Shown here: positions 1 to 64,000 of the stretch, one piece after another | Numbering within the stretch: position 1 is the stretch's first letter | Layout: each line of letters starts with the position of its first letter | Assembly: GCA_902800795.1 (NCBI GenBank) | Contig: CADCFQ010000003.1 | Span: forward strand, 1 to 64,000 | Direction: 5' to 3' | From: an uncultured Ruminococcus sp. | GTDB taxonomy: Bacteria > Bacillota > Clostridia > Oscillospirales > Ruminococcaceae | DNA length: 64,000 nucleotides | Translations under genes and position numbers: made by a program | Notes under the pieces: generated by a model | Databases searched by the model: none | What the model was told of the DNA's origin: nothing | Seen by the model: the letters and a program-made list of their open reading frames with translations, nothing else

Positions 1-346
1 CGTCGCCACCCGAGATCACAAGTGAAGAACCATTTGCTTCTGTTGCACCCGCTTTTTTCTGAGTACCAACAAATATTCTTCCATTAACTGTAAGCGTATG
101 ACCATTAAGATCAATAGTAGCATCAACACCATTTGCAACAGTGATGTTTGCATAAGTAGCATCTGCATTAAGTTTAATGGTACCATCCGCATCGATCACA
201 TAGTCAATAGCTTCCTCAGCCGATACGCCCATAACAATGCCCGTGCTTTCTGTCAAAAAGCCCCCTACGTTTGCAGGCATATAAGCCGCTACAGTGAGAA
301 CTGCCAGGATACCAGCCATTGTACGTTTCATTACATTCTGTTTCAT
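1..346 (-). CDS. Secreted beta-structured surface protein, N-terminal part (runs off the window)
   Basis: Only the first 115 codons are inside the window. The protein begins MKQNVMKRTMAGILAVLT, a basic n-region followed by a hydrophobic stretch, which is a typical signal peptide. After it come short repeating beta-strand-like units (DADGTIKLNADATYANITV, then VNGRIFVGT) of the kind seen in right-handed beta-helix or Ig-like surface proteins. An ATG also lies at 352, but it sits only 2 nt from the AGGAGG. The ATG at 346 is 8 nt away and is preferred. A strong promoter and a structured leader precede the gene. The function cannot be named from this fragment; a carbohydrate-active or adhesive surface protein is plausible given the dockerin proteins nearby. 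Confidence 0.75.
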   Translation of the reverse strand, partial: MKQNVMKRTMAGILAVLTVAAYMPANVGGFLTESTGIVMGVSAEEAIDYVIDADGTIKLNADATYANITVANGVDATIDLNGHTLTVNGRIFVGTQKKAGATEANGSSLVISGGD

Positions 347-477
347 TCTCATTTCCTCCTTGATTAAGTTTTTTTAGAGATTCCATATTTAAGCCCGTCC
401 CGCAAGTTGAAACAGCCTTGCATAGTAGGCTAAACTACTCCGTAAGCGGCGGAATGCTCTCCGCCATAAAATAAACT
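347..477 (-). other. Structured 5' leader with three consecutive hairpins
   Basis: Read on the minus strand, the roughly 130-nt untranslated leader folds into three adjacent stem-loops. They are GGCGGA/TCCGCC (6 bp, loop GAGCAT), AGTAG/CTACT (loop TTTAGC) and GCAAG/CTTGC (loop GCTGTTTCAA), followed by GGGACGGGC and then the AGGAGG of the downstream gene. No U-run follows any stem, so it does not look like an attenuator. The conserved cores of the c-di-GMP-I, c-di-GMP-II and c-di-AMP riboswitches were not recognised. It may be an mRNA-stabilising leader or an unassigned cis-regulatory RNA. Confidence 0.5.
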
Positions 478-483
478 AAATTT

Positions 484-512
484 AGTATAATATATTTTTT
501 GGATAAATGCAA
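484..512 (-). promoter_or_regulatory. Sigma-A promoter of the secreted protein gene
   Basis: On the minus strand a TTGCAT -35 (507-512) and a TATACT -10 (484-489) are separated by exactly 17 nt. Transcription would start near 477, about 130 nt before the ATG. Confidence 0.75.
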
Positions 513-617
513 GTGATTTCTTCACATTTCATTAAAAAATAGCAATATATACAACGTATCGTGCCTGAATGTAGGCACATTAACGAATGGTTTTGTCATC
601 CCCAAACGGCCCTCCGG

Positions 618-662
618 TATATATATATTATATATAATGGTATATATATAATTGTATATAAT
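618..662. repeat. AT-rich TATATA simple-sequence tract
   Basis: Three runs of alternating TA dinucleotides are separated by AATGG and AATTG. It is low-complexity DNA in a gene-free region, with no associated gene. Confidence 0.7.
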
Positions 663-1075
663 GCTGCAAAAGCGTTTGCTCCGGCTTTAAACCGAAGCGA
701 TCCACCGCCGGTCCGGCACTCCGTTGTCTTTTGTTAAAGATAAAAAACAATGTCAAATCATTAACAAAGTTGCCGCTGTAGTCCATCTTCACACACTGGT
801 TTCATGGCTTGTCTTCAGCCGGAAAACGTATCAGAACAGTATGGCCAAAGCAATAAAACGACATATAGCGCCTGTGACAGAATGCCGGGCATAAGGCAAT
901 AGTTTCATAAACTCATATAAATTCCCGTCCGGTTCCCGGTCTCAGGGCACTAAAAGGGCACTATTTTTTCAAAAACTACCTTAAATCGCATCAAATCACA
1001 ATATTCTTATATTGCCGAATGTGCGTAAAACCTTAAATTACCTCAGACCAGTATGCACTGCAACGGGAACTATGA

Positions 1076-1113
1076 GGCTCTACGAACCAGTAGGTCGGGG
1101 GTTCGAGTCCCTT
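1076..1113 (+). pseudogene. tRNA-Arg(ACG)-like 3' fragment, possible attachment-site remnant
   Basis: The stretch contains TACGAACCAGTAGGTCGGGG followed by GTTCGAGTCCCT. This matches the anticodon loop through the T arm of bacterial tRNA-Arg(ACG). The 5' half cannot form D or anticodon stems, and no acceptor stem or CCA follows; the sequence turns into a T-run. Fragments of exactly this part of a tRNA are what tyrosine recombinases leave at attachment sites, but no integrase is present, so this reading is inference. Confidence 0.5.
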
Positions 1114-1476
1114 TGTTTTTTTCATTATGACAGTGTTCCTCGTTTCTTGGGAAGTCAAACTTTTCATTGTTCTATTATTATTTCATATCCGGGCAGCCCC
1201 GTCAACCATAATTTGCCTGCTTTGACATCAGGAAAGATATAACACCCCCTAAAGCGAGCTGACGCACAGGCTCGTGCATGATCATAACAGCCTGACCGGA
1301 ACAGTACTGCGGCAAACAACACTTGACAATTATACCGCCTTGCGCTAATATTAAAGTTGTACTGGGGATCCGGATGACCAATGGCTCAAAACGACGTAAT
1401 TGCGTAGTTCGCAACCGGACGCAACTGCCGGTTGACAAATTGAAAAGCCTGATTGGTGGAATGTAACCGTGAAAAA

Positions 1477-1485
1477 TGCTATGAT
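1477..1485 (+). promoter_or_regulatory. Possible extended -10 promoter of the XRE regulator
   Basis: TGCTATGAT is an extended -10 (TGN-TATGAT) about 43 nt upstream of the start codon. No good -35 lies 16-18 nt upstream, so this is tentative. Confidence 0.3.
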
Positions 1486-1527
1486 GGATCCAGAAAAGAC
1501 GGGGATGACCCGAAGGAGGAGATCATT

Positions 1528-2514
1528 ATGATACTTGCGGATAAGATAATCACTCTTAGAAAAAAGAACGGGCTCTCACAGGAAGAGCTTGCAGAGAAAA
1601 TGAATGTCAGCAGACAGTCGGTGTCAAAGTGGGAGGGGGCACAGTCAGTTCCCGACCTCAATAAGATAATCATGTTAAGCGAGATCTTCGGCGTGACCAC
1701 CGACTACCTTTTAAAGGACGAGCTTGGCGAGCCGGAGTTTTCTCCTGCCGAAGACAGCGCAGCACCTCTGCATCAGGTGAGCATGGAGGAGGCCAACGCT
1801 TATCTTGAAGCTAACCGCCGGTTTTCCTTCAAGGCCGCTTTGGGGACCTTTCTCTGCATATTCGGCTGCATCCCTATGTTCCTTCTGGGAGCGCTTTCCG
1901 AGATCGACAGCAGCGATCTGCTTGCAGGCGTCGGCGTTGCGCTGATGCTCTGCTTCGTTGCGGCGGCAGTTGGGATCTTCATCACCGCTTCGGGACCGAT
2001 GCAGCGCTTCTCCTATCTTGAGAAGGAACCTATCGAAACGGCCTACGGCGTGAGCGGCATGGTCAAGGAGCGCAGGGAGCAGTTCAGGCCTTCCAACACC
2101 AGGAGCATAACAGCGGGAGTCATTCTTTGTATCATCGGAGTCGCTCTTATGATCGTGCTTGCGGTGCTGGGTGAGAAGTACGGCGAGTCGGAGGATCTCT
2201 TCGGTGCCGGAGGGATCTGCGCAATGTTTGCCTTCATTTCCACCGGGGTGTTCATTATTGTAAAGTCATCCATATATATGGGAGGCTTTGACAAGCTGCT
2301 TGAGGACAGCGATTTCAGCCGAGAAAAGAAAGAGCAGCGCAGGGACGGCATCAACCTTGTGATGATATACTGGCTGGTGCTGATCGCAGCTTTTCTTGCT
2401 GTAAGCTTCATCTTTGACAGCTGGAAGTGGTCGTGGGTGATCTTTGCGGCAGGCGGAGTGCTGACGCCGGTGGTGACAGAGTTTGACAAACTGATAAAGA
2501 GGAAGGACAAATAA
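1528..2514 (+). CDS. XRE-family transcriptional regulator with C-terminal membrane region
   Basis: This 328-residue protein starts at an ATG placed 8 nt after AAGGAGGA; the longer open frame upstream has no such site. Residues 1-65 form a Cro/C1-type helix-turn-helix (LRKKNGLSQEELAEKMNVS, then RQSVSKWEGAQSVPDLNKI), ending in a typical YLLKDE tail. The rest has about five hydrophobic segments (starting around residues 103, 135, 200, 235 and 285) separated by charged loops, so the DNA-binding domain is probably tethered to the cytoplasmic face of the membrane. Such fused regulators are frequent in Firmicutes and often respond to envelope stress, but their ligands are mostly unknown. The gene stands alone, upstream of the GH5 gene, which has its own promoter. 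Confidence 0.85.
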   Translation: MILADKIITLRKKNGLSQEELAEKMNVSRQSVSKWEGAQSVPDLNKIIMLSEIFGVTTDYLLKDELGEPEFSPAEDSAAPLHQVSMEEANAYLEANRRFSFKAALGTFLCIFGCIPMFLLGALSEIDSSDLLAGVGVALMLCFVAAAVGIFITASGPMQRFSYLEKEPIETAYGVSGMVKERREQFRPSNTRSITAGVILCIIGVALMIVLAVLGEKYGESEDLFGAGGICAMFAFISTGVFIIVKSSIYMGGFDKLLEDSDFSREKKEQRRDGINLVMIYWLVLIAAFLAVSFIFDSWKWSWVIFAAGGVLTPVVTEFDKLIKRKDK

Positions 2515-2588
2515 CAGGGGCCTGCCTGAATGTTGAACAAAGGAACATGGCCTTGTTTGTGAACTATCCCGAAGCAGAGCCGTTTTCA

Positions 2589-2617
2589 TTGACGGAGTGA
2601 CGGTTTTGTGGTAGAAT
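2589..2617 (+). promoter_or_regulatory. Sigma-A promoter of the GH5 gene
   Basis: TTGACG (2589-2594) and TAGAAT (2612-2617) are separated by 17 nt. They lie about 37 nt before the ATG at 2654, which has a GGGAGG ribosome binding site. Confidence 0.7.
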
Positions 2618-2653
2618 GAACTTGAAAATCAGTCTGCTGCGGGAGGTTTTGAT

Positions 2654-4066
2654 ATGAAGAAAAGGTTATTAAGCTTTTTGTGTACGGCGGCTGCCGCTGT
2701 TACCTCGGCGCTCATGCTTGCAGCGGCGCTCCCCGAGATGTCTGCCGATGCGGCGGCTGACGGGTTTTATGTCAGCGGAACAAGCATAATGGATGCCAAC
2801 GGGAACGCTTTCGTTATGAGGGGCGTGAATATTCCCCACGCATGGTATACGTCCTATACAGAGGCGTCTATCAAGGGTGCTGCTGCCAACGGAGCCAACA
2901 CTGTGAGAGTGGTCGCAGCTGACGGCGGCCAGTGGACCAAGACCACAAGAAGCCAGCTTAAAAACATAGTGTCGCTCTGCAAGGAGAACAACCTTGTGTG
3001 CATTCTTGAAGCCCACGACGCAACAGGCAGCGACAGCACCTCGGACCTTGACGCTGCGGTGGACTACTGGATAGCGAACAAGAACGTTCTCAAGGGCAAC
3101 GAGAAGTATGTCATCCTGAATATTGCCAACGAATGGTACGGCAGCTGGAACGGCTCCAGCTGGGCCGCCGGCTATAAGACTGCTATCGCAGACATCAGAA
3201 ACGCAGGCATAGACAATATGCTGATGATAGACTGTGCCGGCTGGGGACAGTATCCCGATTCGATAAAGAACTACGGCAGATCGGTGTTTGATTCCGACCC
3301 CGATAAAAACACGGTATTCTCGATACATATGTATGAGTATGCAGGCGCAAACGCAGCCACAGTAAAGAAGAATATCGACAATGCGCTGAATATAGGCGTT
3401 CCTGTTGTTATCGGCGAGTTCGGCGCCCGGCACACCAACGGCGACGTTGACGAAGCCACCATTATGAGCTACTGTACAGAGAAAAACGTAGGTTACCTGG
3501 GCTGGTCATGGAAGGGCAACAGCAGCGATCTCTTCTATCTCGACATAGCCGAAGACTGGGACGGAAAAACGCTGACAGACTGGGGAGACACACTGATAAA
3601 CGGTGATCACGGCATAAAGGCCACATCGAAAGTCTGCTCCGTTTACACCGGCGGGACCATCTCGTTTTCCGGCACAGCGCCGGAGTCCGCAACCGCCTTG
3701 ATAGACGGTGTGACCATCGATGCGGTCGACGGAACGTTTACGCTCCCGGTTCTCGATGACGGTTATTACGAGATAATGATAAGCGCCCCGAACTATGTTC
3801 CCAGGACTTACATCATCGGTTTTTCAGGCGGAAGGATCACAGAAGAGATACAGCCGGAGATCTGTCTCATCGGCGATATCAATGGCGACGGCCTGGTCAG
3901 CACAAGCGACATAACGGCTGTCAAGAAGCACCTGAAAAAGACCGCCATACTAAGCGATTATATGCTTGCCTGTGCGGCCGCACCCGGCGGCGATTCCGAC
4001 GAGGTCAGCACAGAGGATATCACAGCCATAAAAGCGCACCTGAAAGGCACAAAAAGGCTGTGGTGA
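2654..4066 (+). CDS. GH5 glycoside hydrolase (mannanase/endoglucanase type) with dockerin
   Basis: This 470-residue secreted enzyme starts with a signal peptide (1-33). The catalytic domain (about 36-325) opens with GFYVSGTSIMDANG and MRGVNIPHAWY, as in bacterial beta-mannanases of GH5 subfamily 8. The acid/base is Glu160 in NIANE and the nucleophile is Glu255 in VVIGE, both in the usual GH5 settings. A beta-sandwich-like linker (about 326-400) leads to a C-terminal type I dockerin. Its first repeat is canonical (GDINGDGLVSTSDITAVKKH). The second has lost the standard calcium loop (AAPGGDSDEVSTEDI), although the helix ITAIKAHLKGTKRL is kept. It would hydrolyse beta-mannan or a related glucan outside the cell while docked on a scaffoldin. 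The substrate preference is inferred from the family. Confidence 0.9.
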   Translation: MKKRLLSFLCTAAAAVTSALMLAAALPEMSADAAADGFYVSGTSIMDANGNAFVMRGVNIPHAWYTSYTEASIKGAAANGANTVRVVAADGGQWTKTTRSQLKNIVSLCKENNLVCILEAHDATGSDSTSDLDAAVDYWIANKNVLKGNEKYVILNIANEWYGSWNGSSWAAGYKTAIADIRNAGIDNMLMIDCAGWGQYPDSIKNYGRSVFDSDPDKNTVFSIHMYEYAGANAATVKKNIDNALNIGVPVVIGEFGARHTNGDVDEATIMSYCTEKNVGYLGWSWKGNSSDLFYLDIAEDWDGKTLTDWGDTLINGDHGIKATSKVCSVYTGGTISFSGTAPESATALIDGVTIDAVDGTFTLPVLDDGYYEIMISAPNYVPRTYIIGFSGGRITEEIQPEICLIGDINGDGLVSTSDITAVKKHLKKTAILSDYMLACAAAPGGDSDEVSTEDITAIKAHLKGTKRLW

Positions 4067-4088
4067 GAAGATATTCAGCAAACCATAA

Positions 4089-4118
4089 GAATCCCGGCAA
4101 AAAAGTCGGGATTCTTTG
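4089..4118 (+). terminator. Intrinsic terminator after the GH5 gene
   Basis: GAATCCCG (4089-4096) pairs with CGGGATTC (4107-4114), followed by a short T-rich stretch, 22 nt after the stop codon. Confidence 0.75.
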
Positions 4119-4279
4119 CATTTATGGGCCTTTCCCCTTGACACAGCACCGAAAAAATGATGCAATACAGGTATGACAATTTTTAACACATTAAAAGGCC
4201 GAAAGCGGCTTTGCGCTGATACAGCCTCACTATTGACAAAAATCTAATACATTGAGATATTTTTAATGTCAAATAAAAT

Positions 4280-4303
4280 GCCCGGTTTTGGTTTTCGGGC
4301 TTT
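4280..4303 (+). terminator. Weak hairpin before the truncated mini-ORF
   Basis: GCCCG (4280-4284) and CGGGC (4296-4300) flank an 11-nt loop and are followed by TTT. It could end a short transcript from the TTGACA at 4234, or be the leader hairpin of the lost gene whose start is at 4320. Confidence 0.35.
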
Positions 4304-4319
4304 GAAAAGGAGTAATATT

Positions 4320-4352
4320 ATGAAAAGACTTTCAGCAATGCTTTTCTCTTGA
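4320..4352 (+). pseudogene. Remnant 5' end of a secreted-protein gene (MKRLSAMLFS then stop)
   Basis: An AAAAGGAG ribosome binding site lies 8 nt before an ATG that reads MKRLSAMLFS and then TGA. This is the beginning of a signal peptide cut off after ten codons. The break sits at the -35 element (4349) of the next gene's promoter, as if a deletion joined the old gene start to the promoter of the LRR gene. A functional leader peptide is the alternative. The remainder of 4119-4463 holds only this, a weak hairpin and the promoter. Confidence 0.4.
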
Positions 4353-4377
4353 CTTCACTTATTATTTATGATACACT
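4349..4377 (+). promoter_or_regulatory. Sigma-A promoter of the LRR-dockerin gene
   Basis: TTGACT (4349-4354) and TACACT (4372-4377) are spaced by 17 nt, giving a leader of about 80 nt. The bases after the -10 (AAATTT) resemble those after the -10 of the secreted-protein promoter at 484-489. Confidence 0.65.
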
Positions 4378-4463
4378 AAATTTGTACACATATTTAACTA
4401 GCGTCACAGGCAGAGCCCGGGGCGGTCTTATTTACTGCTAAGAGCAGAAAGGAAGTATGAAAG

Positions 4464-6344
4464 GTGAGAAGCATAAGGAGTAAAATGATAAGAGCTGCTG
4501 CCGGCTGTATGGCGGCGATAATGGCTCTGTGTACCGAGACGGCAGCCCTTTCCGGAGCGGCTTACAGCCCATTAGCCGAGGGGATAGAGCCTGTTGAGAT
4601 AACCGACGACACCTTCCCGGACGATAATTTCAGAGAATATGTTTCCGACACCTTTGACACGAACCACGACAAGACCCTCGACCCGGATGAGATTCTTGTG
4701 GCAAGAAACATCTGGTGCGACAATATGGAGATCCAGTCGCTTGAAGGAATAGGACACCTTGTGGAGCTAAGGGGGCTTTACTGCCGTTCCAACAACATCA
4801 CATCTTTGAATCTTAGCAAAAACAAGCAGCTGACCGGTGTATGGTGCAGCGACAACCCGCTGACCAGGCTGGACTTTTCCGGCAACCCCGATCTTATGTG
4901 GGTCTACTGCTTTGACTGCGACCTGGTCTATCTGAACGTTTCAAAAAACGAGAAGATGGCCTATATAGAATGCAACACCAACCCCAGGCTGTCTTCACTC
5001 AATGTTAGAAACAACCTGGAGCTGGAGCACCTGATGTGCGGCTCCTGCAATCTTTCAAAGCTTGACATAAGCCAGAACTCCAAGCTTACACACCTTGACG
5101 CCTTCAATAATAAGCTGACGACTCTTGATGTCTCCAACAACACCAAGCTCAAGCGCCTTGATATCTGGGAGAACGCAGGCCTTGGAAGCATAGATGTTTC
5201 CAACAACCCCGACCTTCAGTATTATAACTGTTCGGCCAACGATGCTGCCTCCGTCGATGTGAGCAAGAACCTTAACCTTGAAAAGCTCAGCTGCGGCTGG
5301 AACGACCTTACCGAGCTGAACGTTTCAAACAACCCAAAGCTCGTATATCTGGACTGCAACACCAACGCCATTAAAAAGCTGGACGTTTCCAACAACCCCA
5401 AGCTGTTCTTTTTGCAGGCCTTTATTAACGACTTTACCGACCTTGATATAAGCAACTGTCCCGACCTTATCAGGACATATCAGAATGGTGTTACGGATGA
5501 CGTTTACGGCCTTGCCACCGAGTGGCTGATAAACTACGGCGAGGATCTTAAATACTTCCTCTGCTTCGATAACAAAGTCAAGCTCAAAGGCGGAGACATC
5601 CAGCTGAACGAGGAAGATGAGCCTTTTGAGTACACCGATGTTTCGGACACAAAGACCCCTATCAAAAGAGAAGATGTCATCCAGGCTCTTTATGAGCTTG
5701 CAGGCAAGCCCAAGGTGAACACCACAAAGACAAGGTTCAATGACGTTCCCGCAGACTCGCCATACAGGAATGCTATCATCTGGGGAGAGAAGAACAATAT
5801 CTGCTTCGGCTTCCCCGATATTTCCTGCGACAGCTTCGGAATGGGCAAATGGGTCACACGAGAGGACGCAGCCTTTATGCTTTACAAGTACTCGGTATAT
5901 GCCGACCTTTACAGCTCTATGGACTACGGCCGCACCGATGATTTTTCTGACTATTTCGATATAGACTACTATGCCTGGGAAGCTGTGACCTGGGCTATCC
6001 AGTGGGAGATCCTCATCCCCAAAGGGCCGCAAAACGAGCACAACTCCCAGCGCAGGATAGCTCCTCACGCAACTATCTCACGGACTGAACTGGAGTCTAT
6101 GATAAATGCCATGATGGAGCTAAACGAAATGGCTCCTGTCTATACCCAGAAGCCCGGCGACGTCAACGGCAGCGGCAGCATTGATCTTGATGATATCAAG
6201 TCTGTAAAGATGCACCTCAAAAAGACAAAGGTTCTGACAGGCGCCCAGCTGACCGCCGCTGATGCCAACCGTGACGGAGTGGTGGACACAAAGGATATCA
6301 GCGCTATGAAGGCTCACATGAAAGGGACTTTGCTCCTGTGGTGA
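4464..6344 (+). CDS. Secreted LRR protein with SLH-like region and C-terminal dockerin
   Basis: This 626-residue protein has a signal peptide (1-38), an EF-hand-like loop (DTNHDKTLDPDEI, about residues 65-77) and about eleven leucine-rich repeats of 21-22 residues with the pattern LDVSNNxxLxxLxC (about 90-340). An SLH-like region follows (about 415-545; FNDVPADSPYRNAIIWGEKN, then WVTREDAAFMLYKY and HATISRTELESMI). A complete two-repeat dockerin ends the protein (GDVNGSGSIDLDDIKSVKMH; DANRDGVVDTKDISAMKAH). It is probably a cell-surface or cellulosome-bound recognition or scaffold protein; no catalytic domain is visible. The GTG at 4464 has AAAGGAAG 8 nt upstream. An ATG at 4485 behind AAGGAG is the alternative start. 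The nine-codon frame MKGEKHKE at 4457-4483 overlaps this start. Confidence 0.85.
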   Translation: MRSIRSKMIRAAAGCMAAIMALCTETAALSGAAYSPLAEGIEPVEITDDTFPDDNFREYVSDTFDTNHDKTLDPDEILVARNIWCDNMEIQSLEGIGHLVELRGLYCRSNNITSLNLSKNKQLTGVWCSDNPLTRLDFSGNPDLMWVYCFDCDLVYLNVSKNEKMAYIECNTNPRLSSLNVRNNLELEHLMCGSCNLSKLDISQNSKLTHLDAFNNKLTTLDVSNNTKLKRLDIWENAGLGSIDVSNNPDLQYYNCSANDAASVDVSKNLNLEKLSCGWNDLTELNVSNNPKLVYLDCNTNAIKKLDVSNNPKLFFLQAFINDFTDLDISNCPDLIRTYQNGVTDDVYGLATEWLINYGEDLKYFLCFDNKVKLKGGDIQLNEEDEPFEYTDVSDTKTPIKREDVIQALYELAGKPKVNTTKTRFNDVPADSPYRNAIIWGEKNNICFGFPDISCDSFGMGKWVTREDAAFMLYKYSVYADLYSSMDYGRTDDFSDYFDIDYYAWEAVTWAIQWEILIPKGPQNEHNSQRRIAPHATISRTELESMINAMMELNEMAPVYTQKPGDVNGSGSIDLDDIKSVKMHLKKTKVLTGAQLTAADANRDGVVDTKDISAMKAHMKGTLLLW

Positions 6345-6390
6345 GCCCCTGTCAAAAAGGGCATTGCGCTGTTTAACGGAGGACTGAAGC

Positions 6391-7299
6391 ATGACACTCA
6401 ACCAGCTCAAATATGTGATAGCTATCGCCGAAACAGGCTCTGTCACTGCTGCGGCACAAAGGCTCTTCATTGCGCAGCCAAGCCTTTCAAAGGCGGTCGC
6501 AGAGCTTGAAAAGGAAATGGGTATAACCATTTTCGCCCGCACCAACAGAGGCGTTTATCTCACCGAGGACGGCACCCGCTTTCTTGGCTATGCAAGGCAG
6601 ATAACCGAGCAGGCCGAGCTTCTTGAAACGGAATATAAATCGGCGCCGGCCCCGAGACGGGTGTTCTCGGTCTCATCCCAGCACTATGCTTTTGTGGTAA
6701 ATGCGTTTGTTGAGCTCGTTCGTGAATACGGCAAAAGCAAATATGAATTCACCCTTAGAGAGCTGAAGACCGCAGAGATAATCGAGGATGTTCGCACCCA
6801 CCGCAGCGATATAGGCATCCTCTACCTCAGCCGCTTCAACCGTGAGGTCATCATGCACATCCTGCAAAGCGAGGATATACGCTATGAAAAGCTGTTCACA
6901 GCCTCACCTCATGTATTTGTCAGCAGGAGCAACCCTCTGGTCGGGAAAAAGTCTGTGACTTTAGAAGACCTCAAAAACTATCCAAGGCTCACCTATGACC
7001 AGGGAGTCAAAAACTCCTTCTACTTTGCAGAGGAGCTCCATATAACCGAGTATGCTCCCAAGAGCATCATCGTTTCTGACAGAGCGACTCTTTTCAATCT
7101 CCTCATAGGCCTGGACGGCTATACCATATCCTCCGGAGTGCTCAGCGAGGACCTTAACGGCAGCAACATTGTTTCCATACCACTGGAGAGCGAAGAGCAG
7201 ATGGATATAGGATATATCATCAACACCGACCGACCCGCCGGCTCCATGACTGAGCGCTATCTGGAACATTTGAGAGCTTACATTTCCGGCTGCATCTGA
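6391..7299 (+). CDS. LysR-family regulator, probable activator of metE-metF
   Basis: The 302-residue protein has the LysR winged helix at residues 1-60 (MTLNQLKYVIAIAETGSVT, AAAQRLFIAQPSLSKAVAEL) and a periplasmic-binding-like effector domain (about 88-300). GGAGG lies 9 nt before the ATG. It follows the LRR gene by 46 nt, with no clear promoter of its own. It points into metE across a 118-nt gap that carries a perfect LysR-type palindrome and a consensus promoter. In streptococci and other Firmicutes, LysR proteins (MetR/CmbR/MtaR groups) control methionine genes from such boxes. By position this protein should sense a methionine or sulfur-metabolism intermediate; the effector is not identifiable. 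Confidence 0.85.
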   Translation: MTLNQLKYVIAIAETGSVTAAAQRLFIAQPSLSKAVAELEKEMGITIFARTNRGVYLTEDGTRFLGYARQITEQAELLETEYKSAPAPRRVFSVSSQHYAFVVNAFVELVREYGKSKYEFTLRELKTAEIIEDVRTHRSDIGILYLSRFNREVIMHILQSEDIRYEKLFTASPHVFVSRSNPLVGKKSVTLEDLKNYPRLTYDQGVKNSFYFAEELHITEYAPKSIIVSDRATLFNLLIGLDGYTISSGVLSEDLNGSNIVSIPLESEEQMDIGYIINTDRPAGSMTERYLEHLRAYISGCI

Positions 7300-7300
7300 T

Positions 7301-7315
7301 ATAGCTTTTAGCTAT
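7301..7315 (+). promoter_or_regulatory. LysR operator, MET-box-like palindrome ATAGCTTTTAGCTAT
   Basis: This is a perfect 6-3-6 inverted repeat centred about 66 nt upstream of the predicted metE transcription start, the usual place for a LysR activator site. It resembles the streptococcal MET box (ATAGTTN3AACTAT) and begins one base after the LysR stop codon. Confidence 0.65.
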
Positions 7316-7338
7316 GGGACTCGATAAAAAATAAATAT

Positions 7339-7367
7339 TTTACATTCCAAAGCCTGTATGTTATAAT
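7339..7367 (+). promoter_or_regulatory. Sigma-A promoter of metE-metF
   Basis: TTTACA (7339-7344) and TATAAT (7362-7367) have 17-nt spacing, giving a leader of about 44 nt. No SAM riboswitch, T-box or cobalamin riboswitch fits in this short leader. Confidence 0.8.
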
Positions 7368-7417
7368 GACTTCATTAAAATACATATAGGTTTTGTATGA
7401 TTTTGGAGGAATGTAAA

Positions 7418-9691
7418 ATGAAAACATCAATAGCAGGCTATCCCCGTATAGGAGGCCTCAGAGAACTCAAATTTGCAAGCGAGAAATATTTCAGAGGCGA
7501 GATCTCTGCATCAGACCTTGAAGCAGAAGCTAAAAAGATCCGCCTTTATAACCTCTCGCTTCAGAAAAACAGCGGTCTTGACTTTATCCCCTCGAACGAT
7601 TTCTCTTTCTATGACGCAGTACTGGACACAGCCTTCCTGCTGGGGGCTGTTCCTAAGAGGTATAATGAGCTGGGACTTCCCGTGCTGGACACCTACTTTG
7701 CGGCAGCAAGAGGATATCAGGGCGAAAAGGGCGATGTCAAGGCTCTTGCTATGAAGAAGTGGTTCAACACAAACTACCACTATATCGTGCCGGAGATAGA
7801 CGACGAGACAGAGATAAGCCTTTCGGGCACAAAGCCCTTTGACCTTTTCACAGAAGCACTTGAAAGCGGCACAAGGACCAAGCCCGTTATCATTGGAGCT
7901 TACACATTTTTAAAGCTTGCAAGATACCGTGGCACAAAGACAGCGGAAGACTTTGCAGAGAAGACCGCACAGGCATATTCAGATCTTCTCTCGAAGCTGG
8001 GTGCGCTGGGCGCAGAATGGGTACAGTTTGATGAACCTTCTCTTGTTATGGATATGGAAGATAAGGATATCGCACTGTTCAAAAAGCTCTATGAGAAGAT
8101 ACTGGCTGCAAAGGGCAGCGTCAGGGTGCTCGTTCAGACATATTTCGGAGATGTGAGAGATGTTTATAATGAGCTCACAGCCCTTGACCTTGACGGCATC
8201 GGTCTTGACTTTATCGAGGGCAAAAAGACACCGGAGCTTATCAAGGCTAACGGCTTCCCGAAGAGCAAGACCCTGTTTGCAGGCGTTGTTAACGGCAAGA
8301 ACATCTGGCGCTGTGACTATGAAAAGGCTGTGGGGATCATAGATGAGCTCAAAAGGTATGCCGAAGATATCGTTATAAGTACATCCTGCTCTTTGCTCCA
8401 TGTTCCGGTAACGCTCAAAAACGAGAGCAAGCTGGGAGAAGAAGTTTTAAAGCATTTTGCCTTTGCAGAGGAGAAGCTTGGCGAGCTTTCGCAGCTTAAA
8501 AAGATAACCGCTTCCGACGAGCCTTTCGGCACAGAGGAGTTCAAAGCCAACAAGGCTCTCCACAGCGAGGAGCGCTCCGGCAGGAATGATGAAGTAAGAG
8601 CAAAGGTCGCAGCCCTTACCGACAGCGACTTCACAAGGCTGCCTGCCTTTGCAGAGCGTGAAAAGATCCAGAAAGAGCGCTTTGCTCTGCCCCTCTTCCC
8701 TACCACCACGATCGGCTCCTTCCCACAGACAGCAGAAGTAAAGGCTGCAAGAAAGGGTCTCAGAACCGGCGAGCTATCGGCAGAGGATTATGAGACCTTC
8801 ATCAGACAGAAGATAGAAGACTGTGTTGCGCTCCAGGAAGAGATAGGCCTTGATGTGCTTGTCCACGGAGAATTTGAGAGAAACGACATGGTGGAATACT
8901 TCGGCGAGTGCCTTGACGGCTTCCTCTTCACTGAAAAAGCCTGGGTACAGTCCTACGGCACAAGATGTGTAAAGCCGCCTGTCGTATGGGGAGATATCTC
9001 CCGTGCAAAGCCCATGACCGTAAAGTGGTCGGTCTATGCACAGAGCCTCACCGGCAAGCCTATGAAGGGTATGCTGACAGGCCCTGTGACCATTCTCAAC
9101 TGGTCCTTCCCGAGAGAGGATATAACTCTCAAAGAGAGCGCTTTGCAGATAGCCTTTGCTATCCGTGAAGAGGTCCTCGACCTTGAAAAAAGCGGCATTA
9201 GCATAATCCAGGTGGACGAGGCCGCTCTGCGTGAAAAGCTCCCGCTTCGCCGTGCCGACTGGAGAGAGGATTACCTTGACTGGGCTATACCGGCATTCCG
9301 CTTCGTTCACAGCGGCGTAAGACCCGAGACCCAGATACACACCCATATGTGCTACAGCGAATTTGCAGATATAATCAAGGACATCGACAACATGGACGCA
9401 GACGTTATAACCTTCGAGGCATCACGTTCCGACCTGACTATCCTTGATGTTCTCAAAGAAAACAACTTCCGCACAGAGGTGGGCCCCGGCGTTTACGATA
9501 TCCACTCACCGAGAGTGCCCTCCAAGGACGAGATAAAGACCGCCATAGCCAAGATCAGAGAGCGTATACCTGCTGAAAAGCTCTGGGTCAATCCCGACTG
9601 CGGACTGAAGACCAGAGGAGAGGCGGAAACTGTTCCCAGCCTTAAAAACCTTGTGGCGGCAGCAAAAGAGGCAAGAAATGAAAACATCTGA
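7418..9691 (+). CDS. metE: Cobalamin-independent methionine synthase
   Basis: The 757-residue enzyme transfers the methyl group of 5-methyltetrahydropteroyltri-glutamate to homocysteine without vitamin B12. The N-terminal barrel begins [17 protein letters not shown]. The C-terminal barrel begins [15 protein letters not shown] and holds the zinc site: His and Cys in HTHMCYSEF, Glu in the [10 protein letters not shown] region and Cys in NPDCGLKTR. The length matches the family. The ATG at 7418 follows GGAGGA by 7 nt; an in-frame upstream codon at 7397 lacks such a site. The stop overlaps the metF start by 14 nt, so the two are translated from one message, and metF makes the methyl donor that metE uses. 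Confidence 0.97.
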
Positions 9692-10559
9692 TATATTCAA
9701 ACACAAGACCGTGTTCTCCCTTGAGATCTTTCCGCCCAGGCCCGATGCGGACGAGAGCGTTATCTATGACACTCTCGATGGGCTGACGGGTATCAGCCCT
9801 GACTTTATAAGTGTCACCTACGGCGCCGGCGGCGGGAAGAACGGACAGAGGACAATAAAGATCGCATCTGATATAAAATACAGATACGGCGTCGAGAGCG
9901 TGGCTCACCTGCCCTGCATAGGGCTGACAAAGGAGCAGGCAAGGGGGATCCTTGACAATATGAAGCAGCGCGGGATAGAAAACGTCCTGGCGCTAAGGGG
10001 AGATATCCCTAACGGTGAAACGCCGACAGGTGATTTCAAGCACGCAAGCGACCTTATCACATTCATTAAGGAAAACTACGATATGAGCATCCTTGCGGCC
10101 TGCTATCCCGAGGTACATCCCGAGAGCAGGAACTCTCTTGATGACATCCGCTGGCTGAGACACAAGATAGACTGCGGAGCCGACCACCTTATCACACAGC
10201 TGTTTTTAGACAACCGCTATTTCTACAGCTTCCGTGAAAAAGCGGCTCTTGCGCAGATGGAAAACATCCCTGTGGAAGCAGGGATCATGCCTGTGACAAA
10301 CAAGCGGCAGATAGAGCGCATGGTCAAGATGTGCGGTGTCGATCTGCCAAAAAGGTTCATCCGCATACTGGAAAAGTTCGAGCACGATCCGGCTGCTCTT
10401 CGTGACGCCGGCATAGCCTACGCAATCGACCAGATAACCGACCTTATCGCCGAGGGCGCCGACGGCATCCACCTTTACACCATGAACGATCCTTTAGTTG
10501 CCGGACGCATCTATGAAGCGGTCAGAAACCTTATCCCGTCACACTCACTGGTATCGTGA
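9678..10559 (+). CDS. metF: Methylenetetrahydrofolate reductase
   Basis: The 293-residue flavoprotein reduces 5,10-methylene-THF to 5-methyl-THF, the methyl donor for MetE. Recognisable segments are [14 protein letters not shown] near the N terminus, [19 protein letters not shown] and [11 protein letters not shown], with GIHLYTMN near the C terminus. The start ATG lies inside the end of metE (14-nt overlap), with only a weak AGAGG before it, which suggests translational coupling. A strong terminator follows 12 nt after the stop. Confidence 0.96.
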
Positions 10560-10571
10560 CAGATAAATGCA

Positions 10572-10606
10572 GAACGGAGCATCCTTTCGGGTGCTCCGTT
10601 CTTTTT
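10572..10606 (+). terminator. Intrinsic terminator after metF
   Basis: GAACGGAGCA and TGCTCCGTTC form a 10-bp stem around a 10-nt loop and are followed by TTTTT. The convergent glutamate synthase operon ends just beyond it. Confidence 0.9.
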
Positions 10607-10617
10607 GGCAGAGTATT

Positions 10618-11337
10618 TCAGTTTGGCACATACATTTGTCTGTAAGGGTTTTTGCTGTCAGGATACACCACAGTGAAGGGTGAATCCATGATCTTCTGCT
10701 GATCCATTCCAAAGTATTCACAGAAATGTCTGATAAAGTGCTCGATCTCAAGGAAGTCCTCAAGGGTGGCAGGACGTGTGTGTACCTGGCTCGGGAAGAT
10801 GATATCCTTGCAGTCGGAGCGCAGGAACATCTTTCCGCCGTGCATACCTGTTGTGGGGAAGTTGCCCACGATAGGTCTGTCGCTGTCTTCAAGGCCGAGA
10901 ACGATGATCGTTCCGCCTGCCTGGTACTCTCCCAGGAAGCTTCCTGCCTTGCCGCCGATGATAAGGGCCGGCTGCTTCTGCTTATAGGCCTTCATGTGGA
11001 TGCCTGCACGGTAGCCTGCGTTGCCCTGGACATAGATATGTCCGCCTCTCATCGCATAGCCGACAGCGTCGCCCACGTTTCCGTGGATAACTATCGTTCC
11101 GTCGTTCATCGTGTCACCCACAGCGTCCTGGGCGTTGCCCATGACCTCTATCTTTGCGCCGTTGAGATAAGCACCCAGTGCATTCCCCGGGATGCCGCTC
11201 ACGGTCACTGTCTTGTCAGAGATACCTGCTGCCAGAAAGCGCTGGCCCAGACAGTTGGTCACTGTGCAGTTGCCTCTGCTCTGGCGAAGGACCTCATTGA
11301 GATCACGAAAATCCAGACCCGTTGCGTTTATATCCAT
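10618..11337 (-). CDS. Glutamate synthase GXGXG (alpha-subunit C-terminal) domain protein
   Basis: The 239-residue protein corresponds to the C-terminal beta-helix domain of the glutamate synthase large subunit, here as a separate polypeptide. It shows the repeated G-x-x-G-x-x-x-G pattern (PGNALGAYLNGAKIEVMGNA, QDAVGDTMNDGTIVIHGNVG, DAVGYAMRGGHIYVQGNAGY). In the fused enzyme this domain holds the glutaminase and synthase domains together around the ammonia tunnel. Its ATG overlaps the stop of the oxidoreductase gene by one base. It is the last of the five genes in the operon, which ends close to the metF terminator. Confidence 0.9.
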   Translation of the reverse strand: MDINATGLDFRDLNEVLRQSRGNCTVTNCLGQRFLAAGISDKTVTVSGIPGNALGAYLNGAKIEVMGNAQDAVGDTMNDGTIVIHGNVGDAVGYAMRGGHIYVQGNAGYRAGIHMKAYKQKQPALIIGGKAGSFLGEYQAGGTIIVLGLEDSDRPIVGNFPTTGMHGGKMFLRSDCKDIIFPSQVHTRPATLEDFLEIEHFIRHFCEYFGMDQQKIMDSPFTVVYPDSKNPYRQMYVPN

Positions 11338-12578
11338 CAGACTGCACCTCCCAGCATTTTGTGTCTTGCATCCGGCATGAACATCGCCAGCGTTGCCGAC
11401 TCTTTGAGTTTATCTGTGTCGAGATCCTTAAGATCTGTCTTTTCACGGACAAGCCTTGTATATACTCCGGCTCCCGTAACATCACCGATGATGATGTAGC
11501 CTGTGAGCCTGTTGTCCTTGATGTAAAGGCGCTTGATGCCGTCCTCGGTCTTGCCGCCGGCTATCTCGCCTTCGCCCTTCTCAAAATAGCTTCCGGCGCT
11601 CACGCAGTGGAGCCCGAAAAAGCCTATGGAGTTCATCGGTATAGCATCGGTGATGCTATTTTTGCCGCCTGCCATATTCACACCTGCGCAAAAGCCCTGC
11701 ATATAAGCATTGGGCAGGATAGCCAGCACCCTGTTTGCGCCTATGGAGCTGTCAAAGCCCTCGGTGCAGTCGCCTGCGGCATAGGTGTTCTCTGCTGTGG
11801 TCTTCATCTGTGTGTCAACGATGATACCTCTGTTGACTTCAGCCCCGGCATCGGATGCCAGAGAGGTGTTTGCCCTTACTCCCACCGCAAGGACCAGGAT
11901 GTCGAATTCGACCTCCTTGCCGCTCTTCATATAGGCTTTGTTCTTATCAAACTTTACCGCAGTGTCGGCCAGCATAAAGCTTATGCCGTTTTTCTCAAGG
12001 TGCTTCTGCATAACTGCTGCGCACTCACTGTCGAGGATACTGGAGAGCACCCTGTCCGCAAGGTCGCAGACAGTGACGCAAGCCACTCTCTCCTTTATTC
12101 CCTCGGCACATTTAAGGCCTATAAGGCCTGCTCCAACGATAAGCACACGGCTCTTCTTTGTCAGAGCCTTTTCAAGCGCAAGGCTGTCGTCAAGAGTCAT
12201 AAAGGTAAACTTCCTTTCCACCTTGTCAAGTCCCTCGAAAGGAGGAACGAACGGAGCCGAGCCTGCTGCTATGCACACCTTTTCAAAGGTCTCTGTACTG
12301 CCGTCGGAAAGAGAGATAGTTCTCTTTTTCACATCCAGCTTCCCGGCCTTTGCAAATCTCAGCGCTGCGCCGTTTTTCTCATAAAAGTCCTCGGGACGGT
12401 AATTCATTCTTTTAAGGTCTGTCTTGCCCTCAAGGTAATAAGAGATGAGCGGCCTTGAATATACCTTGTGCTTCTCCTCGGAAATAATGGTTATATCGCC
12501 CGTTTTGTCGGTGCTCCTTATCCCCTCGATGCAGCCTGCTGCTGCAACACCGTTTCCGATGATGACATACTTGCTCAT
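11337..12578 (-). CDS. FAD/NAD(P)-dependent pyridine nucleotide-disulfide-type oxidoreductase
   Basis: The 413-residue protein has an N-terminal FAD-binding Rossmann motif (YVIIGNGVAAAG), SRPLISYYLEGKTDL, a second dinucleotide site (VLIVGAGLIGLKCAEG) and a C-terminal FAD contact (YAAGDCTEG). This is the NirB/rubredoxin-reductase-like branch of the family. It lacks a redox CxxxxC near the N terminus, so it is an electron-transfer reductase, not a disulfide reductase. It overlaps the upstream ferredoxin gene by 4 nt (ATGA). Its likely job is passing electrons from NAD(P)H, through the Fe-S protein, to the glutamate synthase core, replacing the usual GltD subunit. Confidence 0.88.
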   Translation of the reverse strand: MSKYVIIGNGVAAAGCIEGIRSTDKTGDITIISEEKHKVYSRPLISYYLEGKTDLKRMNYRPEDFYEKNGAALRFAKAGKLDVKKRTISLSDGSTETFEKVCIAAGSAPFVPPFEGLDKVERKFTFMTLDDSLALEKALTKKSRVLIVGAGLIGLKCAEGIKERVACVTVCDLADRVLSSILDSECAAVMQKHLEKNGISFMLADTAVKFDKNKAYMKSGKEVEFDILVLAVGVRANTSLASDAGAEVNRGIIVDTQMKTTAENTYAAGDCTEGFDSSIGANRVLAILPNAYMQGFCAGVNMAGGKNSITDAIPMNSIGFFGLHCVSAGSYFEKGEGEIAGGKTEDGIKRLYIKDNRLTGYIIIGDVTGAGVYTRLVREKTDLKDLDTDKLKESATLAMFMPDARHKMLGGAV

Positions 12579-13018
12579 TTGCGCTCTCCCTGCCTTTCCT
12601 CATAAACTATCGCATTGTTCGGGCAGCCCTTTACGCAGGCAGGCTCGCCGCAGCTGTTTGCAAGACAGAGCTCACATTTCTGTGCGGCTCCCTCGGGGCC
12701 GGGCCTTACGGCACCGTAAGGACATACCAGAACACAGGTTAGACAGCCAACACATTTGCTCCTGTCGATCTTGACAGCTCCGTCCTCGATACTGATAGCG
12801 CCTGCTATACAGCTCTTTACGCAAAGAGGATCCTTGCAGTGGCGGCAGGACACCGCATAGGTGATGCCGTCGGACTCCTCTATATGTACTCTCGGATAGA
12901 TTTTCTTGTTCTTTAGAGCCTTTGCCATATTGTCAAGGCCCGAATTAGCAAAAGCACAGTTATACTCGCAGAGGTGACAGCCAAGGCACCACTCTTCGTT
13001 TACATATACTCTTTTCAT
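12575..13018 (-). CDS. Multi-cluster 4Fe-4S ferredoxin-type electron transfer protein
   Basis: The 147-residue protein belongs to the DMSO-reductase-chain-B/HycB-like group. Cysteine clusters are CLGCHLCEYNC (residues 11-21), CRHCKDPLCVKSC, CVGCLTCVLVCP and CELCLANSCGEPACVKGCP, enough for four 4Fe-4S clusters. It lies between the FMN-containing synthase subunit and the flavin reductase and so is probably the electron wire between them. It has no signal peptide and acts in the cytoplasm. Confidence 0.9.
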   Translation of the reverse strand: MKRVYVNEEWCLGCHLCEYNCAFANSGLDNMAKALKNKKIYPRVHIEESDGITYAVSCRHCKDPLCVKSCIAGAISIEDGAVKIDRSKCVGCLTCVLVCPYGAVRPGPEGAAQKCELCLANSCGEPACVKGCPNNAIVYEERQGERK

Positions 13019-13036
13019 TCTCGGCTTCCCTCCTGA

Positions 13037-14542
13037 TCATTCTCCGGCATGGGAGATCCCAAGGATCCCAAGCTCCCTGTCGGTAAGGCCTACTCCTCTG
13101 AGCATCAGCCTGTTTCCTCTGAGGCTCTCTATCGAGTTGATTCCCATTGCACCCATGAGCTCCTTGATCTCATGTCTCCATGCGTTCATAAGGTTCACAA
13201 GACGTTTAGAGCCGATATCGGGATTGAGCCTCTTTACAAGGTCGGGTCTCTGGGTGGCTATGCCCCAGTTGCACTTGCCGCTCTGGCAGGTCCGGCAAAG
13301 GTGACAGCCAAGCGCCAGCAGAGCCGCAGTTGCCACATAGACAGCGTCGGCGCCGAGAGCCACAGCCTTTACAACGTCTGCTGCCGAACGGACACTTCCC
13401 CCGACCACCAGAGATACGTTATTTCTTATGCCCTCGTCCCTGAGTCTCTGATCCACAGATGCCAGAGCCAGCTCTATCGGGATACCCACATTGTCTCTTA
13501 TCCTTGTGGGAGCTGCTCCCGTGCCGCCTCTGAAACCGTCGATAGCGATGATGTCAGCGCCGCTTCTTGCGATACCGCTGGCAATAGCTGCTATATTGTG
13601 TACCGCTGCTACCTTTACGATAACGGGCTTTTTATAGTCAGTAGCCTCTTTGAGAGAGTATACCAGCTGTCTGAGGTCCTCGATAGAATAGATATCATGG
13701 TGAGGCGCAGGCGAGATAGCGTCCGAGCCCTCGGGGATCATTCTTGTGCGGGAGATGTCTCCGACTATCTTTGCTCCCGGAAGATGTCCGCCTATACCGG
13801 GCTTTGCGCCCTGGCCCATTTTTATCTCCACCGCAGCCGCAGCCTCGAGATAGTTCTTGTGAACTCCGAATCTTCCGGATGCCACCTGGACGATAGTGTT
13901 CTCACCGTAGCAGTAGAAGTCCTCGTGGAGTCCGCCCTCACCTGTGTTATAGCAGATGCCAAGCTCTGTTGCCGCCCTTGCAAGGGATGCGTGAGCGTTA
14001 TAGCTGATAGAACCGTAGCTCATTGCAGAGAACATTACCGGCATCGAAAGCTCGACCTGGGGAGGCATCTGGGTTATAAGCTCCCCTGTGGAACGGCGAA
14101 GCACCTTTTCGGGCTTCTTTCCAAGGAACACCTTGGTCTCCATAGGTTCACGCAGCGGATCTATAGGCGGGTTGGTTACCTGGGATGCGTTTATTAGGAT
14201 CTTGTCCCAGTAAACAGGCAGGGGCTTGGGGTTACCCATTGACGAGAGAAGAACTCCGCCGCTGTTGGCCTGCTTGTATATCTCTTTTATTGTCTGGTCT
14301 TCCCAGTTTGCGTTCTCTCTCAGGCGGCAGTCGTTCTTGACTATCTTCAGTGCGTGAGTGGGGCACAGCGAAACGCAGCGCTGGCAGTTTACACACTTTG
14401 CCTCGTCCGAGATCATGATCCCAAGCTCGGGGTCAAAGGCATGGACTTCATTTGCACACTGTCTTTCACAGACACGGCAGCTTATGCAGCGGTCATTATT
14501 TCTGACCACTTCATATTCCGGAACTATATAATGATCTATCAT
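13037..14542 (-). CDS. gltB: Glutamate synthase FMN-binding (central) domain with N-terminal ferredoxin
   Basis: The 501-residue protein is the archaeal/clostridial-type synthase core. It starts with two 4Fe-4S motifs (CISCRVCERQC, CVNCQRCVSLCP). A TIM barrel follows with FMN and 2-oxoglutarate site features (MSYGSISYNAHASLARAA, NTGEGG, KMGQGAKPGIGGHLPG, IDGFRGGTGAAP, VGGSVRSAADVVKAVALGADA), and the family's 3Fe-4S cysteines lie in CHLCRTCQSGKCNWG. It aminates 2-oxoglutarate to glutamate with ammonia released from glutamine. Its ATG overlaps the preceding stop by one base, so it is probably translated in step with the glutaminase subunit. Confidence 0.93.
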   Translation of the reverse strand: MIDHYIVPEYEVVRNNDRCISCRVCERQCANEVHAFDPELGIMISDEAKCVNCQRCVSLCPTHALKIVKNDCRLRENANWEDQTIKEIYKQANSGGVLLSSMGNPKPLPVYWDKILINASQVTNPPIDPLREPMETKVFLGKKPEKVLRRSTGELITQMPPQVELSMPVMFSAMSYGSISYNAHASLARAATELGICYNTGEGGLHEDFYCYGENTIVQVASGRFGVHKNYLEAAAAVEIKMGQGAKPGIGGHLPGAKIVGDISRTRMIPEGSDAISPAPHHDIYSIEDLRQLVYSLKEATDYKKPVIVKVAAVHNIAAIASGIARSGADIIAIDGFRGGTGAAPTRIRDNVGIPIELALASVDQRLRDEGIRNNVSLVVGGSVRSAADVVKAVALGADAVYVATAALLALGCHLCRTCQSGKCNWGIATQRPDLVKRLNPDIGSKRLVNLMNAWRHEIKELMGAMGINSIESLRGNRLMLRGVGLTDRELGILGISHAGE

Positions 14543-15636
14543 CAGTATTTACCCTCCTTAACACGGACTATAACAGGTTCTCCGCCGCTGGGCGCATAAA
14601 GGTTGCACACATCAGGCTCCATAGCCCTTATGGCTGCCTCTTCGCTGGCAATAAACACTCTGTCGTCCTTTTCGGCCGTTATCATCGAACGAAGCTTCAG
14701 TCTGTCGTTCAGAGCCATAAGGCCGCCGTCCCAGCCGAACACTATCGAGAAGGGACCGGTGATAAGAAGATTTGAAAAGACAGTTCTGAGATATGTAAGC
14801 TTTTCCTTTTGCTTCTCGGGCATCTGGTCTATCGTGCTCCAGAAGGGCGCCGCAATAACAGAGGCTACCTCTTCCAGCGTAAGCTTCTGGACTCTCAGCA
14901 GATAGTCGATGATGTATGTGATGACCTCTGTGTCGGTCTGGAGAGTACATTTGTAGCCGAACATCTCGATAAAGCGGCGGTTCGCATCATAGGATGAGAT
15001 CTCACCGTTGTGGACTACCGAGTAATCCAGCAGTGAGAACGGGTGAGCGCCTCCCCACCAGCCGGGGGTATTTGTGGGATAACGTCCGTGCGCTGTCCAG
15101 GAATAACCCTCGTATTCTTCCAGCCTGTAGAATATCCCTACATCCTCGGGGAAGCCGACCGCCTTGAAGCAGCCCATGTTTTTTCCGCTGGAGAAAACAT
15201 AAGCACCCTTGAGCTGGGTGTTTATCCTGACTACTGTCCTTACAACGAACTCGTTCTCATCCACCTGCTCGGATGCGAGCATGGATTTGAGCGGAGCCAC
15301 AAAATAACGGTAAATGATAGGCTCGTCTGTGATCTGGGGTATCTTTCTTGTGGGTATCAACTCTCCCTTTACTATCTCAAACCTCTCTTTGAGAAGCGCT
15401 TCGCATTCCTTTCTGGTGGAGCGGTGGTCAAAGAAAATGTGAAAAGCAAAGAGGTCTTTATACTCGGGATAAATGCCGTAAGCCGCAAAACCGCCGCCAA
15501 GTCCGTTGGAACGGTCGTGCATGGGTCTCATAGCTTCTGAGATAAGGTTTCCCCTGATCCCCTTTCCCTCTTTCGAGATGACTGCCGCTATCGCACACCC
15601 CGAAGGTATCCTTATCTCGCCTTCTTTTTTCATCAT
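14542..15636 (-). CDS. Class II glutamine amidotransferase subunit of split glutamate synthase
   Basis: The 364-residue protein is the glutaminase half of the enzyme. The start chosen is the ATG at 15636, 7 nt after AAAGGA; 15633 is also possible. The catalytic Cys of class II amidotransferases must become N-terminal. The best candidate is the Cys in RIPSGCAIAAVISKEGKG, about 15 residues in, so a short propeptide would have to be removed, as in large GltB enzymes. Other family signatures are WTAHGRYPTNTPGWWGGAHP and SVVHNGEISSY. It is the first gene of the glutamate synthase operon. Confidence 0.9.
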   Translation of the reverse strand: MMKKEGEIRIPSGCAIAAVISKEGKGIRGNLISEAMRPMHDRSNGLGGGFAAYGIYPEYKDLFAFHIFFDHRSTRKECEALLKERFEIVKGELIPTRKIPQITDEPIIYRYFVAPLKSMLASEQVDENEFVVRTVVRINTQLKGAYVFSSGKNMGCFKAVGFPEDVGIFYRLEEYEGYSWTAHGRYPTNTPGWWGGAHPFSLLDYSVVHNGEISSYDANRRFIEMFGYKCTLQTDTEVITYIIDYLLRVQKLTLEEVASVIAAPFWSTIDQMPEKQKEKLTYLRTVFSNLLITGPFSIVFGWDGGLMALNDRLKLRSMITAEKDDRVFIASEEAAIRAMEPDVCNLYAPSGGEPVIVRVKEGKY

Positions 15637-15672
15637 CAACTCATCCTTTCCTGTCAGATCTTCTCCGTGAAC

Positions 15673-15712
15673 AAAAAAAGGCGCCACTCAGCCTGTCTGC
15701 TGAATGAACGCC
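15673..15712 (-). terminator. Terminator-like hairpin in the glutamate synthase leader (possible attenuator)
   Basis: On the minus strand GGCG..CATTCAGC pairs with GCTGAGTG.CGCC around an AGACAG loop and is followed by TTTTTTT. It lies between the promoter and the first gene of the operon, so most transcripts would stop here unless read-through is allowed. An in-frame ATG AGC AAA GGC begins just before the stem and could encode a leader peptide. No known riboswitch aptamer fits in the roughly 87-nt leader. Confidence 0.75.
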
Positions 15713-15729
15713 TTTGCTCATTTGCAAGT

Positions 15730-15758
15730 ATTATACCTCTAAATTTCATTTTTGTCAA
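15730..15758 (-). promoter_or_regulatory. Perfect-consensus sigma-A promoter of the glutamate synthase operon
   Basis: TTGACA (15753-15758) and TATAAT (15730-15735) on the minus strand are separated by exactly 17 nt. With such a strong promoter, control must come later, at the hairpin, or from a repressor not seen. Confidence 0.88.
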
Positions 15759-15828
15759 GCGTATACACAAACTTTGTGAATATCCTGCAAGTTTCAATAT
15801 CCTGCCATTCATTTTTTGTGAATTATGC

Positions 15829-16040
15829 AGGGGGTGCTCGCCGCACGGCTAATCCCCTGGCGGATGATCATCACTTTGTTGTGAAACGGACTGAGCAGCT
15901 ATCTTCCAAGGTTCACGCAGTGTGCAACTGAAAAGTCCGCACAAAGCCTACCCCCTCCCCTCCGGGGAGGGCGGCAGCTATCTACTAGCCAGCACATTCC
16001 CGAGCGGGGTGGGGGCGGCGGTGCAGGGGCTCGCCCCTGC
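15829..16040. repeat. Dispersed mosaic intergenic repeat, copy A
   Basis: It contains the modules shared by the four copies in this window: GGTGCTCGCCGCACGGCTAA, a GC palindrome around CCCCTCCCCTCCGGGGAGGG, GGTTCACGCAGTGTGCAACT (reverse orientation relative to copy B) and a GCAGGGGC/GCCCCTGC inverted repeat. It ends at the stop codon of the EAL-domain gene. Confidence 0.8.
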
Positions 16041-19000
16041 TTAGCGGACTTGTTCGCCGTTGAGGATGAACTGGGCGCTGCCGTCGATGAGTTCTATATC
16101 CTCGGGGAGGGCGAAGCAGTCCTTTTTGATGTTGTTGTTTACGGAGGACTTGAGGTCACAGTGGATCAGGGTCGTGTGCTGATCTGTGTTCATTCCGCCG
16201 ATAGAAAGGGCCTTTTCGCCGGAGGCTGTGAGCTTGACCAGCGAGGAATCCACTTCAAAATCCGTCCTGCCTTCAAGGGCTCCTATGCCTGTGGCAGAAG
16301 CTCCGTTTATCGCAAGTATAGCGCTCGAAGTATCTATCCGTGTATAGGACTTAGCTCCGCTTACGGTGCCTATGCCGGCGATAGCCGTGCCGTCGCCCGA
16401 AAGGCGGATGCCGCTCTTGGAGACAGTTACCTTTGTGCTGCCCTCCAGCGAACCTATGCAGACAGCCCTGTCAGCATTGACGTCCGCCGTGAGGTTGCAG
16501 GAATTGACGGTGACCTCGGCATCACCCGATATCGAGCCTATGCCCACAGCATCAAGACCGTTGGCATCAAGGATGTACTGGCCGGCATTGAGCTCTATCC
16601 TTCCGCCCATTCCCGAGCCTATGCAGACGCCGTTTGCACCGTGGCTCTTGATATCCACTGTGCCGTCCTGCTGGAAGATAAGTTCTCCTGCGGCTTCCGT
16701 CGGCCTGTTGCCTATGCCGTAGTAGTCAGAAGAGTAAAGATCCATTCTTATGGTGCCGTCGCCCTCAAGAGTAAGGCTTGCAGAAGGCGGTACCCGTATA
16801 CCGGAATTGACCAGCTTGTTCTCGCCGACAAGGACCAGCGTCACATCACAGCCAGCTCCGAGCTCGATGCAGGGGTGCTCTCTGAGGTTTGAAAGATAAG
16901 CGTTTTCAAGGGTTATCCTTCCCGTATACTCGGGCTTAATCTTTATGTGGACATCCGATTCGACACTGGGAGCGCCGTAAATGGTGATATCCTTATAGAT
17001 CATCGTTCCCTGACCCACGATTATCTCGCTGCAGCCGTCCTTGACAAGAGAAGCAAGAGAAACACGGTTGGTCCTTCCTGCAATATAGCTTCGCTCGCCT
17101 GCGCCCTCGGAAAACTGTTTATGATACTCCCTTATCTCGTCTCTTATCTTCGGATCTATCTCACGGACAAGCTCTGGCGACGGTCTGCCGGTATAATAGC
17201 CCTGGATAAGGTCAGCCCCGAGGAAGATAACGGTCCTCAGCTCGTCAGAGGTCTCAATGCCCTCGGCAAGGGCAAGTATGCCGTTATCGTGGCAGAAGCC
17301 TATTATCTCCTTGACAAAATGCTGCTTCTGCGGCTTGTCGGAGATATCACTCAGAAGCGCTCTGTCAATCTTTACGATATTGGGCATATACCTTAGCAGG
17401 TTATTTACATTTGAATAGCCTGTGCCGTAGTCATCGACCGCTATCTTGACATTGTGCTTTCCGAGCATCTTTTTCAGCCTATTGAGGTCTTCATCGCCCA
17501 TCTCGGCTTCCTCTGTCAGCTCAACAACTATCATATCTGCCATTTTGTCAAAGCTGGTCTCAACAGTTCTCATATCATCCTCGGCAAGATTAACGCCGGG
17601 TATGCTGTTTATAAATATCTTTGCCTTGCCTATCTCATCCTGGTTGTCCTCGACAAAGCGCAGCACATTAAGAAACGTTGCCCTCTCAACGTCCACCAGG
17701 CGGTTCTGCATATCGGCATACTTTATGATAGTCAGCGGCGGCACCTTTCTGTCGGTGTCCGAGCGCATCAGTGCCTCATAGGAGAACACACCGCCGTCAA
17801 CGGTATTGACTATCGGCTGGAAATGATAAACGAACAGGTTCTCATCAAGTATCTTTCCTACGAGAGTATACTCCTCCCTCTCATCCTCGGAAAGGCTCTC
17901 ATAGGCTGCGGTCATAGCCGCAAACTTGTTTGTGCGCAGCCTGTTCATCTGCTCCTGGATGTTCTGGACAGCACAGAAGCGCCTGAGCCCCTCAAAGCCA
18001 CGGGAGACCGCAGCTATCCACTTGCGGTAGATCTCGTCATAGCTGCACGGCTTGTCATATTCCACGACAGCGTAGCCGAAGCAGTTGTTCTCGAAGAAAA
18101 CAGGCGTGAAGAACAAAGCCCTGGGAAGGAACTGATCCTCATTCATAAGCGGCAGCAGCTGCGAGCGCTCGAACACGGTCTCCGAGCCTGCTATGCCCTC
18201 CATCCTGTCACGGTTATATCTTACAGCGTGTACCATCCTGTCGGTGTAGCCGTCATTGGCAAGGCGCATCTCCGTCGTCTTGTCGATGTATTTCCACGGC
18301 TCGCACAGGCAAAGGTGGAAGCTCTGTGCATTCTTTATCTCGAAGGCATAGGAATAGACCGTTGCCAGAAAGCCCGAAAGATCGGTCTGTGAGAACAGAT
18401 CCTCGGCCATGGTGTTGTTCACCGAGTCGAAGCCCTCTTCGGATATCGGGGTGCCCCATTCATCACGCTTGAGGGTGAAGGTAGGTATAGTTATATCCTT
18501 GCAGCCGCAGGTCTCGCCTATGACCAGTGACGGCCGTGAAGAAAAAGGCTTGGGCGTCCTGCCTGCCATCATATCGCACACATATTCCACCGAATAGCTG
18601 CCGAATTCCCTGGCAGGGATAAGGGACGAGGTTATCAGCTTAGGCGAGGTCTGACCCTCAAAGGTGGAGTCATAGCTGACGACCGCCACGTCCTCGGGTA
18701 TCCTGATGCCTCTTTCCTCCAGCCCCTTGCAAAGGCCGATAGCCATAGCGTCGTTGGCACACACAACAGCCTGGGGAAGGTCTCCGTTTGAAACCATCTC
18801 GTCGGCACAGACCTCACCGCTGTTATACCAGAAGTCACCGTAGATGACTCTGTTCTCGGGCAAAGTGAGCCCGTGTTTTTCCATAGCTGTCCTTACAGCC
18901 TCAAGGCGCTGGACAGAATGTTTGTGCCATTTCTTTCCCGAAAGAAACGCTATATCCGTATAGCCATGCACCTCTATCAGATGAGAAACAAGCTCCATAA

Positions 19001-19361
19001 TGGATTCTGTGCTGTCGGTGAAAACAGAGGGGAAATACTTGCTGTCCTTCTCTACCACAAGCACAGTCTTGTCAAAGGACTCATGGAGCATCTCTTCCAG
19101 CTCTGCGCCGCCGTCGGCAGTCTGGATGGTGTCCTCAAGGATGACCGCAGCATCAAAACGGCAGGGCTCGAAAAGCCTGAAAATGTTTTTCTCGCCCTTC
19201 TCACGCTCATCTGTATTATGGTATTTATGGTACATCGAAAACACACATACGTCCATATCGTTGACGAATGCGCTCTCGATAAAGCCTTCGATAAAATTGC
19301 TCTGGTAGCTCTCGTCTGCCTGTCCGACAAACAGAGCCAGTCTTTTTCTTTTACTGCTCAT
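16041..19361 (-). CDS. Periplasmic-binding-like sensor / EAL phosphodiesterase / beta-helix fusion protein
   Basis: The 1106-residue protein has no signal peptide or membrane segment and should be cytoplasmic. Residues about 5-285 resemble the sugar-binding domain of LacI-type repressors (ALFVGQADESYQSNFIEGF; DLPQAVVCANDAMAIGLCKG) but without the DNA-binding domain. A GAF-like middle follows. Residues about 498-735 form an EAL domain with all main catalytic positions: EAL motif (YEALMRS), Asn in FINSIPG, Glu in VVELTEE, DD in VDDYGTGYS, Lys in VKIDR, Glu in LAEGIET and QGYY. It should hydrolyse c-di-GMP. The C-terminal third (about 770-1106) is a repetitive parallel beta-helix (NGASATGIGALEGRTDFEVD and similar). 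The ATG at 19361 follows GGTGATAAC; a TTG at 19397 is less likely. The gene is monocistronic. Confidence 0.87.
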   Translation of the reverse strand: MSSKRKRLALFVGQADESYQSNFIEGFIESAFVNDMDVCVFSMYHKYHNTDEREKGEKNIFRLFEPCRFDAAVILEDTIQTADGGAELEEMLHESFDKTVLVVEKDSKYFPSVFTDSTESIMELVSHLIEVHGYTDIAFLSGKKWHKHSVQRLEAVRTAMEKHGLTLPENRVIYGDFWYNSGEVCADEMVSNGDLPQAVVCANDAMAIGLCKGLEERGIRIPEDVAVVSYDSTFEGQTSPKLITSSLIPAREFGSYSVEYVCDMMAGRTPKPFSSRPSLVIGETCGCKDITIPTFTLKRDEWGTPISEEGFDSVNNTMAEDLFSQTDLSGFLATVYSYAFEIKNAQSFHLCLCEPWKYIDKTTEMRLANDGYTDRMVHAVRYNRDRMEGIAGSETVFERSQLLPLMNEDQFLPRALFFTPVFFENNCFGYAVVEYDKPCSYDEIYRKWIAAVSRGFEGLRRFCAVQNIQEQMNRLRTNKFAAMTAAYESLSEDEREEYTLVGKILDENLFVYHFQPIVNTVDGGVFSYEALMRSDTDRKVPPLTIIKYADMQNRLVDVERATFLNVLRFVEDNQDEIGKAKIFINSIPGVNLAEDDMRTVETSFDKMADMIVVELTEEAEMGDEDLNRLKKMLGKHNVKIAVDDYGTGYSNVNNLLRYMPNIVKIDRALLSDISDKPQKQHFVKEIIGFCHDNGILALAEGIETSDELRTVIFLGADLIQGYYTGRPSPELVREIDPKIRDEIREYHKQFSEGAGERSYIAGRTNRVSLASLVKDGCSEIIVGQGTMIYKDITIYGAPSVESDVHIKIKPEYTGRITLENAYLSNLREHPCIELGAGCDVTLVLVGENKLVNSGIRVPPSASLTLEGDGTIRMDLYSSDYYGIGNRPTEAAGELIFQQDGTVDIKSHGANGVCIGSGMGGRIELNAGQYILDANGLDAVGIGSISGDAEVTVNSCNLTADVNADRAVCIGSLEGSTKVTVSKSGIRLSGDGTAIAGIGTVSGAKSYTRIDTSSAILAINGASATGIGALEGRTDFEVDSSLVKLTASGEKALSIGGMNTDQHTTLIHCDLKSSVNNNIKKDCFALPEDIELIDGSAQFILNGEQVR

Positions 19362-19433
19362 GTTATCACCATATCTCTGTCCTGTCTGCCAAACCAAGAC
19401 CCTCTCCCGGCAGGCCGGACATCACTCTGTTTT

Positions 19434-19462
19434 ATTATAGCACATCTCTTATGAAATTTCAA
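19434..19462 (-). promoter_or_regulatory. Sigma-A promoter of the EAL-domain gene
   Basis: TTGAAA (19457-19462) and TATAAT (19434-19439) are 17 nt apart on the minus strand, giving a leader of about 65 nt. Confidence 0.75.
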
Positions 19463-19525
19463 CAGTTTTTTGAGTTAATTGCTTTACTTTTTATATTTAT
19501 TTACAATCTGCCCCTTCCCGGAGGC

Positions 19526-19570
19526 AAAAAACAGCACATCCCGGGGGCTTTGATCCCCTGAGATGTGCCT
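19526..19570 (-). terminator. Intrinsic terminator of the NHLM export operon
   Basis: On the minus strand GCACATC.CAGGGG pairs with CCCCGGGATGTGC and is followed by a T-run (the A-run at 19526-19531 on the plus strand), just after the last ABC transporter gene. Confidence 0.85.
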
Positions 19571-19578
19571 GAAAAAAC

Positions 19579-21765
19579 CTATTCTTCATCTATGCGCTGT
19601 CTTTTTACAAGCTCGGCAAACCTGCCGTTCTTCTCTATCAGCTCGTCATAGGTCCCGTCCTCAACGATGGCGCCGCCCTCCAGGACAAGTATCCTGTCGC
19701 AGTGACGGATCGTCGAGAGCCTGTGGGCTATGACGATCCTTGTGCAGCCCATTTTGTCCAGTGCGTCCGAGACCTGCTTCTGAGTCTTGTTATCCAGTGC
19801 GCTGGTAGCCTCGTCGAACATGAGTATCGAAGGCTTGGGAGCCACCGCTCTGGCTATCATAAGGCGCTGGCGCTGTCCGCCGGAAACGCCGCCCTGTCCC
19901 TCGGAGATGACTGTGTGCATACCCATCGGCATATCTCTTATGTCGTCCGCTATCCCGGCTATCTCGGCTGCTTCCCACGCCTGGTCAAGCGTCAGGTCAG
20001 GAGCCGTGATAACGATGTTTGAGTATATATCTCCCTGGAAAAGACCGCCGCTTTGCATAACAGAACCTATCTTGCGCCGAAGCGACCCAAGATCCAGCCT
20101 GTTTATATTCTTGCCGTCATAGTAGACAGCGCCCCTCTCGGGCTTTTCAAATCCCAGAAGCAGCCTCATCAGCGTGCTCTTTCCGCAGCCGGTTCGTCCG
20201 ACTATCGCCACATATTCTCCGGACTTTATCTTCAGAGAAAGGTCCTTGACTATGTAGGGCATATTCTCCGAATATCTGAAGGTCACGTTTGAGAGCTCCA
20301 CCGAGCCGGATAGCCTGGTAACTATCTCTCTGCCGTCGGAGACCTCGGGCTCCGCCTTTAAAAAGGGCTCTGCCATTTCAAGGATAGGACGGATGCTCGC
20401 TATCGAGAGCGCCATTCCCGAAAGGGCGGAAAAAGCGCCCATAACAGCGCCGAAGGCTGCGGTGAAGCCGAAATAGTCTGACTGGGTCACATTGCTCTCG
20501 ACGGCTATAAAGTAGATTATGATATTCGATATCAGAGTTATGGATGTTGCTATAACGCCGTTTATCTTTATGAACGTAGGAGGATTGTAGTTGAGCTCCG
20601 CTTCTCTTGAATAGGTGTTGAGCCACCTTGCGAACACTCTCTTCTCGGCGCCTGCCAGCTTTATCTTCTGAACGCCGGATATCATGGCATAGGTCATACC
20701 GGACTCCTTGGCGCCCAGCTCCAGCAGCTTCTTTGTTATCTTCATCTGGACCAGCGAAGACACTGCACCGAACACCACCGTTACAAGGATGATGAGCAGC
20801 GACGGCACCACCAGAGCAGGAGCAAAGCTGAATATCTGGGTTATATATACCAGTGACACCAAAGACCCCAGACCCGTTGACAGGACAAGGTCGAGCATAA
20901 GGTTGCAAAGCTGTCCCACAGACGAGGAACGGCTGTTTAGCTCACCGGCGCTGAATTTGCGAAAAAAGCTTGCCGGCAGCGACAGTATCCTCATCATCAT
21001 AGATGCTTCTATCGCCACCGAGGTCTTTCCCGAGATGCGGTTCATAAGCAGCCCCTTTATGGAGCTTATAAGCTGGGATGACACCGCCACGCACAAAAAG
21101 CACACGGCAACGGAAATAAGCATAGCTTTCTTTCCGCTGAGCATAACAGGCCCTGTTATCGCAGCCGTCAGCTTAGTCATTATCATGCCCACCAGCGTTA
21201 CCGCCAGGGTAGCTATAATGATAGTCACCGCATCGCTGACCGAGATACACCGCTTCATATAAAGCAGAAGGTCGGGTATGCCTATCTTCCTCATAGGCAG
21301 CGGCCTGTAAAAGCAAAGTGCCTCTGTATCGAACTGCTCCATCACCTTGGCGGTTATCTTCACCCTTTTGCCGGTGGCCTTGTCCTTATAGTAGTAGCCC
21401 GAGATCTGGTCCGGCAGCAGAGCCGCAGGCTGTCCTGTTTCCTTGAAATAAGCCATAACAGGGCCGTAGGCATCCTTATACCAGCCCTCTTCAAGGATGA
21501 TGCGCCGCTTCATAAGCCCGTGAGGCCTGAGGCAGTAATCAAGCTGCTCCTCGTGGGTGTTGAGAGAAAGCGGTATTTCTATGGGCTTGAAGTGATAGTA
21601 TTTAAGTATCTCGTCTATCGCCTGCGCCGTTATTATGCGCTCGTCGCTTATCTTCTCGGCAGATCTCTCGCCAAGTATAGCTCCGGCAGCACGGAAGAAC
21701 GAGTCCTCGAACAGCTGTTGGTCAAGGTCACGCCTCTGCTCGATCTGTTGTTCAAACCAACCCAA
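19579..21765 (-). CDS. NHLM-type bacteriocin exporter, permease/ATPase subunit without peptidase
   Basis: The 728-residue ABC transporter half belongs to the non-peptidase partner of nitrile hydratase leader microcin (NHLM) exporters. An N-terminal soluble region (about 1-165) precedes six membrane helices (about 170-460) and an ATPase domain. The ATPase has Walker A GRTGCGKST, signature VSGGQRQR and Walker B ILMFDEATSALD. It should pair with the peptidase-bearing half encoded just upstream (14-nt gap) to form a heterodimer. It is last in a four-gene operon. The cargo peptide gene is not in the window. Confidence 0.88.
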   Translation of the reverse strand: MGWFEQQIEQRRDLDQQLFEDSFFRAAGAILGERSAEKISDERIITAQAIDEILKYYHFKPIEIPLSLNTHEEQLDYCLRPHGLMKRRIILEEGWYKDAYGPVMAYFKETGQPAALLPDQISGYYYKDKATGKRVKITAKVMEQFDTEALCFYRPLPMRKIGIPDLLLYMKRCISVSDAVTIIIATLAVTLVGMIMTKLTAAITGPVMLSGKKAMLISVAVCFLCVAVSSQLISSIKGLLMNRISGKTSVAIEASMMMRILSLPASFFRKFSAGELNSRSSSVGQLCNLMLDLVLSTGLGSLVSLVYITQIFSFAPALVVPSLLIILVTVVFGAVSSLVQMKITKKLLELGAKESGMTYAMISGVQKIKLAGAEKRVFARWLNTYSREAELNYNPPTFIKINGVIATSITLISNIIIYFIAVESNVTQSDYFGFTAAFGAVMGAFSALSGMALSIASIRPILEMAEPFLKAEPEVSDGREIVTRLSGSVELSNVTFRYSENMPYIVKDLSLKIKSGEYVAIVGRTGCGKSTLMRLLLGFEKPERGAVYYDGKNINRLDLGSLRRKIGSVMQSGGLFQGDIYSNIVITAPDLTLDQAWEAAEIAGIADDIRDMPMGMHTVISEGQGGVSGGQRQRLMIARAVAPKPSILMFDEATSALDNKTQKQVSDALDKMGCTRIVIAHRLSTIRHCDRILVLEGGAIVEDGTYDELIEKNGRFAELVKRQRIDEE

Positions 21766-21779
21766 GAACTCTCACTCCC

Positions 21780-23960
21780 TTACTCATTGGTCACAAGCTC
21801 TGAATACGCTCCGCCGAGCTTCATAAGCTCGCTGTGCGTTCCTCTCTCCACCACTGTGCCGTGCTCGAGAACTATTATCTCATCACAGTCACGGATGCTT
21901 GAGAGCCTGTGTGCTATAACGATACAGGTTATACCTCTGTCCGTTATCGCCTTCACAACGTCCTCTTCGGTCTTTGCGTCCAGTGCGCTGGTCGCCTCGT
22001 CCAGTATGATAATGGACGGATCCTGGGAAAGGACCCTTGCTATCTCCAGTCTCTGGCGCTGGCCGCCGGAAAGGTTGCGGCCGCCTTCTGTGAGCATATA
22101 CTCATAGCCGCCGTCACGCTGCATTATATCGTTGTGTATCTGTGCGTCACGGGCCGCAAGGATCATCTCAAAGTCCTGTATCGACTCGTCCCACATTTTT
22201 ATATTGTTGGCCACCGTGTCTTCAAAGATAGTTATATCCTGATCCACGACAGCCAGAGAACCTGTCATAACGTCACGGTCAAACTCCGTTCTCGGCTTTC
22301 CGTCAAAGAGTATCTCGCCTTCCCAGGGTTCATAAAGCCCGGATATCAGCTTTGACAGAGTGGACTTTCCACTGCCGGAAGCTCCCACAAAAGCGATACG
22401 GCTCCCGGGCTTCACCGACATGGAAAAATCCTTGATAAGCGGCTCGGCAAGTCTTGAATAGCCGAAGGTTATATTCTTCATCTCGATATTTCCGCCAAGC
22501 TTTCCGAGCCCCTGCTCGCCGGCTTCGACTCTTATCTCAACGTTCTTGTCCGAGGGATATTCCATAACGTCCTCGACACGCTCCATCTGCGTGCGCATCT
22601 CCTGGATAGTCTGTCCTGCTGTGACAAGCGTCATCGCAGGGCTCATGAACTGGTCAAGAAAATGCTGGAACATAAGCACCGCTCCCAGTGTCAGGTCGCC
22701 GTTCATGGCAAACCACACACCCAGTATCAGCACCGCATAGCTTGCGGCGGTCGATAAAAACGTTGGTATAGCTCCGAGTATCTGGTTGGTCTTCTCTATC
22801 TTTACGTTCTGGGAATTGACCGAGGCCTGATAGCCCGACCATTTCTGGAAAAAGCCGTCCTCGGCGCCGCTGGCCTTTATGGTCTCTATCATCTCGATGC
22901 CCGCCACCGTGGTGGAAGAAAGCTTTGCGCTGTCTCTCATCTGCACACGGGTGGTGTTTATCCTCTTTTTCGAGATGACCCTTGACAGGAACACGTTCAT
23001 CACCATTACCGACAGACCGATAGCTGTCAGCAGAACGCTCTTGTTGAGCATGAACACAAGGTATACCACCAGCATTATCGAGTTTATCAGAAGCGGCGAA
23101 AGGGTGTTCACCAGGGTCTCGGCAATGGAAGCGTTGGTGACCTGACGGGACTGTATATCTCCGGCCATTCGCTGGGAGAAAAACTCCATAGGCATCTTGA
23201 GCACCTTCCACATATAGGTGGAACTGCCCACCAGCGCCATTTTTCCGCTTATCCTTAGCGAGTATATCGCCTGGGCCCAGGCCACGATCATCTGTATCAG
23301 CGCCAGCCCCGACAGTATACCTATGAAGGGCAGCAGCCAGTCATCGTTTTTATGGGTCAGGAGCCTGTCCATGAACACCTGGGTCATAACGGGGTTTATT
23401 ATCCCGAAAAGGCTCGTTATCACTGTTGTGAGCATAACAAAAACAGTTGCAGCCCCGGCGCCCCTGAGACGCTTCCTGGCAAAGTCAACTGTGCTCTTTC
23501 TTTTTCCGTCGGCAACGAAATCCTCCGAAGGCTCGAACTCCAGCGAGACACCTGTGAAAGCCTTGTCAAACTCCTCGGCGTCCACCCTGACAAGACCCCT
23601 TGCAGGGTCATTTATCATCGCATATTTTCCCTTGAAGCCGTTCAGGACCACAAAGTGGTTAAAGTTCCAGTGGATTATACAGGGAAAGCTTCCGTTCGAC
23701 TTCAGTGTTTCGGGCGTTCTCCTGTAAGCTTTGGCATTCAGGCCATAATTCTCAGCTGCGAGATATACATTTTTAGCATTCGAGCCGTCTCTCGAAACTC
23801 CGCAGTCTGCCCTGACCTGTTCGAGAGGCACCCACTTGCCGTAATATGCCAGCACCATAGCCAGCGAAGCCGCACCGCATTCGAGGGCTTCGAGCTGCAT
23901 GATAACGGGCACCTTGGCGGCGCCCTTTGTTACCGGCTGTCTGATCTTATTATTCTTCAT
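21780..23960 (-). CDS. Peptidase-containing ABC transporter (C39 peptidase, NHLM type)
   Basis: The 726-residue protein begins with a C39 cysteine peptidase (about 15-140): Cys28 in LEALECGAASLAMV, His in IIHWNFNHFVVL and Asp in INDPARG. This domain cuts double-glycine leaders while the peptide is exported. Six membrane helices (about 165-450) and an ATPase domain follow (Walker A GASGSGKST, signature LSGGQRQR, Walker B IIILDEATSALD). It would form the export channel with the neighbouring ABC half and the small HlyD-like protein. The gap to the adaptor gene is 9 nt. Confidence 0.93.
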   Translation of the reverse strand: MKNNKIRQPVTKGAAKVPVIMQLEALECGAASLAMVLAYYGKWVPLEQVRADCGVSRDGSNAKNVYLAAENYGLNAKAYRRTPETLKSNGSFPCIIHWNFNHFVVLNGFKGKYAMINDPARGLVRVDAEEFDKAFTGVSLEFEPSEDFVADGKRKSTVDFARKRLRGAGAATVFVMLTTVITSLFGIINPVMTQVFMDRLLTHKNDDWLLPFIGILSGLALIQMIVAWAQAIYSLRISGKMALVGSSTYMWKVLKMPMEFFSQRMAGDIQSRQVTNASIAETLVNTLSPLLINSIMLVVYLVFMLNKSVLLTAIGLSVMVMNVFLSRVISKKRINTTRVQMRDSAKLSSTTVAGIEMIETIKASGAEDGFFQKWSGYQASVNSQNVKIEKTNQILGAIPTFLSTAASYAVLILGVWFAMNGDLTLGAVLMFQHFLDQFMSPAMTLVTAGQTIQEMRTQMERVEDVMEYPSDKNVEIRVEAGEQGLGKLGGNIEMKNITFGYSRLAEPLIKDFSMSVKPGSRIAFVGASGSGKSTLSKLISGLYEPWEGEILFDGKPRTEFDRDVMTGSLAVVDQDITIFEDTVANNIKMWDESIQDFEMILAARDAQIHNDIMQRDGGYEYMLTEGGRNLSGGQRQRLEIARVLSQDPSIIILDEATSALDAKTEEDVVKAITDRGITCIVIAHRLSSIRDCDEIIVLEHGTVVERGTHSELMKLGGAYSELVTNE

Positions 23961-23969
23961 TTAAATCCT

Positions 23970-24392
23970 CTATTTCAACAGGAACGATATGGGAGAAATG
24001 CTCTCGGTGACTATCTGTCCGTCATAATTGCCGTCCGGCATATCCGTCTTTATAAGTGCGGAAGGCCTGCCGTAATAGTCCTTGCGCACCTCGGTAACAG
24101 GATATTCCTTGCCTGCGATAAGGACCGTCATACCCTTTTCAAGATCGTCCGTACTGTTGCTGATAGGCATAACAACTGCGGTACCGTTCTCTACTGTCAC
24201 AGATGCGTCCACAACGGTATCCAGCTTGCCCACGCTTGCCCACACCAGGAGCCCGGCCAGCAGGAACACCACAGCTCCGAGAATGAGCCACACACCGGGA
24301 TTAGTGACTTTGAAATAATCGGTCAGCTGTTCGGGCGAGGAGATCCGGTCTAAAGATTTCTGCCTGAATATCTTGGATTTAGTTTCAGCCAT
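23970..24392 (-). CDS. Short NHLM-type HlyD-like secretion protein
   Basis: The 140-residue protein has the typical NHLM adaptor start (FRQKSLDRISSPEQLTDYFK, then VTNPGVWLI), one membrane helix (about 34-55) and a small extracytoplasmic beta domain ending in ISPISFLLK. Full-length NHLM secretion proteins are roughly twice as long, with coiled-coil and lipoyl-like parts that are missing here. The reading frame is intact and well spaced (9 nt to the transporter gene), so this is a compact form, not an obvious pseudogene. In a Gram-positive cell with no outer membrane a short adaptor may suffice. Confidence 0.78.
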   Translation of the reverse strand: MAETKSKIFRQKSLDRISSPEQLTDYFKVTNPGVWLILGAVVFLLAGLLVWASVGKLDTVVDASVTVENGTAVVMPISNSTDDLEKGMTVLIAGKEYPVTEVRKDYYGRPSALIKTDMPDGNYDGQIVTESISPISFLLK

Positions 24393-24403
24393 ATTGTCCT
24401 TCC

Positions 24404-24814
24404 TTATCTGATATTCTTCTTTATCGTAAGAATATTCTTTCCGTCCTTATACTCATAGCTAACATCGTCCATGGTCTTCTTCACCATGAACACGCCAAGG
24501 CCGCCGATCTGGCGCTTGCCGGCAGGCAGGCTGATATCGGGGTCGGGCTTTGCCAGAGGGTCAAAGGGCTTGCCGCCGTCCATAAAGCTCATAATAACGC
24601 TTACAGGCTCGTCCGTCATCTCTACGCAGATGCTTGCTTCACCTATCTCGGGAGCATAGGCATAGTGTGCGATATTGACGAATATCTCCTCGACAGCCAC
24701 CAGTATCTGGGTCTTTATCCTGGAAGAACAGCCCTTGGCATCAAGCTGCTGCGAAACGAACTCCAGGACTGTATCAAGGTTTTCGATCTCTGCTCTGATA
24801 ATCAATTCTTTCAT
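24404..24814 (-). CDS. RsbW/SpoIIAB-like anti-sigma ATPase (HATPase_c)
   Basis: The 136-residue protein starts at the ATG 7 nt after AAAGGAG. It carries the GHKL ATPase motifs of serine-kinase anti-sigma factors: N-box VAVEEIFVNIAHYAY, G1 DGGKPFDPLAKPD, and G2 GGLGVFMVKKTMDDVSYEY. Proteins of this group bind a sigma factor or other partner and phosphorylate a STAS antagonist. Here it is the first gene of the peptide exporter operon, 11 nt before the adaptor gene, and no STAS protein or sigma factor is adjacent. The nearest STAS gene is at 32000. A link between partner switching and peptide export is inferred from position. Confidence 0.85.
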   Translation of the reverse strand: MKELIIRAEIENLDTVLEFVSQQLDAKGCSSRIKTQILVAVEEIFVNIAHYAYAPEIGEASICVEMTDEPVSVIMSFMDGGKPFDPLAKPDPDISLPAGKRQIGGLGVFMVKKTMDDVSYEYKDGKNILTIKKNIR

Positions 24815-24855
24815 AAGCTGCTCCTTTTCATAAACAAGATGCTCCAATCCCTTAA

Positions 24856-24884
24856 AGTATATCATTTTTCGCCCCGAATGTCAA
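24856..24884 (-). promoter_or_regulatory. Sigma-A promoter of the ATPase-NHLM exporter operon
   Basis: TTGACA (24879-24884) and TATACT (24856-24861) have 17-nt spacing on the minus strand, so the four genes share one strong promoter. Confidence 0.85.
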
Positions 24885-24933
24885 CCAATAAAAGCGGCGG
24901 CAAGCAGGTGTAAAAACCCAAGCTTACCGCCGC
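24885..24933 (-). terminator. Intrinsic terminator after the MTA/SAH deaminase gene
   Basis: On the minus strand GCGGCGGTAAGC pairs with GCTTGCCGCCGC and is followed by TTTTATT. It separates the deaminase gene from the exporter promoter. Confidence 0.88.
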
Positions 24934-24939
24934 AAGCGA

Positions 24940-26208
24940 TCACTTCATTGAGTTTATTATCTCGTTGGCTTTCTTGTATATCAGCTTCGGATCTTCGTTT
25001 ATAAAGAACTTACCGTCTTCATAGAGCACCTTGCCGGCACACATGGTCAGCTTGACGTTCTGCTTCGAGCCGCTGTAAACTATGTTCTTAGCTATGTTGT
25101 TGAGCGGCTGCATATTGGGCTGGTCAAGGTCGATAACGATAAGGTCAGCCTGCTTGCCCTCCTCGATAGTGTCACAGTCATCAAGGCCCATAGCAAGCGC
25201 TCCGCCTCTGGTGGCAGCATCGAGCACAAGTCCTGCCGGACACGCCGATGCGTCGCCGAGAGTCACCTTCTGAAGGCTGGTCATCAAAAACATCTCTCTG
25301 AACATATCAAGGCAGTTATTGCTTGCAGGGCCGTCGGTTCCCAGCGCAAGGCCTATGCCTTTGTCAGCAAGCTTGACTATCGGTGCGATACCGCTGGCAA
25401 GCTTGAGGTTTGAAGCAGGGCAATGAACTACCCACATCCCTCTGTTTTTGATTATCTCAATATCATTTTCAGACAGGTGAACACAGTGATAGAAAGCGCC
25501 GCCGTGGTTAAGGAGCCCCACGCTGTCAAACAGCTCGGTGGGAGTCTTTCCGTATTTTTCGATACACTCCCTGACTTCCTTTTCGGTCTCGGAGTTATGA
25601 GTAGAAACACGGGTGCCCAGCCTCTCGGAAAGCTTTGCTATCTCCTCCAGAAGGCCGAGCTCTGCCGTATACTCAGCGTGGAAGCCAAGATCGTATTTTA
25701 CGAGAGGAGAACAGCCGTTGAACTTTTCATACTTTTCTTCAAGCTCAACTATCCTCTTTTTGTTTCCGCTGACTGCATCACACAAAACTGTTCTGAAGCC
25801 GCTCTCGACACAGGCCTTCACATAGTAGTCCATCTCGAAATACATATCATACACAGCGGTAACGCCTGTCGTCAGGTATTCGAGTATAGCGAGCTTTGTG
25901 AGCCAGTATATCTTCTCGCCGTCAAGCTTTGCCTCCATCGGGAACACCCTGTCAAACAGCCATTCCCGGAGCGGAAGGTCATCCGCATAGGAGCGCAGGA
26001 AGGTCATCGCCGAGTGTGTATGAGCGTTCTTGAATGAGGGCATAAGAAGGCTTCCGCCAAGGTCTATCTCCCTCTCAAAGGTCTGCTCTGCCAGCTTTTG
26101 CGGTGTAGGCACACCCACAAAGGCTATCTTGTCACCGTCTGTCCAGAGCTCCTTTTCTTCAACCGTCTCCGCTGATGTGAGGACTCTGCCGTTAAAAAAT
26201 CTTATCAT
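24940..26208 (-). CDS. mtaD: 5'-Methylthioadenosine/S-adenosylhomocysteine deaminase-type amidohydrolase
   Basis: The 422-residue amidohydrolase has the metal-binding HTH motif in FKNAHTHSAMTFLR, a second His in GFHAEYTAE, His in VSTHNSETEKE and CVHLSEND, and the catalytic Asp in LALGTDGPASNN. This is the pattern of MTA/SAH deaminases (cytosine-deaminase-like superfamily). It converts methylthioadenosine or S-adenosylhomocysteine to the inosine forms. The purine nucleoside phosphorylase gene 84 nt upstream would cleave the resulting nucleosides, so the pair looks like a route for recycling SAM by-products. Substrate choice within the family cannot be fixed from the sequence. Confidence 0.87.
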   Translation of the reverse strand: MIRFFNGRVLTSAETVEEKELWTDGDKIAFVGVPTPQKLAEQTFEREIDLGGSLLMPSFKNAHTHSAMTFLRSYADDLPLREWLFDRVFPMEAKLDGEKIYWLTKLAILEYLTTGVTAVYDMYFEMDYYVKACVESGFRTVLCDAVSGNKKRIVELEEKYEKFNGCSPLVKYDLGFHAEYTAELGLLEEIAKLSERLGTRVSTHNSETEKEVRECIEKYGKTPTELFDSVGLLNHGGAFYHCVHLSENDIEIIKNRGMWVVHCPASNLKLASGIAPIVKLADKGIGLALGTDGPASNNCLDMFREMFLMTSLQKVTLGDASACPAGLVLDAATRGGALAMGLDDCDTIEEGKQADLIVIDLDQPNMQPLNNIAKNIVYSGSKQNVKLTMCAGKVLYEDGKFFINEDPKLIYKKANEIINSMK

Positions 26209-26292
26209 TGTTTTTTCTCCTGTCTGTTATATCTTTCAGCTGACCGTAAAGCTCTGAGATACCATTTTGCGCCGGGCTTTACGTTGGCCTTA

Positions 26293-27123
26293 TCACAGCT
26301 TTGAGCTGATAGCTTTAAGGCTCTCCTTTACCAGCGCCGTAAAGCGTGGTGCGTTCTTGTCGGCACATTCCTGTACCTCTGCGTGGGTCAGGGGTGTTGG
26401 GCTTATGCCTGCTGCCAGGTTAGAGATACAGGACACCGCACAGACTCTCATGCCTGCGTGGTTCGCAGCGATAGCTTCGACAGCGGTGGACATACCCACT
26501 GCGTCGGCGCCCAGTATCCCTGCCATTCTTATCTCGGCCGGCGACTCGAAGGACGGCCCTGTGGTCTGGATGTAGACACCTTCCTTAAGCTCTATCCCAA
26601 GCCCCTTTGCAGTCTCAAGCACTGCGTCCGAAAGCTCTTTGTCATAGATGCTGCTCATATCCGGGAACCTTGTTCCCAGCTCCTCCACGTTCTCGCCGAT
26701 AAGAGGGTTAGGCACAAGCACCGAGATATGGTCACGGATAAGCATCATATCTCCGGCATGAAAACCCGGGTTTATACCGCCTGCGGCGTTTGTGAGCATA
26801 AGCGCCTTTGCGCCCATAAGGCGCATAAGTCTGATGGGCAGCACCACGTCCTTTGTGGGATAGCCCTCATAATAATGCACTCTGCCGTCCATTACAACTG
26901 TCTTTACGCCGTTGACCCTTCCGAACAGGAAACGGCCCTTGTGGCCCTCAACAGTGGAACGGGGAAAGCCCTCTATCTCGCTGTAGCTTATCTCGGCTTC
27001 GCACTCGACCTGTGAGGCAAAGCCACCAAGTCCCGAGCCCAGCACAAGAGCCACATCGGGAACAAAGTCTGTCTTTTTGCGCACAGCCTCAAGGCATTTT
27101 GCAAGTCTTTCAAATTCTTTCAT
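26293..27123 (-). CDS. punA: Purine nucleoside phosphorylase (trimeric, inosine/guanosine type)
   Basis: The 276-residue enzyme cleaves purine nucleosides with phosphate. Signatures are VALVLGSGLGGFA, the phosphate-binding VEGHKGRFLFGR, GRVHYYEGYP, LMLTNAAGGINPGFHAGDMM and the purine-site segment ADAVGMSTAVEAIAANHAGM. These define the PNP/MTAP type I family, and the length is normal. It precedes the deaminase gene in the same direction, and both probably serve purine salvage and SAM by-product recycling. Confidence 0.95.
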   Translation of the reverse strand: MKEFERLAKCLEAVRKKTDFVPDVALVLGSGLGGFASQVECEAEISYSEIEGFPRSTVEGHKGRFLFGRVNGVKTVVMDGRVHYYEGYPTKDVVLPIRLMRLMGAKALMLTNAAGGINPGFHAGDMMLIRDHISVLVPNPLIGENVEELGTRFPDMSSIYDKELSDAVLETAKGLGIELKEGVYIQTTGPSFESPAEIRMAGILGADAVGMSTAVEAIAANHAGMRVCAVSCISNLAAGISPTPLTHAEVQECADKNAPRFTALVKESLKAISSKL

Positions 27124-27191
27124 ATCTGCCTCCTGTGATCCTGTATATCATAAGGCCGCATCCAGCCGTGGACGCAGCCTTATTGATTTTT

Positions 27192-30173
27192 TTAATCTTC
27201 TCCCAGCTTCAGAGCCTGGCTTATCTTGATCTTTCTTATCAGACGGCCAAGGATGATAAAGCCTGTCAGGAGCATAGCTCCTATAACGATGTAAAGCTTG
27301 ATATAGTCTCCCCTGTCGGGCAGGACAACGAACTCCGGCACCGAGCTGGAAGCATCAAAGATGCTCTGGAACAGCGGCACGAAAAGGTCGCTTGTAAAGC
27401 CGCCGATGAACATCGCCGTGAATATGGCAACGCCGGAAACAAGCAGCTGCTCATAGATTATCATAGCGATTATCTCTCTGAATTTCATACCCATAGCCCT
27501 GAGTATACCGAACTGGAGAGTCCTGCTCTTGATAGAGAGTATCCAGTAGATAAGGAAGCCTATGATACACATTATCATTATTATGATAAAGCCAAGAGTC
27601 AGCGCTCCGTTCATGCCCTGGAGCATGGGGTCGTTCTTCTTCTCGATTATCTGCTGGCTCCTTGCGCTTATCTCGGTAAGCTCGATATCGGCCTTGTCCA
27701 CAGACTTATAGAAGTCGTTTATGGAAGCGCCCTCTTTGAGCCTGAACCACACCTGATAGGGCTCCACATTGGTAACGACCCTGACATAGTCAAAGTTCAT
27801 TATCGCAAAGTCCATATAGCTGCCATCCTTGGTGGTCTTCTTGGGGCTCAGTCCCGGCCAGTAGTCCACAAAGGCGAGCACCGTAACATCGAAGTCGTCA
27901 TTTGCGCCCCATGTGCAGGTGACGGTGTCTCCCAGCTTCAGGCCGTAGTCCTTGAAGCTTGACGAAAGGATGACTCCCGGGCTGTACTCCGCAAGGGCAT
28001 TGAGGTAGTTGTTTATCTGCACAGGCAGCAGCCTGTCCTCAAAGAGGCAGACCTTTGCAAACTCACTGGGAACGATTGTCATGAGCTGGACCTTGTTTGT
28101 GGAGTTGGAGCTCTTTGTCTTTTCGAGATCCTGATCCAGATAGTCCTCTCTTGTTTTTTTGTTGTCGTCCTCATCGGTCTTTTTCTGCTTTACGTTCATC
28201 TTCGACGAGGTGATGCTCACGCCGTCCTTTCTGAACACTCTTGCGGCGCTCTCAACACCTGCAAGCTTTTCAAACCTCTCGAACGGCGGCTCTGTATAGG
28301 AGATAACGGTCTCGGTATCTTCTTCCTCCTCTTCCTCCTCCTGAGCCTGCTGCTGACCTGCCTGCGACATCTGCGCTGCATTTGTGGGCGACACGCTCTT
28401 CTGAGCCTGCTCTATCTTGCTTGAATACCACTCCTCTTTGAGGATCGCATCGCAGCCCATAGAATAGGTCACTGTCTCCTCGGCGTTGCGGTTAAGGGCT
28501 CTTGCGGTGTTTGCAAAGTATACGCCCATAGAAACGGTGAGCACCAGAAACAGCATAAGAAATCTCTCACGCCCCGTAGATGAACGGCCGATATTTGTCA
28601 GGGACACATACTGCGCCGGTGTCCACACCCTGCGTCCTATCCTTGCTATCAGCCTGATAATGTAGGGGTAGATCCTGATAAGGAACAGTCCCAGTCCGAG
28701 GATAAAGGCTGTGGAGGATACGAACATCAGGGGGTTGACGGTTGCCGTGGTGTCGGTGACGCCCTGGTTTATAAGGTTCTCCTGGGTCTTGTTATGGTAA
28801 TAGAGCCAGCCCACAGAGCCGCCCACAAGGATGAAGTCCAGACACACCTTTTCCCAGAGTGCGTGCTTTTTCTTTTTCGATTTTGACTGCTTGTGCTCGA
28901 CGATAGTGGTCTTTGTTGCCGGGAAGATAGGCAGCATGGTTGTCACAAAGAACACCGCCACAGCGATCGCAGCATAGATAAACGCCTGTATAGTCAGATG
29001 AACAGGCAGAGATTTTCTGTTGACAAACTCCAGAAAGCCGTTTGAAGCGCCGAGTATCCTACAGAGCCCGAGGCCTGCAAAGGGGCCTATCACCGCTGTG
29101 AAGACGCCCAGCACCAGAGACTCCAGCGCATAGATGCCCATTATCTGGGTGCGGCTGGCACCACGGCTCTTGAACACAGCTATCTCGTTTCGTTCCTGCT
29201 CCACATTCAGCTGTGAGACCATGAACAGATAGAAGATTATCATCAGGATAACGGGTATCTGCAAAAGCCACAGCACCAGCTGGAGCTGGTCTGCACGCTT
29301 TGAATAGTCCTCGAGTATCTCCGTTGCGGGAACGCTGAAGCCTATGGAGTTCTCCTTGAAATAGTTCTTGTGCTCCTTGAGCTTTTCAAGGGTGTCCTCG
29401 ATGCCGTTCATATCCATTGCCGCATAGTCTATAGCATAGTTATGAGCCGCATTGTTTATGTTCATAACTCCTGTGTCTATGCCCTTTTCATAAAGGGTAT
29501 CGAAGTCTAAGAACACACCTGCGGTGTACTCGGAATCAAGGCCCTCTGCCCAGTAGATGTCGTTTGCGTCCTTGACATCGAAAACGCCCACGATCTCTAT
29601 CTTTGCCGAGTTTTCCTCATGGAAAACGTCCCCGACCTCATAAACAGAGCCTATGGCAAGCTCGGTCGTTTTAAGAGCCTTCTCGGTGGCTATACACTCG
29701 AAAACGCCGTCATCTCTCTGACCCTTCTCAAACATACGTCCCTGCTTTATCGAGATATGGTCTGCGATATCGCTCATACCCACAACAGTGAACCTTGCCT
29801 GGGGGTTGCCGGCGGTGACCTCCATGGACTTGACATACATATACTCGCCGGAGATGACCTTTTTCTCTGAAAGGCTGGAAAGCCCCAGCTCCGAGAACTT
29901 GGCCTCGCTCTTCTGGTTATAGCTGTCGATTATCTCCTTCTGCGCCGAAGGCTCCATATCCATTTTCAGCCTGTAGCTGGTGTTATAGGCTCCGGGATAT
30001 ATCTCATATTCCTTCTGAAAAGCCTCCATATCCTTGACAAGCATCCTCTGCAAAGATGCGTTCATATATATGGGCACAGTGCTCATCATGGCAGAAGCCA
30101 TGATAAAGCCTATCAGAAGGCAGAACACCATCCATTTGGTGTTTCGCATTTTTCTGAAAAGTAGTGTAAACAT
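27192..30173 (-). CDS. Large ABC3/FtsX-type permease with two permease repeats
   Basis: The 993-residue membrane protein starts at the ATG 6 nt after AAAGGA; an in-frame TTG lies five codons upstream. One membrane helix near the N terminus is followed by an extracytoplasmic domain (about 50-305), helices near 310-500, a second helix-domain unit (about 560-860) and three C-terminal helices. The end (FGILRAMGMKFREIIAMIIYEQL) is the FtsX signature. This is the fused, duplicated form of the MacB/LolE-type permease. An acidic run (EEEEEEED) lies in the second extracytoplasmic part. The adaptor gene is just upstream, but no ABC ATPase gene accompanies the pair, so the ATPase must come from elsewhere. 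Confidence 0.87.
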   Translation of the reverse strand: MFTLLFRKMRNTKWMVFCLLIGFIMASAMMSTVPIYMNASLQRMLVKDMEAFQKEYEIYPGAYNTSYRLKMDMEPSAQKEIIDSYNQKSEAKFSELGLSSLSEKKVISGEYMYVKSMEVTAGNPQARFTVVGMSDIADHISIKQGRMFEKGQRDDGVFECIATEKALKTTELAIGSVYEVGDVFHEENSAKIEIVGVFDVKDANDIYWAEGLDSEYTAGVFLDFDTLYEKGIDTGVMNINNAAHNYAIDYAAMDMNGIEDTLEKLKEHKNYFKENSIGFSVPATEILEDYSKRADQLQLVLWLLQIPVILMIIFYLFMVSQLNVEQERNEIAVFKSRGASRTQIMGIYALESLVLGVFTAVIGPFAGLGLCRILGASNGFLEFVNRKSLPVHLTIQAFIYAAIAVAVFFVTTMLPIFPATKTTIVEHKQSKSKKKKHALWEKVCLDFILVGGSVGWLYYHNKTQENLINQGVTDTTATVNPLMFVSSTAFILGLGLFLIRIYPYIIRLIARIGRRVWTPAQYVSLTNIGRSSTGRERFLMLFLVLTVSMGVYFANTARALNRNAEETVTYSMGCDAILKEEWYSSKIEQAQKSVSPTNAAQMSQAGQQQAQEEEEEEEDTETVISYTEPPFERFEKLAGVESAARVFRKDGVSITSSKMNVKQKKTDEDDNKKTREDYLDQDLEKTKSSNSTNKVQLMTIVPSEFAKVCLFEDRLLPVQINNYLNALAEYSPGVILSSSFKDYGLKLGDTVTCTWGANDDFDVTVLAFVDYWPGLSPKKTTKDGSYMDFAIMNFDYVRVVTNVEPYQVWFRLKEGASINDFYKSVDKADIELTEISARSQQIIEKKNDPMLQGMNGALTLGFIIIMIMCIIGFLIYWILSIKSRTLQFGILRAMGMKFREIIAMIIYEQLLVSGVAIFTAMFIGGFTSDLFVPLFQSIFDASSSVPEFVVLPDRGDYIKLYIVIGAMLLTGFIILGRLIRKIKISQALKLGED

Positions 30174-30194
30174 GGGGTATCCTTTCAAACGCCT

Positions 30195-31247
30195 TTATCT
30201 AATGATTATCTCGTCTCCCTCGCTCAGGCCCGAAACTATCTCGGTCTGGGAGGCCGTTGACAGCCCCGTCTCAACAGGAACTGCGGTCTTTTCTCCGTTT
30301 TTGAGAACGTAGACCACGGTCTCGCCGTCCACTTTCTTTATCAGGTTGTTCGAGATAACTATGGCGTCCGAAACGCTGTCCAGAACAAGGATAGTGTCTG
30401 CCAGCTGTCCCACAGCATCCGCAGGAGCGCCGTCCTTGAACCTTACATAAACGGTCTCCGCCTCATAGTCGATGCCGGTCTCGTCCACAGCGTTGTGGTC
30501 ATCCTTCTGCTCCGCCTGATAGTCCGCCAGAGCGTCCGGTGTCATGAACACAACTCCGTCATAGTAGTCTTCGTTTATCCTTATCTGGATATCCATATCC
30601 ATTTTGAACTGGCTGAGCTCCGAAGGCTTTATAGCGATGTACAGAGCACCGGTGTCGATAACGGTGGCTATCACCTGGCCGGAGCTGACAGCGTCGCCTG
30701 CCCTGATATCGGAGATGCTGGACACTATGCCGTCGATAGGCGATCTAAGCTCCGAACCCACCTTCTGGGCTTTGAGCTTTTCCAGCTCCTTCTCCTGAAG
30801 CTGCTGGTCAACATAGGCCGAGTCTATCTGTGCCTGTGTGCCGCCGCCCTCATATATCATCTGGACATTGAGCTTGGCCTTTTCGACATAGAGCTCTTTC
30901 TGCTCTATCTGATAGTCAAGATCATTGGTGTCGATATCGCAGATAAGGTCGCCCTCTTTCACCTCGTCACCGGCACGCACATAGAACTTCGAGATAACTC
31001 CGCTCTGCTTCTCGTAGGAAAGCGGATACTGCTTCTCGGCGGTGATGGTCCCGGAGGTAACTATCTTGCGTTCAAGGTCTTTTTTCTTGGCTGTAACGGT
31101 GGTATAGCTGACATCGCTGGCCTTGACCTCGGGAGCCTCCAGGATCTCCTCCTCGTCGGGCAGCAGATAGCAGCCCGTGCTGCATATTCCCACAGCTGCG
31201 CACAAAGCAGCAGCCGTTAATTTTTTCAGAAGCGTTTTAAAACTCAT
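30195..31247 (-). CDS. HlyD/MacA-like efflux adaptor lipoprotein
   Basis: The 350-residue protein starts at the ATG after GGAAAGGA. A lipobox (GICSTGCYLL) makes it a surface-anchored lipoprotein. It has a split biotinyl-lipoyl domain (GTITAEKQYPLSYEKQSGVI; ELRSPIDGIVSSISDIRAGD) flanking a coiled-coil hairpin (about 120-165), then beta-barrel segments. This is the RND/MacA periplasmic adaptor type. It precedes the FtsX-type permease by 21 nt, and the two should form an export or envelope-sensing complex. The substrate is unknown. Confidence 0.88.
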   Translation of the reverse strand: MSFKTLLKKLTAAALCAAVGICSTGCYLLPDEEEILEAPEVKASDVSYTTVTAKKKDLERKIVTSGTITAEKQYPLSYEKQSGVISKFYVRAGDEVKEGDLICDIDTNDLDYQIEQKELYVEKAKLNVQMIYEGGGTQAQIDSAYVDQQLQEKELEKLKAQKVGSELRSPIDGIVSSISDIRAGDAVSSGQVIATVIDTGALYIAIKPSELSQFKMDMDIQIRINEDYYDGVVFMTPDALADYQAEQKDDHNAVDETGIDYEAETVYVRFKDGAPADAVGQLADTILVLDSVSDAIVISNNLIKKVDGETVVYVLKNGEKTAVPVETGLSTASQTEIVSGLSEGDEIIIR

Positions 31248-31317
31248 AGCCGGTTTCCTTTCCATAGGGTCAGTGGGGTCTGCGCCGCAGGGGCGCCAGA
31301 AAATAATTATTCATCTT

Positions 31318-31323
31318 ATTATA
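31318..31323 (-). promoter_or_regulatory. Possible -10 element of the adaptor-permease operon
   Basis: TATAAT lies on the minus strand about 70 nt before the adaptor ATG. The -35 at the right distance is poor, so this is weak evidence. Confidence 0.35.
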
Positions 31324-31393
31324 TCAAATATCTGTTCTTTTTTCTATATCCATATCACCGAAAATACATCAACATTTCTAAGCAAAATGCACA

Positions 31394-31421
31394 TAAAAAT
31401 CCCCCGGGATTTCCGGGGGAT
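31394..31421 (-). terminator. Intrinsic terminator of the STAS-ATPase pair
   Basis: ATCCCCCGG and CCGGGGGAT form a long GC-rich stem followed on the minus strand by TTTTT. It ends the two-gene unit before the adaptor promoter region. Confidence 0.85.
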
Positions 31422-31427
31422 AAGATG

Positions 31428-31982
31428 TCAATATATCTTTGTAACTATCAGTTCAACTTCACGGCCGATGGTCTTGACGGTAACGTCATCCGCAAGCTTA
31501 GCCATTATAGAACGCTCCAGCTCGTCCCAGGCGGGGCTGTTCATCTTGTCGTGAGCCTTGACCTCATCGATATAGCCCGAAAGGGTCCACATACAGGACT
31601 TGCCCTTTGTGACCATCGAGATAGCGCTTGCAAAGGCTCTGCTCACACGCTTGCCTATGCCTGCGTCCTCGCCAACCTCCGGGAGCTTCTTCGCAAAGGT
31701 CATATTCTCCTTGGGTGTGACCTTCATGTGCATCTCATACTGGGTGCCCTCGTTCTCTATCCAGAAGGTCGCAGAACCGTACTGCATCAGCTGGGGCACC
31801 AGACACATCAGCTCCTCCGACAAAAGACGAAGGTGCATAGTCTGCTTGCGGTCGAGATCATTCTGAGCCGCTATCTTCTCGGTCTCGTTAAGGATGACCT
31901 TGATCCTGCTGTCGGATGCTTGTCTGAAAACAGGATTGTCCATATCGCCGACACCGGTGATAAGAAAAGTGTTAGATTTCAA
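31428..31982 (-). CDS. Divergent RsbW-like ATP-binding protein (partner of STAS protein)
   Basis: The 184-residue protein starts at a TTG placed after AAGGAG. It resembles GHKL ATPases only loosely: an N-box-like segment (RLLSEELMCLVPQLM) lacks the usual Asn, and a G-rich piece (GEDAGIGKRVSRAFASAI) follows. It lies 17 nt after a STAS gene, the normal partner of anti-sigma ATPases. It may therefore be a regulatory ATPase with altered or lost kinase activity. Function beyond that is unknown. Confidence 0.55.
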   Translation of the reverse strand: MKSNTFLITGVGDMDNPVFRQASDSRIKVILNETEKIAAQNDLDRKQTMHLRLLSEELMCLVPQLMQYGSATFWIENEGTQYEMHMKVTPKENMTFAKKLPEVGEDAGIGKRVSRAFASAISMVTKGKSCMWTLSGYIDEVKAHDKMNSPAWDELERSIMAKLADDVTVKTIGREVELIVTKIY

Positions 31983-31999
31983 GTGGTCTCACTCCTTTT

Positions 32000-32299
32000 T
32001 CAGTCAAGCTCAAGAATGCTGTCAAAACCGGTTATCTCAAATATCTCCATAACGTCGGGATGAACATTGATGACCTTCATCTCTCCGTCCTTGTCCTCCA
32101 TAACATTATGCGCAGTGAGAAGCACTCTCAGACCTGCAGAGGATATGTAAGTAAGGTTTTCAAGATCAAACTCGAGAGCCTCAACAGTATCAAACACCTC
32201 GTCAAGCTCCTTTTCAAGTGTGGGAGCCGTAAGCGTATCGACCTTTCCAGAAATTTTGAAAACAGCCTTGCCGCCCTCTATGCTCTTTTTGATATCCAT
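32000..32299 (-). CDS. STAS-domain anti-sigma factor antagonist
   Basis: The 99-residue protein is a single STAS domain of the SpoIIAA/RsbV type. The phosphorylatable serine is in LTYISSAGLRVLLTAHNVM, and the C-terminal part is VMEIFEITGFDSIL. The start is the ATG 8 nt after AAAGGAG. It is closely similar to the STAS protein at 52354, including the shared IFE(I/V)TGF tail. It forms a two-gene operon with the divergent ATPase-like gene and has its own promoter. Confidence 0.9.
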   Translation of the reverse strand: MDIKKSIEGGKAVFKISGKVDTLTAPTLEKELDEVFDTVEALEFDLENLTYISSAGLRVLLTAHNVMEDKDGEMKVINVHPDVMEIFEITGFDSILELD

Positions 32300-32347
32300 A
32301 ACGGTCACTCCTTTATTCTGGTGGTTTCTGTTTATTTTGCCTATTCT

Positions 32348-32376
32348 ATTTTAACACATACGCAAAAAAATGTCAA
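32348..32376 (-). promoter_or_regulatory. Sigma-A promoter of the STAS-ATPase pair
   Basis: TTGACA (32371-32376) and TAAAAT (32348-32353) on the minus strand are 17 nt apart. Repeat copy B begins about 20 nt upstream of the -35. Confidence 0.8.
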
Positions 32377-32398
32377 TATTTATTTCTCGAAATCTTCC

Positions 32399-32644
32399 AG
32401 GTGCTCGCCGCACGGCTAATGCCCCCACCCCGCCCGGGGGCGTGCAGTCTAGCAGAGAGTTGCGCCCTCCCCGGAGGGGAGGGGGGTTAGCTTTGCGGGG
32501 GCTTTTCAGTTGCACACTGCGTGAACCTTGAAAGATAGCTGAAATGTCCGTTACACAACAAGCCTTAGCCCCGAGCCAAATAAAGCTTTGATTTCCCACA
32601 AAGCTGTGGGCGAGGGCTTTGGGTCCAGGCGTACACGCCTGGAC
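32399..32644. repeat. Dispersed mosaic intergenic repeat, copy B
   Basis: The modules in order are GGTGCTCGCCGCACGGCTAA, a CCCCCACCCCGCCCGGGGGC inverted repeat, CCTCCCCGGAGGGGAGG, CACTGCGTGAACCTTG and a long block ending in the palindrome CCAGGCGTACACGCCTGG. Positions 32518-32642 match 42202-42326 in copy C with three differences over 125 nt. It ends directly at the -35 of the LTA-synthase-like gene's promoter. Confidence 0.88.
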
Positions 32645-32673
32645 TTTACAAGTTGGGTTTGTTGTGGTATAAT
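32645..32673 (+). promoter_or_regulatory. Sigma-A promoter of the surface-polymer operon
   Basis: TTTACA (32645-32650) and TATAAT (32668-32673) have 17-nt spacing, immediately after the repeat element. Confidence 0.8.
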
Positions 32674-32710
32674 TAATGTGGTTTGTTTAATTTTTAAAGG
32701 AAGTGTTGAA

Positions 32711-34684
32711 ATGATCGAAAAAGTCAAGCAGCTTTTTGGCACGGATAAAGCCAAGCTGTACACGTTCTACATTATGACAACCCTGGCTCCGCTTATGCTG
32801 TGCGCAGGGCTGGCAGTATCTGTCTACCTGGGCGACAGATCCTACGCAAGCGTGCTCCAGTGGTCGCTTTGCATCCTTGCTTCCGTAATGATCTTCTTCG
32901 GGATAATCAGACGCCCCGTCAACAGCGATGCCGCTATATCACCGCTGGCAGCAGCCATAACACTGACCGTCAGCGCCTACCTTATCCCTGACCTTGTCAT
33001 GGGATCCCATTTTCCGAAGTCCAGCATCTTCTACATCCTTATGGGGCTTCTGCTCTGTGCCTTTTTCTACCTTCTGGCAATAGCTGTCCCCATAAATCCA
33101 AAGATACTGCTGATAGTGTTCAACGTTTTCTTCACCTTCTTCGCTATAATGCAGTATTACATAGTTCAGTTCAGGGGCAACCCCATACAGTTCTCCGACC
33201 TTCAGAACATAAGCTCCGGCCTGGAGATACAGGACGAGTACAGCTTCAGCCCACAGACCATGCCTGTCTTTGCGCTGATAAACTGTGTGACCACAAGCGC
33301 TGTCGTTATCCTGACAAAGTTTGAGAAGCCCACAAACAAAAAGCGCATCATCCTTGGTGCGACCTCTGTTGCCTGCCTGCTCTGCGTTATCCTTACGGGA
33401 CACTACTGCTATGACCTGGGCATCCGCAACAGATACATCCGTCTGGGCTTTTCCGGCGGAGAAGTGACCGACTCCTACCGCCAGGTGGGCTTTGACCTTA
33501 TGTTCTGCTATGACGCACTTTATAACCACGTCGAGATTCCCGAGGGCTACACAAAAGAAAAGGGCAAGGCCTTTGTCGAGATAAAGGAAGAGCCCGAACA
33601 GGTCAAGGATGCTCCCGTTATCATCGGTATACTAAACGAGTCCTTTGCAGACTTCCACCATATAGGCGACTTTAGGACAAATATGGATTATATGCCGAAT
33701 TACAGGTCGCTGAAGGACGAGGCAGTTACAGGCTTTACGGCTGTTTCAGCCTACGGCGGATATTCCTGCAACTCGGAGTACGAGTTCCTGACAGGAAACA
33801 CTATGGCTTTCCTGCCTCCCGGAAGCGCCGCTTTCACCCAGTATCTTGACAACAAGCAGTGGGGACTTGTGACCTGGCTCAAGGAGCTTGGCTATGTGAC
33901 CAAGACCGTTTCTCCCTGCTCCGAGGGGCTGTGGTCCATAGGCACAGCCTATGAGAACCTACAGTTTGACGACAGAGAGTATGAGTGCGAGAACAGCATG
34001 AACGAAAAACATAATGTGAACGGCGAGCTCTCCGACAGCTCCCTTTACAAATACCTTGAAGAGCAGTTCGAGCGCCGTGACCCAACAAAGCCGCTCTTCC
34101 TGTGGACGGCGACTATGCAGAACCACGGTCCCTACAACGATATGGGCCTTGTGGACAAGCAGATAACCTTTGAGGACTATAACAACGACGAGGCTTTGCA
34201 GTATCTCAATTCGATATATTCCTCCGACCAGGCCCTCGGAGAGCTCTTAGACTATTTCAGAAACAAGGATCAGGAAGTTATCATCGTGTTCTTCGGCGAC
34301 CACTTTCCTCACATCCTCTCCTTTACCGAGTACCTTTACGGGAGCAAGGTCGAAAACCTTGATGTCGAGGAGTATTCAAGGCTGAGGCAGACGCCCTTCT
34401 TTATCTGGAGCAACAAGGGCACCGAGGCCAGAGAGATAGATTATATCAGCCTTAACTACCTCTCCAACGAGCTTATGGATGTTGCAGGGCTGCCAAAGGC
34501 GCCCTATCAGCAGGAGCTTGACAAGGTGAGAGAGAAGATACCCAGCATAAGCTCCTTCGGCTACCGCACGGACGACGGCAAATGGCACGAGTCCACCGAG
34601 ACCGCAGAGGGCTATGAGGATATCCTCAACGACTACAAGACCATGCAGTATTACAGGATCTTCGACCAGTATAAGGACAACTGA
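32711..34684 (+). CDS. LTA-synthase-like membrane sulfatase/phosphoglycerol transferase
   Basis: The 657-residue protein starts at the ATG after AAAGGAAG. About five to six membrane helices (residues 15-225) anchor an extracytoplasmic alkaline-phosphatase-superfamily domain (about 300-600). Family marks are IIGILNESFADF (metal ligand Glu), YGGYSCNSEYEFLTGNT at the nucleophile loop, TMQNHGPYNDM and VFFGDHFPH (metal ligands). In typical LtaS the nucleophile is Thr in GGGTxxxEF; here the aligned residue is Ser. It should transfer phosphoglycerol or a similar group to a surface polymer, or act as a phosphodiesterase. The genes that follow encode a lipid-type glycosyltransferase and a phosphodiester glycosidase. 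Confidence 0.85.
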   Translation: MIEKVKQLFGTDKAKLYTFYIMTTLAPLMLCAGLAVSVYLGDRSYASVLQWSLCILASVMIFFGIIRRPVNSDAAISPLAAAITLTVSAYLIPDLVMGSHFPKSSIFYILMGLLLCAFFYLLAIAVPINPKILLIVFNVFFTFFAIMQYYIVQFRGNPIQFSDLQNISSGLEIQDEYSFSPQTMPVFALINCVTTSAVVILTKFEKPTNKKRIILGATSVACLLCVILTGHYCYDLGIRNRYIRLGFSGGEVTDSYRQVGFDLMFCYDALYNHVEIPEGYTKEKGKAFVEIKEEPEQVKDAPVIIGILNESFADFHHIGDFRTNMDYMPNYRSLKDEAVTGFTAVSAYGGYSCNSEYEFLTGNTMAFLPPGSAAFTQYLDNKQWGLVTWLKELGYVTKTVSPCSEGLWSIGTAYENLQFDDREYECENSMNEKHNVNGELSDSSLYKYLEEQFERRDPTKPLFLWTATMQNHGPYNDMGLVDKQITFEDYNNDEALQYLNSIYSSDQALGELLDYFRNKDQEVIIVFFGDHFPHILSFTEYLYGSKVENLDVEEYSRLRQTPFFIWSNKGTEAREIDYISLNYLSNELMDVAGLPKAPYQQELDKVREKIPSISSFGYRTDDGKWHESTETAEGYEDILNDYKTMQYYRIFDQYKDN

Positions 34685-34760
34685 TATTTAGGTTATTTTA
34701 AGGAAGCTATGGTATATTGACCATATCACACGGTAAACCTCGGCAAAAAGGCGGATGCTT

Positions 34761-35819
34761 ATGAACGATAAAGACACCACCCGGATATATATAGTCATTC
34801 CCGCCTTTGAGCCGGACGAAAAGCTCATCGACGTGGTGAACGAGATCAAGCAGCAGCTCGACTGCAGCGTTATCGTCGTCAATGACGGCAGCGGCAAGAG
34901 CTTTGACAAGATATTTGAAAGCTGCAAGGACAAAGCAGAGGTCATCTCCTATGAGAACAACGGAGGCAAAGGCCATGCTCTCAAGACCGCTTTCAAAGCG
35001 ATAAAGGAAAAGGGCGGCAGCTGTGTGATAGTCACCGCAGACGCCGACGGCCAGCACAAGACCCCGGACATCGTGAGGGTCGCAAAGGCGGCGAAAGAAA
35101 ACCCCGGCAAGCTCATTATGGGGTGCAGACACTTTACCGGAAAGATACCGCTTCGCAGCCGCTTCGGGAACTCCGTCACAAAAAAAGTCTATTCCTTTGC
35201 CGCAGGCGTAAAGGTCAGCGACACGCAGACGGGCCTTCGGGGCTTTGACAGCTCTATGCTGGACTTTATGTGCGGCATAAGCGGCGAGAGATATGAGTAT
35301 GAGATGAACGTGCTGCTGGAATGTCCGAAGGAGGGCATAGACTTTTTTGAGGTTCCTATCGACACCGTTTATATCGGCGGCAACGAAAGCTCACACTTCA
35401 ATCCGCTGAAGGATTCCATCAGGATATACAAGGATATACTAAAGTTCTCCTGCTCGTCGCTTTTAAGCTTCTTTGTGGACTACATCCTGTATACGGTGTT
35501 CATACTCATAACCAAGAATCTGAATATGTCGAATATCCTTGCCAGGGTCATAAGCTCCTGCTTCAATTTCACAATGAACCGCAGGTTCGTTTTCCGCCAC
35601 AAGGATAAGCTGCTGCCCGCAGCGATAAAGTATTTCACCCTGGCGGCCTTCATCCTTGCGGCCAACACGGTGCTTCTGAACCTTCTGGTAGATAACGTTA
35701 TACACAATGAATTTATCTCAAAGATAATAGTAGAGGCGCTTCTGTTTATGATAAGCTGGGTGGTCCAGCGAAGCGTCGTATTCAAGAACAGAAAGAGGAC
35801 AGTGAAAACAGATGGCTGA
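34761..35819 (+). CDS. GT2 glycosyltransferase (dolichyl-phosphate-mannose-synthase type) fused to GtrA domain
   Basis: The 352-residue protein joins an N-terminal GT-A domain to a C-terminal GtrA-like domain with four membrane helices (about 225-345). The GT-A domain shows YIVIPAFEPDEKLIDVV, IVVNDGSG and VTADADGQH for nucleotide-sugar and metal binding, and DTQTGLRGF. It probably loads a sugar on undecaprenyl phosphate and may help flip it to the outside, where a polymer is decorated. The ATG at 34761 fits the AAGGCGG better than the one at 34755. It overlaps the next gene by 8 nt. Confidence 0.88.
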   Translation: MNDKDTTRIYIVIPAFEPDEKLIDVVNEIKQQLDCSVIVVNDGSGKSFDKIFESCKDKAEVISYENNGGKGHALKTAFKAIKEKGGSCVIVTADADGQHKTPDIVRVAKAAKENPGKLIMGCRHFTGKIPLRSRFGNSVTKKVYSFAAGVKVSDTQTGLRGFDSSMLDFMCGISGERYEYEMNVLLECPKEGIDFFEVPIDTVYIGGNESSHFNPLKDSIRIYKDILKFSCSSLLSFFVDYILYTVFILITKNLNMSNILARVISSCFNFTMNRRFVFRHKDKLLPAAIKYFTLAAFILAANTVLLNLLVDNVIHNEFISKIIVEALLFMISWVVQRSVVFKNRKRTVKTDG

Positions 35820-36933
35820 AAAAAGAAAAATGCTGCCGGTCTGGGGCGTGGTGCTTCTGGACATCGCCCTGACAGCCGCAGGCATAGGCGTTTATATGCT
35901 GTTTGACTATGTTATGCCCCAGAAGCTCTCTGTGAAGACCGAGGTGGTGGCAACGGTCGACAGCAGCGCCGACACCTTTGCGCTGCCGGATGAGAAAACA
36001 GACTCACAGAGCGAGCAAACGGATGAAAGCGAGACCGAGTCCGCTGTGAGCGACCACGACCTGGGAGTGGACAGCAAGGCCTCCAACCGTGGAACGGTGG
36101 AGCCTAAGAGCCAGAACGGCAAAAGGAACCTTTCAAACAAAAACACCTATGATGTGGAGTCCGACAAGAACCTTTTCTCCAGCATCAACGGTGAGGAAGC
36201 CGAGTCGGAGCTTCTGGGCACCACAAGAACAGACAATTCAGTGGTGTCGGTCTACAAGCGCTCGATAGGCGAGGGCGATGAGAAGATAACCTATTTTGTG
36301 GCGGACGTTTATGTGTCCAATGTAAGCGAGATAAAGACCGCCTTTGCCGATGACAGCTACGGCAAGAACATCAAGGACAGCGTTTACAATATGGCGGTTG
36401 ACAACAATGCCATATTTGCAATAAACGGCGACTACTACGGCAACGCCGAGGAAAGCATAGTTATCAGAAACGGTGTAAAATACCGTGACAGCGCAAGCGA
36501 GACAGATGTGCTGGTGCTGTTCACAGACGGCGTTATGAGGACATATCTGCCGGAGGAGTTTGACATCGATGCGGTCATTGCCCAGGGAGCATGGCAGGCC
36601 TGGAACTTCGGACCGGCGCTCCTTGACGGAGAGGGCAACGTGCTTGACACCTTCAACACCACGTCCTACTTAAACAGCAAGAACCCCCGTTCGGCGGTGG
36701 GCTATGTGGAGCCCGGACACTATGTGTTCGTGACCGTTGACGGCCGTGACAAAGGCTATTCCAGCGGTGCGACCCTCAGCGAGCTGGCGGCTATCCTTTC
36801 AGACGAGGGCTGTATCTACGGATATAACCTTGACGGCGGAAAGAGCGCCATGATGTATTATGACGGCGAGATAATAAATGAGCCCGACGGCGGCGGAAGA
36901 GACATAAGCGACATTATCTATGTGAGCAAATAG
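35812..36933 (+). CDS. Membrane-anchored NAGPA-type phosphodiester glycosidase (DUF2233)
   Basis: The 373-residue protein has one N-terminal membrane helix (about 10-32), a low-complexity acidic linker (about 50-130) and a DUF2233 domain (about 160-370). The domain shows AINGDYYG, LFTDGVMRTY, AWNFGPALLDGEG, NPRSAVGYVEPGHYVFVTVD and YGYNLDGGKSAMMYYDG. Relatives include the enzyme that uncovers mannose-6-phosphate, and in bacteria similar proteins remove N-acetylglucosamine-1-phosphate or trim teichoic-type polymers. The neighbours suggest that it remodels the polymer made by this operon. Confidence 0.87.
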   Translation: MAEKRKMLPVWGVVLLDIALTAAGIGVYMLFDYVMPQKLSVKTEVVATVDSSADTFALPDEKTDSQSEQTDESETESAVSDHDLGVDSKASNRGTVEPKSQNGKRNLSNKNTYDVESDKNLFSSINGEEAESELLGTTRTDNSVVSVYKRSIGEGDEKITYFVADVYVSNVSEIKTAFADDSYGKNIKDSVYNMAVDNNAIFAINGDYYGNAEESIVIRNGVKYRDSASETDVLVLFTDGVMRTYLPEEFDIDAVIAQGAWQAWNFGPALLDGEGNVLDTFNTTSYLNSKNPRSAVGYVEPGHYVFVTVDGRDKGYSSGATLSELAAILSDEGCIYGYNLDGGKSAMMYYDGEIINEPDGGGRDISDIIYVSK

Positions 36934-36944
36934 GAGGGCTGAAA

Positions 36945-37184
36945 GTGAAACGACTGGCGAGGCTGATCCCTCATTTTTCCATAGCTCTTGCGGGGATGTT
37001 CATTACCTTCTGGATACTTGACATCATAAATCCCACAATGAATTTCACGGGACGCAAGCTTTCAAACAAGCTCCTGCTTGTGTTCTGCATCCTGGCGATA
37101 GTGACCTCCGCCATAGCGATATACTATGAGCGAAAGGCAAGAGCCGAACAGTATAAGGCTCAGGAAAAAGAGAACGAAGAATAA
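36945..37184 (+). CDS. Small two-helix membrane protein of the polymer operon
   Basis: The 79-residue protein starts with GTG after a GGAGG. It has two membrane helices (about 9-30 and 43-62) and a charged C-terminal tail (YERKARAEQYKAQEKENEE). It lies 11 nt after the glycosidase gene and is followed by a strong terminator, so it belongs to the operon. No family was recognised. Confidence 0.7.
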   Translation: MKRLARLIPHFSIALAGMFITFWILDIINPTMNFTGRKLSNKLLLVFCILAIVTSAIAIYYERKARAEQYKAQEKENEE

Positions 37185-37195
37185 ACAAAAGTGCA

Positions 37196-37236
37196 AAAAA
37201 CGGTACCTCACCCCGAAGGGGGTGAGGTACCGTTTT
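37196..37236 (+). terminator. Strong bidirectional terminator after the polymer operon
   Basis: CGGTACCTCACCCC and GGGGTGAGGTACCG form a 14-bp stem with AAAA before and TTTT after. It can serve both this operon and the convergent serine hydrolase gene. Confidence 0.92.
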
Positions 37237-37277
37237 ATCGCCTGAAGCTATTGTGCAACAACCGCTTATTGTTTGGT

Positions 37278-38354
37278 TTACTGTTCTATATATGCCGAGC
37301 CGTAGTTTATATAGTTATATACCATCTGTGACGCCAGAGCGTACTGATAGAACTCGTCAAGCCCGGTGCCCGGGACCTTGGACATGATGACCAGGATGTA
37401 ATCCGCTTCCGGAGAATAAACTATCGCAGCGTCATGGGAATAATCCTCGATCTCTCCGGTCTTGTTGGCTACCTCCGAGCCGTAGGGCACACCGGCAGGT
37501 ATCTTGTCACGGTAGTGCTGCTCGAAGAGCATCTTGAGTATCTTTTCAGATGCGTCCTTCGACACATATTCACCGTTATAGATGTCCTCAAGCGCCTTGC
37601 CCACATCTGACGGGCAGGTCTGGTTGGGAGCATCAGAGGTGGTAAGCCCCTCTGCGTTCTCGGCAGGCAGAAGACCGTGATACTGTTTTGTGTTGATGTA
37701 TCCGTTCTCCTTGCACCATTCGTTTATATAGGTCTTTCCTATGGCCCAGACCATAGTATTAAAAGAGATATTGTTGCTGTTCTGCACCATAGAATAAATG
37801 GTGTCGTAATAATCGTCCTCACTTATCTCGCCGTCCTCTATCTTCTGATAGCAGGCACCTGCGCAGAAAAGCTTTATCATGCTGGCAGGATAATAGGGTC
37901 TGTCATTGATGACAAGGCGGTCGCCTGTCTTCAGGTTCTTCACATAGAACGACCACTCTCCAGGCATGGATGCGGCAAAATCCAGAAGACTCTGTTTAAG
38001 CCCCGCAAGCTCGCCTGCTCCTGCTTCATCGGTCTTAGCCGGCTCCGGCTCATCGTCCTTCGAGCTGGTGTCGGCTTTTTTATCGTTTGGTGTATCGGCT
38101 GTTTCGGTCTCGTTTTCCTGCGCCTCTTGGGCCATCGAGGACGAGCTTATACGCTTTACGCTCTCATTATCGTCATTGCCGTTGAGCAGACCCGAGACCA
38201 GCATTATAAAGAACATCGTGACAAGCGTGGTAACGCCTATCGCTATCAGTCTGAAACGTTCAGGACCCATTTTTTCCTTTTGTCTGTCCTTTATCTCCTT
38301 CACCCGTCCGGCAAGTGCTTTTGCCTTTTGCGTGAAGGTCTCTTTGCCGTTCAT
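37278..38354 (-). CDS. Membrane-anchored class A beta-lactamase-like serine hydrolase
   Basis: The 358-residue protein starts at the ATG 5 nt after AAGGAG; the longer open frame upstream lacks such a site. One membrane helix (about 39-60) is followed by a Ser/Glu/Asp-rich linker and a beta-lactamase/transpeptidase-like domain (about 125-358). The motifs are SMIK (SxxK), SNN in VQNSNNISFN (SxN), and KTG in VANKTGEIED. The class A Glu (ExxLN) is not obvious, so it may be a cell-wall hydrolase or carboxypeptidase rather than an antibiotic-degrading enzyme. A consensus-like promoter precedes it. Confidence 0.85.
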   Translation of the reverse strand: MNGKETFTQKAKALAGRVKEIKDRQKEKMGPERFRLIAIGVTTLVTMFFIMLVSGLLNGNDDNESVKRISSSSMAQEAQENETETADTPNDKKADTSSKDDEPEPAKTDEAGAGELAGLKQSLLDFAASMPGEWSFYVKNLKTGDRLVINDRPYYPASMIKLFCAGACYQKIEDGEISEDDYYDTIYSMVQNSNNISFNTMVWAIGKTYINEWCKENGYINTKQYHGLLPAENAEGLTTSDAPNQTCPSDVGKALEDIYNGEYVSKDASEKILKMLFEQHYRDKIPAGVPYGSEVANKTGEIEDYSHDAAIVYSPEADYILVIMSKVPGTGLDEFYQYALASQMVYNYINYGSAYIEQ

Positions 38355-38392
38355 AGTTCTCCTTCTTTCTTCTTTTCTTAGAACTCCATAAT

Positions 38393-38421
38393 AGTATATC
38401 ACAAAAATTGACAAAAGTAAA
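38393..38421 (-). promoter_or_regulatory. Promoter of the serine hydrolase gene
   Basis: TTTACT (38416-38421) and TATACT (38393-38398) on the minus strand are separated by 17 nt. Confidence 0.7.
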
Positions 38422-38461
38422 CTGTTTTCTGCTTTTTTATCCCAAACGCCGGCTGCTGTCA

Positions 38462-39934
38462 TCAAAAATGAGAAGCAATCGTCCTCAGCAGCTCTTTCAG
38501 TGCTCCCGAAATGCCTTTTTCCTTTACGTTCTCCTCAGTTATCTTTTCGCAGACACCCACGGTGTCATCAAAGTCTTTCTTCACCGCTTCGCTCTCCGAG
38601 CATTTATACATCAGTGCTCCGCACTCATAGTCATAGTACAGGCTCCTGCCGTCGATATTCGCAGAGCTTACCAGACACAGGTCATCATCGGCGATGCACA
38701 CCTTTGAATGGACGAACCCCGGCGAATACTCATAAAGCTCGACGCCCATATCCACAAGCTCCTGATAATAGGTCCTGACAGCGTCACCGACGGTCTTATT
38801 GTCGCTGGTGCCGGGAACGATGAGCTCTATCTTCACTCCCCTGTCCGCCGCTTCCTGAAGGGCAGCCATTACCCTTTCATTGGGAATGAAGTATGGCACC
38901 ATTATTTTAAGCTGCTTTTCGGCGCTGTTTATCATATCAAGATATATCTTCTCGCAGACAGGAGCTTCATCAAAGGGCGAATCAGAAAACGGCAGTATGA
39001 AACCGTTTTTCTCATCCTCGCTGTCATACTCTGTGAAAAACTCGCTTATATCCCTGTCCTCGCCGTAGATGTCCCACACCTGCAAGAACATTGCGGTAAA
39101 GCTGTTGACGCAGTTTCCCTCGACACGCAGGAAATTGTCCTTCAGTTCGCCGTAGGGCTTGACTATCCCTATATACTCGTCCGAGATATTGGCGCCGCCC
39201 GTATAGGCCACCCTGCCGTCGATAACGGTTATCTTTCTATGGTCACGAAGGTTCGACCTGCTGGCGCCCTTTTCTGTCAGGGGAGAAAATGCCCTGAACT
39301 GCGCTCCGCTCTCTTCCAGCCTGTCCTGATACTCGGGAGATTCGTCATAGTCAAAATAAAGCCCGTCGCAAACCACCCTGACGATAACGCCCTCTTTGGC
39401 CTTCTGTGTCAGTATCTCTTCCACACGGTCCCACATATCGCCCTCGTCGATAATGAAATACTCTAAAAATATAAAATGCTCGGCGCTTTCAAGATCGTCG
39501 AGCATAGCCTTATAGCCTTCTTTTGTGTTACCGAAATACTTTACAGAGCCGGCCGCATAGATCGGATAAACGCCTGTTTTATTAAGAGCCTGATAGCTCG
39601 ACAGCATTGCCGCAGAGTCAAGAGCATCGCTGCTTTCAAGGCCGGTCTGGGAAAGAGCTTCACCGGCGCTTTGTACAGCCTCCTCAGCCTTCTGTGAGAT
39701 GTCCCTCTCATCGGTGCTGTCGGCTTCGCTTTGCGCTGTGCTCTCGGGCCCGGAAGTATCTTCGCTCTGATCCGCAGAGGACACCTGTGCCTGTGAGGAG
39801 CTGCTGTCGGGAACGGAGGCCGGCTTGCCGGACTCGCTGTCATTGTCGCTTACAAACATAAACAGAAGCACCGCTCCCGCAAAAAGCAATACGGCAGCAA
39901 ATATTATAAGCTTTATCAGTGTTCCCTTTTTCAT
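38462..39934 (-). CDS. cls: Cardiolipin-synthase-like phospholipase D family protein
   Basis: The 490-residue protein starts at the ATG after AGAGGTGATAAT. One membrane helix (about 5-28) precedes an acidic Ser-rich linker (about 30-105) and two PLD domains. Both HKD motifs are intact: DHRKITVIDGRVAYTGGANI and HSKVCIADDDLCLVSSANID. This is the pattern of bacterial cardiolipin synthases, which join two phosphatidylglycerol molecules. The long low-complexity linker and single helix are unlike classical Cls with two helices, so another phosphatidyl transferase or PLD role outside the membrane is possible. It follows cbiB by 31 nt. Confidence 0.83.
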   Translation of the reverse strand: MKKGTLIKLIIFAAVLLFAGAVLLFMFVSDNDSESGKPASVPDSSSSQAQVSSADQSEDTSGPESTAQSEADSTDERDISQKAEEAVQSAGEALSQTGLESSDALDSAAMLSSYQALNKTGVYPIYAAGSVKYFGNTKEGYKAMLDDLESAEHFIFLEYFIIDEGDMWDRVEEILTQKAKEGVIVRVVCDGLYFDYDESPEYQDRLEESGAQFRAFSPLTEKGASRSNLRDHRKITVIDGRVAYTGGANISDEYIGIVKPYGELKDNFLRVEGNCVNSFTAMFLQVWDIYGEDRDISEFFTEYDSEDEKNGFILPFSDSPFDEAPVCEKIYLDMINSAEKQLKIMVPYFIPNERVMAALQEAADRGVKIELIVPGTSDNKTVGDAVRTYYQELVDMGVELYEYSPGFVHSKVCIADDDLCLVSSANIDGRSLYYDYECGALMYKCSESEAVKKDFDDTVGVCEKITEENVKEKGISGALKELLRTIASHF

Positions 39935-39965
39935 ATTATCACCTCTGAGACAATGCCGCTGCGCT

Positions 39966-40934
39966 TCAGACAAAATGGATGATGAGCCTTACGGCTGCGG
40001 CGATGAACATAAGCATAGCAGATGAACCCATCATAAGCTGGTTCGTCCAGAATATATCGTTTGAGGTCGCATCCCTTTCGGAGTTACCTATCTTTCCACG
40101 CTTTACAAGCTCGCCCCTGACATAATAGTCTCCGCCGAGTGACAGCTCCAGCGCACCTGCACACACCGACTGGGTCTGAGCAGCATTCGGACTTGGAGAA
40201 TGGCGCTTGTCCTTGCAGTAGACATCCCAGGCTTTCTTTACGGAAAGACCAAGTATTGCACTGTCCAGGAGCATAAGCATAGCACATATCCTTGCAGGGA
40301 TGAATACCAGCACATCGTCAACTATGGCTGCTGCCCTGCCGAAATGTTTATACTTTGCGTTCTTGTGTCCCACAGCGTTGTCAAGGATGTTCACGGTCCT
40401 GCAAAGGAACCCTGCCGCACCGCCGAAAAGCGCACACCAGAATATGGGCGCCACCACCTTATCGGATGCGTCCTCGGCAACGGTCTCCACTGTTGCCTTT
40501 ATAACGCTCTGCATATCAAGATCGCTGGTGTCTCTCTTGGTCATACCGGAAAGTCTTTTTCTTGCTCCCGACAGGTTCTCGCCCTTGACCGCCCTCATAA
40601 CGCTCTCGGAAGAGGTCCTGAGACCCCTTACCGAAATGGACGACCAGCAGAGCAGACCCTCAACAAGTATGCCCAGCATATTGTTGACACTGTAGCAGAT
40701 AACAAGGAGGATAGCCGAAAGTCCGCCGACTATTATCATTACCGCACACACAAGCATAACTCCGCCCATCTGCTGAGCCTCGTCGGCTCTCTTATAGCTG
40801 TGGCGAAAAGCCTGATCCAGCTTTTTTATCAGCACAGCCACCAGCTTCTGGGGGTAGATCACTATATCGGGATCTCCGAACAGCATATCCAGCGCAAAGC
40901 CCAGCGCCAGTGCTGCCAGCGAATTCAACAGCAT
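39966..40934 (-). CDS. cbiB: Adenosylcobinamide-phosphate synthase
   Basis: The 322-residue integral membrane protein attaches the aminopropanol-phosphate arm in cobalamin synthesis. Family marks are LGFALDMLFGDPDIVIYPQKL at the N terminus, the SARKRLSGMTKRDTSDLDMQ-type loop (here GARKRLSGMTKRDTS), SDKVVAPIFWCALFGG, and SPNAAQTQSVCAGALELSLGG with GDYYVRGELV. No other cobalamin gene is near. It shares a promoter with the cls-like gene, an odd pairing unless both relate to membrane function. Confidence 0.92.
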   Translation of the reverse strand: MLLNSLAALALGFALDMLFGDPDIVIYPQKLVAVLIKKLDQAFRHSYKRADEAQQMGGVMLVCAVMIIVGGLSAILLVICYSVNNMLGILVEGLLCWSSISVRGLRTSSESVMRAVKGENLSGARKRLSGMTKRDTSDLDMQSVIKATVETVAEDASDKVVAPIFWCALFGGAAGFLCRTVNILDNAVGHKNAKYKHFGRAAAIVDDVLVFIPARICAMLMLLDSAILGLSVKKAWDVYCKDKRHSPSPNAAQTQSVCAGALELSLGGDYYVRGELVKRGKIGNSERDATSNDIFWTNQLMMGSSAMLMFIAAAVRLIIHFV

Positions 40935-40972
40935 AAAATAACGTTCCTTCCATTTTTTCGATATACATTTGC

Positions 40973-41001
40973 ATTATATCATAAAATAATATTGTTTTCA
41001 A
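40973..41001 (-). promoter_or_regulatory. Sigma-A promoter of cbiB-cls
   Basis: TTGAAA (40996-41001) and TATAAT (40973-40978) have 17-nt spacing on the minus strand. The leader is only about 30 nt, so there is no room for a cobalamin riboswitch. Confidence 0.78.
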
Positions 41002-41062
41002 GTCCTTTTGCCGCCCAGCCCACAATTTTTTATCTGACCGCAAATGTATATCTTAAAAACGG

Positions 41063-41791
41063 CTATTCTCCGCTGCCGCTCTTTGTCTCTGAGGTGTCAG
41101 GAGCACGCCTTTTTCCGCACTCGGGGCAGTAATTAAGCGAGTTTCCGCTGTGGCCGCACTTAGGACAGGTCCAGCCCTGCTGCTTTGGCATCTGGACATT
41201 GGGGTTGAAGCTGTTCATCATGCCCATGGCGATAAAGCCCATCATAGGCATACCGCCGCCTGTCATACCGAACATCATGCCGCCGGAAAAAGGATCGGCT
41301 GTCCTGGATACGAGATCGTCCTCTGTCTGCGCCGAGCGCAGGATATCAAGGATCTCGTCAATCACTCCGCCCTTGCCCTGGCCACGGACCTCTCTCACAT
41401 CTATCCTGCGCTGGGTAAAGCCCCGGCCGCCTATGTCGCTGTCATCGAAGATCAGGGTTATGATCTCCATATAGCTGCGGTCGGCAGGAGCCAGCCTTCC
41501 GCTGAAGCGCAGAGCCGCCCACGCAGCCATGTTTTCACGCTCAACTATCTCCCCCAGCCTTTCAAGCAGGCTGTCATCAGCAGAATAGACGCTGGTGGTC
41601 TTCTGCCCTCCCGAGGGCTTGCGCTCAACATGGAGCAGGGGTCTCTGCCTTGTGCGCTCGAGAGACATCTCGCTGAGGGAATCCGTGCCGAACATCCAGG
41701 CCGTTGTGAAAGCGCTCCAGCAGAACGATAAAAGCCTGCCGTGCTTCTCGGGCGTTTTTGCCAGCTGCTCGATAGTTACGATATTATCCAT
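41063..41791 (-). CDS. Unrecognised protein with C-terminal zinc ribbon
   Basis: The 242-residue protein is not recognised. The first 150 residues are soluble alpha/beta with no signal peptide. A Met/Gly-rich hydrophobic segment follows (about 165-195; GGMMFGMTGGGMPMMGFIAM), then a zinc ribbon CPKCGHSGNSLNYCPECGKR. The layout (folded domain, Gly/Met hinge, zinc ribbon) resembles SPFH- or virion-core-type proteins with terminal ribbons, but the homology is not established. It is monocistronic with its own promoter, between cbiB and repeat copy C. Confidence 0.8.
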   Translation of the reverse strand: MDNIVTIEQLAKTPEKHGRLLSFCWSAFTTAWMFGTDSLSEMSLERTRQRPLLHVERKPSGGQKTTSVYSADDSLLERLGEIVERENMAAWAALRFSGRLAPADRSYMEIITLIFDDSDIGGRGFTQRRIDVREVRGQGKGGVIDEILDILRSAQTEDDLVSRTADPFSGGMMFGMTGGGMPMMGFIAMGMMNSFNPNVQMPKQQGWTCPKCGHSGNSLNYCPECGKRRAPDTSETKSGSGE

Positions 41792-41840
41792 TTTCCGTGA
41801 CCTCCTTCTGATAAGGATTTATCGCTTCGTCTATGCAAAC

Positions 41841-41869
41841 ATAATATCACATAACTCCAAAAAAATCAA
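41841..41869 (-). promoter_or_regulatory. Promoter of the zinc-ribbon protein gene
   Basis: TTGATT (41864-41869) and TATTAT (41841-41846) on the minus strand are 17 nt apart. Repeat copy C starts at the very next base. Confidence 0.65.
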
Positions 41870-42330
41870 CCAGGCGTGTGCGCCTGGACCCAATTCCCCC
41901 ACCCATCCCGGCTTCGCACGAACTAACAGTACCTCCCCGCCCTCCCCGGAGGGGAGGGGGTAGGCTTTGTCTAGGCTTTTCAATAGTCACACTGCGTGAA
42001 CCTTGGGAAAGAGTCTAAATTGTCCGTTACATAACTATGCAGTTGATCCGCCAGGGATTTAGCCGTGCGGCGAGCACCAAGGGCAAAGCCGTGCGGCGAG
42101 AAACTTAAAAGTCATAACAGAGTTCAGCCCCGAGCCAGACTAAGCCCTGACCCTCACAAGGCGGTGGGCGAGGGCTTTGGGTCCAGGCGTACACGCCTGC
42201 CTGCGTGAACCTTGGAAGATAGCTGAAATGTCTGTTTCACAACAAGCCTTAGCCCCGAGCCAAATAAAGCTTTGATTTCCCACAAAGCTGTGGGCGAGGG
42301 CTTTGGGTCCAGGCGTACACGCCTGGCGGC
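41870..42330. repeat. Dispersed mosaic intergenic repeat, copy C (compound)
   Basis: This is the longest copy. It opens with CCAGGCGTGTGCGCCTGG, then a CCTCCCCGGAGGGGAGGGGG palindrome and CACTGCGTGAACCTTGG, two GCCGTGCGGCGAG units (42066-42095), and two tandem versions of the block that starts AGCCCCGAGCCA and ends in the CCAGGCGTACACGCCTG palindrome (about 42126-42200 and 42251-42326). The second is nearly identical to copy B. Confidence 0.88.
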
Positions 42331-42364
42331 GAGCACCGCAGCTAACATTTAATTTGCACTGAGA

Positions 42365-42383
42365 TTTAAGAGTTACTCTCAAA
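42365..42383 (+). promoter_or_regulatory. Zur box 1 (TTTAAGAGTTACTCTCAAA)
   Basis: This is an inverted repeat centred on the T of GAGTTACTC, about 50 nt upstream of the -35 of the zinc operon. It shares its core with the second box and lies in front of the gene for the Fur-family regulator. Confidence 0.7.
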
Positions 42384-42416
42384 TGTTAAATAAGTGTAAA
42401 ACACGCTGCTGCGCTG

Positions 42417-42445
42417 TTGACAGGGCGTGTTGAGGGTGGTATAAT
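42417..42445 (+). promoter_or_regulatory. Perfect-consensus promoter of the zinc uptake operon
   Basis: TTGACA (42417-42422) and TATAAT (42440-42445) have 17-nt spacing. Zur box 2 covers the transcription start, so bound repressor would block initiation. Confidence 0.88.
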
Positions 42446-42449
42446 TTGA

Positions 42450-42470
42450 TTTTGAGAGTTACTATCAAAA
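42450..42470 (+). promoter_or_regulatory. Zur box 2 over the transcription start
   Basis: TTTTGAGAGT-T-ACTATCAAAA is a near-perfect inverted repeat (10-1-10 with one mismatched pair), starting 5 nt after the -10. The length and symmetry are those of Fur-family operators. Confidence 0.78.
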
Positions 42471-42486
42471 AGAGAGGGGCGGTCTT

Positions 42487-42897
42487 ATGGCAAAATACAA
42501 TACCGTACAGCGGGACAGACTGCTGGACTTTCTTTATGAGAACAAAAGCAAAGCTATGACTGTGGCGGAGATCACCGCCAGCATAAAACAGTCAGGCGGC
42601 AAATGCCCTGCCGAGAGCACGGTTTACCGGCTCATCAAGGAGCTTGTGGCAGAGGGCGTCGTCAAGCGGACGGTCAACGGCATCGGCAGAGAGTTCCTTT
42701 ATCAGCTTGTCGATGACGAGGGCTGCAAGGAGCATCTGCATATGAAATGCAAGGAGTGCGGCAGGATGCTGCACATGGATAAAGAAATGAGCGAAAAGCT
42801 GATAAACACATTAAGCGAGCACGAAGGCTTCTGCATTGACAGGAAAATGGTGCTCACAGGTGTGTGCAGCGATTGCGCTAAGGAGCAGCAGCCGTAA
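42487..42897 (+). CDS. zur: Fur-family zinc uptake regulator
   Basis: The 136-residue repressor has an N-terminal winged helix (about 1-80; PAESTVYRLIKELVAEGVVK) and a metal-binding dimer domain. HLHMKCKECGRM supplies the CxxC pair and histidines, and the C-terminal CSDC supplies the second CxxC for the structural zinc. The operon downstream encodes a zinc-type ABC uptake system, and two boxes precede the gene. This identifies it as Zur rather than Fur or PerR, with autorepression when zinc is abundant. Confidence 0.9.
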   Translation: MAKYNTVQRDRLLDFLYENKSKAMTVAEITASIKQSGGKCPAESTVYRLIKELVAEGVVKRTVNGIGREFLYQLVDDEGCKEHLHMKCKECGRMLHMDKEMSEKLINTLSEHEGFCIDRKMVLTGVCSDCAKEQQP

Positions 42898-42926
42898 TAA
42901 TACATTAAAAAAAGGAGGGACTCAAA

Positions 42927-43226
42927 ATGAAAAGTATGAAGCTTCGGATAGTTTCTATAATATCCGCAGTTATCTTCTGTGCTGTCATTCTGGGCTCTCT
43001 TGCTTTTATTGCGGCCGAGGCAGACCACGATTGTCAGGGAGACGGCTGTGCTGTCTGCGAGATGATAAAGCACTGCCAGCAGATGATAGAGACTCTGGGC
43101 GCTGCAGCCGGAGCTTGTGCTGTCCGGGCCGCATTTATAATGACAGCTGTCGCTGTCCTGGTTATTTGTCAAACGGTCAATAACACATATACACTAATAT
43201 CGTTAAAGGTGGAGCTTCTGGATTAG
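42927..43226 (+). CDS. Small Cys/His-rich two-helix membrane protein of the zinc operon
   Basis: The 99-residue protein begins with a membrane helix (about 8-30) and has a second helix at about 60-82. Between them lies an extracytoplasmic loop with DHDCQGDGCAVCEMIKHC, holding four Cys and two His, a good candidate metal site. The ATG follows AAAGGAGGG. It lies between zur and znuA behind the Zur-boxed promoter. It might capture zinc at the membrane or sense it. No established family was recognised. Confidence 0.75.
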   Translation: MKSMKLRIVSIISAVIFCAVILGSLAFIAAEADHDCQGDGCAVCEMIKHCQQMIETLGAAAGACAVRAAFIMTAVAVLVICQTVNNTYTLISLKVELLD

Positions 43227-43315
43227 ATCACAGCATACCGCACAGGAAAGCTATGCCCTTTTATAAAGGGTATGGCTTATTATGCTATTATGATCTGATA
43301 CGGAGGTTTTTTATT

Positions 43316-44308
43316 ATGTTCAATTTCAAAAAAACAGCAGCGGCGCTCATCTGTTCGGCGCTGGTAATGACAGCAGCTGCCGGCTGCGGTTCATCGGAGA
43401 CAAAGAAGGACGGCAAGATCAGTGTCGTATGCACTATCTTTCCGGAGTATGACTGGGCAAGAGAGATAATGGGCGACAAGGCGGATGATGCCGAGATAAC
43501 CTACCTGCTGGACAGCGGTGTGGACCTTCACAGCTATCAGCCCACAGCAGAGGATATTCTCAAGATATCTTCCTGCGACGTGTTCATCTACGTCGGCGGA
43601 GAGTCTGACGAATGGGTAGAGGACGCACTGAGCGAAGCCACCAACAAGAAGATGAAGGTCATCAACCTTATGAACGTCCTGGGTGACGACGCTAAGGAAG
43701 AAGAGCTCAAGGAAGGAATGCAGGGCGAAGAAGAGGAAGAGGAAGAAGGCGAAGGCGAAGAGGAAGAGAAGGAATACGACGAGCATATCTGGCTTTCCCT
43801 CAAGAACGCTAAGGTGCTCTGCGGCGAGATAGAGAAGAACCTTGCTGCGGTAGACCCCGACAACGCTGACACCTATAAGAAGAACCTCGATGCTTATACC
43901 GCAAAGCTTGACAAGCTGGACGGCGACCTGACTTCTCTTACCAGCCAGGCAAAGCAGAAGACCCTTATCTTCGGAGACAGGTTCCCCTTCCGTTACTTTG
44001 TAGATGATTACGGCCTTGATTATTATGCCGCATTCATAGGCTGCTCGGCAGAGAGCGAAGCAAGCTTTGAGACTATAGCTTTCCTCGCAGAAAAGACCGA
44101 GGAGCTAGGCGTCGATACAGTTTATACCATTGAGAACTCCGACGGAAAGATAGCTCAGGCAGTGGTTGATGCCACAGAGAGCAAGGACCAGAAGATAGTT
44201 TCTCTCAATTCTGTTCAGTCGGTGTCCAAGGAAGATATCGAAAAGGGCGTTTCTTATCTCAGCCTTATGCAGGAGAACTATGAGACGCTGAAAGCAGACC
44301 TGGGATAG
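43316..44308 (+). CDS. znuA: Zinc-binding lipoprotein of ABC transporter, with Glu-rich loop
   Basis: The 330-residue cluster A-I solute-binding protein starts at the ATG 7 nt after GGAGG; the lipobox is TAAAGCGS. Zinc ligands expected in the family are seen: His in GVDLHSYQP, His in YDEHIWLSL, and Asp near the C terminus (ENSDGK). The flexible loop before the second His, rich in histidine in most zinc binders, is here almost all glutamate (EEEEEEEGEGEEEEKEYDEH). It should deliver zinc to ZnuB/ZnuC. Manganese is the alternative substrate for the family but is unlikely behind Zur boxes. Confidence 0.92.
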   Translation: MFNFKKTAAALICSALVMTAAAGCGSSETKKDGKISVVCTIFPEYDWAREIMGDKADDAEITYLLDSGVDLHSYQPTAEDILKISSCDVFIYVGGESDEWVEDALSEATNKKMKVINLMNVLGDDAKEEELKEGMQGEEEEEEEGEGEEEEKEYDEHIWLSLKNAKVLCGEIEKNLAAVDPDNADTYKKNLDAYTAKLDKLDGDLTSLTSQAKQKTLIFGDRFPFRYFVDDYGLDYYAAFIGCSAESEASFETIAFLAEKTEELGVDTVYTIENSDGKIAQAVVDATESKDQKIVSLNSVQSVSKEDIEKGVSYLSLMQENYETLKADLG

Positions 44309-44332
44309 GCCCTGCATAATAAGGAGTGAACA

Positions 44333-45058
44333 TTGTTGGAAAGTCAGATAGAGTGTAAGAATGTAACACTTGGATATGACGGCAGCGCCGTTATAAAGGG
44401 ACTGGATTTCAAGGTGAACAGCGGCGATTATCTGTGCATCCTGGGCGAGAACGGCTCGGGAAAAAGCACGCTGATAAAAGCGCTGCTGGGACTTATAAAC
44501 GTTATGGACGGCAGTATAAACTGGGGAGACGGCGTCAGCGCCAAGCAGATAGGCTATCTGCCGCAGCAGACACTGGTCCAGAGGGATTTCCCGGCTTCCG
44601 TCAGAGAGATAGTTATCTCCGGCTGCCTTTCAAAATGCGGCCTGAGACCCTTTTATAACAAGGAAGAAAAGGCGCAGGCCAGGGACGCTATGGAGCAGCT
44701 TGGCATAACCGACCTTTCAAAGCGCTGCTACCGTGAGCTTTCCGGCGGCCAGCAGCAGAGAGTCCTGCTTGCCCGTGCCCTTTGCGCAGCCAGCAGGCTG
44801 CTGCTTCTGGATGAGCCGGTGACCGGTCTTGACCCGAAGGCCCAGCTGGACCTTTACGAGCTCATCAACGAGCTCAACAAGAAAGGCATCACCATTATAA
44901 TGGTCTCCCACGATGTTCACAGCTCCGTTAAATACGCAAGCCACATACTTCATATCGGCGCAAAGGAGCAGCTGTTCTTCGGGACAAAGGAGAGCTATCT
45001 TGAAAGCAGGATAGGAAAGTCCTTTATGATAGCGGAAGGGGGCGAGGACGATGACTGA
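44333..45058 (+). CDS. znuC: Zinc ABC transporter ATP-binding protein
   Basis: The 241-residue ATPase has Walker A GENGSGKST, the Q-loop in YLPQQTLVQRDFP, signature LSGGQQQR, Walker B LLLLDEPVTGLD and the switch His in MVSHDVHSS. It starts with TTG at 44333 (or 44336), after AAGGAG; no ATG is suitably placed. It overlaps znuB by 8 nt. Confidence 0.95.
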   Translation: MLESQIECKNVTLGYDGSAVIKGLDFKVNSGDYLCILGENGSGKSTLIKALLGLINVMDGSINWGDGVSAKQIGYLPQQTLVQRDFPASVREIVISGCLSKCGLRPFYNKEEKAQARDAMEQLGITDLSKRCYRELSGGQQQRVLLARALCAASRLLLLDEPVTGLDPKAQLDLYELINELNKKGITIIMVSHDVHSSVKYASHILHIGAKEQLFFGTKESYLESRIGKSFMIAEGGEDDD

Positions 45059-45962
45059 GCTTATGGACAAGCTTGCCTATTACTTCACCTTCCCCTTCGT
45101 AAAATATGCGTTCATAGTGGGGCTGCTGATAGCGCTGTGCTCATCGCTCCTGGGCGTCACACTGGTGCTCAAGCGCTTTTCCTACATCGGAGACGGCCTG
45201 TCTCACGTTGCCTTCGGCGCTATGAGCGTTTCAACGGTGCTGAGCGTTACGCTAAAAAGCGCCGCAAAGGGAGAGAGCGCCTTTTCCCACAAGCTGGCGG
45301 TGTTCCTTGAGGACACCAACGGTATGCCGCTTATCCTGCCGATAACGATAATTGCGGCTGTACTCCTCCTTAAAACGGGAGCCAACAAAAAGATAAACGG
45401 CGATGCCGCAATAGCAATGATCTCGGTGGGGTCTCTTGCCGTGGGATATATGCTGGTCAATCTGTTCTCCGCTTCGGCAAACATCTCGGGAGACGTTTGC
45501 AGCACGCTTTTCGGCTCCACATCCATCCTCACCCTGCGTTCGGGAGAGGTGATACTGAGCATAATAATGGCGGCAGTGGTCATCGCACTGTTCATCCTGT
45601 TTTACAACAAGATATTCGCCGTTACCTTTGATGAGAACTTCTCAAAAGCCACAGGCGTCAAGGCGGATGCCTACAACCTGCTGGTGGCAGTGATAACCTC
45701 TCTCATCATCGTTGTGGCGATGAACCTTGTGGGCTCGCTGCTCATATCGGCGCTTATAATCTTCCCTGCTCTTTCGGCTATGCGCCTTTTCAAAAGCTTC
45801 AAAAGCGTAATAGTCTGCTCGGCGGTAACATCCGTTCTCTGTGCAGCTCTTGGTATAATCGCATCTATCCTTTTCTCGACCCCTGTGGGCTCGACTATCG
45901 TCTGCGCAGATCTTGCAGTGTTTATAGTGTTCAGCCTTATTTCGGCTGTCAAGAGGAGGTAA
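45051..45962 (+). CDS. znuB: Zinc ABC transporter permease
   Basis: The 303-residue ABC-3 family permease has about eight membrane helices. Marks are LLGVTLVLKRFSYIGDGLSH near the N terminus and LVAVITSLIIVVAMNLVGSL, LLISALIIFPALSAM further on. A loop insertion (about 65-85; SAAKGESAFSHKLAVFLEDT) is longer than in many homologues. The start lies within the end of znuC, which suggests coupled translation. Confidence 0.94.
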   Translation: MTELMDKLAYYFTFPFVKYAFIVGLLIALCSSLLGVTLVLKRFSYIGDGLSHVAFGAMSVSTVLSVTLKSAAKGESAFSHKLAVFLEDTNGMPLILPITIIAAVLLLKTGANKKINGDAAIAMISVGSLAVGYMLVNLFSASANISGDVCSTLFGSTSILTLRSGEVILSIIMAAVVIALFILFYNKIFAVTFDENFSKATGVKADAYNLLVAVITSLIIVVAMNLVGSLLISALIIFPALSAMRLFKSFKSVIVCSAVTSVLCAALGIIASILFSTPVGSTIVCADLAVFIVFSLISAVKRR

Positions 45963-45966
45963 CAAA

Positions 45967-46527
45967 ATGAAAAAACAGATCGCAGTTCTTTCTGTCACAG
46001 CTCTCCTGCTTTCGGGCTGTGCTGCCGACACTTCAAAGATCGACAGCCTTGCTAAAAAGGACAGCTCGTCCTTTGTGAGCATGAAGGATATTACAAGTGA
46101 CAGCAGCTCATCTGCCGTGACCCAGTCCCCCACAGAGACCCAGCCGGAAACTCCGGCCGAGACACAGCCTTCGGACAGCGGTGAGCTTGATGTTGACCTT
46201 ACGCAGATGGACTCAAACATGGTCTACGCCCAGGTATTTGACATGGTGACAGACCCCTCACGTTATCTGGGCAAGCGCATTAAGGCCAAGGGCACCTTTG
46301 CCCACACAGAAGCCAACGGCAAGCATTACTTTGCGGTGTTCATGTCGGACGCTGCGGCCTGCTGTCAGCAGGGACTTGAATTTGAGCTGACAGGCGAGCA
46401 CAGCTATCCCGAGGATTATCCCGAGCTTGACAGCGAGATAGTCGTTGAGGGCATCTTCAACACCTACAAAGAGGGCAATAACACCTACTGCCAGCTTAAG
46501 GACGCAACAATGATCTCCCCTGCCTGA
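45967..46527 (+). CDS. Lipoprotein with C-terminal OB-like domain and CC motif
   Basis: The 186-residue protein has a lipobox (LLLSGCAAD), a Ser/Thr/Pro-rich linker (about 22-78) and a folded C-terminal part (about 85-185; GKRIKAKGTFAHTEANGKHY, SDAAACCQQGLEFELTGEH). The adjacent cysteines in a beta-barrel context recall the TIGR03943/YcgQ group of zinc-related membrane proteins. It lies 4 nt after znuB in the Zur-controlled operon, so a role as a zinc chaperone or accessory is likely. The family assignment is tentative. Confidence 0.75.
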   Translation: MKKQIAVLSVTALLLSGCAADTSKIDSLAKKDSSSFVSMKDITSDSSSSAVTQSPTETQPETPAETQPSDSGELDVDLTQMDSNMVYAQVFDMVTDPSRYLGKRIKAKGTFAHTEANGKHYFAVFMSDAAACCQQGLEFELTGEHSYPEDYPELDSEIVVEGIFNTYKEGNNTYCQLKDATMISPA

Positions 46528-46562
46528 CTCACAGGGCGCAGACAACAAACAAATACAGAAAA

Positions 46563-46604
46563 ACAGCACGCTGCTTTGTTTCCAAGCAGTGTGCTGTTTT
46601 TTGT
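46563..46604 (+). terminator. Bidirectional terminator between the zinc operon and the 3D-domain gene
   Basis: AACAGCAC.TGCTT and AAGCA.GTGCTGTT form a long stem with A-run before and TTTTTT after. Confidence 0.9.
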
Positions 46605-46630
46605 TTCTTATTAAGTTTTCCCGCCGACTC

Positions 46631-47554
46631 TTACCAGTTAGTTGCAATATCTATCTGGTTGTGATTGGATGCTGCGAAGGAACCAGTGTCGCAGACAAGT
46701 GCGGTTCCGAGAGATGTCTCTACAAGAGTTCCTCTCTTTCTTACACTAAGATCAGCTGCTACCATTATGTAGTTGCCAAGCATCTTGCAGCCGTCTTCTC
46801 TTACCCAGTAAGGATAGTTTTCCTCATCGAAGCCCATGTTTCTCATTACGGAAACAACGCCGCTCATATTGAGGTTGTAATAGGTCTCCTTGCCGGAGGG
46901 TCCGTAGTAGACACCGCTGAATGAGGTAAGGTGTCCGCTGCTGTTCCAGTCAGGATCGATTATCGGGTTCTTGTAAAGTCCGTCGTCCTCAGTGGTGGTC
47001 TTTGCCGCTGCTGCAGGCTTTGCTGCTGCGGGCTTCTCGGTCTCTGTGGTCTCAGAGGATGTATCTTCTGTATCAGCAGGCTCTTCTTCAACTTCTTCTG
47101 CCTGCTCTTCCTCATAAACAACAACTTCTACAGCTGCTGCCTGAGCCTCTGCCTCTTTGCGAGCCTGCTCTTCAGCAGTCTTCTTCGCTTCGAGGGCTTT
47201 TTTCTCTTCTTCTGCCTTCTTCTTGGCCTCTGCGGCAGCCTTTGCTTCTGCTGCCTTCCTGATAGCTGTGTCTTCGTTGCGAAGGATAATGTTGCTGTCT
47301 GCAAGTACATCCTGTACGAAGGTAGCTACCTCTTCAACATTGTTCTCTTTGTTTTCAGGCTCTTCTGTAACAGCCTTGGCCATATAAGAGGGGTTCTTGA
47401 TTACTGCAGTTGTGCTTGGTTCCAATGTCTTCGGCGATCTGAAAATTCTCGTCTTGCCGATCTCTACTGAATCTGCCGACAAAGCAAACACGCTGATAGC
47501 CATAGTGGATGCGCAAATAAGTGAGGCTATCTTGATCTTGCCTGTGGTTTGCAT
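46631..47554 (-). CDS. Secreted 3D-domain (YocH/MltA-core-like) cell wall protein with coiled coil
   Basis: The 307-residue protein has a signal peptide (1-27), an Ala/Lys/Glu coiled-coil segment (about 100-142), an acidic and Ala/Pro-rich linker (about 148-190) and a C-terminal 3D domain (about 215-307). The three aspartates that name the domain are in VAADLSV, LVCDTGS and NQIDIATNW. Such domains cut or bind peptidoglycan as lytic transglycosylases. The AAGGAG is unusually far (about 13 nt) from the ATG. In Bacillus, related genes (yocH) belong to the WalR regulon, and WalR-like motifs lie upstream here. Confidence 0.85.
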   Translation of the reverse strand: MQTTGKIKIASLICASTMAISVFALSADSVEIGKTRIFRSPKTLEPSTTAVIKNPSYMAKAVTEEPENKENNVEEVATFVQDVLADSNIILRNEDTAIRKAAEAKAAAEAKKKAEEEKKALEAKKTAEEQARKEAEAQAAAVEVVVYEEEQAEEVEEEPADTEDTSSETTETEKPAAAKPAAAAKTTTEDDGLYKNPIIDPDWNSSGHLTSFSGVYYGPSGKETYYNLNMSGVVSVMRNMGFDEENYPYWVREDGCKMLGNYIMVAADLSVRKRGTLVETSLGTALVCDTGSFAASNHNQIDIATNW

Positions 47555-47937
47555 AACTAAAATAACACTCCTTTTTCAGTCAGGAGATATTCCCGGATAT
47601 CCCGTATTGGACGTCCTTCTCTATCTCGAAACTTATTATATCATGTATTATACCACAAGTTGTTACCGATTTGAAGCTTTTCAAATAATTTTCTTAACCG
47701 ATTTGTAACACTGACCAAATTGAGGGAAAAATTTCAGCAAATTTGTGCACATTCGTGCATGAATTGTTACGATTTATTAAATTGATATATTTATGCCGTA
47801 AAGGCAAAATATCTTCATAATGGCCTAAAACAGGCATTTTTTGTCGGTTTTAAGCGTAAAAACGAGCCCAATTTTTTACCCACAAAGCGATTACAAATTG
47901 TAATTTTTGCTGTAGCCTTGTGTAACCATAACTGACC
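47555..47937 (-). promoter_or_regulatory. Regulatory region of the 3D-domain gene: promoter and clustered TGTWAC-type motifs
   Basis: A TATAAT (47647-47652) has a TTCAAA 17 nt upstream on the minus strand. Around and above it on the plus strand are TGTTAC-CGATT-TGAAGC (47661-47677), CTTAAC-CGATT-TGTAAC (47693-47709) and TGTTACGATTTATTAAA (about 47765), plus a perfect 7-1-7 palindrome ATTACAAATTGTAAT (47890-47904). The first two resemble the WalR direct repeat TGTWAH-N5-TGTWAH. Apart from these, this 380-nt gap holds no gene. Confidence 0.45.
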
Positions 47938-47972
47938 AAAAAAAGACACCCCCGAAAAATGTCGGGAGTGCC
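47938..47972 (-). terminator. Intrinsic terminator of the STAS-MATE operon
   Basis: On the minus strand GGCACTCCCG pairs with CGGGGGTGTC and is followed by TTTTTTT, 10 nt after the metallophosphoesterase stop. Confidence 0.9.
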
Positions 47973-47981
47973 TTTGCTGTT

Positions 47982-48638
47982 TCATATCTTCGGATAGAGC
48001 TGTCTGAAAAGCTCCTTTCTTGAAAACGTCGTTTCGCCGCCGGGCTCGATATCAAGGATGTATTTGTCATAACAGTTGATTATCGTGGTGCCGCTGGGGT
48101 GTCTTAGTACCCTCTTGAAGCGGCTGCCGTAGGTGGCGTGGACATGGCCGTGGAGCATATATTTCGGGCGGCACTTTTCAAGCAGCCTGTTGAAGCACTC
48201 GAAGCCCTTGTGGGGTATATCCTCAAGGTCGCCGTAGCCTCTGGCAGGCGAATGTGTGACCAGCAGGTCGAAGCCGCCGTTTCTGACTATGGAGCGCCTT
48301 GACTTTTTGATGCGCTTCAGCATCTCCTTCTCGGTATACATATAAGGTCCTATGCCATAGCGCATTGAACCGCCGAAGCCGAGGATGCGCAGATCCTTAT
48401 ACTTATACACCTTTCCGTCCAGCAGCTCGCAGCCCTCGGGCGGGCGCTTTTCATAGCGGCTGTCGTGGTTGCCCGGAACATAGAGCACCGGCACCCTGCC
48501 CATTGTGACCAGAAACTCGAGATACTCGGCTCGCAGATCTCCGCAGGAAATGATAAGGTCGATCCCGTCAAGCTTATCGGGGGTGAAATAGTCCCACAGA
48601 TATTTAGATTCTTCGTCAGCTATAACAAGGATCCTCAT
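47982..48638 (-). CDS. Calcineurin-like metallophosphoesterase
   Basis: The 218-residue protein has the metallophosphatase metal sites: Asp in ISCGDLRAEYLEF, Asn-His in VPGNHDSR, His in LVTHSPARG and HGHVHATYG. It is a stand-alone soluble enzyme of the YfcE-like size class. It follows the BMP-type gene by 8 nt and closes the STAS-MATE operon, so its substrate may be a nucleotide or phosphoester linked to that system. The first metal motif (DxH) is degenerate: the N terminus reads VIADEES. Confidence 0.87.
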   Translation of the reverse strand: MRILVIADEESKYLWDYFTPDKLDGIDLIISCGDLRAEYLEFLVTMGRVPVLYVPGNHDSRYEKRPPEGCELLDGKVYKYKDLRILGFGGSMRYGIGPYMYTEKEMLKRIKKSRRSIVRNGGFDLLVTHSPARGYGDLEDIPHKGFECFNRLLEKCRPKYMLHGHVHATYGSRFKRVLRHPSGTTIINCYDKYILDIEPGGETTFSRKELFRQLYPKI

Positions 48639-48646
48639 AACTCCTC

Positions 48647-50545
48647 CTAGATAAGATCAGAGTCGATGTTTTCGTTGAACCAGTCCATAAAGGCGATATC
48701 GCCTGTTTTGAGCGTCTGTCTCTCCACGGAAACGCCGGGCTTCTTGTCGATCTCGGCCTGATAAACAGTGCCGTCTGCTGTGTGCAGCTCTCCGGTAAAG
48801 GGATCAAAGCCGCCATTGACTATCGCCGTCTTGAAAAACGCCAGCATCTTATTTGTCTGATAGCTGATCCTGCTCACTCTTATATCCACAACACCGGTAG
48901 AAAGGCCGAACCAATAGCTGGCAGCGTTATGTGTTTTCATCTCGTCGCCCAGCTCCCAGGCGCCCGAAAGAACAGATTGGACTATCTGAACATAATACTT
49001 GCCCCAGCTGAAATAAGGAGCGCCTATATACTTGTCCTTCTCCTCATCCATACGGAAAAGTCCCGGGCGGCTCATAAGGTCTGCCTGACCCTCATAATCA
49101 AAGTCGGCATAATACCTTATCCCCTTTTGTTTCCATTCATCACGCAGAGCGTCGATGCTCTCGCCGCAGCCAAGCACTACCCTGCATTCGGGGTCCAGCA
49201 GGGACACGCCCACCGCAAAGGCATTGAGGACTCTCTTGCTCATATTGTCAAGGTTTCTTGTAAGATATCCTATCTTTCTTTCTCCGCCCACGCCGTCACG
49301 CAGCTGTGTGTCGGCCGCAAGGACGCCCATAAGGAAGGCAGCCTCATAAAGCTTTCCGTGATAATATCTCAAGGACGAATGCTTCTGACCCACCGAGCAG
49401 CAGAGTATCTTTGCCGAGGGGTTCTTTACAGCCGCTTTGAGAGCGTCGGGTATCATTGAGGGTGACACTGCAAATATTATCTCGTTCTTATCGGCGATCG
49501 CTCGCTCGATAGTCTCCTCAGTGGTCATCTCGCCTGTGCAGTAGCTTGTGGTCACAACGTTCTCATCGGTCATCTGCTCAACATACAGCCTTCCGGCCTC
49601 ATGGCTGTCCGTCCAGCGTGACAGCTCGGGGTCAGCGTCATAGATAAACGCAGCCTTCAGCGGCGACTGGGCAGTATACTTCTTCTTGCCCTGGATAAAC
49701 TGTCTGAACCGTGAGGTCTTCTGCTCGGCCGCCTCCGGAGCAGAGTCCAGGAAAGCGATATCGTCCGAGGTGACAGCCGAGAGCTCCGAGCTTGCAAGCT
49801 TGATGTTCTTGATTATCTGCTCCTCGGTATCCCTGAACAGAGTCTTCATCGGGAATATGGAGATATACATAAGGAACGCTTCCGAAAGCGCCCTGTCGTC
49901 ATCTATCTTCAGAACGCTCCTGCACTTCTTGCAGAAGCTGAAATAAGCAAGCTTCAGCTCGCTGCACACTGACTCCGGCCATTTCTTATCGAGGTCACGT
50001 CCCAGCAGGTCGGCCAGCTTTTCATAGCTTCCCACCTCGGTAAACACGATATAGATATTCTTCGTTGCCGCATAAAAGCGCAGATACTCGCTGTAGACTT
50101 TATATTCCTTGGTGTCCGAAGGCTTAGGCATTATGCGTCTTACATCCGCAAGGATAAACTCCATATCGCCGAAACGGGAAACAGACACACGCTTGTTTCC
50201 CTCCTGGACATAGTAGTTGTTCATATACTCATAGACCTTTATAGCGTCTCTTATGCCCTCATTCATAAAGGAATCATAGAGGTTCGACCACTTTGTGGCA
50301 AACTCGCTCCCCTCTTCAAGCAGGGGCATAAAGTTATTTGCAAAGGCAGAGTTGCGGCCGGCTTCCTTGTTTCCGATTATCCTTTTTACAGGCAGCTCCA
50401 GAAGACCCAGCCTGACCTCGCTGGAAGCAGACCTGACCTCGGGCATCTCGTCAAGTATCGGCAGATAAGGGTCGATCCCCTTTTTCTTTGCCTCCCTGAC
50501 GGCTTCCTCCGCAAGCTTCTTTGCGGCTTTATAATCTTCTCTCAT
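48647..50545 (-). CDS. Cytoplasmic ParB-like/BMP-family (nucleoside-binding-like) protein
   Basis: The 632-residue protein has no signal peptide or lipobox. Residues about 1-160 include a ParB/sulfiredoxin-like segment (YEYMNNYYVQEGNKRVSVSR, then FILADVRRIMP). Residues about 290-632 resemble BMP/Med-type substrate-binding domains (KAAFIYDADPELSRWTDSHE, NEIIFAVSPSM, AAFLMGVLAA, GVSLLDPECRV, GIRYYADFDY). Normally BMP proteins bind purine nucleosides outside the cell. Here the domain must act inside, probably as a sensor. It lies 36 nt after the MATE-ATPase gene. The ATG has GAGGAGG 6 nt upstream. Confidence 0.8.
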   Translation of the reverse strand: MREDYKAAKKLAEEAVREAKKKGIDPYLPILDEMPEVRSASSEVRLGLLELPVKRIIGNKEAGRNSAFANNFMPLLEEGSEFATKWSNLYDSFMNEGIRDAIKVYEYMNNYYVQEGNKRVSVSRFGDMEFILADVRRIMPKPSDTKEYKVYSEYLRFYAATKNIYIVFTEVGSYEKLADLLGRDLDKKWPESVCSELKLAYFSFCKKCRSVLKIDDDRALSEAFLMYISIFPMKTLFRDTEEQIIKNIKLASSELSAVTSDDIAFLDSAPEAAEQKTSRFRQFIQGKKKYTAQSPLKAAFIYDADPELSRWTDSHEAGRLYVEQMTDENVVTTSYCTGEMTTEETIERAIADKNEIIFAVSPSMIPDALKAAVKNPSAKILCCSVGQKHSSLRYYHGKLYEAAFLMGVLAADTQLRDGVGGERKIGYLTRNLDNMSKRVLNAFAVGVSLLDPECRVVLGCGESIDALRDEWKQKGIRYYADFDYEGQADLMSRPGLFRMDEEKDKYIGAPYFSWGKYYVQIVQSVLSGAWELGDEMKTHNAASYWFGLSTGVVDIRVSRISYQTNKMLAFFKTAIVNGGFDPFTGELHTADGTVYQAEIDKKPGVSVERQTLKTGDIAFMDWFNENIDSDLI

Positions 50546-50580
50546 AAGCTACCTCCTCTGTATTGTGATTGCGTTGTATC

Positions 50581-52335
50581 CTACACCTTTATCGTTAGCA
50601 CATTAAGGCCCAGGACATAGTTATAATCCATTTCCTTGCTTATCCTGCACACCATCCTGATACCGATATTGTGAGTAACATCGTCAGGCTTGAAAAGCTT
50701 TGCAAACTCCTTCGGGTCAAAGGGCTTGCAGCTGTCCTTGAAGCGTATCAGGATCTCGTCCTTTTTATAGACGACCCTGATATCTATGCTGTTTTTCCTG
50801 TCCTTTTCAAAGCCGTGATCCACAATATTGCCTGCCATCTCCTCGATACACAGGCCGCTGTAAAATGCGTGCTTGTAGACCACGCCGTGATCGGTACAGA
50901 AGTCAAATACCCTCTGGGAGGTATCCAGCACATCGTCCTGATTCGTTACGGAGATATCCAGCCTGTCCTCCTCGGGAACGCCGAAGTCCGGTCTTATGAC
51001 CAGCAGGTCCTCCAGGCTTGTGGGGAGCTTTCCGTTTACCCATACCGAATAGAGGATGATAGCTGCTGTGGTATAATAGCCGGCCAGAGGCTGGGCTATC
51101 CATATACCCATAGCGCCCATGAAAGGAGCAAGTATCAGCGAGCTCAGACACACGCCGATGACTCCGTCTATAACGGAAATGATATTTACTATCTTCATCC
51201 TGTCCGAGCACTGGTAGTAGTTAAGGAATACCACACAGAAAGCGCTAAGCGGCATCGAGATCGGGAAGATGCGGAAATACTGCAAAGCCAGCCTGTATAC
51301 CTCGGAGCCGGGGTCGCTGTAGAAAAAGCTTGTGAAAAGCGGTGCTAACAGAATGGATATCGCTGCCGCACCGGCAACAAGACCGACACCCTTTGTAAGG
51401 GCTGTCTTCATTATCATAAGAAGGCCTGCTCTGTCTTCCTCGCCGTAATAAACGCTTGCCAGAAGCCTTGTGGCCGAAGCCACGCCGGCTGTCACCGCAT
51501 AGTAGACACAGCCGAAGGTCCCCACCGACGCAAAGGCCGCCAGTGCGTTCCTGCCTGCAAAGCGAAGTATCATCTGGTTGAGGGCAAGGCCTCTGACTGT
51601 CAGACAAAGCTGGACTATGGCGCCTGGTATGCCTATCTTTATCATCGGTGCAAGATAGGAAAGATCAAGCCCCTTGATACTGAAACGAACGGCAGACTTG
51701 CCTGTGAAATAATAGCTTGCCTGAACGATGCAGAAAAGCCAGCTGCTTATAGTAGTGGAAAGGCCGAGACCGAACATCCCCAGAGAGAATACCCTGACGA
51801 ACAGGAGGTTTAGAGCCACATTCGAGACCGCCATAACGGCGATACCCACATAGGTGCGCTTTTCCTGCTGCTCCAGCTGAAGGAACACCGACAGCTGTGC
51901 GGATATCATAGTCCCGGTTATACCGAAGGACATTCCCCTGAGATACTGCGCCATATCAGCCGCAGTCTTCGTATCGGCGCCGAGTATGCCGCCGACAAGA
52001 GACGGCGCAAACAGACAAGGCAGCGCTATCACTCCCGAGAACGCAAGCGTCACTAAAAGATCGAGCGAGAACACCTTGCCGGTCTTGTCAAGCTCGCCCT
52101 TGCCTATAAACTGTCCGCACATTATCTGCGAGCCGCCCAGCATGACCGCATTTACGGTGTCGGTGAATTTTAGCAAAGGCAGATAAAGCCCTATAACGCT
52201 GATCGCTATGGGGCCTATGAACCGGCTTGCTATCGCACCGTCGATTATGGAGTTTATGCTTCCTATAGCCACCAGTATTATCTGGACAGGCAGAAGACGG
52301 AAGAACAATCTTGTTATGATCTTGGAATCACCCAT
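50581..52335 (-). CDS. MATE-family transporter fused to an RsbW-like ATPase domain
   Basis: The 584-residue protein has twelve likely membrane helices of the MATE/multidrug efflux fold (about 10-450). Marks include GSINSIIDGAIASRFIG near the start and VMLGGSQIMCGQFIGKGEL. After a short linker, residues about 465-584 form a GHKL ATPase of the anti-sigma kinase type: N-box LCIEEMAGNIVDHGF, G1 DSCKPFDPKEF, G2 HNIGIRMVCRISKEMDYNY. Ordinary MATE proteins end at about 450 residues and use ion gradients. The gene lies 18 nt after a STAS gene, the classical partner of such ATPases, so transport and partner switching are physically linked in one protein. Confidence 0.92.
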   Translation of the reverse strand: MGDSKIITRLFFRLLPVQIILVAIGSINSIIDGAIASRFIGPIAISVIGLYLPLLKFTDTVNAVMLGGSQIMCGQFIGKGELDKTGKVFSLDLLVTLAFSGVIALPCLFAPSLVGGILGADTKTAADMAQYLRGMSFGITGTMISAQLSVFLQLEQQEKRTYVGIAVMAVSNVALNLLFVRVFSLGMFGLGLSTTISSWLFCIVQASYYFTGKSAVRFSIKGLDLSYLAPMIKIGIPGAIVQLCLTVRGLALNQMILRFAGRNALAAFASVGTFGCVYYAVTAGVASATRLLASVYYGEEDRAGLLMIMKTALTKGVGLVAGAAAISILLAPLFTSFFYSDPGSEVYRLALQYFRIFPISMPLSAFCVVFLNYYQCSDRMKIVNIISVIDGVIGVCLSSLILAPFMGAMGIWIAQPLAGYYTTAAIILYSVWVNGKLPTSLEDLLVIRPDFGVPEEDRLDISVTNQDDVLDTSQRVFDFCTDHGVVYKHAFYSGLCIEEMAGNIVDHGFEKDRKNSIDIRVVYKKDEILIRFKDSCKPFDPKEFAKLFKPDDVTHNIGIRMVCRISKEMDYNYVLGLNVLTIKV

Positions 52336-52353
52336 ATCGGTTCCTCTTTTTCA

Positions 52354-52656
52354 TCAGTATTCGATAGGTAAGAATTCGGTAAAGCCTGTCACCTCAAAGA
52401 TCTCCAGGATCTCGTCATTTGCATTGAATATCTTCATCGAGCCGCCTCTTCTGTCCATTTCCTGGGTGGCGGTTATGAGCATTCTCAGTCCTGCCGAGGA
52501 GATATAAACAACGTTCTTGAAATCAAAGTCAAGAGCCTTGACCTCATCGGGCATAGACAGCACTGTCTTTTCGATCTCGGGCGCTGTCTTTGCGTCGATC
52601 CTACCGGTTATTGTGACAGTGAACTTGTTCGCTGTATGAAGAGTAGCTATCTGCAT
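52354..52656 (-). CDS. STAS-domain antagonist, partner of the MATE-ATPase fusion
   Basis: The 100-residue SpoIIAA/RsbV-type protein has the phosphorylatable serine in VVYISSAGLRMLITATQEM and the tail ILEIFEVTGFTEFL. The start chosen is the ATG about 9 nt beyond AAAGGA; the ATG at 52665 sits too close to that site. It is the first gene of the operon STAS, MATE-ATPase, BMP-type sensor, metallophosphoesterase, and a paralogue of the STAS protein at 32000. Confidence 0.9.
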   Translation of the reverse strand: MQIATLHTANKFTVTITGRIDAKTAPEIEKTVLSMPDEVKALDFDFKNVVYISSAGLRMLITATQEMDRRGGSMKIFNANDEILEIFEVTGFTEFLPIEY

Positions 52657-52682
52657 GAAAATCATCCTTTCGTTTCAAAAAA

Positions 52683-52700
52683 TGTAAGCGTTTACTTACA
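52683..52700. promoter_or_regulatory. Operator-like palindrome TGTAAGCGTTTACTTACA (cre-like)
   Basis: TGTAAG and CTTACA form an inverted repeat across the predicted transcription start of the STAS-MATE operon. The core TGTAAGCGTTTACT matches the CcpA cre consensus (TGNAANCGNWNNCA type) except at the last base, so carbon catabolite repression is possible. A dedicated repressor is the alternative. Confidence 0.6.
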
Positions 52701-52705
52701 CTTGT

Positions 52706-52734
52706 ATTATAGCACAATAAATTTCAAAAGTAAA
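52706..52734 (-). promoter_or_regulatory. Sigma-A promoter of the STAS-MATE operon
   Basis: TTTACT (52729-52734) and TATAAT (52706-52711) are 17 nt apart on the minus strand, with the palindrome just downstream. Confidence 0.75.
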
Positions 52735-52744
52735 GCATTTATTG

Positions 52745-53080
52745 CAGGTGCGTACACCAGGGGCGAGCCCCTGGACCGCCTCCCCCACCCATCCGGGTTC
52801 CGTGCAAACTATTAGTGCCTCCCTGCCCTCCCCGGAGGGGAGGGGGATAGCTTCAACGGAACTTTTCAGTTGCACACTGCGTGAACCTTGGGAAATAGCT
52901 GAAATGTCTATTTTACAACAAAGCTGTAATAATCCGCCAGGGGCAAAGCCGTGCGGCGAGCACCTTGCTGCCAAGTGTAAAAGCTCGTTCAACAACTATG
53001 TTCAGCCCCGAGCCAGACAAATCTTTAGCTTTGCACAAGTCACTGGGCGAGGGAATTGGGTCCCGGCGTACACGCCTGGC
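52745..53080. repeat. Dispersed mosaic intergenic repeat, copy D
   Basis: It contains CAGGGGCGAGCCCCTGG, the CCTCCCCGGAGGGGAGGGGG palindrome, CACTGCGTGAACCTTGG, GCCGTGCGGCGAGCACC, CAGCCCCGAGCCAGAC and the closing CCCGGCGTACACGCCTGG. Its last about 40 bases are inside the reading frame of the second sortase. Confidence 0.85.
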
Positions 53081-53696
53081 ACCTCACTACCACTCTGCTG
53101 TAGCCGCTCCAGGTGCAGGTGAACACTGTCAGGTCCCAGTCCTCGCTTTTGTCATCCAGCTTTTCCCCCTCAAGGCCGCCCAGCAGCTCGAACCAGCCCA
53201 CGGTATAGCTGTGCTGTCTGCCGTTCACATCGGTGAATATGATCTCGTCTCCCACCGCCAGCTGATCGAGATCGATAAGGTAAGAGGTATAATTGTGGCC
53301 GCAGATAATAAGGTCGCCCTGTCTTACATCTCCGCTGTACTGGCACAGAGCATGGTGCATTTTATTATAGTCCCAGCCCTTGGTGACGGGCAGTTCCAGA
53401 TCGAGCTTAGGTATCTCAAGCAGCCCTATATAAAGCTCGCCGTCGATATCCAGCGGTATCAGCTCCTCAGCCTCGGTCTCGGCGCTTTCGTCCTGTGCCC
53501 GGCTGTCAGCGCCTGAGTCGGTGTTTTGCTGTCCGGTCTGCGCTTCAATATGCTCTCTTATGACCGCTGCCGTTTTCTCGGCGGCTTCGCCGGCTTTTTT
53601 GTCGGTGTACCTGTTATAAGCAACGAGGGACACCGCTGCACAAAGCACCAATGCCCCTGCTGCGATCAGCAAGCGACCGCATTTTTTGTTAGTCAT
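53040..53696 (-). CDS. Second sortase of the pilus operon, C terminus encoded by a repeat
   Basis: The 218-residue sortase has one membrane helix (about 8-28), a charged linker and a catalytic domain: His in IICGHNYTSYL, Cys in LTVFTCTWSGY and Arg in RVVVRC. The pattern is closer to class B/E-like sortases than to the class C enzyme next to it. It may attach the finished pilus to the wall or process the minor subunit. The final residues after RVVVRC (QACTPGPNSLAQ) are translated from repeat copy D, so the original end has been replaced. It overlaps the minor pilin gene by 8 nt. Confidence 0.88.
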   Translation of the reverse strand: MTNKKCGRLLIAAGALVLCAAVSLVAYNRYTDKKAGEAAEKTAAVIREHIEAQTGQQNTDSGADSRAQDESAETEAEELIPLDIDGELYIGLLEIPKLDLELPVTKGWDYNKMHHALCQYSGDVRQGDLIICGHNYTSYLIDLDQLAVGDEIIFTDVNGRQHSYTVGWFELLGGLEGEKLDDKSEDWDLTVFTCTWSGYSRVVVRCQACTPGPNSLAQ

Positions 53697-54447
53697 TACT
53701 GTTATCCTTCTTGGTATATATCCTTATCCCCATAGCGACCAGAGTCAGACCCAGGATCGCCATAACAGGCACAGGCCACCAGAGCTGTCCTGTCTGAGGA
53801 ATGCTTTTCTTGCCGCTGCCGTCAGCGTCACCGCCGCCGGTGTCCTTACCGGAGCTTGTGTCTGTGGTGCTGCTGTCGGTCATCGAGGATGAGTCGGGAG
53901 TGCTTTCAGATGTGCTCTCCGAAGAGCTCTCGCTCGAGCTGCTGTCCTCCGGGATATCCTCAGCCTCCAGCTTTGCCATTACCTCGGTGTCGCCGTCCTT
54001 GACCTCGACTATCGAAGGCACGGACGTATACTGTCTGCTGCCGATGGTCTGAGAGGAAGCGGTAATAAAATATATCCCTGCCTCGCCGACCTCGGCTCTT
54101 GCGATGCCCTCATCATCGGCTGTCACCAGAATATCAGGCTCGAGCTGACTGTCAAAGATAAACTGAGATATCTTTTCTGCGGTCTGCGCCACAGCCTCGG
54201 CGCTCAGATCATCGAAATCGGCTCCGCTTTCCGCAAAGGTCTCGTTCAGCGCAAAGCTGCCGTCCGCAGCCCTTGAGCCAATACAATATACACGCCATTT
54301 CATCGGCACAGGCTCGTCGCCGTACCTGCTGTTTATAACTATAGCTCCGTCAGAGGCAAAAACCCTCAGCGGCAGCATCAGAAGCATAGCCAGCACAATG
54401 CCGACTGCCGCCGCCAGCGTCATTCCCCTCCTTGATACAGTTCTCAT
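53689..54447 (-). CDS. Minor (basal-type) pilin with IPQTG sorting signal
   Basis: The 252-residue protein starts at the ATG 7 nt after GGGAGG. A signal peptide (about 1-32) is followed by one Ig-like SpaA/FctB-type domain, a Ser/Thr/Asp-rich stalk (about 165-215) and an IPQTG motif with hydrophobic helix and KK tail. The size, the stalk and the place between two sortase genes fit a basal pilin that fixes the pilus to peptidoglycan. Confidence 0.85.
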   Translation of the reverse strand: MRTVSRRGMTLAAAVGIVLAMLLMLPLRVFASDGAIVINSRYGDEPVPMKWRVYCIGSRAADGSFALNETFAESGADFDDLSAEAVAQTAEKISQFIFDSQLEPDILVTADDEGIARAEVGEAGIYFITASSQTIGSRQYTSVPSIVEVKDGDTEVMAKLEAEDIPEDSSSSESSSESTSESTPDSSSMTDSSTTDTSSGKDTGGGDADGSGKKSIPQTGQLWWPVPVMAILGLTLVAMGIRIYTKKDNSND

Positions 54448-54477
54448 ACTCATACCTCCCAAAAGCCCTCGGGCTCT

Positions 54478-55362
54478 CTAGCTTTTATCCTTATCGCTCT
54501 CAAGCACCGAGAGCGGATCCTTATGCGGAAATCTTTTTTTCTTCCTGCCTCCGAACAGCCACCAGCCAAGAAGGCCTGCCACAGGCAGAGCCGCTATGAA
54601 CGGCACCACTGCCATAGTGTCAAGCATTACCGCATCAGGCGGCACCTTGACAGGGCCGTTTTCATCGATATATCCTGTTCCCGACCTGTGTGCTGTCACC
54701 AGCAGCCTGTGTGTGTTTATACCGTAGGGCGTACAGGTCATAAGCGTCACAAGGTCACGGTCCGGGTCTATCGCCAGCTTTTTCGTGTCGTCCGGCAAAA
54801 CTATGCTTATCTCCTCCACCTCATAGGTGTATACCTCTTTGAGGACGGTTATCGTAAACTCGTCTCCCTCCACCAGCTTGTCAAGATCTGTGAAAAGCTT
54901 TGCCGAGGGCAGACCTCTGTGCGCCGAGATAACGGCATGGGTGCCCTTGCCGCCCACAGGCAGAGACGAGCCCTGAAGATGACCCACCGCCACATTCAGA
55001 ACGCCTTCGCTGGTGCCGTGATAGACCGGCAGCTCGACGCCTATCTGCGGGATATTGATTATCCCCATAACGCCTGTGCCCGTGATGTCGAGTATCTTAT
55101 CATAATCCGGCACTGACTCATAGTCAAGAAGCGGCGCCGAAAGCTCGGAGAGCTGTTTGTTATACTCCCTTGCTCTTTCAATAAGCTCTTTTTCCTTTTT
55201 GTCATCCAGCTTGTTTGCTGCTTTCTGATAGGCAGCCACCACACGGCTCTGGAGTCTTGTGTTCCACCAGTCACTTACAGCCGGATAAAGCATTACGGAG
55301 AGTCCCACCAGAAACACTATCACAAGGACGATAGTTGTCGCTCTGTTCTTTTTGTTACTCAT
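54478..55362 (-). CDS. Class C (pilus-polymerising) sortase
   Basis: The 294-residue enzyme has an N-terminal helix (about 9-28), catalytic His in ISAHRGLPSAKLF, Cys in LVTLMTCTPYGINTHR and Arg in HRLLVTAHR, and a C-terminal membrane helix (about 245-265) with a basic tail. Two membrane helices and TLMTCTPYGxNTHR are the hallmarks of class C. It should link pilin subunits through the Lys of the ITPK motif and the LPxTG-like signal of the neighbouring pilins. Confidence 0.95.
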   Translation of the reverse strand: MSNKKNRATTIVLVIVFLVGLSVMLYPAVSDWWNTRLQSRVVAAYQKAANKLDDKKEKELIERAREYNKQLSELSAPLLDYESVPDYDKILDITGTGVMGIINIPQIGVELPVYHGTSEGVLNVAVGHLQGSSLPVGGKGTHAVISAHRGLPSAKLFTDLDKLVEGDEFTITVLKEVYTYEVEEISIVLPDDTKKLAIDPDRDLVTLMTCTPYGINTHRLLVTAHRSGTGYIDENGPVKVPPDAVMLDTMAVVPFIAALPVAGLLGWWLFGGRKKKRFPHKDPLSVLESDKDKS

Positions 55363-55379
55363 GAGACCCTCCCTAATGC

Positions 55380-55401
55380 CCGACGGCGCTCAGGCCGTCG
55401 G
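55380..55401 (-). other. Intra-operon hairpin between the major pilin and sortase C genes
   Basis: CCGACGGC and GCCGTCGG form a perfect 8-bp stem with a six-base loop and no U-run. It may protect the 3' end of the major pilin message or lower sortase expression relative to pilin. Confidence 0.6.
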
Positions 55402-55444
55402 ACGAAGGTTAAATTAAATTACTTAGCTTTTTTGCAAAGGAGAA

Positions 55445-57049
55445 TTACTGCTCTCTCTTTGCTCTCTTTCTTGCAACGAGGACTACGCCTGCTGCTGCTG
55501 CTGTAAGGCCGCCGCCAACATAGAACAGTGTGGTACCGATGCCGCCTGTCTCGGGAAGCTCTGCGCCCTCCTTGGCGTTTACGATCTCAGTTGCGATCGT
55601 GCCGTTATCAGTGTCAGGAGTGAATCCGCTGTCTGTTACTTGCAGTTCCTCAAAAGCGGTCGTTCCGTTATCGACAACATATGTCCAGTCGCCTGCATTG
55701 TTCATGTCAACATTTACAGTAAACTCAATGTCTTGTCCAAGAGGAGTATAGCCCTCGGGAGCCTCTGTCTCACGGATGTAATACTTTTCTGAATCCAGAC
55801 CTGCAACTATGAACTTACCGTCATCTTCGGTAGTTACCTCTGTTCCGCTATCAACATCATCAGCCCAGCCGGCAAACTTGCCGTTTGTGATGATAGCAGC
55901 CTTGGTCTTATCTGCATTGAGAAGCTTGAACTTAGCGCCGTCAAGCTCTTCCTGTGTTACCTCATCTGTCTTGGTAGCATCGAGTGTATAAGTGAATACA
56001 ACTGTTCCGTCCGGGGCGGTCTCCGTGGTATCGTCGTGTTCGCCGTGGTCATCTATTCCGTTGCCGTCATACTCATAGTCTGTGGAATATTTAAGTGTAA
56101 CACCGTTTGTGTTTCCAAGCCGACCGATAACCGCATCGGTATCAAGAACTGCGCTGTATTTTACAACGATCTTGCTGTCCTTGTCCACGCCCTGAACAGC
56201 CTTGATATTGTTGAACTTGATGCTGATGTTTGTAGAACCGTCATCATTTGTTGTTTTTGTAATGGCAGCCTGATCTGTGATGTCTGTCTCGCCGTTCAAA
56301 AGAACCTGGAAAGCAGAAGTCTCGGGAGCCACAAAGCCGGCAGCAAGACGGTCAACGAACTCATAGTAATAGCCGTTAGTGTAGTTGCCCAGTGTCTCGG
56401 GAAGCGAGCCTACCAGCTCGAAAGGAACTGCCTCGCCTATGCAGTAGTCGGCTGCATCATTGTATTTAGGCTCGTAAAGATCTTCGTCCATAACATCGCC
56501 GAGCGAAACTGTCCTGTCGTCCTCCTTGACCTTCTTCTCTACCTTGGGAGCACCAAGCTTCGGTGTGATCTGTGTGTTAGCATCCAATTTGAGAAGGATA
56601 TCAGCCTGACCTCCATCAGCGTCAGACTCGCTGATGTAATAATAACCATTTGATAACTCAGTGCTTTCTCCTTTTACAAGCGGGGTTGGATTTCCTTCTA
56701 TAACCCCATCTGTTTTAAGCACCGAAAGAATCTGTTCAGCGCTCATTCCATCAAGAGCCTTGAGAGCATTTGCCGGTGTCTTATCATCGCCGCTAAGGTT
56801 AAGAGCAGCATAAAGATTAGCAGCATTTACGTTATAACCAATGCTCAGATCTTTTGTCAAAAGCTCTCCGTTTTCATAATTGCCCTGAAAGATCTGATAT
56901 GCTCCATAAGTATTATTTGCGCTGTCTCCTACGGATATAACGCTCGTTCCGACTGCGGGTGGCTCTGATGCGAAAGCTGTCATTCCCACAACGCTCACTG
57001 CCATTGTCATTGCTGCCACGGTAGCTGCTATCCTCTTTGTTAATTTCAT
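55445..57049 (-). CDS. Major pilin (SpaA-type backbone subunit) with LPETG signal
   Basis: The 534-residue protein starts at the ATG after AAAGGAG; the longer open frame upstream is not supported. It has a signal peptide (1-32), a pilin-motif-like segment (ANTQITPKLGAPKVEKKVKE, with Lys for cross-linking), two or more CnaB/SpaA isopeptide domains with an E-box (YYIRETEAPEGYTPL), and ELPETGGIGTTLF with a membrane helix and RKRAKREQ tail. It would form the pilus shaft through sortase C. Confidence 0.93.
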   Translation of the reverse strand: MKLTKRIAATVAAMTMAVSVVGMTAFASEPPAVGTSVISVGDSANNTYGAYQIFQGNYENGELLTKDLSIGYNVNAANLYAALNLSGDDKTPANALKALDGMSAEQILSVLKTDGVIEGNPTPLVKGESTELSNGYYYISESDADGGQADILLKLDANTQITPKLGAPKVEKKVKEDDRTVSLGDVMDEDLYEPKYNDAADYCIGEAVPFELVGSLPETLGNYTNGYYYEFVDRLAAGFVAPETSAFQVLLNGETDITDQAAITKTTNDDGSTNISIKFNNIKAVQGVDKDSKIVVKYSAVLDTDAVIGRLGNTNGVTLKYSTDYEYDGNGIDDHGEHDDTTETAPDGTVVFTYTLDATKTDEVTQEELDGAKFKLLNADKTKAAIITNGKFAGWADDVDSGTEVTTEDDGKFIVAGLDSEKYYIRETEAPEGYTPLGQDIEFTVNVDMNNAGDWTYVVDNGTTAFEELQVTDSGFTPDTDNGTIATEIVNAKEGAELPETGGIGTTLFYVGGGLTAAAAGVVLVARKRAKREQ

Positions 57050-57095
57050 AAAAAACACTCCTTTTTTGATTTGAGATAATATACTATATCCAAGC

Positions 57096-60000
57096 TTATC
57101 GGCTTTCCGCCTTACGCTTTTTAACTGTGAACAGCACCATCGCTCCAAGCATGAGCCCCGAGCCTGTGATGATGTAAAGTGTTGTTCCCTCGCCGCCTGC
57201 TTCAGGCAGTTCATAGGCATCAACATCCTGTGACTGGTTGGTCACCGTTACCGAGCTTGTCTTGTTCTCTTCAAGAACGAAGCCGTTCTTTGTGTAGTCG
57301 ATAGGTGTGAAAGCGGAGCTGTCACGCTCGACAACATAGTAGTAGACCGGCTGTCCGCCGCTTGTGAGCGGGAGCCCATCATAGGTGCCGCTCCATTTGC
57401 CTGTTGCGTCGTCCTTTGTGACTGTCAGGGTCTTCGATACGACCGGCGTTCCCGAAGGAAGCGTCGGGGTGTACTCGGAGTAGGTGTCTGACGGTTCGGT
57501 CTGCTGAGAAGCTATATAGCTGTCAAGGTCAGACTTGCTGTCAAATACCGTGACATCCTGACCGCCGCTTGTCACACTGAACAGATAATCATCGGATGTC
57601 GGTGCGTTCCACCAGCCATAATTAGTGCTTGTGCCGTATGAGTAGGATACATTTATGTCAACATTCGTGTTCTCCTGCCCTGCTGTGATATTGAAGCTGC
57701 ATCCCGGCCCTGTCTGGTTCTGCCAGAAATCGCTGCTTGCCGCAGAGTTGACATCAAACTTCTTGACATGACCGCTTGTATAGGATCGTCCTCCGATATT
57801 AAGCGTATATGTTTCGCCCGGAGTGACCACAAAGTACTTTTTCAGGTCATAAACATAATGATTATCCTGATTGTCGGCGCCCTGGAAGTTTATCGTCACA
57901 TAATCAGAAGCTCCTGCGCTCTGGCTGTATTCGCTCGGTTCCTGATCTACCTTCTCGGTGTAGCCCACGATGTCGAAGGTCAGCTGGTCAACATCTGCTT
58001 CGTCTCCCAGCCAGCTCTTGTTCACCGTTATCGAGCTTCTCGGCGTATCATCCTGAACATTCTGGATCATAAGTTCTCCGTTATTGAGTCCATTGACCAG
58101 ATAGCTGGTATAATAACCTTCAACTTCCGACTCCTCAGTTACATAGTAGTAATATGAATCTTCAAAGTCATCGCTGTCAAAGGTATAACTCCAACCATTT
58201 TCAGCATTAAGAATTACAGGCTGGCCTATTTTTTCTGCATTTGAAACATCAAACTGAGGAGAAGATTCTATTCCCGGTTTTGAAGTCTGATAAACAGCCC
58301 TTTCTGAAACATTATTATCCGTGATCCGCAGTGTCAAAAGCGTATCTCCCGTGATAGGAGCCGATATTCTCCGATTATAACCGTCGATCTTGTCAGTGCC
58401 GTCATAGTCTGTCCAGTCTTCCTGAGTGAATGCAAATGTAAAATACTCATTCAGTTCAGCCTTGAAAACATAGGAATAAGATTTAAGTACATTGCCACTC
58501 CAATCAAGCTTTTCAACATTTATCGTAACTGTTGGTACTTCTGACTGCGGCGGAGACAATGTTCTCCAAAGCTGAGCGCTTATCTCATCAGGTCTTAGGT
58601 TCTCATTATCATCATACCATGTCTTTTTGACCGACAGTTCGATCTTATCGTTCTCAAGCTCGATCTTTGTCCCCGAGCGCACCGCTTCAACTACGCTGTC
58701 CGAAACGCCCGCTTTCGCTATTGCAAGAACAGGCTTACAGCTGTTCGCTGTTTCGTCCTTGGGCTGCTCGAAGAAATAATGGTCTCTTGTGCCTTCATCG
58801 AAGGTGTATCCTGTGGGTGCTTTTATCTCACGAAGAACATATACACATCTCTGCTGTCCGTTCGGCAGCTCATCGATAGTATAGTAGTTCCTGGTCTCCT
58901 GGACTCCGCCCACATCAACGGTCTTTTCCTCAAACGTCTGAAGACAAGGCAGCTCTATCTGTCCTGTCTGATCGTCTGTGATGAGCACCTTTGCTCCGCT
59001 GTCAGCAGAGATCACACCATCGCTCCATACACCAAAGGTAGTAGCGTTGTAGTTCGTCTCGCTGGAGTGATCGTTCTCGATCCACTCATAGATCTCGGCC
59101 ACTGTTTGCTCACCCGTAAGGGTCTGCCACTTGCCGTCGTTATCACATCTCATAAGCACGAACTGTGCTCCGCCGAGAGACTTGATCCAGTTGTCGGAGC
59201 TTATCTTTCTCAGCGAGATGTTGTTGATAGTCGAAGCATAGGCTCCCGAGCTCTGATACTTGTTGAAGCTCTGGTTGAAATCCTCGGTCGCAGTAGCGTT
59301 CTGACCTGTTATGGTAGCGTTGTTCTTGAGCTCCATTTTCTCAGCATTGTAATTGTCGTCGTTCTTAGCCTGCTCGTTGAACTCGAACTGATAGTTGTAA
59401 ACTATCCTTATGTGGGTCTCGTCAGGAACCGTCAGCCTGAAGGTGTAAACATCGCCCTCACCAAGAGTACCGCCGTAAACCGGCAGCGTCTTTCTTTCCG
59501 GTTCCGTAAAGCCGAACTCATCTGTGTCCAGCTCTATCTCCTGATCGCCGACCACCTTGTAGATATGTATGCTGTTTGCCGACAGCTGCGAGAACAGTAT
59601 AGGACACCTTGCATAGTCCGAGCTGTATTCGCTCTGGTTTATAGTGTCTGTTACTGTCAGCATACCCTGGTCATCGGGCAGCAGCTTTCTGGCATTGGGG
59701 TTTATATCCAGTGTATAGGATACCGCATTGTCTATCAGCTTGCCGTTGTCACGGTACTCCGAAGCTGTCTTGCTTATCTTCGGCACATCGTCATTGAACG
59801 TTGTGGAGATACTGTCGAAATCGTCCCCGACCTGTGCCGTATTCTCAAATCCTGCGACGCCGCTGGCAGATGACGTAGTGTCTGCAAGCATAGCGTCCAT
59901 TGTTTCGTCATCGATCTTTACGGTGTAGTAAAGCTCAACATAACCGCCGCCGTGAATATCTCCGGGAACGGTAAAGGTAAGCTCTCTGTCGTTCTGAGCC

Positions 60001-63000
60001 CAGGTGACACCACCCGAGGTCGTTATAGCTGACCTCTCAGTGTCTGTACCTGCGATATACTCACCTGAAACGAAATCCATACCCTCGGGCAGGGTATCCG
60101 TCACGGTTATATCCTGACTTGCGCTGTAGCTCTTTGACTGATTGACACCGAGCATATACTTGACCAGATAACAGCCCTGCTCGTTGTCGTGCTCCACCTT
60201 TGAAAGACCGAAGGTCTTGTCATAAACCGTGTATACCTCCTGATAAGGAGCGTAATCTAAGTTCTGTACATATTTTGAGATCGCAGGTTTTTTCTCGATC
60301 TCGTGTGTCACTGTCTTGTCGGGAGTTCCCGGGAAGGACAGCGTGTTTTCATACGAAAGCTTCTCGCCCAGTTCAAGGTCTGCGAGCACACCTGCGCCCT
60401 CAGCTCTCGAACGATATTTGAGCGTCAGCTCGTTGGCATCCCTAAGCGCCTTGTACTCATCCGAATCCTCGTCCGTCTGGGTCTTGAAGGTAACCTTGAA
60501 TGCCGTTATGTTCCCGTCTGCGTCGGTCTGAGTCGCCGTAAGCTCGAACAGGTCGCTGGGTTTAAGGTCTCCCAGCACCGAAGCCCAGGTGGGCTCGTGC
60601 TCTTTCATCTCAACGGTGAAAAGCTCGTCGATGTCGAACTCATCCGCAGGGATGTAATTCTTCAGCGCTTGTGCATCCTCGGCAGAAAGAGTCTTTGTCT
60701 GTCCGCCTGTTCCAACGGCTCTCACCGACATATTGTCGCCTATCTCATAGCCCTGCTCCATCGCATAAATGAAGCCCTCGTTATAGGTCACGAGCTTGAG
60801 GGTCCAGAGTATATCAAAGCTGCCCTCGGAGTCAGCGTCCGATGCCGAAGCCGACTTTGAAGACTCTTTCATCATTTCCCAGGAGTATACATCTATCGTC
60901 TTGGTCTTTTCATCCGGACCGTAGGTAACATGATTGGTCACCGATATCTTCTGCTCGGTGAGCCCCACGGGGTCGGGAAGCTTTGTTTTATAGGTAAAGG
61001 TATAGGAAGCGGAGTCCATTCCCGAATGGAAGTTATAGTCTCCTGCCCTTACTGCTTCAAGGTCTCCCGCCTGGGTCACATCGTTCCCGTCAGCGTCAGT
61101 TACCGTGAAGCTCCTGATACCGTCATCGAACATCGTATCAGTCAGCGGATAGCCAAGCTCCGAAAGGTCAGCCCCATAGGGATTGTAGACCGTCACCGTC
61201 CATGTGATAAGGTCGGTGTTCTTGTCATAGCTCGCGCTCTTTTCGCTAAGAGATACAAACGGGTCTATGCTCTCATTGTGAGTATCGGTTTCGTCATCCC
61301 AGGTCGCAGTATTATGAAGATCATAGCCGTAGTCTGCTATAAAGCTGCTGCCGGATGGATTTAAAACATACTCGATATCAAATCTCTTCTGCGTGGTGCT
61401 TACATCGATAGTAAAGGTCGTGGAAACTGTGTTGCCGTCCACGGTTCCCTGTCTTGTTATCCCCGAAGACGGGCTTATAACAGTGAGGTCAAAATCCGAA
61501 GCGCTCACAGAAGAGCCGTCCTTCTTGGTTATCGTCAGGACATCCGTGATCTGTGCGCCCTGAAGGTCAGCTCCATACTGATTGATAAAGCTTACCTTAT
61601 AGTGCATAAGGCCGTCTGCGCCGAGATAGCCGCTCTTCTCGACCTCATACTCCTTCGGGATGTGGGCATCTTCGGTGTCTTCATCAAGTGTGCCCTCGTC
61701 GTTCTCTATCTTTACATCATTTGTAAACGTCTCGTTCTTATGGTCTGCAAAGTCCATCTGCTGAAGATAGGTTATCTCATAGGATGAAGCATTTGCGGTC
61801 ACACCCTCCTTGAAGGTCAGGACATTTCCGTTCACATCGAAAATATCCGTGATCGGTACCTCGGTACCTCCCACCCTGACCGTTGCACTGCTGAGATCGG
61901 GCGGCGTCTGAGCCTCTCCGCCCAGCGAAAGGGTATCCGTTATATCAAGCCCTGCAAGATCCTGTCCTGCGCTGTTGTCAACAGTTATGGTCCACTGTAT
62001 GCCGTCATCCGCAAGGATATGATCCTTTGAAACATCGGGCTTGTTCACCGTTACATACTTGTCGGGGTCTATCCTGACATACTCTCCAGGCTGCTCCGGG
62101 TCTTCAAGACCCACCCAGTTGAACTCGGTCTTGCCGTAGTCGTCACTTGTGACCTCGGTCTTATAGTAGATGACAAACTCCTTGATCGGTGTCTCATTGT
62201 AGTCCTGCCAGTCGCCGGAGGTCGGACGGTCCATATTTATCGTGAATGTGCCGTCTGAATACTCCACAGGGTGAACGCCCTTTATCACCTGATCAGCATA
62301 GGTTATCGAGTATTCCACATCGTCCTCATCCACGAAGGTCATAGTCGGCGTGCCCACGAGCACGGGAGCTTTGGTTCCGGGGTTTTCCTTAGTTCCGTCG
62401 CCGCCCATAAAGTCATCGATGTTTATAACGCCGTTCTGCCACCAGCCGTTCTCCTTGTGGACGGATATCCTCCACTCAACAGTGTTGGTCGCCGGGTCAT
62501 AGGTTCCGTTGCCCTTGGTAACGTCAGCCACAAGACCTACCTGGATATAAGCGTCGTCATCCGCTTCCGGAACGTTCTTCGCTTTCGCCGTTACGGTGTT
62601 GTGTCCGTAGATCTCGTTGAAATCATCCTTGTCAACGTGTACCGTCCCGTCAGGATTGAGATGCTCCTCGTTTACAGTTACCGGACAATTCCAGTAGTAG
62701 TCGAAGCCCCTGCTAAGCAGCGTCTGGTCTGTTGCCGTCAGCGATGCCGTGAGCACCTGTTCGCCGCCTATGGTCGTTATCGAGTCGATAGTCAGCACAG
62801 GGTCGAACAGCTCATTGCCGTCTGCATCGAACAGCTTCCAGGTCATACCGGGCACAAGGTCGAAATGGACATCGTCACAGGTCAGCGTATCGGTAAAGGT
62901 CACCTTTCCGCCGTCAACTCCGTTTCTGGAATTGATATCTATCCTGAAGGACGAACCCAGGCCTCTCTTGGCTTCATCGCCTGTACCCATCGAAGCGCCC

Positions 63001-63737
63001 TCGGTGGCATAGAAGAAGTCGTTGTTATAGCTCTTCGTTACCGAAAGATCAGCAGTATGAGTATACCTGTAGATCGGGACTACAACATCGTTTCCTGCTA
63101 TTTTGAAGGACTTGTCCTCCTGGCTGTTGTCTTCATTCCAGGTCCAGGCCTGGAAATTGAAGCCGCCGCCGATAGCCTCGCCCTGTCTGCCGTCAAAGTA
63201 CGGTACCGTGAAATCGAAGGTTATGGTAACGTCTCCCGTTGCAGGGTCGAACACATAGGTGCCTATCTTTGCCTTGTCATCGCCGTTGGTATAAACATCG
63301 CCCGTTGAAGTCATGGAGGAGTCAAACTCAAAGCCAACGTTATTCACTGGCCCCACATTGAAGGTTATACTGTTGGCGTGCTGGTTCAGGCTCTGGACAG
63401 TCTCTGCTGTCAGATTGAACTTTGCAGTCAGGTCAGTATAATACTTCTTAGGCGAGCCCTTGTCGTCCTTGGTGATCTTGGCCTCAACAGCATACACGCC
63501 TGTAGCGCTGGAGCTGGAAGCATGGCTTATCTCCAGCGGGTCGCCTGTGACCTCATTGCCGGCGCCCAGCAGCATAACGCTGCCCGAACCCGGCGACAGG
63601 CTTATGGCCGGTCTTATCAGGCTGCCGTAAACGCTTAAAGCAACAGTTGCAGCCATCAGGCCTGCCATAACAGACCTAAGCCGTTTCCTCCTCTGAGCGT
63701 TAAGAAAGCCCGACAAGCTTTCTTTATTTAATCTCAT
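57096..63737 (-). CDS. Giant tip pilin/adhesin with isopeptide and CnaB domains
   Basis: The 2213-residue surface protein has an N-terminal signal (about 1-47) and a non-repetitive adhesin-like head (about 60-400). Many bacterial Ig-like/isopeptide-type domains follow (about 400-1500; for example VEWRISVHKENG, IQWTITVDNSAGQDL and ITWTVTVYNPYGADL). CnaB domains with an E-box (LREIKAPTGYTF) and starts such as LSVKKTWYDDNENLRPDE and ITVNKSWLGDEA come next. A YELPEAGGEGTTLY sorting signal and a KKRKAE tail end the protein. It has the layout of a pilus tip or host/fibre-binding subunit. The ligand is unknown. It is preceded by a signal peptidase gene. Confidence 0.9.
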   Translation of the reverse strand: MRLNKESLSGFLNAQRRKRLRSVMAGLMAATVALSVYGSLIRPAISLSPGSGSVMLLGAGNEVTGDPLEISHASSSSATGVYAVEAKITKDDKGSPKKYYTDLTAKFNLTAETVQSLNQHANSITFNVGPVNNVGFEFDSSMTSTGDVYTNGDDKAKIGTYVFDPATGDVTITFDFTVPYFDGRQGEAIGGGFNFQAWTWNEDNSQEDKSFKIAGNDVVVPIYRYTHTADLSVTKSYNNDFFYATEGASMGTGDEAKRGLGSSFRIDINSRNGVDGGKVTFTDTLTCDDVHFDLVPGMTWKLFDADGNELFDPVLTIDSITTIGGEQVLTASLTATDQTLLSRGFDYYWNCPVTVNEEHLNPDGTVHVDKDDFNEIYGHNTVTAKAKNVPEADDDAYIQVGLVADVTKGNGTYDPATNTVEWRISVHKENGWWQNGVINIDDFMGGDGTKENPGTKAPVLVGTPTMTFVDEDDVEYSITYADQVIKGVHPVEYSDGTFTINMDRPTSGDWQDYNETPIKEFVIYYKTEVTSDDYGKTEFNWVGLEDPEQPGEYVRIDPDKYVTVNKPDVSKDHILADDGIQWTITVDNSAGQDLAGLDITDTLSLGGEAQTPPDLSSATVRVGGTEVPITDIFDVNGNVLTFKEGVTANASSYEITYLQQMDFADHKNETFTNDVKIENDEGTLDEDTEDAHIPKEYEVEKSGYLGADGLMHYKVSFINQYGADLQGAQITDVLTITKKDGSSVSASDFDLTVISPSSGITRQGTVDGNTVSTTFTIDVSTTQKRFDIEYVLNPSGSSFIADYGYDLHNTATWDDETDTHNESIDPFVSLSEKSASYDKNTDLITWTVTVYNPYGADLSELGYPLTDTMFDDGIRSFTVTDADGNDVTQAGDLEAVRAGDYNFHSGMDSASYTFTYKTKLPDPVGLTEQKISVTNHVTYGPDEKTKTIDVYSWEMMKESSKSASASDADSEGSFDILWTLKLVTYNEGFIYAMEQGYEIGDNMSVRAVGTGGQTKTLSAEDAQALKNYIPADEFDIDELFTVEMKEHEPTWASVLGDLKPSDLFELTATQTDADGNITAFKVTFKTQTDEDSDEYKALRDANELTLKYRSRAEGAGVLADLELGEKLSYENTLSFPGTPDKTVTHEIEKKPAISKYVQNLDYAPYQEVYTVYDKTFGLSKVEHDNEQGCYLVKYMLGVNQSKSYSASQDITVTDTLPEGMDFVSGEYIAGTDTERSAITTSGGVTWAQNDRELTFTVPGDIHGGGYVELYYTVKIDDETMDAMLADTTSSASGVAGFENTAQVGDDFDSISTTFNDDVPKISKTASEYRDNGKLIDNAVSYTLDINPNARKLLPDDQGMLTVTDTINQSEYSSDYARCPILFSQLSANSIHIYKVVGDQEIELDTDEFGFTEPERKTLPVYGGTLGEGDVYTFRLTVPDETHIRIVYNYQFEFNEQAKNDDNYNAEKMELKNNATITGQNATATEDFNQSFNKYQSSGAYASTINNISLRKISSDNWIKSLGGAQFVLMRCDNDGKWQTLTGEQTVAEIYEWIENDHSSETNYNATTFGVWSDGVISADSGAKVLITDDQTGQIELPCLQTFEEKTVDVGGVQETRNYYTIDELPNGQQRCVYVLREIKAPTGYTFDEGTRDHYFFEQPKDETANSCKPVLAIAKAGVSDSVVEAVRSGTKIELENDKIELSVKKTWYDDNENLRPDEISAQLWRTLSPPQSEVPTVTINVEKLDWSGNVLKSYSYVFKAELNEYFTFAFTQEDWTDYDGTDKIDGYNRRISAPITGDTLLTLRITDNNVSERAVYQTSKPGIESSPQFDVSNAEKIGQPVILNAENGWSYTFDSDDFEDSYYYYVTEESEVEGYYTSYLVNGLNNGELMIQNVQDDTPRSSITVNKSWLGDEADVDQLTFDIVGYTEKVDQEPSEYSQSAGASDYVTINFQGADNQDNHYVYDLKKYFVVTPGETYTLNIGGRSYTSGHVKKFDVNSAASSDFWQNQTGPGCSFNITAGQENTNVDINVSYSYGTSTNYGWWNAPTSDDYLFSVTSGGQDVTVFDSKSDLDSYIASQQTEPSDTYSEYTPTLPSGTPVVSKTLTVTKDDATGKWSGTYDGLPLTSGGQPVYYYVVERDSSAFTPIDYTKNGFVLEENKTSSVTVTNQSQDVDAYELPEAGGEGTTLYIITGSGLMLGAMVLFTVKKRKAESR

Positions 63738-63787
63738 AAGTTATCATACCCCCCTTTGATAAGGCGATCTCTTGCTGTCCTACCTTT

Positions 63788-64000
63788 TTAAAAGGTCTTC
63801 ATTTCCCCGAAAGGATATATACACCAGATGACCTTTCCGACTACCATCTCTTCCGCTATGCAGCCTATCTCCTTGGTACGGCTGTCGATAGAGTCCGAGC
63901 GGTGGTCGCCCATAACGAAAAATCTGTTTTCGGGCACCTGGTAAGGCAGCTTTATATCACACACTCCGAGCGACGGAGCATCAATATACGGCTCGTCCAG
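63788..64000 (-). CDS. lepB: Signal peptidase I, C-terminal part (continues past the window)
   Basis: The last 70 codons are present. They contain VPENRFFVMGDHRSDSIDSR, the conserved GDNRxxSxDSR box of type I signal peptidases (with His in place of Asn), followed by GKVIWCIYPFG. A dedicated peptidase at the head of a pilus operon is a common arrangement in Gram-positive bacteria, where it processes or helps to assemble pilins. The stop lies 50 nt before the tip gene. Confidence 0.9.
   Translation of the reverse strand: MDEPYIDAPSLGVCDIKLPYQVPENRFFVMGDHRSDSIDSRTKEIGCIAEEMVVGKVIWCIYPFGEMKTF

Follow-up and report, generated by a model that had tools for sequence, protein, structure and literature searches.

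One reading frame encodes a sensor, an EAL domain and a beta-helix

The window, a stretch of 64,000 nucleotides from an uncultured Ruminococcus sp., contains a gene that raises the question of whether a LacI-like sugar-sensor domain, an EAL phosphodiesterase domain and a beta-helix of a kind usually found on cell surfaces are truly joined in one protein, as the original prediction held, and what the beta-helix may do there. The gene starts with an ATG at 19361 on the minus strand (the strand had not been given before), and its stop codon ends at 16041. Internal stop codons and frameshifts are absent, and the beta-helix is thus not displaced into a separate gene by a frameshift in this uninterrupted frame (19361..16041). 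Pfam searches of the product found Peripla_BP_3 at residues 126-285 (E 1e-26) and EAL at residues 506-727 (E 3.1e-45), with no match in the last 366 residues (after residue 740), and NCBIfam gave general EAL and LacI-type matches only, all below cut-off. The features are listed in Table 1.

A Kyte-Doolittle scan, a crude test, detected neither a signal peptide nor a transmembrane helix (19-residue windows, maximum mean 1.16), which agrees with the earlier claim that the protein has no export signal, and the 1106-aa protein is apparently soluble and cytosolic as judged from its sequence. The consensus scan that returned the promoter-like site gave 6 such sites in the region, against 3.4 expected by chance. 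A hairpin followed by a T-run, noticed by eye and not in the list of the scanner, lies just upstream of the gene toward the upstream ABC exporter. With this promoter-like site, and with the hairpin and its T-run lying between it and the exporter gene, the EAL and beta-helix gene is probably transcribed alone, as its own transcription unit.

Table 1. Features of the gene and its predicted product (positions in the window).
Feature	Residues	Position	Strand	Basis
Whole CDS	1-1106	16041..19361	-	1106 aa, single frame
LacI/GalR-type ligand-binding domain without HTH	1-290	18492..19361	-	Pfam, phmmer, VIA
GAF-like segment, ending in helix 443-473 that leads to EAL	296-480	17922..18476	-	weak GAF_2 match, model helix
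EAL phosphodiesterase domain, catalytic residues complete	506-727	17181..17846	-	Pfam, conservation, BlrP1 alignment
Conserved helix/strand connector between EAL and beta-helix	736-775	17037..17156	-	model, conservation
Predicted right-handed beta-helix of near-constant length	757-1106	16044..17093	-	prediction, VIA, length data
Promoter-like site, sigma-70-like, TTGAAA-17-TATAAT with extended -10 TG		19434..19462	-	consensus scan only

The sensor domain and the GAF-like segment

Residues 1-290 matched the effector domains of CcpA, RbsR and ancestral LacI in phmmer, and their fold aligned with that of CcpA in VIA (Z 22.4, 2.9 Å over 265 residues). A periplasmic-binding-protein-like effector domain is present (PF13377, 94.4 bits), and no match to an HTH DNA-binding domain was obtained; the chain begins at beta-strand 1 of the effector domain. 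The Pfam and phmmer results thus bear out the description of a LacI-like sensor that lacks a DNA-binding domain. Near-invariant residues that are candidates for the ligand pocket are R152, H146, H148, D176-Y179, N203 and D204 in the 73 full-length proteins; R152, H148, Y179 and D204 are invariant in all 73, and W178 has a frequency of 0.99. R152 aligns with the Arg that binds the effector in LacI proteins. As for autoinducer-2 (AI-2), its receptors in rumen bacteria are mainly of the dCache type, with the LuxP/LsrB type in few genomes, according to PMC9540692, so AI-2 is not favoured as the ligand of the sensor.

The segment between the sensor and the EAL domain (approximately residues 296-480) gave a weak match to GAF_2 in 5 of 13 orthologues, with a best E-value of 0.017. 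Alignment A6 comprised 13 of the 16 rows of alignment A1. A profile search of the PDB with this region gave no match, and naming the segment by that route was dropped. The segment had been overlooked in the earlier annotation.

The EAL domain

The EAL domain scored 154.8 bits with PF00563 against a cut-off of 31.3. Ten positions (E529, N585, E614, E617, D643, D644, K664, E700, E703 and Q720), which we take to be metal-binding or catalytic, are invariant in 73/73 full-length proteins and in 17/17 proteins that carry the EAL domain and the beta-helix in differing architectures. As they align with those of the phosphodiesterase BlrP1, the EAL domain has its key metal and catalytic residues intact, as proposed, and catalytic activity is strongly predicted from the sequence. 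That the EAL domain is a c-di-GMP receptor and not an enzyme, its binding of c-di-GMP controlling the action of the beta-helix or the sensor, is highly improbable: FimX and LapD, which are EAL-type c-di-GMP receptors, are among the fold neighbours, but every catalytic residue is invariant in the 73 proteins, and degenerate EAL receptors, to our knowledge, do not keep all of these residues invariant.

The C-terminal domain is a predicted right-handed beta-helix

The full-length model had a mean pLDDT of 76.5 and a pTM of 0.44, with block pLDDT values mostly of 87-96 from approximately residue 810 on; at this pTM, the model does not define how the domains are arranged or whether the protein dimerises. 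In a fold search with the full model, the matches listed were all to EAL or LacI folds, and the C-terminal region was therefore predicted separately with AlphaFold (pLDDT 94.4, pTM 0.92). VIA-align related this model to right-handed beta-helices with Z 17-25.5 over 217-311 residues, the highest-ranked being Vag8 (Z 25.5, 3.6 Å, 311 residues), the SRRP of L. reuteri (Z 22.2), UpaB (Z 21.3) and Cthe_2159 (Z 21.3, 2.5 Å over 217 residues). As nothing matched at E ≤ 1e-3 with Foldseek alone, the fold assignment rests on prediction and VIA; the beta-helix of approximately 340 residues proposed for the C-terminus is predicted, with high confidence, to be right-handed. The connector that joins it to the EAL domain contains G762 and R766, both invariant in 73/73 proteins.

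Within the helix, the positions invariant across types of architecture are Gly, Ile, Val or Pro only, and a ligand site conserved across these types, or any invariant polar residue, was not seen. Polysaccharide lyases and epimerases of beta-helix fold are marked by conserved catalytic residues in the helix groove; type-specific polar residues near the N-terminal half of the window helix are R766, D791, E819 and N848. Conservation drops markedly from the N-terminal half (mean top frequency 0.61) to the C-terminal half (0.44). The median number of Cys per helix is 7, a content that fits the cytosol.

The best match of the helix in the PDB by sequence was 4peu, with an E-value of 0.023 only. The Cthe_2159 family (PF14262) shares the right-handed beta-helix fold in the VIA alignment, whereas no significant sequence or profile match to the window helix was found: the PF14262 profile matched none of 16/16 helix sequences, and the profile-profile probability against Ruminococcus lipoproteins of the Cthe_2159 family was 7.9%. 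Membership in PF14262 is thus not supported (the PF14262 loci used were 19/20 in one analysis and 12/20 in another). PF14262 proteins are encoded by separate genes in 28/29 genomes of the genus and are lipoprotein-like in those read; Cthe_2159 proteins are described in PMC6712302 as having a beta-helix fold and binding both cellulose and polygalacturonic acid.

The helix is related to repeats of secreted proteins and is maintained at constant length

The profile built from alignment A3 (of the 17 rows in A2, A3 and A4 each used 16) matched the repeats of a 2397-aa protein with a signal-peptide-like start from another family of the same class (L080; E 2.4e-16). This match indicates a common origin of the cytosolic helix and proteins of surface type and substantiates the description of the helix as a beta-helix of the surface-protein kind. 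By eye, most helix positions invariant across types of architecture are also present in the secreted repeats. Secreted right-handed beta-helix surface proteins (L080, SRRP or Vag8-like) have the same fold, with homology in sequence to the L080 repeats, whereas the window helix has no signal peptide, contains Cys, is present in single copy, is of fixed length and is attached to an EAL domain.

The helix was 342-361 residues long in 57/57 near-complete matches, and the region of residues 759-1101 spanned 329-345 residues across 73 LacI-type proteins. Between the window gene and an orthologue encoding a protein of 89% identity (L009), dN/dS was 0.12 for the LacI-type domain, 0.08 for the GAF-like segment, 0.052 for the EAL domain and 0.072 for the helix. 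The helix is under purifying selection. It is unusual for a beta-helix of surface type to occur in the cytosol with its length kept constant.

The fusion recurs, and its conserved unit is an EAL and beta-helix cassette

Full-length proteins with 51-89% identity to the window protein were present in 14 of 29 genomes of the genus (the own genome and 28 others), and in two further genomes (G018 and G011) the protein was cut by contig ends. Among the best 80 named homologous loci (Ruminococcus, Lachnospiraceae and Eubacterium; 42-61% identity in the best segment), 72 encoded the full-length fusion; the remaining 8 were set aside because residues 20-1060 were not covered within the length limits. 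Relatives therefore do not lack the fusion, contrary to what the original prediction considered as a possible outcome, and a frameshift or assembly fusion was ruled out by these counts together with the single frame. By NCBI family, the 80 loci belong to Oscillospiraceae (31), Lachnospiraceae (31) and Eubacteriaceae (12), with 6 assigned to no family. The record titles point to a rumen or ruminant foregut origin for 55 of these 80 homologues when the isolate codes RUG and RUI, which we take to denote the rumen, are counted; the organ is named outright in the titles of 26.

The order of sensor, EAL domain and beta-helix is thus repeated, but the conserved unit is better seen as a cassette of EAL and helix with exchangeable N-termini. 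Besides the LacI-type and GAF-like sensor of the window protein, the N-terminus may be a short start of approximately 90 residues (L083), a LacI-type domain with GGDEF (L084, L078), or GGDEF preceded by a membrane-helix-like start (L034, L089) or by none (L088). For this set, loci whose last 200 residues duplicated an earlier locus were removed. A profile of the cassette gave a match spanning EAL and helix in at least 44 of 247 genomes of the family, and among the matches listed 54 spanned both domains and only 2 lay wholly within the helix (the best five candidates per genome were scored and matches were listed to approximately E 1e-33, so that these counts are lower bounds). In the own genome, 3/12 EAL genes bear the helix, a helix-only remnant is located at 34.8 kb of contig C12, and GGDEF gave 23 matches.

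In a phylum-wide sample of 398 genomes, with the best three candidates per genome scored and the counts again being lower bounds, spanning matches were found in at least 3 (the own genome, G115 and G381), all of one class, and EAL-only matches in at least 2 others. The helix-only profile at E ≤ 1e-10 matched in at least 15 of 391 genomes of the class and at least 20 of 394 genomes of the order; four genomes (G466, G613, G1181 and G1232) matched this profile in part only (E 1e-14 to 1e-16). The cassette defines, for c-di-GMP phosphodiesterases, a C-terminal module that is widespread in Ruminococcus, Lachnospiraceae and their relatives.

Trees of the EAL domain and of the helix, obtained by quick searches with SH-aLRT support only, showed the same main groups: one contains the LacI-GAF and short types and the f66-family LacI-GGDEF type, the other the GGDEF and remaining LacI-GGDEF types. 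EAL and helix share a history. The short type branches inside the LacI type or next to it, as would a LacI type that had lost its sensor, and the EAL proteins L070 and L081, which have no helix, group with helix-bearing ones (SH-aLRT 99), which suggests that the helix was lost in them, gain being the less likely alternative. Near copies or partial sequences (L009, L013, L018, L019, L023 and L033), the second ORF of L101 and the secreted L068 and L069 were left out of the trees.

c-di-GMP signalling in the genome and gene neighbourhood

The own genome contains two c-di-GMP-I riboswitches, located before genes for two fn3-containing proteins, one of the BspA-type LRR kind and the other a right-handed beta-helix protein. 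As both proteins have signal-peptide-like starts, c-di-GMP probably controls surface proteins in this organism. PilZ was not found in the own genome, and an output of c-di-GMP through PilZ was ruled out.

In the profile search, a GGDEF gene was in view in 20/72 loci, but only in 11/72 was it on the strand of the EAL and helix gene at a distance of no more than 350 bp. Adjacent GGDEF proteins had a LacI-like N-terminus in 6 of the best 80 loci; such a neighbour would form an opposing pair with the EAL and helix protein. PF14262 genes were in view in only 2 of the best 80 named loci, and also close upstream in G021 and G017. No constant gene neighbour or partner protein was found among the loci compared, and a fixed partnership with a neighbour gene was ruled out by the PF14262 and near, same-strand GGDEF counts.

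Proposed function of the protein and alternatives

We give an even chance to the proposal that the protein is a cytosolic c-di-GMP phosphodiesterase gated by a ligand, with the beta-helix as a rigid module for oligomerisation or docking. The cleft of the LacI-type domain would bind a small metabolite, probably a sugar or one of its derivatives, and the resulting change would be relayed to a putative EAL dimer by the GAF-like segment and the helix at its C-terminal end, altering c-di-GMP hydrolysis in one direction or the other. The beta-helix, as a rigid rod of fixed length tied to the EAL domain through the conserved connector, may set the oligomeric state or dock the enzyme onto a partner, directing the EAL domain to a particular c-di-GMP pool. 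Lower c-di-GMP would then change the expression of the riboswitch-controlled BspA-LRR and secreted beta-helix proteins. Against this mechanism, the weaker conservation of the C-terminal half is not what one would expect of a conserved docking face running the full length of the rod, the loci share no constant neighbour or partner, some close EAL relatives (L070, L081) do without the helix, and the full-length model has a pTM of only 0.44.

Alternatively, the beta-helix may act as a second sensor in the form of a rod that binds carbohydrates in the cytosol and reads imported oligosaccharides (cello-, xylo- or pectic), so that two sugar signals would be integrated. Carbohydrate-binding or -active beta-helices such as SRRP and Cthe_2159 are among its fold neighbours and the homologues are mostly from rumen and gut bacteria, but this fold is common to many proteins of other function, and the low profile probability against the Cthe_2159-family lipoproteins and the lack of a polar helix residue invariant across cassette types make this alternative somewhat unlikely. 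A structural role, in which an adhesin-type domain fused once and merely stabilises the EAL domain with no specific regulatory function, would explain why the conserved positions resemble fold determinants common to secreted homologues and why relatives without the helix occur; the close EAL relatives L070 and L081 indicate that the helix is dispensable for that type of EAL. This explanation is unlikely given the fixed length in all 57 proteins, the low dN/dS and the retention of the helix with at least five kinds of N-terminus. A broader idea, which we hold to be doubtful, is that the EAL and beta-helix enzymes make up a dedicated family of signalling proteins in the Clostridia of gut and rumen, for which an adhesin rod of the cell surface would have been moved to the cytosol. 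There the rod would either bind plant oligosaccharides taken up by the cell, mirroring inside the adhesins outside, or cluster the phosphodiesterase in an ordered manner, coupling c-di-GMP turnover directly to feeding or attachment.

Comparison with known systems

Like the EAL phosphodiesterases BlrP1 and RocR, the window protein has the EAL fold, all metal-binding and catalytic residues and a sensor N-terminal to the EAL domain, whereas its C-terminal 350-aa beta-helix and its cytosolic LacI-type and GAF-like sensor are additional. Bactofilins are likewise cytosolic beta-helix scaffolds, but they consist of a short polymerising helix with no enzyme in the chain. No description of a combination of EAL with a beta-helix was found in open-licence papers, in which little was found on c-di-GMP in Ruminococcus or rumen fibre degraders, and the pairing appears to be undescribed so far.

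LacI-type domains without an HTH that are fused to c-di-GMP enzymes are listed in the review PMC8846402, where the LacI-like Periplas_BP domain is regarded as a putative sensor that may bind solutes including sugars, its role not being given in that text. The window protein resembles these enzymes and differs in that its sensor is joined to both an EAL domain and a beta-helix; being apparently soluble, it offers a testable case for such sensors, which that text lists without a known role. The own genome also encodes proteins that combine a LacI-type domain with GGDEF (L004-L007).

Probable loss and possible disruption of the beta-helix

Two LacI-GGDEF-EAL proteins of 901 aa (loci L070 and L081) end shortly past the EAL domain, and as their EAL domains cluster with those of helix-bearing relatives in the tree, the sequences suggest that both proteins lost the beta-helix. 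In the own genome, a free-standing 159-residue fragment of the EAL-type beta-helix on contig C12 (locus L041) is apparently a remnant. Among the matches listed for the EAL-helix profile, those in several family genomes were interrupted by one TGA, TAA or TAG (for example, G194:C27, G228:C306 and G199:C19); these in-frame stops could represent pseudogenes, assembly errors or recoding.

Neighbouring genes and riboswitch-led loci

A Cthe_2159-family gene lies shortly upstream of the LacI-EAL-helix gene in two Ruminococcus genomes (G021 and G017). Near the EAL-helix gene, the window carries an export cluster of bacteriocin type (19579-24865) and a glutamate synthase divided among separate genes (10618-15687), the latter preceded by a perfect promoter consensus.

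The own genome contains two c-di-GMP-I riboswitches, each ahead of one surface-type protein gene, and the C-terminal regions of the two proteins are closely alike. Close to the LRR surface protein gene, on contig C4, is a gene for a Cas13d effector (PADLOC E 4e-290); the product of the gene adjoining it matches WCX weakly.

Locations of the features (window positions unless a locus or genome is named)
Feature	Location	Strand	Remark
HATPase_c_2 protein	24404-24865	minus	export cluster
Short frame	23970-24392	minus	export cluster; no Pfam match
ABC transporter with C39 peptidase	21780-23960	minus	export cluster
Second ABC transporter	19579-21765	minus	export cluster
TTGACA-17-TATAAT	15758-15730	minus	consensus scan
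Glutamine amidotransferase	14542-15687	minus	glutamate synthase set
Glu_synthase part with ferredoxin motifs	13037-14542	minus	glutamate synthase set
Fe-S, oxidoreductase and GltB-like frames	within 10618-15687	minus	glutamate synthase set
Beta-helix fragment	L041:1471-1950		
BspA-LRR/fn3 protein	L192:565-3297		riboswitch-led
Cas13d effector	L192:3866-6733		
Secreted right-handed beta-helix/fn3 protein	L193:490-3096		riboswitch-led
Cthe_2159-family/LacI-EAL-helix proximity	G021:C50:4041-5429		
Cthe_2159-family/LacI-EAL-helix proximity	G017:C77:14333-16039

Follow-up and report, generated by a model that had tools for sequence, protein, structure and literature searches.

A MATE-family transporter with a C-terminal domain of the RsbW/SpoIIAB type is encoded directly downstream of a STAS gene in the 64,000-nucleotide stretch of an uncultured Ruminococcus sp. 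genome analysed here (hereafter the window), and related fusions recur across Bacillota in association with genes for partner switching. With modest confidence, we favour partner switching in which the transporter itself contains the receiver: a PP2C phosphatase and an RsbW-type kinase would control the phosphorylation state of the STAS protein, which would dock on the fused domain and change transport.

Organization of the STAS–MATE operon

All window features described below lie on the (-) strand. The fusion (50581..52335, 584 aa) was delineated by Pfam profile matches, with a MATE part at residues 1-440 (51016..52335; MatE, 1.1e-22, in two stretches) followed by a HATPase_c_2 domain at residues ~455-584 (50584..50973; 2.5e-7, above cut-off). 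This confirms the architecture proposed in an earlier, sequence-only reading, although the ATPase domain spans roughly 130 residues rather than the 120 given there. The STAS gene directly upstream, likewise recognized in that reading together with its phospho-serine context, is separated from the fusion by 18 nt and encodes a 100-aa STAS-only protein of the RsbV/SpoIIAA type (52354..52656; Pfam STAS, 7.4e-15); the start used is the one with a usable Shine-Dalgarno, the ORF list giving 52665 with an alternative start. Downstream, after gaps of 35 nt and 8 nt, respectively, follow genes for a Bmp/PnrA-like protein of 632 aa (48647..50545; Pfam Bmp, 3.7e-6) and a calcineurin-like metallophosphoesterase of 218 aa (47982..48638; Pfam Metallophos, 8.9e-10). 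A consensus scan alone places a putative promoter (TTTACT-17-TATAAT, extended -10; 52706..52734) 5' of the STAS gene, and a strong, putative intrinsic terminator hairpin (14-pair stem and T run; 47942..47975) that would close this four-gene operon.

Relative to a 91%-identical orthologue (L001), dN/dS was 0.065 for the MATE half, 0.08 for the HATPase half, and 0.02 for the STAS gene, and these low values indicate purifying selection that maintains all three. The metallophosphoesterase gene also neighbours the fusion in L001, L003, L006, and L071. The Bmp-like protein has no evident signal peptide and a poor predicted structure (pLDDT 51), and Pfam leaves some 290 residues at its N-terminus unmatched; it is possibly a cytoplasmic ligand sensor. 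Directly upstream of the operon, the region 53040-63737 contains, besides large genes for LPxTG-like surface proteins, a Pfam-identified sortase gene (53040-53696) and a sortase-like one (54478-55362), and is probably a pilus or adhesin cluster.

Both partners of the putative switch resemble characterized proteins. The STAS protein passes the curated ant_ant_sig profile TIGR00377 (68.1 against a cut-off of 53.5 bits), and its best solved relative is RsbV in the RsbW/RsbV complex (PDB 6m36), in which the DSTGL phospho-serine site aligns to the SSAGLR of the window motif YISSAGLR; the pattern SSA[GA]LR is present in every STAS protein encoded near a fusion (25/25). The transporter half belongs to the MatE family, with two MatE repeats over ~430 residues, and aligns with DinF-BH over residues 15-422. 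The whole core (residues 13-422) aligns with DinF/NorM-type MATEs (5c6o, 3vvn, 6fhz), whereas the C-terminal ATPase domain was covered by none of the ten PDB matches to the MATE-HATPase protein. The N-lobe Asp is kept, D32 lying close in the alignment to the corresponding acid of PfMATE and DinF-BH; with regard to cation-coupled transport, the feature seen was conservation of this Asp, present in 62/71 fusions.

Fusions and their gene neighbourhoods across Bacillota

A search of ~1,090 Bacillota genomes (397 from the same family, 392 from the class, and 299 from the phylum) returned fusion-type matches at strict cut-offs in 32, 27, and 7 genomes, respectively, the sets overlapping slightly. 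Because the fusion recurs in 71 non-redundant proteins, it is real and not a chance occurrence. A frameshift or mis-assembly artefact was also considered and rejected, because the ORF is shared, mostly at 570-620 aa, by orthologues whose identity ranges from 91% to as low as 20-30%. A plasmid search with the fused domain gave no match.

Tallying the neighbours of proteins that join MatE and HATPase_c_2 domains, as the sequence-only reading had proposed, revealed a marked association with partner-switching genes. Using the same home-made profiles (STAS, PP2C, and HATPase) for the 71 fusions and for a control of 40 unfused MATE genes from the family of the window genome, we found that 34/71 fusions but 0/40 controls had a STAS, PP2C, or RsbW gene within 5 kb on the same strand (P 5e-9, an exact value not to be over-read, as the controls come from one family and the fusions from the whole phylum). 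Within these limits, STAS genes accompanied 24/71 fusions and PP2C genes 23/71, each against 0/40 unfused MATEs, so that the absence of a STAS neighbour throughout the homologues, which had been named beforehand as evidence against the idea, was not observed. Free RsbW (15/71), NRPS (13/71), and Bmp-like genes (8/71) were also detected near fusions and near none of the controls. In the window clade of six members, the STAS gene is adjacent in five. Conversely, 37/71 fusions had no partner-switch gene within 5 kb, including a second MATE-HATPase fusion of the window genome (G000:C4:3459-5213, L072), which is 30% identical to the first and has no STAS neighbour.

Several loci carry a full set of partner-switching genes. 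STAS, a SpoIIE-type PP2C, and a free RsbW-like kinase occur together in L004, L077, L092, L097, L105, L133, and L135, in the order STAS, PP2C (HAMP-SpoIIE), fusion, DUF218 protein, RsbW in L004, and STAS, one further gene, fusion, PP2C, RsbW in L092, L097, and L133. L108 and L109 can be added to these loci, with a STAS-APH-HATPase protein. The L108 order is STAS, STAS-APH-HATPase, two further genes, fusion, a Bmp-like gene of the window type, and PP2C, and this combination of Bmp-like gene, PP2C, and STAS ties the window operon type to a full switch system. The proteins encoded beside the fusion at L108:7139-8701 and L109:7452-9041 each unite STAS, an APH-like phosphotransferase, and a complete HATPase_c_2 (by Pfam for the L108 copy only). 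In several loci, the PP2C neighbours are membrane sensors with dCache or HAMP domains. Fusions next to large NRPS genes were seen in L091, L098-L101, L103, L104, L107, L119, L124, L125, L130, and L134; L099, L101, L104, and L130 combine NRPS, fusion, STAS, and PP2C-HATPase in varying order. An NRPS-adjacent fusion is possibly the exporter of the peptide product.

The window operon itself encodes neither a sigma factor nor a PP2C, as initially read from the sequence, but this does not extend to the system as a whole, since operons of relatives carry PP2C and five PP2C genes lie elsewhere in the window genome. Indeed, that genome has further STAS, RsbW, and PP2C genes at several loci, alongside a spoIIA-sigF-like operon, so that a phosphatase is available in trans to the window STAS protein. 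A second partner-switch set lies near export genes within the window (19579-32308). It includes a STAS gene with an intact SSAGLR (32000-32308), a protein of 184 aa whose LLSEEL motif recalls a degenerate HATPase (31428-31982), and a free RsbW-like kinase (24404-24865), the last encoded upstream of two ABC transporter genes for NHLM bacteriocin export (TIGR03796 and TIGR03797, above cut-off). The 184-aa protein is resembled by proteins of 210-214 aa encoded beside fusions at L077:5914-6558 and L082:5992-6624, which have no Pfam match and an N-box-like LLTEE.

These same resources could serve a different arrangement, in which the transporter is the sensor, its fused domain binding or releasing the STAS protein (or a sigma factor) depending on the state of transport, with transcription as the readout through an RsbW/sigma pair encoded elsewhere, as in trigger transporters. 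Gene neighbourhood by itself does not discriminate between the transporter as output and as sensor. STAS proteins could be shared with the other switch loci and the spoIIA-sigF-like operon of the genome, and in some operons a free, fully intact RsbW sits beside the fusion. Against this, a single-query phmmer search, which could miss distant sigma types, detected no same-strand SigF-like gene up to 5 kb away from any of the 71 fusions (one was seen on the opposite strand near the fusion in L078), and STAS and PP2C genes are grouped with transporter and biosynthetic (NRPS) genes, not with regulators. We consider a sensor role unlikely. The original interpretation is thus supported in part: its core suggestion, that partner switching acts on the transporter and not on transcription, draws support from comparative genomics, namely the STAS/PP2C/RsbW association and the lack of SigF-like neighbours, as well as from the nearest folds of the fused domain.

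Fold and catalytic residues of the fused domain

When the C-terminal piece (residues 430-584) was modelled separately with AlphaFold2 (pLDDT 87) and compared to the PDB, with Foldseek also used, the closest folds were UsfX, SpoIIAB, and RsbW (Z 15.8-15.0 over 111-128 residues), followed by Rv1364c, LvrC, and SiaB (Z 12.5-14), while ordinary histidine kinases started at Z 8.6 (DesK). The predicted GHKL fold of the fused domain is hence nearest to the partner-switching kinases RsbW/SpoIIAB.

The nucleotide-binding boxes are less uniform than the sequence-only reading, which had described complete N, G1, and G2 boxes, suggested. The N box (L-x-x-EEMAGN-x-x-DHGF) is intact and has the Glu and Asn of RsbW/SpoIIAB-type kinases; in an alignment to SpoIIAB, E499 and N503 pair with the N-box Glu and Asn, positions that we take to be those of the catalytic Glu and the Mg-binding Asn. 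The G1 (DxG) and G2 (GxG) boxes of these kinases are by contrast altered in the window domain: the G1-like box DSCKPFDP reads DxC (D534-S-C536), and the G2-like box NIGIRM reads N-I-G558, the first Gly being lost. Free RsbW neighbours of fusions have instead retained a GGLG G2 box (15/15) and a DxG G1 box (14/15, with NxG in one). The curated RsbW anti-sigma equivalogs TIGR01924 (17.1 vs 155 bits) and NF003144 (22.9 vs 145) were not reached. C536 replaces the G1 Gly throughout the window clade, and a Cys at such a site of the nucleotide pocket might confer redox sensitivity or just be tolerated; among all 71 fusions, 39 have C at this position and 23 have G.

At the other key positions, conservation across the 71 fusions is high, with E/D499 in 69, N503 in 57, D534 in 63, and G558 in 62. 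All four residues are present together in 53/71, and 18/71 have lost at least one. Judged from these residues, ATP binding by the window domain is plausible. A kinase activity of the fused domain itself, as suggested in the sequence-only reading, is not established, given the departure of G1 and G2 from free RsbW and the loss of catalytic residues in several relatives. The possibility that catalytic decay tracks the presence of a separate kinase nearby was not supported (intact in 15/22 vs 38/49, P 0.56).

Such losses would fit a C-terminal domain that is a degenerate ATPase (a pseudokinase) and serves, with no STAS role, to sense nucleotides or as a structural tail, the STAS protein belonging to another kinase; the many fusions lacking a local partner gene would also fit. 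Yet the association with STAS and PP2C genes is far above that of unfused MATEs, the STAS gene is adjacent in nearly all of the window clade, and E499, N503, D534, and G558 are invariant in an alignment of the nine first-found relatives, which together make this explanation distinctly improbable.

Evolutionary history

In a tree of the MATE half, the 71 fusions fall on one side of a branch (SH-aLRT 99) and the 40 unfused MATEs on the other, and a tree of the ATPase domain likewise places the fused domains on one side (94) versus 30 free, PP2C-linked or STAS-linked kinases; both trees are the product of quick searches, and few columns underlie the ATPase tree. Since fusions group together on both trees, the data fit one old fusion that was kept with switch genes and would often have been parted from them later. 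A recent fusion of an operon's own RsbW was rejected, as the fused domains lie on their own side of the ATPase tree. Ordinary co-regulation, in which STAS and fusion genes share an operon by chance or expression timing with no functional contact, is in keeping with the variety of other operon neighbours (Bmp-like, NRPS, DUF218, and tyrosine phosphatase genes), but the association recurs in distant families of the phylum and on most deep branches of the MATE-half tree and is absent from the controls, leaving this very improbable.

Proposed mechanism

In the partner-switching arrangement that we favour as the most economical, a PP2C, encoded in the same operon in many relatives and elsewhere in the window genome, would together with an RsbW-type kinase determine how far the STAS protein is phosphorylated. 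A membrane PP2C would read a signal and dephosphorylate the STAS protein, which in its unphosphorylated form would dock on the RsbW-like domain that the MATE protein carries at its cytoplasmic C-terminus, and this docking would alter transport activity. As the only kinase candidate in the window operon, the MATE-borne domain may there also phosphorylate the STAS protein with cell ATP; next to a free RsbW, its role may be chiefly that of a dock. The fusion with its conservation, the gene association, and the fold underlie this model; STAS binding, phosphorylation, the direction of gating, and the substrate are inferred.

Relation to known systems

Partner switching is known mainly for freeing sigma factors, with few enzyme targets. 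The window pair has in common with RsbV/RsbW and SpoIIAA/SpoIIAB (PDB 6m36, 1th8, 1tid, 1l0o) the HATPase_c_2 fold, the N-box Glu and Asn, and the STAS phospho-serine motif, and a SpoIIE-family PP2C is likewise present in many fusion operons. Unlike in these systems, the ATPase forms part of a MATE transporter, a sigma gene is absent, the G1 Gly is replaced by Cys, and the first G2 Gly is lost. In Pseudomonas, SiaABC partner switching targets the enzyme SiaD and not a sigma factor, and the output of SiaABCD and HsbR-HsbA-HsbD is a protein activity, as proposed here (PMC7647112, PMC8457831), SiaB also being a fold match of the fused domain (Z 12.5). The target in those systems is however a separate diguanylate cyclase, whereas here transporter and switch domain form one polypeptide. 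SLC26/SulP transporters with a C-terminal STAS domain (PMC8256260) similarly combine a transporter with one half of the STAS/anti-sigma toolbox, but they belong to another transporter family and have the STAS half fused, while in the MATE fusions the kinase half is fused and the STAS protein is free. What would be new here is thus a partner-switch domain as part of a pump, otherwise working like known systems. We found no description of a MATE-HATPase fusion in open-access papers, which is weak evidence of novelty.

A comparable gene content has been reported in an archaeon. In Methanobrevibacter ruminantium, the cluster mru0066-0071 combines NRPS with a MatE gene and with genes for serine phosphatases and an anti-sigma antagonist, the authors reading the regulators as acting on NRPS expression (PMC2812497). 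This cluster is like the NRPS-linked fusions by gene content, its host being an archaeon and mru0069 being compared as a MatE gene only. For Methanomicrobiales, genome authors stated that the targets of SpoIIAA/SpoIIAB-like proteins could not be determined (PMC2686161).

A transporter that bears the kinase half of a partner switch and is conserved across Bacillota next to genes for STAS proteins, PP2C, and kinases, and often near NRPS genes as well, suggests that export is gated directly at the post-translational level, and the STAS protein and the C-terminal domain form a testable two-protein system. Somewhat more tentatively, extracellular signals received by membrane PP2Cs could gate efflux post-translationally through STAS binding to the pump, and the same device may be a target for 'anti-sigma' modules that are orphans in archaea lacking sigma factors (PMC2686161). 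The fusions would thereby offer a candidate answer to the role of SpoIIAA/SpoIIAB-like proteins where sigma factors are absent (PMC2686161).
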